NCBI GenBank assembly: GCA_017610265.1
Contig: JAFCCH010000004.1
Coordinates: forward strand, 1 to 36,210
From: Nitrososphaerota archaeon
Lineage (GTDB): Archaea > Iainarchaeota > Iainarchaeia > Iainarchaeales > GCA-2688035
Length of the DNA stretch: 36,210 bases
Direction: 5' to 3'
The position numbers and the translations under genes are program-made. Below are positions 1 through 36,210 of this stretch, piece by piece; positions within the stretch are counted from its first letter, which is position 1; the number at the start of each line of letters is the position of its first letter. The notes under the pieces are model-generated. The model had not been told where the DNA came from and did no database searches. It was given only the letters and a program-made list of their open reading frames with translations.

Positions 1-1
1 G

Positions 2-721
2 GCAACAGGTTCGCCTGTAACCTTAAACGGAAGCTGTTCTGATAGTGACGGTACAATTTCAAGCTGTGTCTGGACTGCTCCCGCCGGATGTATTGCAGGA
101 GCTCCTGTTGAAGACTGGACAGACCCTACTGATGTAAAAACTTCTATTGAGATTACCTGCACAGGTTCAGTTGGTGACATATTCACTGTTGATCTAAAGG
201 CAATTGATTCTGCCGCAAACTCTGACACTGACACAGCAGACATTGTAATTTCTGACTTTGGCACTTACTTAAAAATAATTCAGCTTAGTGCTGATCCAAT
301 AATCTTTGATGAACCAGGGCTGGCTTTTAGTTCGATAAATGTTGCGGTAGAAAATATCAGTTCAACTCCTGTCAATGCCCTTGTAAGACTTGAAGTTCTT
401 GACCCTACAACAAACGTGCCAATTGTTCCGCCAATGGTTTCTGAAAACAATTCTTGTGGTCTGTTGGCAGACGGAGACATCTGCAGCCTGACAGAGGTTG
501 CTTTTCCGGGAATTGACATTTCAACCATTCCAGGCGGAAGCTACAAATTGCAGGCTTCTGTTGAGGCCTTTTCAGGCAAAATTGATGACCAAAAAGCCCT
601 GTTTTTTACAATAAAGCAGCAAACTCCTGTGCCTGAAACAAACCTTATTCTTATTGCTGTAATTGCCTTATCTGTAATTGGAATAGTTTTTCTTTCAGGA
701 AATAAAAAACCTTTGAAATAG
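2..721 (+). CDS. C-terminal part of a secreted/surface protein with PKD/Ig-like domains and a C-terminal TM anchor (5' truncated by window edge)
   Basis: Frame 2 is open from the window start: ATGSPVTLNGSCSDSDGTISSCVWTAPAGC... (PKD-like). It ends in hydrophobic NLILIAVIALSVIGIVFLS followed by a basic tail GNKKPLK. The listed 416..721 ORF is only its last third. Confidence 0.75.
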   Translation, partial: ATGSPVTLNGSCSDSDGTISSCVWTAPAGCIAGAPVEDWTDPTDVKTSIEITCTGSVGDIFTVDLKAIDSAANSDTDTADIVISDFGTYLKIIQLSADPIIFDEPGLAFSSINVAVENISSTPVNALVRLEVLDPTTNVPIVPPMVSENNSCGLLADGDICSLTEVAFPGIDISTIPGGSYKLQASVEAFSGKIDDQKALFFTIKQQTPVPETNLILIAVIALSVIGIVFLSGNKKPLK

Positions 722-748
722 GGTATATTATTATTTTTTTGCCTGCTT

Positions 749-774
749 AATTCACTTAAATAATTCACTTAAAT
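749..774. repeat. Perfect 13-bp tandem duplication (aattcacttaaat x2)
   Basis: Direct reading, in the intergenic gap upstream of the 796 gene. Confidence 0.9.
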
Positions 775-795
775 TATAGTTTTTGGGTTTTTTTT

Positions 796-2127
796 ATGAA
801 GGGTAGCCAGTTATTTGCCGTTTTTATTGCAGTCCTGATGGTTGCATCAATTCTGGGTTATTACACAGCGCAGGAAATGCCAAGCACTCGGGATAGTCCT
901 GATGGAACTCCTCCTGAACAGGATTTGGCACTTGACTTTATTGCAAGTGATGTTGAAGCAAGTGTTTTCCAAATTCTTCCAACCATAAAAATTCAGGCAG
1001 AAACAGAGGAAACAGACATTGTGGCAATAAACAGCAGCATTTATGCAATTGAAGGCGTTAAAAAAGTCAGTGGCAGATTTGAACAACGGGCTTACACAAT
1101 GCTTGGCACAGGCTTTGTTTATGTTGCAGACATAAGCTTTTCCACTGACATGACTTCTTATGACGTAATTAAACTGCTTGAAGATGAGACCTCTCTTAAA
1201 TTTATTTCAGGCTACAACTTTGCTCTTGTTGAGCTTCCGACAACAGTTTCACTAACAAGTGTTGACAAAGTTCTAAATCTTTCAAGGGAACACGAGTTTA
1301 CAGAAAATCTTAGCGAGTCACTTGTAAGCTTTGATTCAATGGAAAAAGACCAGGTAAAAATAAGCCTTGAGGTAACCTTTGTTGGGGACAATGTTGTGCA
1401 AATGATGGCCTATGAGGAAGAAAACATTACTGCTACTCCTGTTGAAAAAACTGTTTCCTTGACGGCTCCGATTGCTTCTCTTGAAAAAAATCTTCTCATT
1501 GAAGCAGACAATGCATTTTATTCACAGCTTGATTTTGTTTCCAATGTTGAATCAGACATCAATGCCTTGCCCCCGGTAGAAACTGTAAATATCTTTGTTT
1601 CAGACTTCAATCCTGTTCTTTCATTTACCTTTGAAGAAGTGCTTGCAACAGAAACATTTTCAAAACTTGAATCTTTTCTAAATGATTTGAATGCAGAAAC
1701 TGTTTCACTTGCAAATGAGCCATTAAATGCAAGCATTGCCTTTAAAGCCGGAATTTCAGGCGCAGATTTCCTGGAGAAAAAGCTTGCAGTTGAAGCAAAG
1801 CTTGAAGAGCTTGGCATTGAAGTAGATGTTGAAGAGGCAAAAGGATTTGTGGCAGGGGAAATAACCCTTAAATCAGAAGACTCAGGCGCAGTCGCAACTG
1901 CCATCAATGCTCTTTTTGAAGAAAAAGGAATTTCTATAAAAATTGTACAGCCAGGTGTTTTAGCAGTAGCAGAAATTGAGGATTCTGAATTAACTCATAT
2001 GGTTGAGTCAGGTGAAGTGCAGGCAATGCTTAAGCCAGGGCACGGTCTCCAAGACCATGTTAATGTCGGCGTGGACATCGCCCTTGTAAGGGGTCTGCTT
2101 TCCTCGGCAACCGCAAACGAACAGTAA
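796..2127 (+). CDS. Membrane-anchored/secreted protein of unknown function (N-terminal hydrophobic segment, 443 aa)
   Basis: Long ORF with ATG start. N-terminus MKGSQLFAVFIAVLMVASILGYY is signal/TM-like; the rest is acidic and soluble-looking. Confidence 0.75.
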   Translation: MKGSQLFAVFIAVLMVASILGYYTAQEMPSTRDSPDGTPPEQDLALDFIASDVEASVFQILPTIKIQAETEETDIVAINSSIYAIEGVKKVSGRFEQRAYTMLGTGFVYVADISFSTDMTSYDVIKLLEDETSLKFISGYNFALVELPTTVSLTSVDKVLNLSREHEFTENLSESLVSFDSMEKDQVKISLEVTFVGDNVVQMMAYEEENITATPVEKTVSLTAPIASLEKNLLIEADNAFYSQLDFVSNVESDINALPPVETVNIFVSDFNPVLSFTFEEVLATETFSKLESFLNDLNAETVSLANEPLNASIAFKAGISGADFLEKKLAVEAKLEELGIEVDVEEAKGFVAGEITLKSEDSGAVATAINALFEEKGISIKIVQPGVLAVAEIEDSELTHMVESGEVQAMLKPGHGLQDHVNVGVDIALVRGLLSSATANEQ

Positions 2128-2194
2128 ATTAATTTTGCAGCCACAGACTAATTTAATTGCAAACAATGCTTTGTTTTCACTTTTTTTTAAGCCT

Positions 2195-2239
2195 AATCAG
2201 TTTTCGCCTTTTAACCTGAATCAGTTTTCGCCTTTTAAC
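2195..2239. repeat. Two 21-bp direct copies (aatcagttttcgccttttaac) with 3-bp spacer at the nac 3' end
   Basis: Copies at 2195-2215 and 2219-2239; the unit includes the nac stop codon context (KGEN-stop). Confidence 0.9.
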
Positions 2240-2562
2240 TCAAGTATTGCTGCAGCAATGTCGCCCTCGTTTTTCTTCAACGCGGCTTCGGCTTTTTTTT
2301 CGTTAACATTGGCTTGCTTTACAACCATTTCAATATCTTCCTTGCTTGGGCCTGTTTCTTCTTCAACCTCGTCGCCCATAACTGTGTAGGTTTTTTTGCC
2401 CTGCATGTTTATGGCTGTAACGCTTGCGTTCTCAATAATTATCTTTTTTGTTTTGCCTTCAATAATGACTCGCTCAGCATCAACTTCTTCATTTTTAATG
2501 CCCATTTGCTTCATTATTTTTTGCATGGCTCTTGGGTCCATACCTTTCATTCCCGGAAACAT
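2221..2562 (-). CDS. nac: Nascent polypeptide-associated complex (NAC) protein, archaeal alpha-NAC
   Basis: MFPGMKGMDPRAMQKIMKQMGI...KTYTVMGDEVEEE...SKEDIEMVVKQANVNEKKAEAALKKNEGDIAAAILEL shows the NAC domain plus C-terminal UBA-like helix. The start is placed at the internal Met (MFPGM), not the longer 2625 ORF start. Confidence 0.93.
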   Translation of the reverse strand: MFPGMKGMDPRAMQKIMKQMGIKNEEVDAERVIIEGKTKKIIIENASVTAINMQGKKTYTVMGDEVEEETGPSKEDIEMVVKQANVNEKKAEAALKKNEGDIAAAILELKGEN

Positions 2563-2636
2563 CGAATCAACTCCTTTTTTGACAAAATTCTTTTGGTAGA
2601 AAAAGCTTTTTAACCTGCGCCACACTAAATCTTCTT

Positions 2637-3290
2637 ATGAGGAAGGATCTCATAAGCTCTTTTGGACAGCTTCAAAAAGTGCTGCCGAAGGATTTTAACG
2701 TTGAAAAAGAGGGTGCCAGGGTTTCAGCATTAAAGCATTACTTGTCAAAGGGCGGAGTGCTTCACATTGCGCCTGCCAGTAAGGGCTGGCCAAAGCTTTT
2801 GTATCCAACAAAGGCTCATTTGAGAAAAAAAATTGATGAAACAAGGCAGCTCTACAATCAGTATGATACAAGACTTAGCAGCTGGACCAAAAAATTCAAT
2901 GATGCAAAATCTTATCATTCCCTGCACAATTTTAAAAAATTAAAAGAGCCATTGTTCTGGAAACACATAGCAAAGTGCGCGGTTGATCCCGATTACAAGA
3001 ACGATTCCCAAAAAGTAAAGCTTCCTGTTCATCTTGTTTCAGACAACAGATGGAAGCCAATGGTCAAAATGTTTGTTCAAGACCTTGATTACAGAAAACA
3101 GCTTGTTCAAACTGTTGACGAAAGCATTGTCTACAAAAAGGAAAAAAGGGTTGCACAATATGCTGACTTGCTTCAAAAGTTTAGGATGGAGCAAAGCAAC
3201 AGGAAAATTGACGAATTAAAGTTGAAAATAGGGGTGTTGGAAGCAGACATTAGTGCAATGCAAGAGCTTGCAAGATGGGCCTCTTTCTAA
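2637..3290 (+). CDS. Conserved-looking protein of unknown function, basic and coiled-coil-rich (217 aa)
   Basis: ORF divergent from nac; lysine-rich helical C-terminus (RKIDELKLKIGVLEADISAMQELA). Confidence 0.7.
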   Translation: MRKDLISSFGQLQKVLPKDFNVEKEGARVSALKHYLSKGGVLHIAPASKGWPKLLYPTKAHLRKKIDETRQLYNQYDTRLSSWTKKFNDAKSYHSLHNFKKLKEPLFWKHIAKCAVDPDYKNDSQKVKLPVHLVSDNRWKPMVKMFVQDLDYRKQLVQTVDESIVYKKEKRVAQYADLLQKFRMEQSNRKIDELKLKIGVLEADISAMQELARWASF

Positions 3291-3387
3291 AAAGCTCTTT
3301 TTATTAGGTCAAGCTTTTATTTCCTTGAATTAACTTCCAATTTTGTTAAGCCCAACCTTTAAATATTTCAAAATCCTTTCTTTTGGC

Positions 3388-3969
3388 ATGGATAAAAGGA
3401 TTTTGCTTGTTTCAATTGCCCTTGTGGCAATTCTCTTAAGCGGCTGTGTAACGCCAAGCCTTGAGGGACAGACAAAAAGGTTTGAAAAAGACGGTTTTGG
3501 CCTAAACTATGGTGAAGAGCCAGGCTGGCTTGACTGGAAGGAAGTTCCCTTTGCCGAAATAATGCTTAAGGCAATGCTGGCGGACATGGGTGAGGAGCCG
3601 GAACTTGTTCTCATAAAGGACGAGGGCGGCGATGATTCAGCTCCTGACATGGCATTTATCGGCCTTGTAATGACTGACAACGAGTCTAAATATTCAAGCG
3701 TTTTGGAAATCCCTGTTGAAGAACTTGAAGCAGGCCCAGGCGTTTTACCAGGCAATTTTTCAAATCCGGAGATTAAAAGAATTGGAAGCATTGACTGGAT
3801 TTATCTTTCAGCAGAGCAATCAGATGAAGAAGCGCCAAACATGTCTGACATGGCGGTTACAATCTGCAATGACAAGCTTGTGGTTCTTCTTTTGATTAAT
3901 GGAAAGGAAAATGCGCAGGAGAACAGGGATTATTTTCAGACCATAGCGGCTTCAGCCGATTGTTCTTAA
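3388..3969 (+). CDS. Predicted lipoprotein of unknown function
   Basis: Start at internal ATG: MDKRILLVSIALVAILLSGC, a signal peptide with lipobox LLSGC. The upstream 15 codons of the ORF call are unlikely. Confidence 0.75.
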   Translation: MDKRILLVSIALVAILLSGCVTPSLEGQTKRFEKDGFGLNYGEEPGWLDWKEVPFAEIMLKAMLADMGEEPELVLIKDEGGDDSAPDMAFIGLVMTDNESKYSSVLEIPVEELEAGPGVLPGNFSNPEIKRIGSIDWIYLSAEQSDEEAPNMSDMAVTICNDKLVVLLLINGKENAQENRDYFQTIAASADCS

Positions 3970-3991
3970 ATTTAAAATTGGAGGTTTTTCA

Positions 3992-4735
3992 ATGGAATAC
4001 AAAATTACAGGAGACATTCTTCAAACAGTTGACATGACCCTTAACGCAGGTGAAAGGGTTTACTGCGAGTCAGGCGCACTTGCCTGGATGAGCGACAATG
4101 TAAAAATGGAAACAAAAGCCAAGGGCGGCATAATGAAAAGCATTGGACGTGCTTTTACTGGTGAATCATTCTTTTTGGTTGATTACTTTGTGGAAGACGG
4201 AAAGGGCATGATAAGCTTTGCCGCAGAATATCCTGGGAAAACAATTCCATTTGAGTTAAAGGACGGGCAAAGCGTTATTGCACAAAAGGACGCTTTCCTT
4301 GTTGCAGACAACTCTGTTAAAATGGAGGTCTTCTTCCAAAAAAAGCTTGGAGCAGGAATCTTTGGAGGGGAAGGTTTCCTCTTGCAAAAGTTTACAGGAC
4401 CCGGCAATGTCTTTGCAAGCGTTGGAGGCGAAATTGTTTCATTTAATTTGCAGGCAGGGCAAAGGCTGAAAGTAAACCCTGGTTTTGTTGCCGCATTTGA
4501 GCCAACAGTTCAATTTGACATTCAGACAGTTAAAGGCATTAAGAACATTCTTTTCGGAGGCGAAGGCTTGTTTCTTGCAACAGTTTCAGGCCCTGGAAGG
4601 GTTTGGCTTCAGACAATGCCAATAAGGCATCTTGCAAACAAGATAAATGAATTTATTCCAACCAAGGGCGGAGGGCAAAGCAAAGGCGGTTCTGGCCTAA
4701 GCCTTGGAGCCGGAGGACTCAATTTTAAGTTGTGA
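3992..4735 (+). CDS. AIM24/TIGR00266 family protein
   Basis: MEYKITGDILQTVDMTLNAGERVYCESGALAWMSDNVKMETKAKGGIMKSIGRAFTGESFFLVDY... with GPGRVWLQTMPIRHLANKI; preceded by a GGAGG-like RBS (attggaggttt). Confidence 0.9.
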   Translation: MEYKITGDILQTVDMTLNAGERVYCESGALAWMSDNVKMETKAKGGIMKSIGRAFTGESFFLVDYFVEDGKGMISFAAEYPGKTIPFELKDGQSVIAQKDAFLVADNSVKMEVFFQKKLGAGIFGGEGFLLQKFTGPGNVFASVGGEIVSFNLQAGQRLKVNPGFVAAFEPTVQFDIQTVKGIKNILFGGEGLFLATVSGPGRVWLQTMPIRHLANKINEFIPTKGGGQSKGGSGLSLGAGGLNFKL

Positions 4736-5064
4736 TTTCCATGAACAAATCACTTGCATTAATTTTGACTCCAGTTGTCCTTCTGGCGGCATTAGCCATT
4801 TCACTTCTTTTGGCAGTTGTGTTGGTTGTTTTCCTTGCATTCAATCCATTGGTTGTTTTGGGTATTGTCGGGATTGTTGCAGTGCTTCTTGCAGTGATTG
4901 TCATAAGCCTGGTAATTTTCACAGGCATCATGTTGGCAATCTTTGTCTTTGGAACAATCTACTTTATCCTGCGCGATGTAAACGAGCCATTTCAGAGAAC
5001 AGAGAGTAAGGACTATTCGCCGGGTCAGCAGGAAGAAGTTGGCAGAAAAAAGCAGAGCTTGTGA
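4732..5064 (+). CDS. Small membrane protein with two adjacent hydrophobic segments
   Basis: 110 aa; long hydrophobic stretch LALILTPVVLLAALAISLLLAVVLVVFLAF...VLLAVIVISLVIFTGIMLAIFVFGTIYF; start overlaps the AIM24 gene end by 4 nt. Confidence 0.7.
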   Translation: MISMNKSLALILTPVVLLAALAISLLLAVVLVVFLAFNPLVVLGIVGIVAVLLAVIVISLVIFTGIMLAIFVFGTIYFILRDVNEPFQRTESKDYSPGQQEEVGRKKQSL

Positions 5065-5070
5065 TCTTGA

Positions 5071-6603
5071 ATGAAAAAGCTGTTCTTTATTTTTATCATT
5101 CTGCTCTTAAGTGGTTGCATAACAACAGACGGCAATTCAAGTGATTCATCCGGAACTCATCCTCTTGAGTGGCCTGACGGTTCTGGTAGTGGTGCAAAAA
5201 CAGAGGCTCCTGAAATAAAATTGCCTGAAAGCCCTTTGACTGCGGAATTTGCTTTTAGCAATCCTGAAACAGGCAGGGTGAGAGACAGGTTTATTGACAG
5301 TAAAGGAAATACTTATATTCTTGGCGATCCAAAGGACAAAGACATGGCTTTTTTCATTGAGAAATATGATTCAAGCGGAAACCTTGCCTGGACAAAAAGT
5401 TGTGGAGGCAGTTTTAACTGGGGCCTTGACCGCCTTTCATTATTTGTTGACTCAGAGGAAAACCCTTACATAGCGGGCTTTTTCAGGGGGGAAATTTTGG
5501 GCGAGTTTTCCTGCGGTGCAGATGTTGAAGTGGTTAAAACAGGCTCTGTTTGGCCTGTTCTTTGGGGTGTAAAATTTAGTCAGGATGGAACACCGCTTTG
5601 GGCAAAAAGCTTCAATATTGTTGACTTTGGAATGATTATGAATGTTGGTTTTGACAAGTTTTTCGTTGACCAGTCACAAAATATTTATGTTCTTGGAAGT
5701 TCAGTGCAGAACATAAGTTTTGGCAATGACGTTAGTTTGCCTACAAAAAACAAAGACGATTATTTTTTCTTTTTAACAAAATACACTTCTGATATAGCTG
5801 CCCAGTGGGCAAAGACCGCCAGTGGCCCAGGTAGTGAATCCTTAGGACAATTATTTGTTGACAAGGGAGGCAATGCATATATTTCAGGGCAGGCAGCAGT
5901 CTTTCCAGAAAGCAAGGGTTTGACAAACTTTGGCAATGGCATTGAAATTGAACCAGGTTTCTTCATTGCAAAATATAATTCAGGTGGAGAAATTCAATGG
6001 GCTAAAAGCAAGGAAGGCATTTTTAGAGTTGACCCAACTGACATTTTTGTTGACGATTCAAGCAATGTTTATTTGACAGGAGTCACTATTAGAGATTTAA
6101 ATCTTAGTCCAGATGTTTATATCCCAAGACACGAAGACTTTTTCAATCTTGGATTTTTTGTAAAATACAGTTCTGACGGAACTCCCTTGTTTGCAAAAGC
6201 AGTCTTTGCAGACGACGACGCAGTGATAAATTCTGTCTTTGTTGACTCTTCTGGAAACATTTTTGTTGCAGGTTATTTCAAGGGAGATGCTGATTTTGGA
6301 AATGGAATTATTGCATCAGGCTTTGAGAAAAGAAGTTCTTTCATCGCAAAATACAATTCTAGCGGGGAAATTCAATGGGTGGAAGTTCCTTCAGGAGAAG
6401 GAACAGGCGGCTCTTACAATATGTCTGTTGACGATTCTGGCGGAATAGGAAGCAACTATATGAGCTCTATAAACATTGATTCTTCCGGAAACATTTATGT
6501 ACTAGGCTCCAAAACAGGTTTGCTTGATTTTGGAAACAATGTTTTAATAGAAGACGATGGCTCCTCAAACTACGAATTCTTCTCGGCCAAGTACAAACAG
6601 TAG
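5071..6603 (+). CDS. Lipoprotein with SBBP-like beta-propeller repeats
   Basis: Lipobox MKKLFFIFIILLLSGC. Repeated 'DSSGNIYVLG...FFIAKYNSSGEIQWAK' units are typical of SBBP-type propellers. Confidence 0.85.
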   Translation: MKKLFFIFIILLLSGCITTDGNSSDSSGTHPLEWPDGSGSGAKTEAPEIKLPESPLTAEFAFSNPETGRVRDRFIDSKGNTYILGDPKDKDMAFFIEKYDSSGNLAWTKSCGGSFNWGLDRLSLFVDSEENPYIAGFFRGEILGEFSCGADVEVVKTGSVWPVLWGVKFSQDGTPLWAKSFNIVDFGMIMNVGFDKFFVDQSQNIYVLGSSVQNISFGNDVSLPTKNKDDYFFFLTKYTSDIAAQWAKTASGPGSESLGQLFVDKGGNAYISGQAAVFPESKGLTNFGNGIEIEPGFFIAKYNSGGEIQWAKSKEGIFRVDPTDIFVDDSSNVYLTGVTIRDLNLSPDVYIPRHEDFFNLGFFVKYSSDGTPLFAKAVFADDDAVINSVFVDSSGNIFVAGYFKGDADFGNGIIASGFEKRSSFIAKYNSSGEIQWVEVPSGEGTGGSYNMSVDDSGGIGSNYMSSINIDSSGNIYVLGSKTGLLDFGNNVLIEDDGSSNYEFFSAKYKQ

Positions 6604-6630
6604 CCGTCTCGCCCGGCTGGTGTGAGTAAA

Positions 6631-6657
6631 AGGCTATTTCGCTTTGCTCAATAGCCT
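6631..6657. repeat. Intergenic hairpin: perfect 8-bp inverted repeat AGGCTATT / AATAGCCT, 11-nt loop
   Basis: aggctatt (6631-6638) tcgctttgctc aatagcct (6650-6657), between the SBBP lipoprotein stop and the helicase start. Confidence 0.6.
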
Positions 6658-6731
6658 GACTTCACTTACTTTTACCGGAAGCCTGCTTTGAAATCCATTT
6701 TAAATGGCTTTTCCAATCAAATTAATTTACA

Positions 6732-8729
6732 ATGAATGTTGAAAAAAAGGTTCTTGAATTAAGTGGGATTCCAGGTTTTAATCCAATGCAGAAAGCCGTT
6801 CTCAAAAAGGACTGGAAGAACAAAAGCATTGTTGCATCTGCGCCAACAGCCTCCGGCAAAACACTGCTTGCAGAACTTGCCGCAGTAAATTCTGTGGTTG
6901 AAAAAAAGCGCAAGGTAATTTACACCTGTCCTTTGAGGGCCCTTGCAGCAGAGCACTGGTCTGAATTCAAGCGAAAGTATTCCTTTGAATTAAAGATAAG
7001 GGTTGCATTAAGCACAGGAGACCTTGACGGCAGCTCTTCCTACTTACAAAATTACGACATTATTTTTACAACCTATGAAAAGCTCGACTCTTTGCTGAGG
7101 CACAGATCTGACTGGCTTTCCTCAGTTGGCCTTCTTGTAATCGACGAGGCCCATTCTCTTGGAAGTGACCGTGGTCCAACAATTGAAATGGGTGTTACAA
7201 AACTGCGTGCCCTGAATCCAGTGTTGCAGGTTCTTGCATTGAGTGCAACAATTCCAAACGCAAAAGAGCTTTCAGAATGGCTTGAGGCCGAACTTATTGA
7301 AAGTGACTACAGGCCGATTCCCTTAAGGGAAGGGGTTTTCTTTGACGGGGAAATAGAGTATGCCAACGGCAAAAAGGAAAGCCTTGAATTAAAGGAAGCC
7401 ATCAAGGCTCTTGTCAAAGACACTCTTTTTTCAAAGGGAAAGCAGGCCCTTGTCTTTGCAAATACCAGAAAGAGGGCTGAAAGTATTGCAAGCCAGCTTG
7501 CGCCCTTTGTCGAAAAGCATTTGGATGAAAAGGAAAAAAAGATTCTTGAAAAAGAAAGCAAACCGGTTCTGACTGCATTGGAGGCTCCGACAGAGCAATG
7601 CAGAAAACTTTCTTACCTTATTTCAAAAGGGGTTTCATTCCACCACGCAGGCCTTCTTGGAAAGCAAAGGACAATTGTTGAAGACTTGTTTAAGTCAAAT
7701 AAGATAAAATTAATTGCGGCAACCCCCACTTTGGCTGCCGGAGTAAACATGCCAAGCCACACAGTAATTATTCCGTCCCTTTACAGATACACAGCTGCAG
7801 GAATGCAGAGAATTCCTGTTTCAGAATATAAGCAACAGGTTGGAAGGGCCGGCAGGCCAAGGTATGACACTGAAGGCAGAGGCATTGTTGTTGCAAGGTC
7901 TGAATCAGACAAGGAAGATGTGCTTGAATCATTCATTAACGGGACAGTTGAGCCGGTTGATTCCAAACTTGGCTACGAACCAATTCTCAGAACCCACATG
8001 CTGGCCTTAATCGCATCCCATTTTGTACACGACCTTGCCAGCATGGAAGAATTTTTCAAGAAAACATTTTATGCAAAGCAGTTTAGCAATATGCAGGCCC
8101 TTTTTGAAAAGCTGCAAAATGTTCTTGAACAGCTTGAGGAAATGGAATTTATTTCAAAGTTCTCTCCTTTGTCCTATCTTTTTCTTGTTTGCAACTGCAG
8201 TGAGATGGTGCCTTGGGTTTCAACAGGCAAAGCCAATGAGCCAGGCCTTTGGGATCAGCTTCAGTTAAGGCACCTTGAAATTCCGGTTGACCTTGACAGG
8301 GAAATGTTTTTCGATTTGAACCTTTTGAAAAAATTTAATACTTGCCTGATGCTGGAACAGTGGATTGAGGAATCAAGAGAACAGACAATAATGGACGACT
8401 TCAAAACACAGCCTGGAATTCTTCATGCAAAATTGAACAGGGCAGACTGGCTTTGCTATTCAACTTTGGAGATTGCAAAACTTTTGAAAATGCAGAGGCA
8501 TTATACCGGTTTGTCAAAGCTTAGGAAAAGACTCAAGCACGGAATCAAGGAAGAGCTGATAATGCTTTCAGAGGTTCGTTATATCGGAAGGGTTCGTGCA
8601 AGAAAGCTTTGGAGAAACAAGATTAGGACAGTTGCGGAATTAAAGAAAACAGATGTAAAGGATTTGTCAAGGCTGTTGGGAGAGGGCACTGCCAGAAAGG
8701 TCAAACAAGCTCTTGGCCAAAAGGCCTAA
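6732..8729 (+). CDS. hel308: Hel308/Ski2-family superfamily 2 DNA helicase
   Basis: Motifs APTASGKTLLAELA (Walker A), VIDEAHSLGSDRGP (DEAH), LSATIPN, HHAGLL, QVGRAGRPRYDTEG, plus a C-terminal helix-hairpin-helix-like region. Confidence 0.92.
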   Translation: MNVEKKVLELSGIPGFNPMQKAVLKKDWKNKSIVASAPTASGKTLLAELAAVNSVVEKKRKVIYTCPLRALAAEHWSEFKRKYSFELKIRVALSTGDLDGSSSYLQNYDIIFTTYEKLDSLLRHRSDWLSSVGLLVIDEAHSLGSDRGPTIEMGVTKLRALNPVLQVLALSATIPNAKELSEWLEAELIESDYRPIPLREGVFFDGEIEYANGKKESLELKEAIKALVKDTLFSKGKQALVFANTRKRAESIASQLAPFVEKHLDEKEKKILEKESKPVLTALEAPTEQCRKLSYLISKGVSFHHAGLLGKQRTIVEDLFKSNKIKLIAATPTLAAGVNMPSHTVIIPSLYRYTAAGMQRIPVSEYKQQVGRAGRPRYDTEGRGIVVARSESDKEDVLESFINGTVEPVDSKLGYEPILRTHMLALIASHFVHDLASMEEFFKKTFYAKQFSNMQALFEKLQNVLEQLEEMEFISKFSPLSYLFLVCNCSEMVPWVSTGKANEPGLWDQLQLRHLEIPVDLDREMFFDLNLLKKFNTCLMLEQWIEESREQTIMDDFKTQPGILHAKLNRADWLCYSTLEIAKLLKMQRHYTGLSKLRKRLKHGIKEELIMLSEVRYIGRVRARKLWRNKIRTVAELKKTDVKDLSRLLGEGTARKVKQALGQKA

Positions 8730-8792
8730 TCTCCGACTTTTTCGCAAGCTCTTTTTTCAAAAATTCTTTGTCTAAAAACAGTCTCCACAATC

Positions 8793-8801
8793 TTTATTAA
8801 T
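8793..8801 (+). promoter_or_regulatory. TATA-like element (tttattaat) upstream of the 1495-aa gene
   Basis: Sequence aatctttattaat about 60 bp before the 8853 ATG. The same 13-mer lies upstream of the paralogous 17573 gene. Confidence 0.45.
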
Positions 8802-8852
8802 GGCAAAACAATCCCTATTACTGAAAAGAATTAATTTGTAAAGGTTTCAAAA

Positions 8853-11800
8853 ATGAACGATTTACTGGAAAATTTGCTGGAAAATCCTTTGGTTAGACGG
8901 TCTGTTAAAACTGTCAAAAAAGGCTACTTTTTCTTAGAGGACGGTTACTACACTGTCTTGGACAGGGTAAGTGAATATACACCAATTTACAAAATAATTG
9001 ACCCAATTGACAATGTTTTCCCCTCGTTTATTCTAATTATTGTTTTGCTTCTTAGCCTGCTTGCTGTTTTCACATTTATTTTCTCACAGGGTCCTCTGAC
9101 TTCGAGCCTGCGCGTTGTTACTGAAACAGGTTCGCCTATTGAAGGTGTTTCCATTTTTGTTTCTTTCCAAGACACAACGTTTGACCTTGAAACAGATGAT
9201 TGGGGTGAAACAAATCTTTTGATTCCATGGCGGGAAACAGAGGCAGAGATTACTTTTTCAAAAGAAGGATTTGATGGCCTGACTAAAACCATTACTCTGA
9301 AAGCAGATGAACTCAGCGAGTTTGTCTTAAGCAAAACAACAATTCAGTTTAAGGAATCAAAATATACTATTTATGTTGTTGACAGCGAAACAAACAGGCT
9401 GATTAAAAACAGAGTTCAACTGTCTTTCACTTGTTCAACCGGTGTGCCAGGTCCTGCAACTATAACCAAGGCAAATTCAGAATTCAAGGACATTGTGCCT
9501 GGTGCCAATTGCGGCACGCTCATAACAAAAGCCTCTGCAGAAGGCTTTCAAACAAAGGAGAGCACAGCAATTACGAGAACTCCAACCTATATTAAGCTTG
9601 AGAAAACACAGACAACTTCTGCCATAAATGTTTTAGTTAAAGACCATACAGGAAAAGGCATTGGAAATGTTGCAGTAAAACTGTTTGATTCAGACAATGC
9701 AATTGCCAACCAGATTACAACAAGTGCAAGCGGCGCTGCTTCTTTCAACGAGGTTCAGCCAGGAACCTACACAGTCACAGCTTCCCATTCAGACGGAAGA
9801 TATATTGAAAAAACAGGGATAATTGCAACAGTGGGCCAAACAAAGACAGTGGCCCTTTCCCTGCAGGAACTGCTTGTCGGCAAGAAAATTTTCCTAAAGT
9901 TTACCGATTCTGAAAGCAAGCAAGCAGTTGGAGACGCAACAGTCTTGATTTATGCAAACAACAAACTACTGGACTCAAAAACAAGCGACAATTCCGGCCG
10001 AATTGAAAAAATGGTTGACGAAAGCATTGACTCCTTTTTGGTAGTAGTAACACATTACAATTATGTAACCAAAATAGTTTCCAATGTGATTATTCTTGAC
10101 GCCGCCGCTACAGAACCTCAAAATGTTCAATTGCAAAAAGCTTCGGCGCAAAACAGTGGGAAGATTGTGGCAACAGTGTCAGACTATGAAACAGGGGAAA
10201 GCGTTGAAAATGCATATGTTTACCTTCACCATTCTGATTTTCCTAAAGTTATTTTGAATTACCCCTACAATTTTAGCAATGCAGATGGAAATGTCTTGTT
10301 TGAAAGGCTGCCTGCCGGAAACTACTCTGCAAAAGCAAAACAGGATAACGCTGAAGGAAAAAGTGAACCAAAAGATTTGATTTTGGGTTCTACAATTTCG
10401 CTTCCAATTGTTCTTGTTTTAACAGAGGGAGACATCGAAGTAAAAGTAATTAACAAGATGAGTAAGGAACCAATTTCGGGCGTTGAACTAATCTTTTTTG
10501 ATTCCTTTACAGATTCAATTTTTCAAAGTGGAACAAGTGACGAAGAAGGCGAATTTGAATCAATGCCCTTCAAATCAAATAAAATAATTTATGTCAAAGC
10601 AAGCAAGGAAGGCTACTTGAACAGCCTCAGCCTGCCTATTCCAATAATTGCAAAAAGCACGCAAAAGCTAGAGCTTGAACTTACTTCAAAGGGAGACATT
10701 GACGTAACCAAGGATATTTCAATTGACTTCGCCGGCCTGTTTTCAGACCAGGCTGCTACAAAGAAGGAAAACAAACTTGAGTCAGGCCAAAGTTATTACC
10801 TAAAGCTAAACCTAAGGCTGCCAAAAGATGCAAATTACAGTGCCCTCAATCATCATTTAAGGCTTGGGCCTGAAACTGTTGCAGGCCAGCCAGACACTCT
10901 ACCATTCCAGGACTATATTGCGAGGCTAACAGGCCATGCATTTAGTTCTCCTCAGTCAACAACTGTCTTTAGTTCATGTTATAACAAAGCAAGCATTTTC
11001 TCAAATCCTTGTCCTGCAAGTTTTGCTTCTAAACAATCTAACACATTATGGCAAAAAGTATTGGGACAGACAGTTTACTCACTTGTCTTAAAATTCGAAA
11101 CAGAGCCAAACCTGGCTGACGAAACCGAAATAGAGTTTAGGTACAAGGCAAAAGCAGTGGTAAACGGTGCTGAATTTGAAACAGACGAATTCCTTAAATC
11201 CTTCAAAATTGGAGAAACAATCTGCACGCCAAAAGTTGACTGCCCGCCGGTTGTCTGGAGACTGTGGCTTCAGGATCCGGATGGAAACACAATGCTTTTG
11301 AACAATTTTTCAGAGGAAGACAAGCAGGGTCTAATTATAAACTCTGATTACGCTCTTTCATATGAATTGCACAACACAAGCGGTTACGACCTCGAATCAG
11401 GTCTTGAATTTCTTGCAAAAATTCCACCCTCAACTGTCTCAATAGCAGGTCAGGGTGAATCTTACACTGTTTTCTCAAACTTCTTATTTGCAGCTGACAC
11501 AGTTTCAGACAATGGCTCTCCTGTCGGATTCCAAACATTGCAGGAATCAGACTTTCTGCAAATGGCGCTGCGTTTTAATTCAGGTAGGGGCTTAAATGAT
11601 GAAAAGACCCTGTTTTTTGCAGTGGAAGCCGCCGGAGATCTTGAGCTGTCAGTATCTCCAAGTAGCCTTATTCCAAACGATGCTACTCAAATAATTAAAG
11701 GCACAGTCAAAAGCCCGAGTGGCAATCCAATTGAAGGGGCTTCAATAAAGATTTACTTGCCTTCTCCTGAACCAGGCCAGCCAAGGCAGTTATTTGAAGT

Positions 11801-13340
11801 TCTTCTAAGTGATGAAGAAGGTAATTTCCAGTCCAGTGAAAACTTTGGCCTTTCAGCAGGTGAAAAAGTAGTCGTTACCGCCAGTGCCGCCGGCTTTAGA
11901 AATACTTCGGTTGAAGTGCCGGTCAAATGGGGTTCCTTTTTTGACCCAAGATACAACTGCATTGAGGTGCCTTCAGGTGATGGAGAAATCCTTACATTTT
12001 CAAACATTGCACCTGGCTCAACAAAGTCTTTCGAAATTGTAAACGGCTGCCTTATGCCGGTTGAAATAAAGTTCAACAGTAAGCTTGAACTTTCCCCTCA
12101 AATTCTGCAAATTCCTGCAGGGGGCAAGGCAACAGCAAGATTCAAGGCCGACAATCCTGAAGGAGGCGAAGAAGTTTATTTGGGACAGTATCCAATTTAC
12201 CTGAAAGCAAAGTTTGATGGAGACGTAAGGTTTGTCAATGCAATAAAGGTTCTTGTCATAATTGAGGATTCAACAGGAAGCTGTTTTGGCATCGACAAAA
12301 CAAGTTTTGACCTTGTTTCAGAGTCACAGGATACAGGGACAATTTCAAACAACTGTGCTGTTCAATTCAATGATGCTTGGGCGCCGGAACTTGCCATTAA
12401 TTCTTTTAAAGCAATAATAAACAGAACAGACCTGGAAATTCCAGGTCTTACTACTTTCAAATGGGGCGTTAAGGCAAAAATGTTGCTTTCAAAACCAATC
12501 ACTGTGCAAACCCAGGAAACAGCGTCTAAAGTATGGGAAAATTTTTACATTCCAACCGGTTCAAATGCAGGCCAAACTTTTAATGACACTGTTACAGTCA
12601 ACATTGGCTCACAATTTGTGAAAAACGTTGATGCCCTGCAATTTGATTCAGTTGCGCACCACATGGGCGGCGGCTTTTTTGACCAAGACCCTGATTATTC
12701 AGACAGCGGTTACATAAAGAGCAACACTATTACAATAAACTCTGGTGGCATTGGCTATCCAATCAACGTGCCTTGTAACCAAAACGGCTGTGATTGGGGT
12801 AATGTAGAAAGAAGATTGTATAATGGAAAGCAGTGCCATGACCTTTCCCCCTGTTGGTTAGGAAGTTTCGAGGTTCCATTAGGCCAGTCCTTTGAAACAA
12901 TTGACAGCATAACTGTGCCAATTTACAACAAAGAAAACGAAATGTTTTTGTTCTTCAATCTCCAAGGAGACTCTGTTAGCCAGGGATATGATTTTGACCT
13001 CAATAAGTCAGAACTGGAATATGACTTTGGCTCATTTACTTCTTCAATTGTGCCAATCAGAAACCTTGGCTTTGTTCTTGGAAGGATCGATATAGATCTG
13101 TCAGAGGAATTCCAAGAGCAAAGAAATTTCATAGAGGACGCAAATTTAATGGTCTACACTGACAATCCTGAAGTAGAGGCGTGGCTTGTCGGCACCACTG
13201 TTTACGGAAAATATGTTGGCGTTGACACAAACGAAAATCCGGAAGAAACACCTTTCGCAATAACAAACCTTTTCTTGAACACAACTCAATATAATGTGAT
13301 TTTGGTTGATGATTATGTAAGTGAATTGAGGAGTGGCTGA
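8853..13340 (+). CDS. Giant single-pass membrane-anchored surface protein with repeated carboxypeptidase-regulatory-like/Ig-like domains (1495 aa)
   Basis: About 60-aa cytosolic N-terminus, then TM SFILIIVLLLSLLAVFTFIF, then repeated modules such as LRVVTETGSPIEGVSIFVSF, INVLVKDHTGKGIGNVAVKLF and IIKGTVKSPSGNPIEGASIKIYLP. Confidence 0.88.
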   Translation: MNDLLENLLENPLVRRSVKTVKKGYFFLEDGYYTVLDRVSEYTPIYKIIDPIDNVFPSFILIIVLLLSLLAVFTFIFSQGPLTSSLRVVTETGSPIEGVSIFVSFQDTTFDLETDDWGETNLLIPWRETEAEITFSKEGFDGLTKTITLKADELSEFVLSKTTIQFKESKYTIYVVDSETNRLIKNRVQLSFTCSTGVPGPATITKANSEFKDIVPGANCGTLITKASAEGFQTKESTAITRTPTYIKLEKTQTTSAINVLVKDHTGKGIGNVAVKLFDSDNAIANQITTSASGAASFNEVQPGTYTVTASHSDGRYIEKTGIIATVGQTKTVALSLQELLVGKKIFLKFTDSESKQAVGDATVLIYANNKLLDSKTSDNSGRIEKMVDESIDSFLVVVTHYNYVTKIVSNVIILDAAATEPQNVQLQKASAQNSGKIVATVSDYETGESVENAYVYLHHSDFPKVILNYPYNFSNADGNVLFERLPAGNYSAKAKQDNAEGKSEPKDLILGSTISLPIVLVLTEGDIEVKVINKMSKEPISGVELIFFDSFTDSIFQSGTSDEEGEFESMPFKSNKIIYVKASKEGYLNSLSLPIPIIAKSTQKLELELTSKGDIDVTKDISIDFAGLFSDQAATKKENKLESGQSYYLKLNLRLPKDANYSALNHHLRLGPETVAGQPDTLPFQDYIARLTGHAFSSPQSTTVFSSCYNKASIFSNPCPASFASKQSNTLWQKVLGQTVYSLVLKFETEPNLADETEIEFRYKAKAVVNGAEFETDEFLKSFKIGETICTPKVDCPPVVWRLWLQDPDGNTMLLNNFSEEDKQGLIINSDYALSYELHNTSGYDLESGLEFLAKIPPSTVSIAGQGESYTVFSNFLFAADTVSDNGSPVGFQTLQESDFLQMALRFNSGRGLNDEKTLFFAVEAAGDLELSVSPSSLIPNDATQIIKGTVKSPSGNPIEGASIKIYLPSPEPGQPRQLFEVLLSDEEGNFQSSENFGLSAGEKVVVTASAAGFRNTSVEVPVKWGSFFDPRYNCIEVPSGDGEILTFSNIAPGSTKSFEIVNGCLMPVEIKFNSKLELSPQILQIPAGGKATARFKADNPEGGEEVYLGQYPIYLKAKFDGDVRFVNAIKVLVIIEDSTGSCFGIDKTSFDLVSESQDTGTISNNCAVQFNDAWAPELAINSFKAIINRTDLEIPGLTTFKWGVKAKMLLSKPITVQTQETASKVWENFYIPTGSNAGQTFNDTVTVNIGSQFVKNVDALQFDSVAHHMGGGFFDQDPDYSDSGYIKSNTITINSGGIGYPINVPCNQNGCDWGNVERRLYNGKQCHDLSPCWLGSFEVPLGQSFETIDSITVPIYNKENEMFLFFNLQGDSVSQGYDFDLNKSELEYDFGSFTSSIVPIRNLGFVLGRIDIDLSEEFQEQRNFIEDANLMVYTDNPEVEAWLVGTTVYGKYVGVDTNENPEETPFAITNLFLNTTQYNVILVDDYVSELRSG

Positions 13341-13342
13341 AG

Positions 13343-15106
13343 ATGTTTACTAAAAAAATGCTGGCAGTTTTTGTTCTTACATTGTTTTTCCTTTCAGGCG
13401 CAGGTGCGCAAGACCTTTTTTACTCAAGCAATATGCGGGTTAGTTTGAACAAGCAAGTTTTTGAGTCAGGTGAAACACTTGAAGCAGAGATTACAGTTCT
13501 CAACATGGAAGACTTCCCTGTTGCCGAAGCTTATTTGGTTATAGAACTTGTGCAAGGAAAAGATTACTACTATCCAAGCCAGACAAGCGATGTAGACAAT
13601 GTTTTCTTTGAAGAAAAAATTACTGGTCTTAACCTCGCACCAAATTCTAAAGTAACTGTTGCTTTTTCACATGTTTTGCCTGCTGACCTAAAGCCAGGCG
13701 ACTACAGGCTTGACGCTTACGCAAAGACAGTTAAAACTCATTTGGTTGGAGCGCCGCATATTTTTGCGTCTCCAAAAACAGTCAGGTTTAAAGTTGAAAC
13801 AGGCAGCGGTCAATTCCCTGAAGCAAAGTTTGGTAGGACAGAAACAAGATTTCACCAGTTTACAGGGCCGGTTGGTCCCGGGATTGAGCCAAATTCCAAC
13901 ATTGAAAACGATGTTTTTGTGCAAAATGTCTCAGACAAAGACTTGCGCAATCTTTCCCTTTTTGTAGGCCTTTGCGAATGGGATGATACAAGCTGCGCTT
14001 CTTTTGATTCAAGTGCAACAACAAACATTGATTTGCTTAAAGCAGGCGAACAAAAAGGAGTTAGTGTAAATCTCAAAGCCTCTGAAATGCCTGACGCATA
14101 TGCTATTAGGCTTGAATTGCGGGACAGTGGAGGAAAATTGCTTTCTTTGTACAGAAACAGAAGCGTTGTCTACGGCCCAACGGCAAAAATTCATCAATTG
14201 AATGTAAGCGATTATATTTTCAAAAAAGGTGATGAAGCAGAATTAAGTTTGCTGATTGGCCCAAGCCCTGATCATTATCTTTATCCCACTTTTACAGATT
14301 TCACTCTAAAAACATGGGTTGAAAACATTAGGGACAACAATAGCATTGTATTTGAACAAAGCAAGCAAATTGATTCAATCACTGTTCCAGACCTTAAAAC
14401 CGAGAACTTTTCTTTTACTTCTTCCACTGCACTGGATCTCTTCAAGGTTTGTGCCTTAATTGAAAAACAAGGGATTGAACATGAAAATTACTGTTATATT
14501 GTTGACGCAAGCAAGTTTCCTTCAAAAGAAGAAAAAAGCGAGCTTGAATTAGAATGGGACTATGATTTCAGCGCAAGAACTTTGGACCTTGTTTTCTCAA
14601 ACAAGGACACTGAAGTAAACGAGATTAACGCAGCTTTCCTTTTAATGGACTTTGCAACCAACGACCTGGTGTCAAGCAAATCACTTGAAGGCAAAAGCCC
14701 AACAACTGAAAAAATTGAAGTTGAACCAAGCAACTTTGTTTTGCTCTTAAATAATTTTTCAACAGGAAAACAAACAAGGATTGAAATAAACTTAGCCGGG
14801 CAGTTAAACGCGCCGTCTCTTCAGGCTTGTGCAGAGCTTGGCGGAACAATTTGCTCAAGTGATACTCGTTGTGAAAACATTGCTGCCAGCAGTGATTCCG
14901 GAATTTGCTGCTTAACAGAATGCAAGGGAAAGCCTGCTGTTCAAGAAGGTGTTTTCCCGGGATTTTCTCCGATTCTTATTTTTATTTTTCTGGTATTACT
15001 CGTTTTGGCAATAGTCGGCGTGTCAATATTTTATTTTGGAAAAGAGCAAAGAAAAAGAAAAGTGGTAGGTGAAATAATTGAAAAAATCAGAAAAAAAGAC
15101 CAATAA
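13343..15106 (+). CDS. Secreted protein with N-terminal signal peptide and C-terminal TM anchor (587 aa)
   Basis: MFTKKMLAVFVLTLFFLSGAGAQ signal; C-terminal FSPILIFIFLVLLVLAIVGVSIFYFGKEQRKRK; Cys-rich segment CAELGGTICSSDTRCENIAASSDSGICCLTEC just before the TM. Starts 2 nt after the previous stop. Confidence 0.85.
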   Translation: MFTKKMLAVFVLTLFFLSGAGAQDLFYSSNMRVSLNKQVFESGETLEAEITVLNMEDFPVAEAYLVIELVQGKDYYYPSQTSDVDNVFFEEKITGLNLAPNSKVTVAFSHVLPADLKPGDYRLDAYAKTVKTHLVGAPHIFASPKTVRFKVETGSGQFPEAKFGRTETRFHQFTGPVGPGIEPNSNIENDVFVQNVSDKDLRNLSLFVGLCEWDDTSCASFDSSATTNIDLLKAGEQKGVSVNLKASEMPDAYAIRLELRDSGGKLLSLYRNRSVVYGPTAKIHQLNVSDYIFKKGDEAELSLLIGPSPDHYLYPTFTDFTLKTWVENIRDNNSIVFEQSKQIDSITVPDLKTENFSFTSSTALDLFKVCALIEKQGIEHENYCYIVDASKFPSKEEKSELELEWDYDFSARTLDLVFSNKDTEVNEINAAFLLMDFATNDLVSSKSLEGKSPTTEKIEVEPSNFVLLLNNFSTGKQTRIEINLAGQLNAPSLQACAELGGTICSSDTRCENIAASSDSGICCLTECKGKPAVQEGVFPGFSPILIFIFLVLLVLAIVGVSIFYFGKEQRKRKVVGEIIEKIRKKDQ

Positions 15107-17465
15107 GCTAGCAGCTTATTTGCTTGGCTTGCTTTTCTGCATAGTTTTTGCCCAGCTTGCCTTTGCTTCACAAGAAGACCTTATTTCCATGGATGGCTGT
15201 GTAGCACAAGGAGTCTTTGTTGGAGGCGGTCACTGCCACTACAATGCAGATTATCTTGATCTAAGGAACAATGTTTCAAGCTTTAGCTTTAGTGTTGATT
15301 TTGACAAGCCTTTCTCAAACATGGATAATCAAACTTATATTGTGCCAATGCTTACCACTATGTCTTTGACAAATTTCGCGTCCTATATTAATGTATGTAT
15401 TGACGGAGCAAGAGGCAGTAAAATTCACGCCATTGATGTTTACATAGACGAGGAAAAGAATGTTGACAACTATGGGGTAAAATCTATGGACAACTGCTTT
15501 GGTGGCGGAATGATTTTTGAGGGCAACCAAGGGCCAGTAAATTATCTTTTTGCCGAACCAGGCTTGCACAAGGTCAAAGTTGTGCTTGCGACACAGAACA
15601 ATGGAACTTGTGGAAAAATTGTAAAGGAGTTTGACGTAATAGTGCTTCATCCTGTTCTTTCAATTGACGGGTCCTCTTCTCAAATAGTTTCATTCCGGGA
15701 AGGAGAAACTGATCAAACAATTTACTTAACCTGGTCAATTACAAATCTTGGAACTTCTACAGCTGTTTTGAAAGAAATTCAAGCCACTGGCTGCGGTGCA
15801 GGGTTGGAATGCAGTTTTCCTGGTTTTGGATCCCTTTCTGTGGACCCGGATCACACAATTATCTTAATCGAAGAGGTAAAATTGACAAACCCTGCTACTG
15901 CTTCTTTTGCAAACGAGATTGGGATAAAGCTCAACTACACTGACTTGTTTGAGGCAAACGATTTGTGGAAAGAGCCAAATAAGCCAATTTTTGTTCCAGT
16001 ACTGTTTAGCGAAAAGCAGGGTTTTCATGTTGAACTAGTTGGCGGAGAGCAAAACTTTTGCATTGGAAAAGACGGCAGGCTTGGAGGCACTGGACCAGGG
16101 GATGTTCCTCACATACTTTTCAAGTGGAGTTGGTCAGACATTAGTACAAACACCTGTGACAGAGAAGAGGTGACAGACCTGGACTTTGTTTACTGTGATC
16201 CGGCACAATTTAGCATAGAATTGCTTAAAAGGCTTAACAGAATCAATCGCTTGGCAAAACAGGAAGATATTGCAGGTGCACAAGCCCTGCAAAATTTCCA
16301 GGCATATTTAATCGGAGATGCTTTTAATGAAGATTTCAGAAAAGACTTTGATTATTATTATACTCAAACTGCTTTCCTTGAAGCAAGCTGGTACAACAGC
16401 TCAGAAACCCCTTGGGATCTTTATTTTGTTGATGAGCAAGCCCTGCAATTTGCACCAGAGGCAATAAGCTCAGGCCTTTATAATGTTCAAATTGAATTTG
16501 AGTTTGAAGACGAAGACTTTGACTTCTTCTATATTCAAGATCAGACAACTTTGACTGCAAAAATAAAAGTGCGGCTTACAAAGTTGAGAGATCCGCTTAT
16601 TGCAAATTCTTTGTATAACCTGCCATTTAATGGGGAAGTTGGCTTGCAGGCAAGGCCTGGAGAGGCAAGCCCCGAAAGAACAGGCTATGGCCTTGGCTTT
16701 AATGGGGCTGAATTAAAAGTAAATGAATTCAATCCAGGTTTCTTTATAACAACCAAGGGAAACGGTGAGAAAACAGTGTCCACTTCCTTTGAACAAGACT
16801 TTGGCAACCTTAATGTTTTAGACAGAGGCATAATTCTTTCAATTGCAAATGACGCGTCTTCCATAAAGTTTTCACCATCCACTGCCACTCCGGTAATAAT
16901 GAAAATTAATTCCTCTGGCGAAAGAACAGACGGATACTATTTTGTCAGGAGCCAAAACCAATTGCTTTCATCTCCCGCAAGTTACATGGCTCTCTGGACA
17001 GGCTTTGCCTCAACACCAATGAGTTGCGCTAATTTTGACAACAGCGCCCTTTATTATAGATGGCATGACAGCCAGTCATTTAATGTTCCCAATATTGTTG
17101 ACGAACCCTCTTACGGATTTTCCTGGGAGGAAATCCCCCAAGAAAACAGGCAAGCTCAACTATATTTACAGAGCGTTTTTTACACTCCTTTGGATTCAGG
17201 CATGTCTTTAGAGGGTTCAACATCTGACACTGAACTGATTAGCCCGTCTGCTGTTAACACAATTCCACTTAACTACAAAACAATGCAATCTACTTTGGAA
17301 GGTGTCTTTGGTTTGATTGAGGAAAATTATGTTTGTGTCAGCTTTGAAGAAGACGCCGTTGAATTCTGGTGGAACCCGCAAAAGATTGTTTCAGAACTTG
17401 AAGATGTAAAGGCAAACACTATTTTGGAAGAGTCAATTTGTGCTGTTGAAGGGCAGGTAAGATAA
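15078..17465 (+). CDS. Secreted surface protein (795 aa), C-terminal module homologous to the C-terminus of the 2219-aa protein
   Basis: TTG start overlapping the previous gene by 29 nt; signal peptide LAAYLLGLLFCIVFAQLAFA; shares FDFFYIQDQT, FxYCDP, PFNG and FWWNPQK motifs with 17573..24232. Confidence 0.82.
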   Translation: MKKSEKKTNKLAAYLLGLLFCIVFAQLAFASQEDLISMDGCVAQGVFVGGGHCHYNADYLDLRNNVSSFSFSVDFDKPFSNMDNQTYIVPMLTTMSLTNFASYINVCIDGARGSKIHAIDVYIDEEKNVDNYGVKSMDNCFGGGMIFEGNQGPVNYLFAEPGLHKVKVVLATQNNGTCGKIVKEFDVIVLHPVLSIDGSSSQIVSFREGETDQTIYLTWSITNLGTSTAVLKEIQATGCGAGLECSFPGFGSLSVDPDHTIILIEEVKLTNPATASFANEIGIKLNYTDLFEANDLWKEPNKPIFVPVLFSEKQGFHVELVGGEQNFCIGKDGRLGGTGPGDVPHILFKWSWSDISTNTCDREEVTDLDFVYCDPAQFSIELLKRLNRINRLAKQEDIAGAQALQNFQAYLIGDAFNEDFRKDFDYYYTQTAFLEASWYNSSETPWDLYFVDEQALQFAPEAISSGLYNVQIEFEFEDEDFDFFYIQDQTTLTAKIKVRLTKLRDPLIANSLYNLPFNGEVGLQARPGEASPERTGYGLGFNGAELKVNEFNPGFFITTKGNGEKTVSTSFEQDFGNLNVLDRGIILSIANDASSIKFSPSTATPVIMKINSSGERTDGYYFVRSQNQLLSSPASYMALWTGFASTPMSCANFDNSALYYRWHDSQSFNVPNIVDEPSYGFSWEEIPQENRQAQLYLQSVFYTPLDSGMSLEGSTSDTELISPSAVNTIPLNYKTMQSTLEGVFGLIEENYVCVSFEEDAVEFWWNPQKIVSELEDVKANTILEESICAVEGQVR

Positions 17466-17520
17466 CCTATTTCAGTTGCAAAAAAGGCCTCTAAAGCCTG
17501 TTTTAAGTCTTCGCATAATC

Positions 17521-17529
17521 TTTATTAAT
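17521..17529 (+). promoter_or_regulatory. TATA-like element (tttattaat) upstream of the 2219-aa gene
   Basis: aatctttattaat about 52 bp before the 17573 ATG, matching the element upstream of 8853. Confidence 0.45.
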
Positions 17530-17572
17530 ACTAAAATTATTCTATTAATGAAATGAATAACTAGGTTTTGTT

Positions 17573-20500
17573 ATGGAGAATCCCTTGGAGCATCCTCTTG
17601 TTAAAGAGGCAATTGAAAAAATAAAAGGAGGCTATTTCTTCCTCGAAGATAAATATTACTCAGTCCTGGACAAAATCAACAAAACTGTTCCAATTTACAA
17701 GGTAATTGACCCGATTGACAAGGTAGTGCCTAGCTTTGCTTTGCTTATCGGCTTTGTTTTCTTCATCTTGCTTTTATTCATTTTAATGTCGTTTTCAAGT
17801 GTTGTTTCATTTGCAACACTGCAGGTTGTTGATAGCAGGGGCGAGCTTGTTGACGGAGTCTCAATTGACCTAACCTTAAGCGGCCAGACAAAGCTTCTTT
17901 CAACTGATGATTGGGGCGAAGCCCAGGTTGAAATCCCCGGCGTTGCTGTGAAAGTTGATGCAATATTTTCAAAAGATGGTTTTAGAGACCTTGAAAAAAC
18001 CTTAACCCTGACTGCTGACGAAATAACCAGTGTAACCCTTCAAATTAAAGATATCACTTTAGATCCTGGCACAATAGGTGGCTCAAAAACAATTAAGGTT
18101 GTTGACAACAGCACAAACAGGCTTATCACCAAAGAGGTTACTGTTTCATTTGAGTGCAGTGGCGGTGCATTGTCTCCCCAGACCCAAACAGGTTCAACCG
18201 GTGAATTTGAGGTTAGCCAGCCAAGCAATTGTTCAACTCTAATTGCAACAGCTGAAGCAGACGGTTACACCAAGAAAAGCAAGACACTTGCTTCAAAGGT
18301 AAATTATATTATTCTTACAACAAATGTTGCAAACACAACAGGAAGCATAACCACAATAGTAAAAGACACTTTGGGAGAAGCCATTCCTGATGTTGTTGTA
18401 AGGGCAATTGATGAAGAGCGCAATGTTGAAGCTGCAACCTCAAGCACAAGCCTTGGCGGATCTGCAAGCTTGCAGGGCCTTAACCCAGGCGATTACACTG
18501 TTTCAATAATTGCCCCTGATGGAAGGACTGCTCAAAAAACAGGGGTTTCAGTCAATGTTGGGCAAACAACAACTGTAAACCTTGAACTGCCTTTGAAAAA
18601 CCAGGCAGACATAAAGAAGATTTATTTAGAGTTGATTGAGCAGGGTACCACAGACCCTGTTTCAACTGCACAGGTTTTCATCTACCATGAAGATGTCTTA
18701 ATTGACAGCACTACAAGCGATAGTTTGGGCATTGTTAACAAAAGCCTGACTGATCCTGGCACGGGATATCTTCTTGTTATAACACACTCTGATTTTATCA
18801 CAAAGATTGAGCCAAACATTCCTTTGAAAGAGCTCTATGATTCAAATCCAATTTCTGTTCCAATGGTTAGGGCGCAAATTGAGGATCCAAATCCAACAAG
18901 TGCGGAAATAATTGCAACCGTTGTTGACGAAGACCTTAAGCCTGTAAAAGACGCCCTGATAAGCATTTATGATTCAGAATATCCAACCATTCCTCTAAAG
19001 GCGCCTCCTGGCATAACATTGGAGGGCGGAACATTTACTTTTGTAAATCTTGCACCTGGTTCATATATTGCAAAGGCAAGGGATGAAGACGGCAAGGCCG
19101 AGGGCGAATCTGATTTGGGCACAGTTGCTGCCGGAAGCACTCTAGAATTGCAGGTAATTCTTGTGCTTGGCTCAGGCACTGTTGAAGCCAAAATCTTTGA
19201 TGATGATTCAGCCGACGACACTCCTATAGTGGGAGCAGGTGTGGACTTCATTGACGCTGCTGACGGAACAACTGTTTTGGCAAGCTGCATAACAGATGCT
19301 GACGGAAAATGTGAATCAGAACCAATTCCTGCCGACAAATTTGTTTATACAAAGGCAAGCGCCACAGGCTTTCTTCCGAGCTCTTCGGTTTCAGTTGTTG
19401 ACATTGTCAATAAGGGAACTGCAAAGATTTCAGTAGGGCTTATTCATGAAAGCAGTTTGCCTCCGGGTATTGGCGATATTGATTCAAGGTTTAAGTATTT
19501 CTGCGAAGACCCTGATTGTGACAAGATTGCAACCAGAATAAAATCTGATGCAATCGGAATCAAAACATACTTTGCAAAGTTTGAACTTCTTTTTACAAAA
19601 GACGAAGCTTATACTGGAACAGTGCAGCATGTAAGAATTGGCCCTGACTCTGAAATTGATTTGCCTTTGCCAAACGATTACAAAGCAAAAATTCTTGGTG
19701 CAACAGGTCCGTTCCTAAACGATGCTCCTTTGTCAAACTGCTGGAATAATGATCCAGACGACCCTTTTATGGAACCAACTGCTCCTGTTGACTGCAGTAC
19801 AGGCCTTGACGCCAAACAGGTAAACCTTTATTATCCTGACTTTGAAGGAAAGCAGATTATTCCACTTGTCGTTGAATTTTCAGTCGAGCCAGGTCTTGAG
19901 GATGGAACAAGGCTTGAAATGCATTACAAAGCCAAAACAACAACAGGCGAAACAGAGGTTGTTACTGCAAACAAGGTAAAGTATTTCCTCATAGACGAAG
20001 TATTTTGTGACGGCACAAATTTTTCCTGGAGCTTTGTTTTAGAAAATCCTGACGGTTCAACCACTGTGCTTGACCGGGATTCGGATGCAGAAAATCCCCT
20101 CGAAATGAATGAAAGCTACAATATTTTTTACCAAATTTATAATTGCAGCAATAGAAATTTTACCCAGGCAAACGTAACCTTTGAAAATGATCCGCTTGAA
20201 TTGGAAGCGGTTTCCTTAACAGCGGGCTCTCCATATGATTTCGGGCCGTCAAATGCTTTCTCTGCTGAAAATTTTGCTTTCCAGAACGAAACAGAAATTT
20301 CTCACAATTTGCCTGTCTTTTCAGTAACCGAGGCTCCGTCTGTCGATCTAAGATTTTTCATTGGCACAGAATCCCTAAATAGTGAGGAAATTCTTAATTT
20401 CAAAATTGAAAGCAACAAAAATCTTACTGTAACTCATACGCCTATTAATCTTCCTTCCTTTGGAAACCCTGACCTTTCAGGAAAAGTTGCCGATGCCCTT

Positions 20501-23500
20501 GATACTGTTCCTGGATTGGAGAACGCCCTTATATCTTTGATAATTGGCGACACTACGAGGACAACGACTACCAATGAGGCAGGCCAGTTTAATATTGAGA
20601 ACATTGAACAGCTTGACAGCATCACAAGTGTTACTTTGCAGGTTAGAAAAGCAGGTTTCAAAACCTTTGAAAAAGAGATTGATGTTGGCAGTGTTATAAT
20701 TGTGCCAAATGCCAGCCTTGACTGCCTTGAAATTGAAAAAGACGCTTCACCTGATGTAATCATAAACTTTGTGAGAAATGTTTCCGGTTCTGGCACATTT
20801 ACCCTGAAAAGTGACTGCTCTGCCGAAACAGTTGTAATCCTGCAGTCAGAGCTCAAAGTGAGTCCAAGTGACGAATTTACTTTGGCGGCCGGGGCTTCAA
20901 GGGAAATTACTGTTGAGGCTGAAACCATTGCCAACACTGCCAAAATGACTATTGGAGAATATGGTGTTTCAATTATGGCAAGATTTGCAACAGATGATCC
21001 TCTAGCAGGTTTTGCAGGTCCGCTTAAAACAGCAAGAATTTATGTAACAGACCCTGACAGTTGTTTTAGGTTGGCAGACCCATCTACTCCAAGTGATCCA
21101 GGGGTAATGAAATCCAGTTATGATATAAGGGACGGCCTTGACGAAGGCATTATTGTAAACGAATGCTTTGTCTACTTTGAGGATTTGACCATGCCACGCC
21201 TTGACAAACTGCAGGATTTTTCTGCAGCAGAGGGTGCATTTTCACTTCTTTACGAGCCGCTTACTCTGAACCCTGGCGAGGCAGTTGAAAAACAAATAAT
21301 TCTTGATGCTAATCAGGTTGAGTTTAATGAAGACAACCGTTTTATTTTTGACGTTGTTAACAACAGTGGTTATGTCTTTGTTGACTGGGTTGACTTCTTT
21401 ATGACTGACGCAGAGCACACTTCTGGTGTGAGACACATGGTTTTGGGCCAAACTCACAGAAATGTCTGGTCAAATTACACCTCAGAACTTCCTTACACCC
21501 CTTTCCAAAATGACTCTTCTGGTTCACCGGAGCCATTGCCTAATCCGACTCATCCTGTTGTTGACAATTTGGGATGGGTTGACACTGAAACATATTACAA
21601 AGCAGGCAGCCTCTTTGCAGATGAACTTACTCCACAACCAATCTGGCAGGGGCAGCATAATGTCTGCAACAATTTCCTCGGAGGTTTTGACAGCACTTTT
21701 GGAACATGCAGTGTTGACAACTATTACAGAGGTGCAAATTTGACTCCTTACATTGTTGGAGACGTAATAAACAAGGTTGCACTTGAAATCCCTGAAAGCA
21801 GAACACCTACAACAAATCTTAGTGCCATAAGATGGCATTATACAAGAACAGACCAAAGCCATGATGGTAAGGTTGACTTTAAGGTTAGAAACAACAATTT
21901 AATGGGTGAATCATATGCCTTGATTGAGGTTGAGGACACAACCGGAACATTTTTTGTACCAGACGATGGCGGAACAGCTTCTGGTGATATTGTTGTTAAC
22001 TGGACTCTTTCAAAGAGAGGGGTTTTGCGCAACACAAGCAATCTGCTTGACCAGTTAAGCGAAACAGTGACCATTGCACCAGGCGAGGTTCTTGGAGTTT
22101 CAGTTGAGTCTGGCTTATCAAATGTTTTTGGCAGCATTGCGTCTGTTTACAGTGCACTGAAACCTTCTGCCAGCAAGGAGCTTATTGAGATTAGAATTAC
22201 AACTTCTGCTGGTCAGCCGCCTATACTTATGGAAAATGGTGACGGTAACCTAATGTTCTACGAATATTCTAATGGAATGTGGAGCTCTCCTTCTATGTTC
22301 GATATGGAGTTCCCTGGTGAAACAGATGTCATTGCCTTTGGAACAATTCATGCAACAGATGTTATTGCAATAAGGAATAATAGTGACCGAGATGTTTCAT
22401 TTGACCAAATAACCCTAAATTATTTGACAAAGGAAGCGCAAAGTATTGAGATTCACAGTGGGGAGGCAACTGTTCCTCTTGGAGAAAGCTTAATTTCCTT
22501 TGAGGTGCCTCCAACAGGCGGAATTGACCTTCCTCCAGGAGAATATGATTACACAGAATACCTTATTGAAGAGTCTTCCTCTGAGGCAATTGCCTACTTT
22601 GAAAATACTCTTATGTCAACTTCTTCAGACCCCTATGCTTCTGGTGAAAACATTATAGTTGCAATTTCGTCTCCTACAGAGGGTCGAAATACAATGACCG
22701 AACAATTCCACATAAGGTTGATTGGCCAGGATCAGGGCCAGTGCATTGGCCAAGGCGGACTTACTGGAAGTACCGGCGTTGGCTCAAAGCCAAAGGTAAT
22801 GTTTAATTGGGACTGGGAATCAATTGACATCGACACCTGCAATTCAGACAATCTTAACTTTATTTACTGTGATCCAACGCAGTTCACAGTCTCTTTGATG
22901 AAGAGGCTTGAGCTAATGAGGACACTTGCAGAGGAAGACCTTGGAGCTAATTTGCTTACTCTTAGGGAATTGCAGGAATTCGATGTCTACTTAATAGAGG
23001 ACGCTTATGTTGATGACTTTAGAAACGATTTTGTTGATTTCTTCCAAGGAAAATTCCTTTCAGAGGATTCAGGTGAATGGAATCTTTACCTTCAGGATGC
23101 GGATAGGTTTGTGATTGACACAAGTGCAGCTCACTTGCCATTAGATCCTCCTACTACTCCTGAATCCAAGGTAGTTTCAGCAGGCTTGCATGAGGTTTAT
23201 ATTGAGCTTGACTTTGACCAGGACTTGTTTGATTTTTTTTATATCCAGGATCAAACAGATTTGATTGCAAACATCACTGTTTACATCAGCAAGGTTTCTG
23301 ATCCAATAATTAAGAGCCCGTTTTACTACATGCCGTTTAACGGTAACCTTGGCCAGACAGATATAGGCGAATTCCAAAGGGATGGTTACGGCCTTGCATT
23401 TAGCAACAATGATGAACCACTTGTGCTTATTTCCACAATTGGAGGAAGTTTATACAAAACAGATTCTCCTGGAGCAAGCACAGGACGGAAAACAATTGGA

Positions 23501-24232
23501 ACAGTGAAAGAAAATGACTTTACACAAATAAATAAGGTTCAAAGGGGACTGATTATGCAGGTTGCACAGGACCAAAGCCAGGTGAACTTTGCGCCCTCAA
23601 TTGCAACTCCTGTTCTTGCCGAAATGATTCCAAAAGACGGCAAAGTAGAGTCCTATTATTATCTGAGAGACGATACAGAGGCAATTATTCCGCAATCTGG
23701 CTTTTTGAACCTTTGGAATGGTGCAGGCTCTACAATGAGACCTATGGAGGGTGTATGTGCAGATTTCTATGGCAGCCAGTTGCAATTCAGAATTCAGGAC
23801 AGGAGCCCTCTTGTTGGAAGCTGCCCACAGAATGTTACAGGGGTCTTTGGCTTTACCTATGATCCTGCAACCGAAGGCGAACAGCTTTATTTTGAATCAG
23901 TGTTTTACACTCCTGAAGACCAGATTATTCATTTGAGGAAGAGTTGTGAAAACAATTCTACCTTTTACTCGCCTAATCTTGTGCATGGAACAGATACATT
24001 ATCCACCCCACTTGCACTAAGCATTGCAGACAGCAAAACAAAGGTTGCGTCAATGAATGATGTCATTAACCTCATTGCCGAGGAATATGTCTGTGTTTCA
24101 GCCGACACTCAAAACTTTTCATTCTGGTGGAACCCGCAGAAGGTTTTGGAAGAGCTTGATGATGTTAAGTTAAGCATTAATTCAGACTGGGAATCAGGCA
24201 TGTCCTGCACTGTTTCAACAGTGGAATCTTAA
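17573..24232 (+). CDS. Giant single-pass membrane-anchored surface protein (2219 aa) with repeated carboxypeptidase-regulatory-like/Ig-like domains
   Basis: N-terminal HPLVKEAIEKIKGGYFFLEDKYYSVLDKINKTVPIYKVIDPIDKVVPSF parallels the 1495-aa protein; TM FALLIGFVFFILLLFILMSF; C-terminus homologous to the 795-aa protein. Confidence 0.9.
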   Translation: MENPLEHPLVKEAIEKIKGGYFFLEDKYYSVLDKINKTVPIYKVIDPIDKVVPSFALLIGFVFFILLLFILMSFSSVVSFATLQVVDSRGELVDGVSIDLTLSGQTKLLSTDDWGEAQVEIPGVAVKVDAIFSKDGFRDLEKTLTLTADEITSVTLQIKDITLDPGTIGGSKTIKVVDNSTNRLITKEVTVSFECSGGALSPQTQTGSTGEFEVSQPSNCSTLIATAEADGYTKKSKTLASKVNYIILTTNVANTTGSITTIVKDTLGEAIPDVVVRAIDEERNVEAATSSTSLGGSASLQGLNPGDYTVSIIAPDGRTAQKTGVSVNVGQTTTVNLELPLKNQADIKKIYLELIEQGTTDPVSTAQVFIYHEDVLIDSTTSDSLGIVNKSLTDPGTGYLLVITHSDFITKIEPNIPLKELYDSNPISVPMVRAQIEDPNPTSAEIIATVVDEDLKPVKDALISIYDSEYPTIPLKAPPGITLEGGTFTFVNLAPGSYIAKARDEDGKAEGESDLGTVAAGSTLELQVILVLGSGTVEAKIFDDDSADDTPIVGAGVDFIDAADGTTVLASCITDADGKCESEPIPADKFVYTKASATGFLPSSSVSVVDIVNKGTAKISVGLIHESSLPPGIGDIDSRFKYFCEDPDCDKIATRIKSDAIGIKTYFAKFELLFTKDEAYTGTVQHVRIGPDSEIDLPLPNDYKAKILGATGPFLNDAPLSNCWNNDPDDPFMEPTAPVDCSTGLDAKQVNLYYPDFEGKQIIPLVVEFSVEPGLEDGTRLEMHYKAKTTTGETEVVTANKVKYFLIDEVFCDGTNFSWSFVLENPDGSTTVLDRDSDAENPLEMNESYNIFYQIYNCSNRNFTQANVTFENDPLELEAVSLTAGSPYDFGPSNAFSAENFAFQNETEISHNLPVFSVTEAPSVDLRFFIGTESLNSEEILNFKIESNKNLTVTHTPINLPSFGNPDLSGKVADALDTVPGLENALISLIIGDTTRTTTTNEAGQFNIENIEQLDSITSVTLQVRKAGFKTFEKEIDVGSVIIVPNASLDCLEIEKDASPDVIINFVRNVSGSGTFTLKSDCSAETVVILQSELKVSPSDEFTLAAGASREITVEAETIANTAKMTIGEYGVSIMARFATDDPLAGFAGPLKTARIYVTDPDSCFRLADPSTPSDPGVMKSSYDIRDGLDEGIIVNECFVYFEDLTMPRLDKLQDFSAAEGAFSLLYEPLTLNPGEAVEKQIILDANQVEFNEDNRFIFDVVNNSGYVFVDWVDFFMTDAEHTSGVRHMVLGQTHRNVWSNYTSELPYTPFQNDSSGSPEPLPNPTHPVVDNLGWVDTETYYKAGSLFADELTPQPIWQGQHNVCNNFLGGFDSTFGTCSVDNYYRGANLTPYIVGDVINKVALEIPESRTPTTNLSAIRWHYTRTDQSHDGKVDFKVRNNNLMGESYALIEVEDTTGTFFVPDDGGTASGDIVVNWTLSKRGVLRNTSNLLDQLSETVTIAPGEVLGVSVESGLSNVFGSIASVYSALKPSASKELIEIRITTSAGQPPILMENGDGNLMFYEYSNGMWSSPSMFDMEFPGETDVIAFGTIHATDVIAIRNNSDRDVSFDQITLNYLTKEAQSIEIHSGEATVPLGESLISFEVPPTGGIDLPPGEYDYTEYLIEESSSEAIAYFENTLMSTSSDPYASGENIIVAISSPTEGRNTMTEQFHIRLIGQDQGQCIGQGGLTGSTGVGSKPKVMFNWDWESIDIDTCNSDNLNFIYCDPTQFTVSLMKRLELMRTLAEEDLGANLLTLRELQEFDVYLIEDAYVDDFRNDFVDFFQGKFLSEDSGEWNLYLQDADRFVIDTSAAHLPLDPPTTPESKVVSAGLHEVYIELDFDQDLFDFFYIQDQTDLIANITVYISKVSDPIIKSPFYYMPFNGNLGQTDIGEFQRDGYGLAFSNNDEPLVLISTIGGSLYKTDSPGASTGRKTIGTVKENDFTQINKVQRGLIMQVAQDQSQVNFAPSIATPVLAEMIPKDGKVESYYYLRDDTEAIIPQSGFLNLWNGAGSTMRPMEGVCADFYGSQLQFRIQDRSPLVGSCPQNVTGVFGFTYDPATEGEQLYFESVFYTPEDQIIHLRKSCENNSTFYSPNLVHGTDTLSTPLALSIADSKTKVASMNDVINLIAEEYVCVSADTQNFSFWWNPQKVLEELDDVKLSINSDWESGMSCTVSTVES

Positions 24233-24243
24233 CCGGTTTTCTG

Positions 24244-25293
24244 ATGTTGCCAAATTTTTTTATTTTAAATGTTCTATGCATTTGCCTTTTGGGTTTTCTT
24301 ACAAGCTTTTCCGATTTGAAAAAGGGCCTGATTCAAAACAAAATTGTTTTTCCTGCAATCCTACTCGCAATTCTTTTAAATTTCCTAAATGGATTTTACT
24401 TCCTGACCTTTTTTGCAAACGGCTTTTATGCATTTCTCTTTGGCTTTATTCTGTGGACTGCAAGGCTTTGGTCTGCAGGTGATGCAAAGCTCTTTCTTGC
24501 GCTCGCCCTTCTCTTTCCCCTTTCCTTTTATCCGACTTCGACCTTTCCAAGCCTAACAATTCTTTTGAATTCCTTTGTCCCGGCTTTTATCTTCTTACTT
24601 GCAATAGTTTTACTAAGGACAACAACAAAGCAAAAGTTTGAGGCCTTAAAGGAAGCATTTACTCCGTTTGTCCTAGCCTCTGTTGCGGTCTACTTTTTTT
24701 CATTTTACTGGCTTTTGGACCTCTTTTTTTCCTTTGTTCCGGTAACCCTTGACCTTTTCAGTACAGCCATCCTTCTATTTGTGGTAATTTCTTTTGTGGA
24801 ATTTTTCCTTCCAAAAAAATCCCTTTACTTTTTTGCAGGCCTTTCGGTCTTGTTCTTAATTTTCAGGCTTGACTCTGTCCTTAATCCAAACTTTCTTGCA
24901 TTCTTTATTTCATTCTGGCTTGGGGCAATCTTCCTTCTCTTCTTTATCTTAAGGCTGGGTTTTTCCTGTTTTGGAAATGCTGTCAAGGTCGAAGACCTAA
25001 AGCCAGGCATGGTCTTGCTTGAAACAGTTTTTGAAAGAGAAGGCAAAATTGAGAAAAAAAAGCCATTGCTTCCCTCCTTTGTAAACATCATTTATGAGAT
25101 AAAAGAAAAACCGTTTGTTGAGTCAGGGCCAAAGGGGTTAAACGAGGCAGATTTAAAATTGCTTAAGGAAAAGAAGTCAATGGCAAAAGTAAATTTTGAT
25201 GGCATCCTTGTTCAGGAAACCCTGCCTTTTGCCCCTATAATCTTTGTCGGAACAATCCTTTCCTTTTTCACTGCCTTGTTTGTAGTCTTCTAG
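24244..25293 (+). CDS. Archaeal A24-type prepilin peptidase-like membrane protein
   Basis: Polytopic; TSFSDLKKGLIQNKIVFP and SAGDAKLFLALALLFP match the two catalytic Asp regions of A24 peptidases; C-terminal VKVEDLKPGMVLLE segment. Confidence 0.8.
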   Translation: MLPNFFILNVLCICLLGFLTSFSDLKKGLIQNKIVFPAILLAILLNFLNGFYFLTFFANGFYAFLFGFILWTARLWSAGDAKLFLALALLFPLSFYPTSTFPSLTILLNSFVPAFIFLLAIVLLRTTTKQKFEALKEAFTPFVLASVAVYFFSFYWLLDLFFSFVPVTLDLFSTAILLFVVISFVEFFLPKKSLYFFAGLSVLFLIFRLDSVLNPNFLAFFISFWLGAIFLLFFILRLGFSCFGNAVKVEDLKPGMVLLETVFEREGKIEKKKPLLPSFVNIIYEIKEKPFVESGPKGLNEADLKLLKEKKSMAKVNFDGILVQETLPFAPIIFVGTILSFFTALFVVF

Positions 25294-25340
25294 ATTGTTT
25301 TAAAAGAGCTTTTCTACACATTTCTTTTTGGGAGAAGCAA

Positions 25341-25667
25341 ATGGAATCAATTGACAATTTCGAGCTTGATGAAGGCAAAAAACTTGCCCTTGTTTCAATA
25401 AATGCCAAGATTTATCCCCTACCAGTCATCTTTTCTGCCTGCTATTCTTTGATGGACAAGGCGTTTGTTGTAATAGACGGCTCTCCTGAAACAGAAATAG
25501 TTGTTTCTCTAAGACCAAGGAATGATGAAAAGCTTGAGGAAATTGCCCGTCAATTCAACGACGAGCTTTTGAATTACGCGGTCAACAATGAGGAAAGTAA
25601 GAAAACCGAAAAGTTAAGAGACGCACTTGTAAAAGACGCTTTTGCAGGTCATTCAAAAACTGATTAA
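25341..25667 (+). CDS. hxsD: HxsD-like small protein 1 (His-Xaa-Ser system)
   Basis: VSINAKIYPLPVIFSACYSLMDKAFVVIDG...EEIARQFNDELLNYAVNNEESKKTEKLRDALVKDAFAG resembles the HxsD pattern (F-x-N-E-L-L ... IRxxIxxxAF); first gene of the rSAM cassette. Confidence 0.7.
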   Translation: MESIDNFELDEGKKLALVSINAKIYPLPVIFSACYSLMDKAFVVIDGSPETEIVVSLRPRNDEKLEEIARQFNDELLNYAVNNEESKKTEKLRDALVKDAFAGHSKTD

Positions 25668-25669
25668 CC

Positions 25670-25921
25670 ATGCACCAGATAAAATTTAACAAAGAAGAAA
25701 ACAGTGCAGAGCTTGACCTAAGTAGTTTTTTCTATCCAATGCACATTCTGCAGCAGGCAGGTCTTGAATTTGAAAACTTTGCAAAAATTTCAGTCAAGCA
25801 AAAGGATTCCCGCAACCTTGTAATCATTTCCCCCAAGGGTAATGGCAATGTACAAGAGCTTGCTCTTCACTTCTGCAATTTTGCACTTGGCCTGAAAAGG
25901 GAGCTGGGAGAGCATGCCTGA
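25670..25921 (+). CDS. HxsD-like small protein 2, truncated paralogue of the preceding ORF
   Basis: LDLSSFFYPMHILQQAGLEFENFAKISV...LVIISPKGNGNVQELALHFCNFALGL aligns by eye with the first protein (shared YP-x(2)-I, A-x(2)-F/L, hydrophobic spacing). Confidence 0.55.
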   Translation: MHQIKFNKEENSAELDLSSFFYPMHILQQAGLEFENFAKISVKQKDSRNLVIISPKGNGNVQELALHFCNFALGLKRELGEHA

Positions 25922-25945
25922 ATCCAAGAGCATGCCTGAATCCAA
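25910..25945. repeat. Perfect 18-bp tandem duplication (gagcatgcctgaatccaa x2) over the start codon of the hxsB-like gene
   Basis: Direct reading; encodes MPESKS-MPESKQ and so creates two in-frame ATGs. Confidence 0.95.
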
Positions 25946-27326
25946 ACAGGAAAAAATGCCAAAGTTTGAGCAAAACAAGGTTTTTTCCCACAAGCTTTTA
26001 GACGGGCGAGTTCTGCTAATAACAGAGCTTGGAAAAATTACCTCTTTAACAGAAGAAGAATTCAAAAATTTCAAGGAAGGCAAGATTCCAAAGTTTGTTT
26101 TCCAAAAGCTTGAGAAAGGTCACGCAATTGTAACAAAACACAATAGACCTTACGTTGTCGACGACTACAAATTGAGATATGGCCATGTTTGCGACGGCGT
26201 CTCATTGCACATTATAAACCCAACCATGAGATGCAACCAAAACTGCCTTTACTGCTATGCAAATTCTTTTCCCCTCCAGGCAAAAGGGGTCGACATGGAT
26301 GAAAAAACTGCCAAAAAAGTAATTGACTTTATTTGGGAGGGCCCGAAAAAAGAAATTGTAATAGAGTTTCAGGGCGGCGAGCCCCTTGCAAACTTTCCAA
26401 TAATTGAATTTATTGTCAACTATGTAAAAGGCAAGAAGGGCAAGAAAGTGCATTGGAGAATTGTTTCAAATCTTACAATGATGGACGAAACAATTGCCTC
26501 TTTTCTTGAAAAAAATTCAATTTTTGACATTTGCACTTCCATTGACGGCCCCAAAGAGGTTCATAACAAGAACAGACCTTGGTCTGGCGGAAACAGTTTT
26601 GGAAAAGCAGTCCACTGGATTAACTGCCTTAAGCAAGATTATTCCTTCAAAAGCATTGGCGCACTCTGTACTGTAACCAAGAACAGTTTGCCCCATGCAA
26701 AAGACATTGTAAACACTTACGTTGAATTGGGCCTGCCAGACCTTACGGCTGTTCCAATCAGGCGAATAGGCCTTGCAGAAAAAAACTGGGGCAAGATTGG
26801 TTACAGGGGAGAAGCCTATTTTGAATTCTGGAAGCAGGCACTTGAAGCCTGTATTGAAAAAACAAAAGCAGGCCAAAAAATAAGCGAGCAGATTTCAGTT
26901 TTGAGCCTTAGCAAAATGAACCGGTTTGAGCCAAACTATCACACTTGTTTTTCAAAGCCATGCGGTGCCGCCCTAATGCAGGCATCTTATCAGCCAAACG
27001 GGGATGTCTTTTCATGTGATGAGGCAAAAGCAGAGCCCCTTTTCAAAATAGGCAATGTAAAGCAGCCATACAAACAGGTTTTTACCTCTCCTGCTGCACT
27101 AAACCTTGTTTCCCTTTCATCAGGTCTTGGATTTGCCTGCAATGAATGCAAATTCACAGGATTTTGCAGATTTTGCCCTGTTCTAACCTATTGCACGCAG
27201 GGAAACCTTATCCCAAAGCTTGCAATGGACGAAGATTGTAAATTGAAAAAAAAGCAGTTTTCATATCTTCTTGAAAAGCTTTTCTCGGAAGACAGCCGGG
27301 TTTTCGAGCAATGGCTTAAAGGGTAA
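25914..27326 (+). CDS. hxsB: Radical SAM/SPASM peptide maturase, HxsB-like
   Basis: INPTMRCNQNCLYCYANS (CxxxCxxC), EFQGGEPL, and C-terminal SPASM cysteines CGAALMQASYQPNGDVFSCDEA...CNECKFTGFCRFCPVLTYC...DEDC. The N-terminal region before the rSAM domain (FSHKLLDGRVLLITELGKITSLTEEEFKNF) is HxsB-like. Confidence 0.85.
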   Translation: MPESKSMPESKQEKMPKFEQNKVFSHKLLDGRVLLITELGKITSLTEEEFKNFKEGKIPKFVFQKLEKGHAIVTKHNRPYVVDDYKLRYGHVCDGVSLHIINPTMRCNQNCLYCYANSFPLQAKGVDMDEKTAKKVIDFIWEGPKKEIVIEFQGGEPLANFPIIEFIVNYVKGKKGKKVHWRIVSNLTMMDETIASFLEKNSIFDICTSIDGPKEVHNKNRPWSGGNSFGKAVHWINCLKQDYSFKSIGALCTVTKNSLPHAKDIVNTYVELGLPDLTAVPIRRIGLAEKNWGKIGYRGEAYFEFWKQALEACIEKTKAGQKISEQISVLSLSKMNRFEPNYHTCFSKPCGAALMQASYQPNGDVFSCDEAKAEPLFKIGNVKQPYKQVFTSPAALNLVSLSSGLGFACNECKFTGFCRFCPVLTYCTQGNLIPKLAMDEDCKLKKKQFSYLLEKLFSEDSRVFEQWLKG

Positions 27327-27367
27327 TGCTTAAAAACAAGAAAAAAGTTAGTAATAAGTGATTTGAA

Positions 27368-27586
27368 ATGGCAAAATTTCCTGAAATAAAGAAAACAATT
27401 TCCTCTTACATCGGTGAAGAAAACGGAAGAATTACAAAGCAGACTGTGCTAACCCTTGGAGCAATAATGGCTGGAGCAGCCCTTTCAACACTAAAGCTCA
27501 AAAACGTGGGTGGCGCAACATTGCACCAACATAGCCATATGTCTGCAAGGCCTCATAGCTCTCACAGCTCACATGGCTCATATTAG
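27368..27586 (+). CDS. Candidate modified-peptide precursor with C-terminal His-Xaa-Ser repeats (HxsA-like, 72 aa)
   Basis: MAKFPEIKKTISSYIGEENGRITKQTVLTLGAIMAGAALSTLKLKNVGGATLHQHSHMSARPHSSHSSHGSY: HMS, HSS, HSS, HGS motifs, the last three contiguous. Lies between two rSAM genes. Confidence 0.82.
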   Translation: MAKFPEIKKTISSYIGEENGRITKQTVLTLGAIMAGAALSTLKLKNVGGATLHQHSHMSARPHSSHSSHGSY

Positions 27587-27617
27587 TTTTTATTGACTTT
27601 AACTCCTTCTTTCCCTA

Positions 27618-28598
27618 ATGGGCTTAAAAAAACCTTTGGAAATAAAGCTTCAAATTACAGACTCCTGTAATTTTAATTGCGACTTCTGCTTCAACAGCCA
27701 GGATTCAAAAACAAAGGGTTCAATCTCAAAAGATAACGCTGAAAAAATAATTTCAAAAGTTGCAGAGGAAGGAATTAAAGGTTTGAGAATAACCGGAGGC
27801 GAACCATTTCTCCACAAGGACCTTTTTTCAATTCTCTCCCACGCAAAAAACAAGGGTCTTAAGACAACGCTTAATACAAACGCCGCCTTGTTCAAGGAAA
27901 ATGATGTGAAAAAAATTGCAGGCCTTGTTGACCAAGTTCTTGTCTCGGTCCATTCCCTTAAAATAAATTCAAACACGGTAAAGACCATAAACAATTTTTC
28001 TGAACAGGGTCTAAAACCAAGAATTGCAACAATTCTTTCAAAGGAAAACATTAACAATCTTGAAAAATTCCACGACCTTGTTTCAAGACTGCCTTTCTCC
28101 CAATGGGTTTTGCTAAGGCAGATTCCAAACGAGTTTAACTGCAAGCCGGTTTCAGGCCTTGACATGCAAAGGGCAGTTGAAAAAATTGAATCATTCAATT
28201 TGCAAAGAAAAGAAAAAGATTTTTTTTTAATTGAGAATGCCCTTCCCTTTTGCTGTTGGCATTCTGAAAGGGTTGACAAAGTTTGCCTTGGAGGCATTCA
28301 TGAAGACGGGCACAGCAGCCTTTTTGTCAATCAGGAAGGATTAATCAAACCAAGCTATTTCCTTGACCCTGTTTTGGGAAATGCTTTTGAAACAAGTTTT
28401 TTGGACGCCTGGAAATCTGATTTTATGAAAAGTATGAATTCACTTGAATTTATTGGAGAAGAATGCCATGAATGCAGCCATGTTTTGAAATGCATGGCAG
28501 GTAGCAGATTTTCTGCCCTTTTCGTAAACAAGTCTCTTTACGCCCTTGATCCCCTTGCAAAACCAGCTATTTTCTTGCAAAGGGGAATAAATAAATAG
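27618..28598 (+). CDS. hxsC: Radical SAM protein, HxsC-like
   Basis: LQITDSCNFNCDFCFN (CxxxCxxC), GLRITGGEPFLHKDL, C-terminal ECHECSHVLKCMAGSRFSA auxiliary cysteine motif; follows the HxS peptide ORF. Confidence 0.78.
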   Translation: MGLKKPLEIKLQITDSCNFNCDFCFNSQDSKTKGSISKDNAEKIISKVAEEGIKGLRITGGEPFLHKDLFSILSHAKNKGLKTTLNTNAALFKENDVKKIAGLVDQVLVSVHSLKINSNTVKTINNFSEQGLKPRIATILSKENINNLEKFHDLVSRLPFSQWVLLRQIPNEFNCKPVSGLDMQRAVEKIESFNLQRKEKDFFLIENALPFCCWHSERVDKVCLGGIHEDGHSSLFVNQEGLIKPSYFLDPVLGNAFETSFLDAWKSDFMKSMNSLEFIGEECHECSHVLKCMAGSRFSALFVNKSLYALDPLAKPAIFLQRGINK

Positions 28599-28629
28599 TG
28601 CAAATCCTTTGTTATATTGAATTTATTAG

Positions 28630-30645
28630 GTGTATTTTTTGGTTGATCAAACTCCGCAGGGAAACATTCCGCCAGAAGGCGTAGCTGAGTTAAAGAATGC
28701 CATTAACAGGGCTGAATCAAGGAGAGAGAGAAAAACGGCTATTATTGCTGTTGTTATAGTGCTTGCACTAATCATTATTGGTGGAGTCCTATTCTTTTTG
28801 TTGCTTCCACCACCGCTGGAAGAGCCTTGTGTAAATGGTTTGCTTGACGAGGGCGAAGAAGGAATTGACTGCGGAGGGATATGCGCAACTGCGTGTGAAA
28901 AGCCGCCAGAACCTCCTCCTGAATTTGTAGATTCTGCTTACCGCCTGCCTGCTTCAATTTCAGATATTGCGCTTGACCTTGCAAATGACCGCATCTATGT
29001 CTTGGACGAAATAAGGCACAGGATTTTGGTTTACGATTCTCAATTTAACCACATTGGAAACTTTGGAGAAGAACGAGTTAAGACAGCTGAGGGCTGGAGT
29101 TATTTCAGCGGCGGGCTTGACGACGAAAGGCTTCTTTTCCCTGCATCAATTTATTTGGCCAATGACAAGCTTTACGTGCTTGACCGGGTTCCAAGAATAC
29201 AGGTCTTCTCAAACGAGCTTGTTCTTGAACAAACTCTTGATTTTTCAAACCAGGCTGTTGAGGCCTTGCCAAAAGTGCCTGACACTCCAAACACCGATGG
29301 AGGTAGAGCCTATATTCTTGTTTCTAATTCTGGTGAAATAACTATTTCAGAGGAAGTAAGCAATGCGGTTGCATCCTTTGATTCCTCTTTTGGATTTAAT
29401 TCTGTTACAACCACTGGAACCTCTGCCGGAGAGGTAAACATTCCAAGGCAGATTGCATTTGGACCGCAAGGTAACATTTATTTGGCTGACAGTGGAAATT
29501 CAAGGATTCAGGTTTTGAACAAAGAGCTTGGCTTTGTAAAAACCATTTCAGAAAATCTTGTTTTGCCTGTCGGAGTTGCGGTTGCAGACAGTGGAGAAAT
29601 ATATGTTCTTGATTCAGGTGACAGCATGCTCAAGGCATTTGACTCTGCAGGAAATTTCGTTAAACAAACAGGGGGTCTTGGAAAAGGCGAAGGCCAGTTC
29701 TACAATCCAATTGTTGTAAAGCTTGACTCAGAAGGAATGATTTATGTTGTTGAACAAGGCAATTCAAGAATTCAGGTTTTTGACAAAAACCTTAAATTTG
29801 TTGAAATGATTGAGGGCCTTGAAAGAACCTTCAACCTTTCTTTCACTCCTTTCTATCCTGCAATTGCGCCAAACGGGGACATTGCATTTTCAGATGTACT
29901 CAATCACAAGGTATTTGTCTTTGATAAGGATTACGAGCTGAAAAAGGTTCTTGGCGGAAGAGGCTTTGGAAACAACCAGCTCAATGCACCAAAAGGCCTT
30001 GCCTTTGATTCAACAGGAAAACTCTTTATTTCGGATTCGGGAAACAGGCGTATTCAAATATTTTCATCAGATTACACTTATCAAAGCACAATAACCCACA
30101 AAGAGCTGATATGGCCTCTTTCAATCTCTGTTTCTGAGGAAGCCAAGGTCTTTGTGGTAGACGACAAACACAAGAAAGTTCTTGTTTTCAATCAGTCAGG
30201 AATGCTTTTGGATGAAATAGGTAAAGCAGAAGGCATTACCTTGCCTCTCGGAGTTCTTGCACAGGACGGAAAGATTTACATTACTGATGACAAACTGCAG
30301 ACAATTGAAATTTTAGATTCGTCTTTTAACAACATAGAAAGTGTTGGCGGAATTGATGACGCTCTTGGTTTCGACGTTGAGTTCAACGAAAGCCTTGGAA
30401 TTGACAGCAAGAACAGGCTGCTTTTCGCAGACAACAGGAACAGGGTAGTAATTGCCTATGACTTAACCCTTAAAACATTCTCAACCTTTGGAGGCTTTGG
30501 AAACGCTTTGCAGGAACTTAGCATTTTGGAAGTTGCAACAAGAGGCGGAGTAACTGCTGTTGCTGACATGGAATCTCATAGGGTGAAAATCTTTGACGCC
30601 AATGAAAAGGAAATAGGCGAACTTACAATTGCAGACCTTGCCTAA
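28630..30645 (+). CDS. Membrane-anchored NHL-repeat beta-propeller protein
   Basis: TM AIIAVVIVLALIIIGGVLFFLLL, CVNGLLDEGEEGIDCGGICATAC motif, then many NHL units (GNIYLADSGNSRIQVLN, GKLFISDSGNRRIQIFS). Start is GTG at 28630; a TTG at 28639 is an in-frame alternative. Confidence 0.88.
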   Translation: MYFLVDQTPQGNIPPEGVAELKNAINRAESRRERKTAIIAVVIVLALIIIGGVLFFLLLPPPLEEPCVNGLLDEGEEGIDCGGICATACEKPPEPPPEFVDSAYRLPASISDIALDLANDRIYVLDEIRHRILVYDSQFNHIGNFGEERVKTAEGWSYFSGGLDDERLLFPASIYLANDKLYVLDRVPRIQVFSNELVLEQTLDFSNQAVEALPKVPDTPNTDGGRAYILVSNSGEITISEEVSNAVASFDSSFGFNSVTTTGTSAGEVNIPRQIAFGPQGNIYLADSGNSRIQVLNKELGFVKTISENLVLPVGVAVADSGEIYVLDSGDSMLKAFDSAGNFVKQTGGLGKGEGQFYNPIVVKLDSEGMIYVVEQGNSRIQVFDKNLKFVEMIEGLERTFNLSFTPFYPAIAPNGDIAFSDVLNHKVFVFDKDYELKKVLGGRGFGNNQLNAPKGLAFDSTGKLFISDSGNRRIQIFSSDYTYQSTITHKELIWPLSISVSEEAKVFVVDDKHKKVLVFNQSGMLLDEIGKAEGITLPLGVLAQDGKIYITDDKLQTIEILDSSFNNIESVGGIDDALGFDVEFNESLGIDSKNRLLFADNRNRVVIAYDLTLKTFSTFGGFGNALQELSILEVATRGGVTAVADMESHRVKIFDANEKEIGELTIADLA

Positions 30646-30657
30646 TTCTGGGACTGC

Positions 30658-31989
30658 CTAATTCTTTGGAAAGAATTTCCTTGATACAGAATCGTAAAAC
30701 AAAATTCCTTTCCTGCTAAGCTTCAGGCTTTTTTCTGATTGCTTTACAAGGCTAAGACTTTCAAGCAGGGCAATTGTTTTCCCAAACTTTTCTTCAAGGG
30801 AGAGGGCAAACTTTTTTTTGAAAATATTTTTGTCAACTCCTTTTTTGCAATCTTTGAGACCAAGGGCAACAAATCTAATCATTTGGTCTTCCATGCTTAG
30901 CTTTTTTCCAACTGCGCAGGCCAAACCGCTTTCTTCAACATCTTTCAAATACTTGTCTGTTGGAAAAACATTGTTGTAATCCCATTTATTAAAGAAGGAA
31001 CAAGAGCTTGGGCCAAAGCCAAGGTATTCTCCACTGGCCCACTGGTTTTCAAGAAAAAGCATTCTCTGCCCTTTTTTCACAAACTGGTATGGGAAAAGTT
31101 GTTTATAGCCAAGTCCTTCCATCTTGTTCAAGAACATTGAATGCATTTCAATAAGCTCTTTGTCTGAAGCAAATTCCTCTTTGTTTCTTGCAAAAAAAGC
31201 AGTGCCTTCTCTCACCCTTAAGTCAGATGCAGTAACTGACTCTGGCTGAATTGCCTCAACCTCATTCAACGAATTTTTCCAGCCTTCAATGCCTTGCTTT
31301 GGCAGCCCATAAATTAAGTCAATGTTAATGCTTTCAAAGCCAGCTCTTCTGGCCTCCTTAATTGAATGCAGTGCCTTTTCCTTGTCATGGTTTCTGTTGC
31401 ATTCTTTCAAAACTCTGTCATTAAAGTCTTGTATTCCAATGCTCATCCTGTTGAAATTCTGCCTTAGCAAAACAAGCTTTTCAAAGCTGATTGTTTCAGG
31501 GCTTGATTCAATGCTTGCCTCAACCTTTTTTGGAATCCTAAAAGAGCCTCTTAGAAAAAGCATCAATTCATTCAAGGAATTTGCTTCAAGAGAGGTTGGG
31601 GTTCCGCCTCCAAATAGGACACTGCTTGCCTCAAGTTCTTTTCCAATAAGCTGGCTGTAAGTAGAAATTTCCCTCTGAATTCCCTTCAAAAAAGCCTCAA
31701 TTTCGCCTTTTTTTCCAATCCCCTGCTTGAAGTAGTGGCAATAGCTGCAAATGCTTGAGCAAAAGGGAATGTGCAAGTAGAAGGCAAGTTCCCCCACCTT
31801 TTTTCCACTTTTTTCAAGATCTTTAGCGAATTCTTCCCTGTCAAATGGGGACATTTGGTCAGAATCAGGGTATCTGTAAACAAACAAATGGCTTGTGCTT
31901 TTTCCAATTCCTTCCTTTTTCAGCCTGTCCAAAAATGAGTCATCCATGCCTAAAGCAAGCCTCATACCAGATTTTAACACTTTCTTCAC
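30658..31989 (-). CDS. HemN/HemW-like radical SAM protein
   Basis: AFYLHIPFCSSICSYCHYF (HemN-type CxxxCxxC), VLFGGGTPTSLE, MSIGIQDFNDRVLKECNR, INIDLIYGLPKQ. GTG start as called; ATG at 31965 is an alternative. Confidence 0.88.
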   Translation of the reverse strand: MKKVLKSGMRLALGMDDSFLDRLKKEGIGKSTSHLFVYRYPDSDQMSPFDREEFAKDLEKSGKKVGELAFYLHIPFCSSICSYCHYFKQGIGKKGEIEAFLKGIQREISTYSQLIGKELEASSVLFGGGTPTSLEANSLNELMLFLRGSFRIPKKVEASIESSPETISFEKLVLLRQNFNRMSIGIQDFNDRVLKECNRNHDKEKALHSIKEARRAGFESINIDLIYGLPKQGIEGWKNSLNEVEAIQPESVTASDLRVREGTAFFARNKEEFASDKELIEMHSMFLNKMEGLGYKQLFPYQFVKKGQRMLFLENQWASGEYLGFGPSSCSFFNKWDYNNVFPTDKYLKDVEESGLACAVGKKLSMEDQMIRFVALGLKDCKKGVDKNIFKKKFALSLEEKFGKTIALLESLSLVKQSEKSLKLSRKGILFYDSVSRKFFPKN

Positions 31990-32009
31990 TTAACTTTATC
32001 GGTGGGTTT

Positions 32010-32984
32010 GTGAAAATACTTTCGCCTCTTTCAAAGCCTTTTGAGGCAGGGCCTCTTGCAGAAGCAGGGGCAACTGAATTCTATTGCGGAATTGTAACAA
32101 AGGAATGGGAGGACAAATTTTCCTATATTGCCTCATCTAATTTGAGGCATGACAAAGTTGCAAATTTTTCCTCTTTCAAAGATCTTTCACTTGCAGTTGA
32201 AGCAGGGTCTGAACACAATGTTCCTGTCTTCTGCGTTTTCAATGCGCACTTTTACAGCGAGAAGCAAATGGCCCTTGTTCTAAATCATGTTGGGCAAGCA
32301 ATTGACGCAGGGGTCTCAAAAATAATTGTTTCAGATCCTGTTTTTATTTCAATGCTGAAAAAACAGGGCTTTAAGACAGACATTGTATTAAGCACAGCAA
32401 ACCCTGTGTTTAATTCTGCTTCACTTGGATTTTTTAAAAAATTTGGGATTCAAAGAATTGTGCTCCCAAGGCATCTAACAGTTAAAGAAATTGAGGGCCT
32501 TGCCAAAAGTGCAAAAAAGCTTGGCCTTGAATTGGAAGCATTTGTTCTCAATGCACTTTGTCCTTACATTGATGGCCTTTGTACCCTGCAGCACCTTGGA
32601 AAAAATTCAGACTTTGTTGAGGCAAGCGAACTTGCTTGCAGAATGCCATTTAAAACAACCTGTTCTGGAAAAGCCTGCAATGAAACTGGCGGTAATTCTT
32701 CTTCCCTGAAGGCATGCGTCTGGCAGAATACAGAGACAACAAGCTGCGGGCTTTGCGCCCTGAAGTCTTTTGAAAAGGCAGGCATTAATTCCCTAAAAAT
32801 TGCTGGCCGTGGAAACAGCTTTGACAAAAAGCTTGCTGATGTGAAAATGATTAAGCATGCCCTTTCATTACTTGACTTGCCTGAAGAGGAATTCAAAAGT
32901 GAAATGCATGGTCTGTTTTTTAAGGCAAACAAGCAAAGATGCGATTTCAAATATTGTTATTATCCAAATAAGGGGTTGTTGTAA
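32010..32984 (+). CDS. Peptidase U32-family protein, UbiU-like
   Basis: GTG start gives VKILSPLSKPFEAGPLAEAGATEFYCGI. U32 features: VFNAHFYSEKQ, RIVLPRHLTVKEI, LCPYIDGLC, TTSCGLCAL, LKIAGRGNSFDKKLADVKMIK. Confidence 0.82.
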   Translation: MKILSPLSKPFEAGPLAEAGATEFYCGIVTKEWEDKFSYIASSNLRHDKVANFSSFKDLSLAVEAGSEHNVPVFCVFNAHFYSEKQMALVLNHVGQAIDAGVSKIIVSDPVFISMLKKQGFKTDIVLSTANPVFNSASLGFFKKFGIQRIVLPRHLTVKEIEGLAKSAKKLGLELEAFVLNALCPYIDGLCTLQHLGKNSDFVEASELACRMPFKTTCSGKACNETGGNSSSLKACVWQNTETTSCGLCALKSFEKAGINSLKIAGRGNSFDKKLADVKMIKHALSLLDLPEEEFKSEMHGLFFKANKQRCDFKYCYYPNKGLL

Positions 32985-33781
32985 TGGAAAAAGTGCTTGC
33001 AGTGGAAAACATTTCTTCTCTTGAAAGACTTTTTTCGAAAGAATTTTCAAGAGTTTACTTTGGAGCAGAAACCTGCGAACAAAAAATTCCGTCCGAAGTA
33101 GATGTCAAAAAGGCAATTGCCTTCTGCAAAGAAAACAATGCAGGTTTTTCTCTAATGACTTGCTTTTGCACAGACTTTGGCTTGGAAAAACTGCAAAAGC
33201 TTTTTCCACTTCTCTCGGAAAAAGACGAACTTATTACAAACGATTTCGGTGTTCTAAATGAGGCGTCAAAATACAATTTCAAACTTGTTGTTGGCAGGCT
33301 TTTAAATAGGCAATTTAGGGATCCTAGAATTTCCTCTTTTAAGGGAAAGTTTCCTGAGGAAATGATAAACCATCTTTCTCTAAGCCAGGCGTCCTCTCCT
33401 GGGTTCAGGGTGCTGTTAAAAGGTTTTAATGTTTCGCGAGTGGAATTTGACAATTGTTTACAGGGGATTGGAACAAGCCTGAAAGGAACATGCTTTTCCG
33501 GTTCAATCTATTCTCCAATTGTTTTTGTTGCTGCCACGAGAATGTGCCTTTTGGCAAATTCTTCAAAGCTTTCTTCCTTCAAAAAGGTTGGAATTTTTCC
33601 ATGCAGCAAAGAATGTTTGGGTAAAAGTTTTAGGCTTGACTCAAAGGATTTTTCAAAACAGCTTTTGCTTATTGGAAACGGCCTTTTCTTTGAAAACAAA
33701 AAGCTTCCTTCTCAAAAAGAGCTTGAGCAAAAGGGAATTGACAGGGTTGTTACAAATACATCGTTAATGCAATCAGAATAA
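32984..33781 (+). CDS. Second U32-family-like protein, UbiV-like
   Basis: NDFGVLN, LVVGRLLNRQFRDPRI, and cysteines RMC...FPCSKEC. TAATG overlap with the preceding U32 gene implies coupling. Confidence 0.7.
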   Translation: MEKVLAVENISSLERLFSKEFSRVYFGAETCEQKIPSEVDVKKAIAFCKENNAGFSLMTCFCTDFGLEKLQKLFPLLSEKDELITNDFGVLNEASKYNFKLVVGRLLNRQFRDPRISSFKGKFPEEMINHLSLSQASSPGFRVLLKGFNVSRVEFDNCLQGIGTSLKGTCFSGSIYSPIVFVAATRMCLLANSSKLSSFKKVGIFPCSKECLGKSFRLDSKDFSKQLLLIGNGLFFENKKLPSQKELEQKGIDRVVTNTSLMQSE

Positions 33782-34526
33782 CCAGCAAAATAATCGAAAT
33801 CCAGAAAAACGGCCTTTGCATAATTTCGGGCATGTTTGAAGGTCCTGTTTTTCTTACATGCCTTACTCTTCCTGAATTATTTCTTTCCATCTTGTCGCCT
33901 GCAAAGTCGGCAATTCCCTTGCTATATTCAATCCAGGCACCAGGCCTTTTCAAATCAGACAATGTTTCCTTTGTAATCTCAACAAAACCCTTTTCTCTTT
34001 CGGGTACTTTTTCTTCTCCAAAGATCTCGCCTGTTATTGCACTTATTTCAAGCTGGTATGTTTGCTTTGCAACTGTCACAAAGGCAATCCACATTGGATA
34101 ATAAATTACCTGAAATCCTGTTAGCACAATATTGTCTCTGTTTGTTCCAACCAGTGAAGCAGTTTTAAGCAGGGCAATTTTTTCAGCCTCATTTTTTGTG
34201 AAAAGAGGCTTTCTTACAACAAGAGGGTATTGGTCTGGAAGCTCTTTTACAAGCTCGTTTTCCTGGGGCAGGGATTTGGCAAGCTCTTTTCTAAGTTCAG
34301 CTGTTTCTCCGTTTAAGGCAAGCCTTCCTCTTTCACTTTTTTTTGTGGTCTTGCCTTCCTCTTCAAAGACTGCGTCATAATAGAAGATATAAAATGGAGT
34401 CAGGACGAGTTTTATCTCGCCCCGATCAAAACTTTTCCAGTTCTTTTTTTTGATAGTCGCTTCAACAGTTTCGGCTACCTGTTCGATCTGGAAAGAAATT
34501 GGAAAGACAGGGTTTCCTAAAAACAT
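33750..34526 (-). CDS. C-terminally tail-anchored membrane protein of unknown function
   Basis: 258 aa; C-terminal TM RPFFWISIILLVILIALTMYL; ORF convergent with and overlapping the UbiV-like gene by 32 bp. Confidence 0.7.
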   Translation of the reverse strand: MFLGNPVFPISFQIEQVAETVEATIKKKNWKSFDRGEIKLVLTPFYIFYYDAVFEEEGKTTKKSERGRLALNGETAELRKELAKSLPQENELVKELPDQYPLVVRKPLFTKNEAEKIALLKTASLVGTNRDNIVLTGFQVIYYPMWIAFVTVAKQTYQLEISAITGEIFGEEKVPEREKGFVEITKETLSDLKRPGAWIEYSKGIADFAGDKMERNNSGRVRHVRKTGPSNMPEIMQRPFFWISIILLVILIALTMYL

Positions 34527-34537
34527 GTAACTCTATT

Positions 34538-34897
34538 TTATTGCGTCTCTTTCTTCTTAATAATCTTTACCTTGCTTGGTGTAACAAGGATCCTGTCAGG
34601 ACTTATTCTTGCAATGTCACCGTTGATTGCTTCAACACCGCTCTTAATCTTTGTAACCAATTCTTTGAGCTTTATTGCATTTCTTTTGCTCAACTGGTCA
34701 ATATTTAGCAAGATAATATTCCCCTGCTTTGCCTCATTTAAAACAACTTCAACATCTGCGTCAGTTGAAAGGGTAACAGGCTTGACAAATGCGTCTGCAT
34801 CCTCATAAATTGTTTCATCGTCCTCATCTAGGTTGTTCAAAAAACCTTCAATATCGATTCCTTCATCTTTCCTTAAAACCTTTTCCAAAAAAGCCAT
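34538..34897 (-). CDS. sepF: SepF-like cell division protein
   Basis: MAFLEKVLRKDE amphipathic N-terminus; DVEVVLNEAKQGNIILLNIDQLSKRNAIKLKELVTKIKSGVEAINGDIARISPDRILVTPSKVKI matches the SepF core. Confidence 0.9.
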   Translation of the reverse strand: MAFLEKVLRKDEGIDIEGFLNNLDEDDETIYEDADAFVKPVTLSTDADVEVVLNEAKQGNIILLNIDQLSKRNAIKLKELVTKIKSGVEAINGDIARISPDRILVTPSKVKIIKKKETQ

Positions 34898-35142
34898 TGG
34901 ATTCTACACCCCCGAAATTCCAATTATACCTACTTTTGCCACAATTGTTTTTTAAAACTCTTCGCTTGACACAAACTACATAATTTATGGCTCTTATTTG
35001 AGAAAGGTCCAAAGTAAGAAAAGCAAATTTATCATTTGATACTGGTTTGCTTTCTCAAGTATAAATCCTTTTTAATTTCACAGTCATAATAGTTATGTTC
35101 CCAACTTTTTGAAGAAATTACCTCCTTTTTGAAGGGGGTATC

Positions 35143-36210
35143 GTGCGAGGGGTTTTTTTGATACAGCAACAGTTAGATGGAAATATGCGACAATTAAATG
35201 GAAATATTTTTCAAAAACAATTAGAAAAAAACACTGTTTTTTCAAACAGGACATTTATAACTCCTCATTATGTTCCAAACAAACTTCCTTTCAGAGATAA
35301 GCAAATTGAAGAAATTTCTCAAATTCTTTCAACTTCTTTGCATGGGGCAAAGCCAGACAATGTGTTTATTTACGGCAAGGTTGGAACAGGCAAAACAGTT
35401 ACGGTAAACCATGTTTTTGTACAGCTTGAAGAATACTTAACACAGACAGGCAAATCAAATGTTGAATTTGCTTATGTCAACTGCAGAAACCACAATACAA
35501 AGTACAAGGTTTTGCTAAAAGCATTGTCTAAGTTTTTTCCAAAAGAAGACTTTATTGGATACAGCTCTGCCTTTGTTTACGAAAAGCTTTTGAAGCATGC
35601 AGAAACAGGCAAGCAGATAATGGTTGTATTAGATGAGGTTGACAAGGTTCGCGACTTAGACGAACTAATTTACGCTTTAACAAGATCAAATGACGAGCTG
35701 CAAAAGGGTGGCATTGCATTAATTGGAATTAGCAACAATCTTTTCTTCAAAGACAAGCTTGATGCAAGGACAAAGTCTGCCTTGCTTCAAAGGGAAATGG
35801 TTTTCCCCCCCTACAATGCACAGGAACTTAGGTCAATTTTGGAGGAAAGGGTAAAAGTTGCCTTCAAGCCAGGTACTGTCCAGGATTCTGCAATAAGCCT
35901 GGCTTCAGCACTTGCAGCTCAGGAATCAGGGGATGCAAGAGCCGCAGTAATGTTAATGCTTCGTGCAGGAGAAGAGGCAGACAGGCACAATTTCAGGGAA
36001 GTAAGCGATGAGCATGTCAGCATTGCCAAAAACAGGGTTGAAGAAGAAGTTACATTAAACATGGTTGAAACATTGCCCAAACAACAGCAGTTTGTTCTCT
36101 ATGCCTTGAGCATGATGACTGTTCAGGGAAAGGGTTATGGAAAGCTTGATGGAAACTGGGAACAAGGAGTCTTTTTCTCAGGAGACGCTTACAGAGAATA
36201 TGAAAGAATT
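35143..36210 (+). CDS. cdc6: Orc1/Cdc6 replication initiator (3' truncated by window edge)
   Basis: Open frame to the window end: NKLPFRDKQIEEISQIL...NVFIYGKVGTGKTVTVNHV (Walker A)...IMVVLDEVDKV (Walker B)...LIGISNN (sensor 1). Start ambiguous: GTG 35143, TTG 35158 or ATG 35185. Confidence 0.92.
   Translation, partial: MRGVFLIQQQLDGNMRQLNGNIFQKQLEKNTVFSNRTFITPHYVPNKLPFRDKQIEEISQILSTSLHGAKPDNVFIYGKVGTGKTVTVNHVFVQLEEYLTQTGKSNVEFAYVNCRNHNTKYKVLLKALSKFFPKEDFIGYSSAFVYEKLLKHAETGKQIMVVLDEVDKVRDLDELIYALTRSNDELQKGGIALIGISNNLFFKDKLDARTKSALLQREMVFPPYNAQELRSILEERVKVAFKPGTVQDSAISLASALAAQESGDARAAVMLMLRAGEEADRHNFREVSDEHVSIAKNRVEEEVTLNMVETLPKQQQFVLYALSMMTVQGKGYGKLDGNWEQGVFFSGDAYREYERI

Follow-up and report, generated by a model that had tools for sequence, protein, structure and literature searches.

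The closest described system is the HXS system, whose families HxsA/A2/A3/A4, HxsB, HxsC/C4 and HxsD are already named in NCBIfam and for which a passage in PMC9062424 cites Haft and Basu as the source on both the motif and HxsB/HxsC. Our literature search returned no paper that deals with the chemistry or the function of HXS, and no published cyclophane or any other demonstrated modification in an HXS system. Chemical precedent comes from the triceptides, in which SPASM enzymes join an aromatic residue at position i to the C-beta of residue i+2; the proven bonds run from His C2 to C-beta of Ala or Arg (HaaB, YhhB) and from Phe to C-beta of Ser (MscB), His and Ser each having precedent in separate systems, and no His-to-Ser linkage is described in that source (PMC11002830). 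HxsB resembles the triceptide enzymes only at the superfamily level. The bicyclostreptin system HghA-D (PMC11002830) is similar in combining two radical SAM enzymes and a partner protein with a C-terminal His-rich motif, but its Ser-O to His-C-beta linkage has an i+3 geometry that is incompatible with HxS spacing, and HghD is an RRE whereas the fold of HxsD differs.

The DPANN locus, its maturation genes and distribution

The DNA analyzed here (the window), a single contig of 36 kb, comes from a Diapherotrites (DPANN) genome of 1.28 Mb. Like the HXS system, it encodes a precursor with HxS motifs, an HxsB-like SPASM maturase, HxsD together with an HxsD-like protein, and an adjacent second radical SAM enzyme (Table 1). 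It differs from the described system in that it is archaeal, carries a dedicated A24 peptidase, and has a short core in which two HxS sites are fixed and the middle is variable or poly-proline. Since HxsD and the HxsD-like protein reach their curated cutoffs, HxsA and HxsB score below theirs, and the second radical SAM enzyme is neither HxsC nor HxsC4 by model, we regard the locus as a variant HXS system. Judged from sequence comparisons, it probably represents a DPANN-archaeal form of HXS radical SAM peptide modification in which a His/Ser core is exported. Both the relation to the known HXS system and the linked A24 peptidase had been missed in the initial annotation.

Table 1. Coordinates in the window of the genes and precursor segments discussed in the text.
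Feature	Coordinates	Strand	Evidence
A24 prepilin-type (PibD/FlaK-like) membrane aspartyl peptidase, Hxs-linked clade	24244..25293	+	Pfam PF01478, E 3.6e-9
HxsD	25341..25667	+	NCBIfam TIGR03976, 50.1 bits (cutoff 50, reached)
HxsD-like protein	25670..25921	+	NCBIfam NF038315, 42.5 bits (cutoff 41, reached); syntenic in most DPANN loci
HxsB-like radical SAM/SPASM maturase	25914..27326	+	TIGR03978, 342 bits over nearly full length (cutoff 370)
HxsA3-like precursor	27368..27586	+	NF038309, E 1.2e-12; alignment of relatives
Putative recognition segment (leader) MAKFPEIKKTISSYIGEENGRIT	27368..27436	+	P5, E18, G20 and I22 at least 90% conserved, DPANN to bacteria
Hydrophobic segment resembling a signal peptide, up to the AxA-type site (window: NVGG)	27437..27514	+	Alignment with relatives
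Core ATLHQHSHMSARPHSSHSSHGSY, anchors HxHxHMS and HGSY, middle variable	27515..27583	+	H53, H57, S59 and H69 at least 90% conserved
Second radical SAM enzyme, C-terminal auxiliary-cluster Cys, HxsC position	27618..28598	+	TIGR03977, 41 bits vs 267.9
Membrane-anchored NHL beta-propeller	28630..30645	+	Pfam NHL, E 3.8e-33; syntenic in family
HemN-like radical SAM protein, conserved neighbor	30658..31989	-	

Gene order is nearly constant within the family (SKI2 helicase, giant surface protein, A24, hxsD, hxsD-like, hxsB, hxsA, second radical SAM gene, NHL propeller, HemN-like, U32, U32), and a similar order extends across much of DPANN. Strong homologues of the NHL protein occur only in Hxs-containing genomes, and none of the six Hxs-lacking family members searched, whose genomes are incomplete, has the HemN-like gene. 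This gene adjoins a tandem pair of U32 peptidase-family genes (UbiU/UbiV-like); the three genes together occupy 30658-33781 in the window and are kept with the Hxs block in the family. The giant 2219-aa neighbor was rejected as a part of the system, as homologues of its N-terminal 400 residues were found in 34 of 36 relatives, with Hxs or without. Giant membrane-anchored surface proteins with related N-termini are encoded at 8853-13340 and 17573-24232, and genomes across the order carry multiple proteins of this kind.

HxsB-like genes were identified in 22 of 113 relatives and, within the family, in 12 of 18 members; the closest named relative is a Candidatus Diapherotrites archaeon (HxsB 70% identical). 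Elsewhere in the archaea such genes are found in Micrarchaeota, Woesearchaeota, Nanohaloarchaeota and Aenigmatarchaeota, and in bacteria in, for example, Elusimicrobia, Omnitrophota, Nealsonbacteria and Myxococcales. Matches to HxsA3 are present in 17 of the 87 genomes of the class, all 17 of which contain HxsB, and in none that lacks it (Fisher 2e-15, ignoring kinship); three more class genomes contain HxsB but gave no match, the contigs of G005 and G056 being short and the locus of G081 divergent. One record titled Falkowbacteria bacterium (L094, the same contig as G005:C148) carries a Diapherotrites-type block with an HxsB at 67% to that of the window; its genome was placed in the window's own genus, and the organism name on the public record looks wrong.

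Among the maturation genes, hxsB starts within an overlap with the stop codon of the HxsD-like gene, and its product contains an invariant CX3CX2C motif (Cys 107/111/114) and seven further invariant Cys, with best PDB matches to 5wgg/5why (E 2e-49) and matches also to sulfatase-maturating enzymes. In the predicted model, the N-terminal ~95 residues of HxsB form a separate domain (pLDDT 90.6) with an RRE-like order of elements. A fold search with this domain gave no significant match (the first RiPP RRE stood at rank 41, TM 0.40/0.43), and searches against Pfam and PDB sequence profiles gave only chance or biased (PPR) matches. HxsD itself was rejected as an RRE, as its model (pLDDT 93.5) had no RRE match and lies nearest to the RPB11/AC19 RNA polymerase subunits (probability about 1.0, TM about 0.5, E 4.5e-3). 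This model weakly suggests that HxsD and the HxsD-like protein, the products of tandem genes, may pair in the manner of RPB11/AC19 subunits. In the second radical SAM enzyme, Cys 17/21/24 and 212/283/286/292 are invariant in nine orthologues; its score against TIGR03977 (Table 1) led us to reject an assignment as HxsC, and none of its orthologues was assigned by the HxsC4 model. In one family member (G015) the locus lacks the second radical SAM gene, none lying between hxsA and the NHL gene (L033, 5399-5476), and its HxsA has a poly-proline middle and only the two end HxS sites. Several DPANN loci encode a 610-655 aa radical SAM protein near hxsA (L042 13435-15288, L107 8517, L105 12046, L126 7297), a possible third maturase. 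In the f17 family of the same order, members of a ~150-aa protein family without a Pfam match are encoded directly after the HxsC4-like gene (L041 10842-11297, L043 10268-10717, L047 6508-6966).

Precursor architecture, probable export signal and linked A24 peptidase

The 72-aa product of the precursor ORF, MAKFPEIKKTISSYIGEENGRITKQTVLTLGAIMAGAALSTLKLKNVGGATLHQHSHMSARPHSSHSSHGSY, consists of a recognition segment, a signal-peptide-like hydrophobic segment with an AxA-type site and a His/Ser core. The hydrophobic stretch, the NVGGA motif and the HxS tail described in the initial annotation are all present. The regularity claimed for the tail, a His at every third residue, holds for the last ten residues (HSSHSSHGSY); the tail begins as HxHxHxS, where every other residue is His. 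The tail holds four HxS sites (H57MS, H63SS, H66SS and H69GS), and this ORF is the only one of 379 window frames (stop-to-stop, at least 40 codons) with four HxS within 24 aa. The maximum was three in 29,115 frames from 60 Markov shuffles of the window; because none of these frames reached four, the clustering is beyond chance. The NCBIfam profile NF038309 (HxsA3, 'His-Xaa-Ser repeat protein') matched the precursor with 47.5 bits, below its curated cutoff of 65, which was reached in none of the 87 class genomes, and the ORF is kept at the protein level in relatives. Together, the profile match, the co-occurrence with HxsB, the synteny and the alignment of relatives make it probable that the ORF encodes, as first proposed, a leader and an HxS core modified by radical SAM enzymes, and we conclude that it is a genuine HXS precursor, from a DPANN variant of this known system.

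From bacteria to DPANN, precursors follow a common plan: PKIKKxIxxFLxxEEGKISK is followed by a hydrophobic segment, then by an [AVST]xA site and finally by a His/Ser core, which in many loci ends in an aromatic residue (HxSY, HGSW, HGQW). The [AVST]xA site is present in most rows of the alignment, the residues aligned to NVGG|AT of the window being VSA|QT, VAA|DT, ANA|ET and ASA|ET in relatives. A positive n-region, a hydrophobic h-region and an AxA-type c-region were recognized by eye from the alignment. Because loci of Delta/Myxo bacteria carry a Tat motif (TRR[DN]FL, as TRRDFL or TRRNFL) aligned to the hydrophobic segment, at the position of S/T-K in DPANN, this segment reads as a signal peptide, and together with the aligned AxA-type site this favors the earlier suggestion that it directs export. 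In general, export here more likely proceeds through Sec, since TatC was found in only 3 of 36 relatives and a SEC11-like peptidase in 17 of 19 genomes; Tat was rejected as the general route on the same count. The window's own genome does encode a TatC (G000:C46:2341-2937), which is absent from 33 of the 36 relatives searched.

The A24 gene lies directly upstream of hxsD. Its product shares with the archaeal preflagellin/prepilin peptidases (A24, PibD/FlaK) the Pfam family, both catalytic Asp (D24 and D80, invariant) and membrane helices, and weakly matches their archaeal C-terminal domain; it differs in belonging to a separate, Hxs-tied clade that exists beyond the two housekeeping copies. 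Homologues of this linked peptidase were found in 16 of 68 relatives, all of them HxsB-containing (Fisher 1e-13, ignoring kinship). Relatives that lack Hxs have at most two A24 genes, and three occur only in Hxs-containing genomes. Of 54 archaeal HxsB loci, 42 have an A24 gene no more than 2.2 kb away (32 of the 37 with enough contig), versus 2 of 26 bacterial loci, and in a tree the Hxs-linked copies form one clade (support 100/100) apart from both housekeeping paralogues. Because of this Hxs-only occurrence, the linkage counts and the clade of its own, the A24 peptidase is, on comparative grounds, a real part of the DPANN locus; HxsA is a candidate substrate of this peptidase only. What is new here is a DPANN Hxs operon that includes its own A24 clade, a third paralogue in Hxs-containing genomes; none of the papers searched brought together prepilin peptidase, RiPP and leader peptide in one text.

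The presence of this peptidase gives some weight to a pilin-like HxsA with a class III signal peptide, from which A24 would remove a short charged leader while the helix remained part of the mature subunit, in the membrane or in a filament; the HxS tail would lie outside and the AxA-like site would go unused. Such an arrangement would account for the charged leader, the hydrophobic segment, the exposed tail and an A24 peptidase gained with Hxs in genomes that otherwise hold at most two. We nevertheless consider it somewhat unlikely: an [AV]xA site is conserved after the hydrophobic segment, in bacteria, HxsA that share the EEGK leader are mostly without a linked A24, and no clean [KR]G cleavage consensus stands directly ahead of the hydrophobic stretch. 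G20 is conserved, but it lies several residues ahead of that stretch, also in bacteria without a linked A24.

His/Ser core and candidate chemistry

In a comparison of 12 precursors (11 from the family and G034 from the same order), the anchors HxHxH[LM]S and C-terminal HxSY are kept in all 12, and the middle reads ARPHSSHSS, KPVYEHSS, YVPHSSHSS, bare HSS, AVPPPPKPT, TPPPPPPPP or SPPPPPPPPAAA; members of the f17 family have long HxS arrays instead. Because the middle HSS repeats shrink, grow or give way to poly-proline, only two HxS sites, not four, are obligatory, and the exchange with poly-proline suggests that the HSS repeats may serve as a spacer. The initial proposal of up to four rings is thus not borne out at the level of conservation: many family members shorten, alter or replace with poly-proline the middle HSS, and two fixed HxS remain. 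The question raised with it, whether orthologues keep or lose the HxS tail, has a divided answer, as the repeats are lost in some and both end sites are retained.

The residue at +2 of His is strongly constrained. In the repeat arrays of 45 precursors (n=466) it is Ser in 409 cases, Asn in 20, Gln in 10, Thr in one and Gly in none, and the residue at +1 is Gly in 265 of 466. Both Ser codon families are used at +2, and therefore the constraint acts on the protein. The pattern would be explained if residue i+2 had to offer a C-beta that carries free hydrogens; it is consistent with, and not proof of, crosslinking from His to C-beta(i+2). The sequence pattern of the triceptides, a conserved aromatic residue at i followed by a residue with a C-beta hydrogen at i+2, is also found in the HxS arrays. 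By this analogy, we give His-to-(i+2) bonding in HXS an even chance, and the bond proposed in the initial annotation is possibly the right one.

Alternatively, the core could be an unmodified His/Ser tail that binds Zn, Ni or Cu, with the HxS spacing set by metal coordination and the radical SAM enzymes acting elsewhere on HxsA, for example on the C-terminal Tyr/Trp or the backbone. HxH and HxxH spacings are typical of metal ligands. An aromatic residue is conserved after HxS at the C-terminus in many loci, and noursin is a modified His peptide that binds copper (PMC10206099). This alternative is nonetheless unlikely, as it leaves unexplained both the strict coupling to two SPASM-type maturases and a +2 position that is Ser, Asn or Gln, never Gly and almost never Thr, with both Ser codon families in use. 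A double-glycine RiPP, cut after GG by a C39/PCAT transporter, is highly improbable: in its favor stands the GG-A junction of this one sequence, but GG is absent even from an orthologue of the same genus (SASA|ET), and no ABC transporter was found among the neighbors examined; the GG had been taken to mark the border of leader and core, and it does lie about there, at what in relatives (VSA, VAA, ANA, SASA) is an AxA-type site.

Proposed maturation pathway

From the observed conservation, synteny, co-occurrence and conserved catalytic residues, we infer a course of leader recognition, bond formation, export and cleavage for the HXS variant. HxsA would be made with an N-terminal recognition segment, which the N-terminal domain of HxsB, aided by the HxsD pair, would bind. 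The His-x-Ser motifs would next be modified by HxsB and the second radical SAM enzyme, the most likely change being a bond between His and the +2 residue, at least at both invariant sites (HxHxH[LM]S and HxSY), the intervening HSS being a spacer replaceable by poly-proline. The hydrophobic segment would carry the peptide to the membrane, where signal peptidase may cut at the AxA-type site and the dedicated A24 peptidase may act as a second or alternative protease, so that the modified His-rich core would finish outside the cell. Its final role, for example in metal binding or surface structure, is a guess.

The reaction of the HXS system is directly testable here, owing to small substrates, natural repeat-free variants and the strong +2 constraint: the family offers the smallest natural substrates seen in our analysis, with cores that in most members are some 16 to 25 residues long and with two fixed HxS. 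The A24 link in turn provides a concrete candidate for processing. If confirmed, the pathway would mean that DPANN symbionts, whose biology is poorly known, make a crosslinked surface peptide. A bolder and rather doubtful extension is that the precursor is built as a prepilin and processed by its own A24 peptidase, yielding a crosslinked, rigid His/Ser rod that would either stay anchored in the cell surface or be released from it and in which poly-proline could replace crosslinked repeats. A different arrangement of the tail is seen in a woesearchaeal HxsA (L141 6850-7422), in which a C-terminal extension beyond the HxS array resembles, by eye, an intramolecular-chaperone (peptidase S74) tail.
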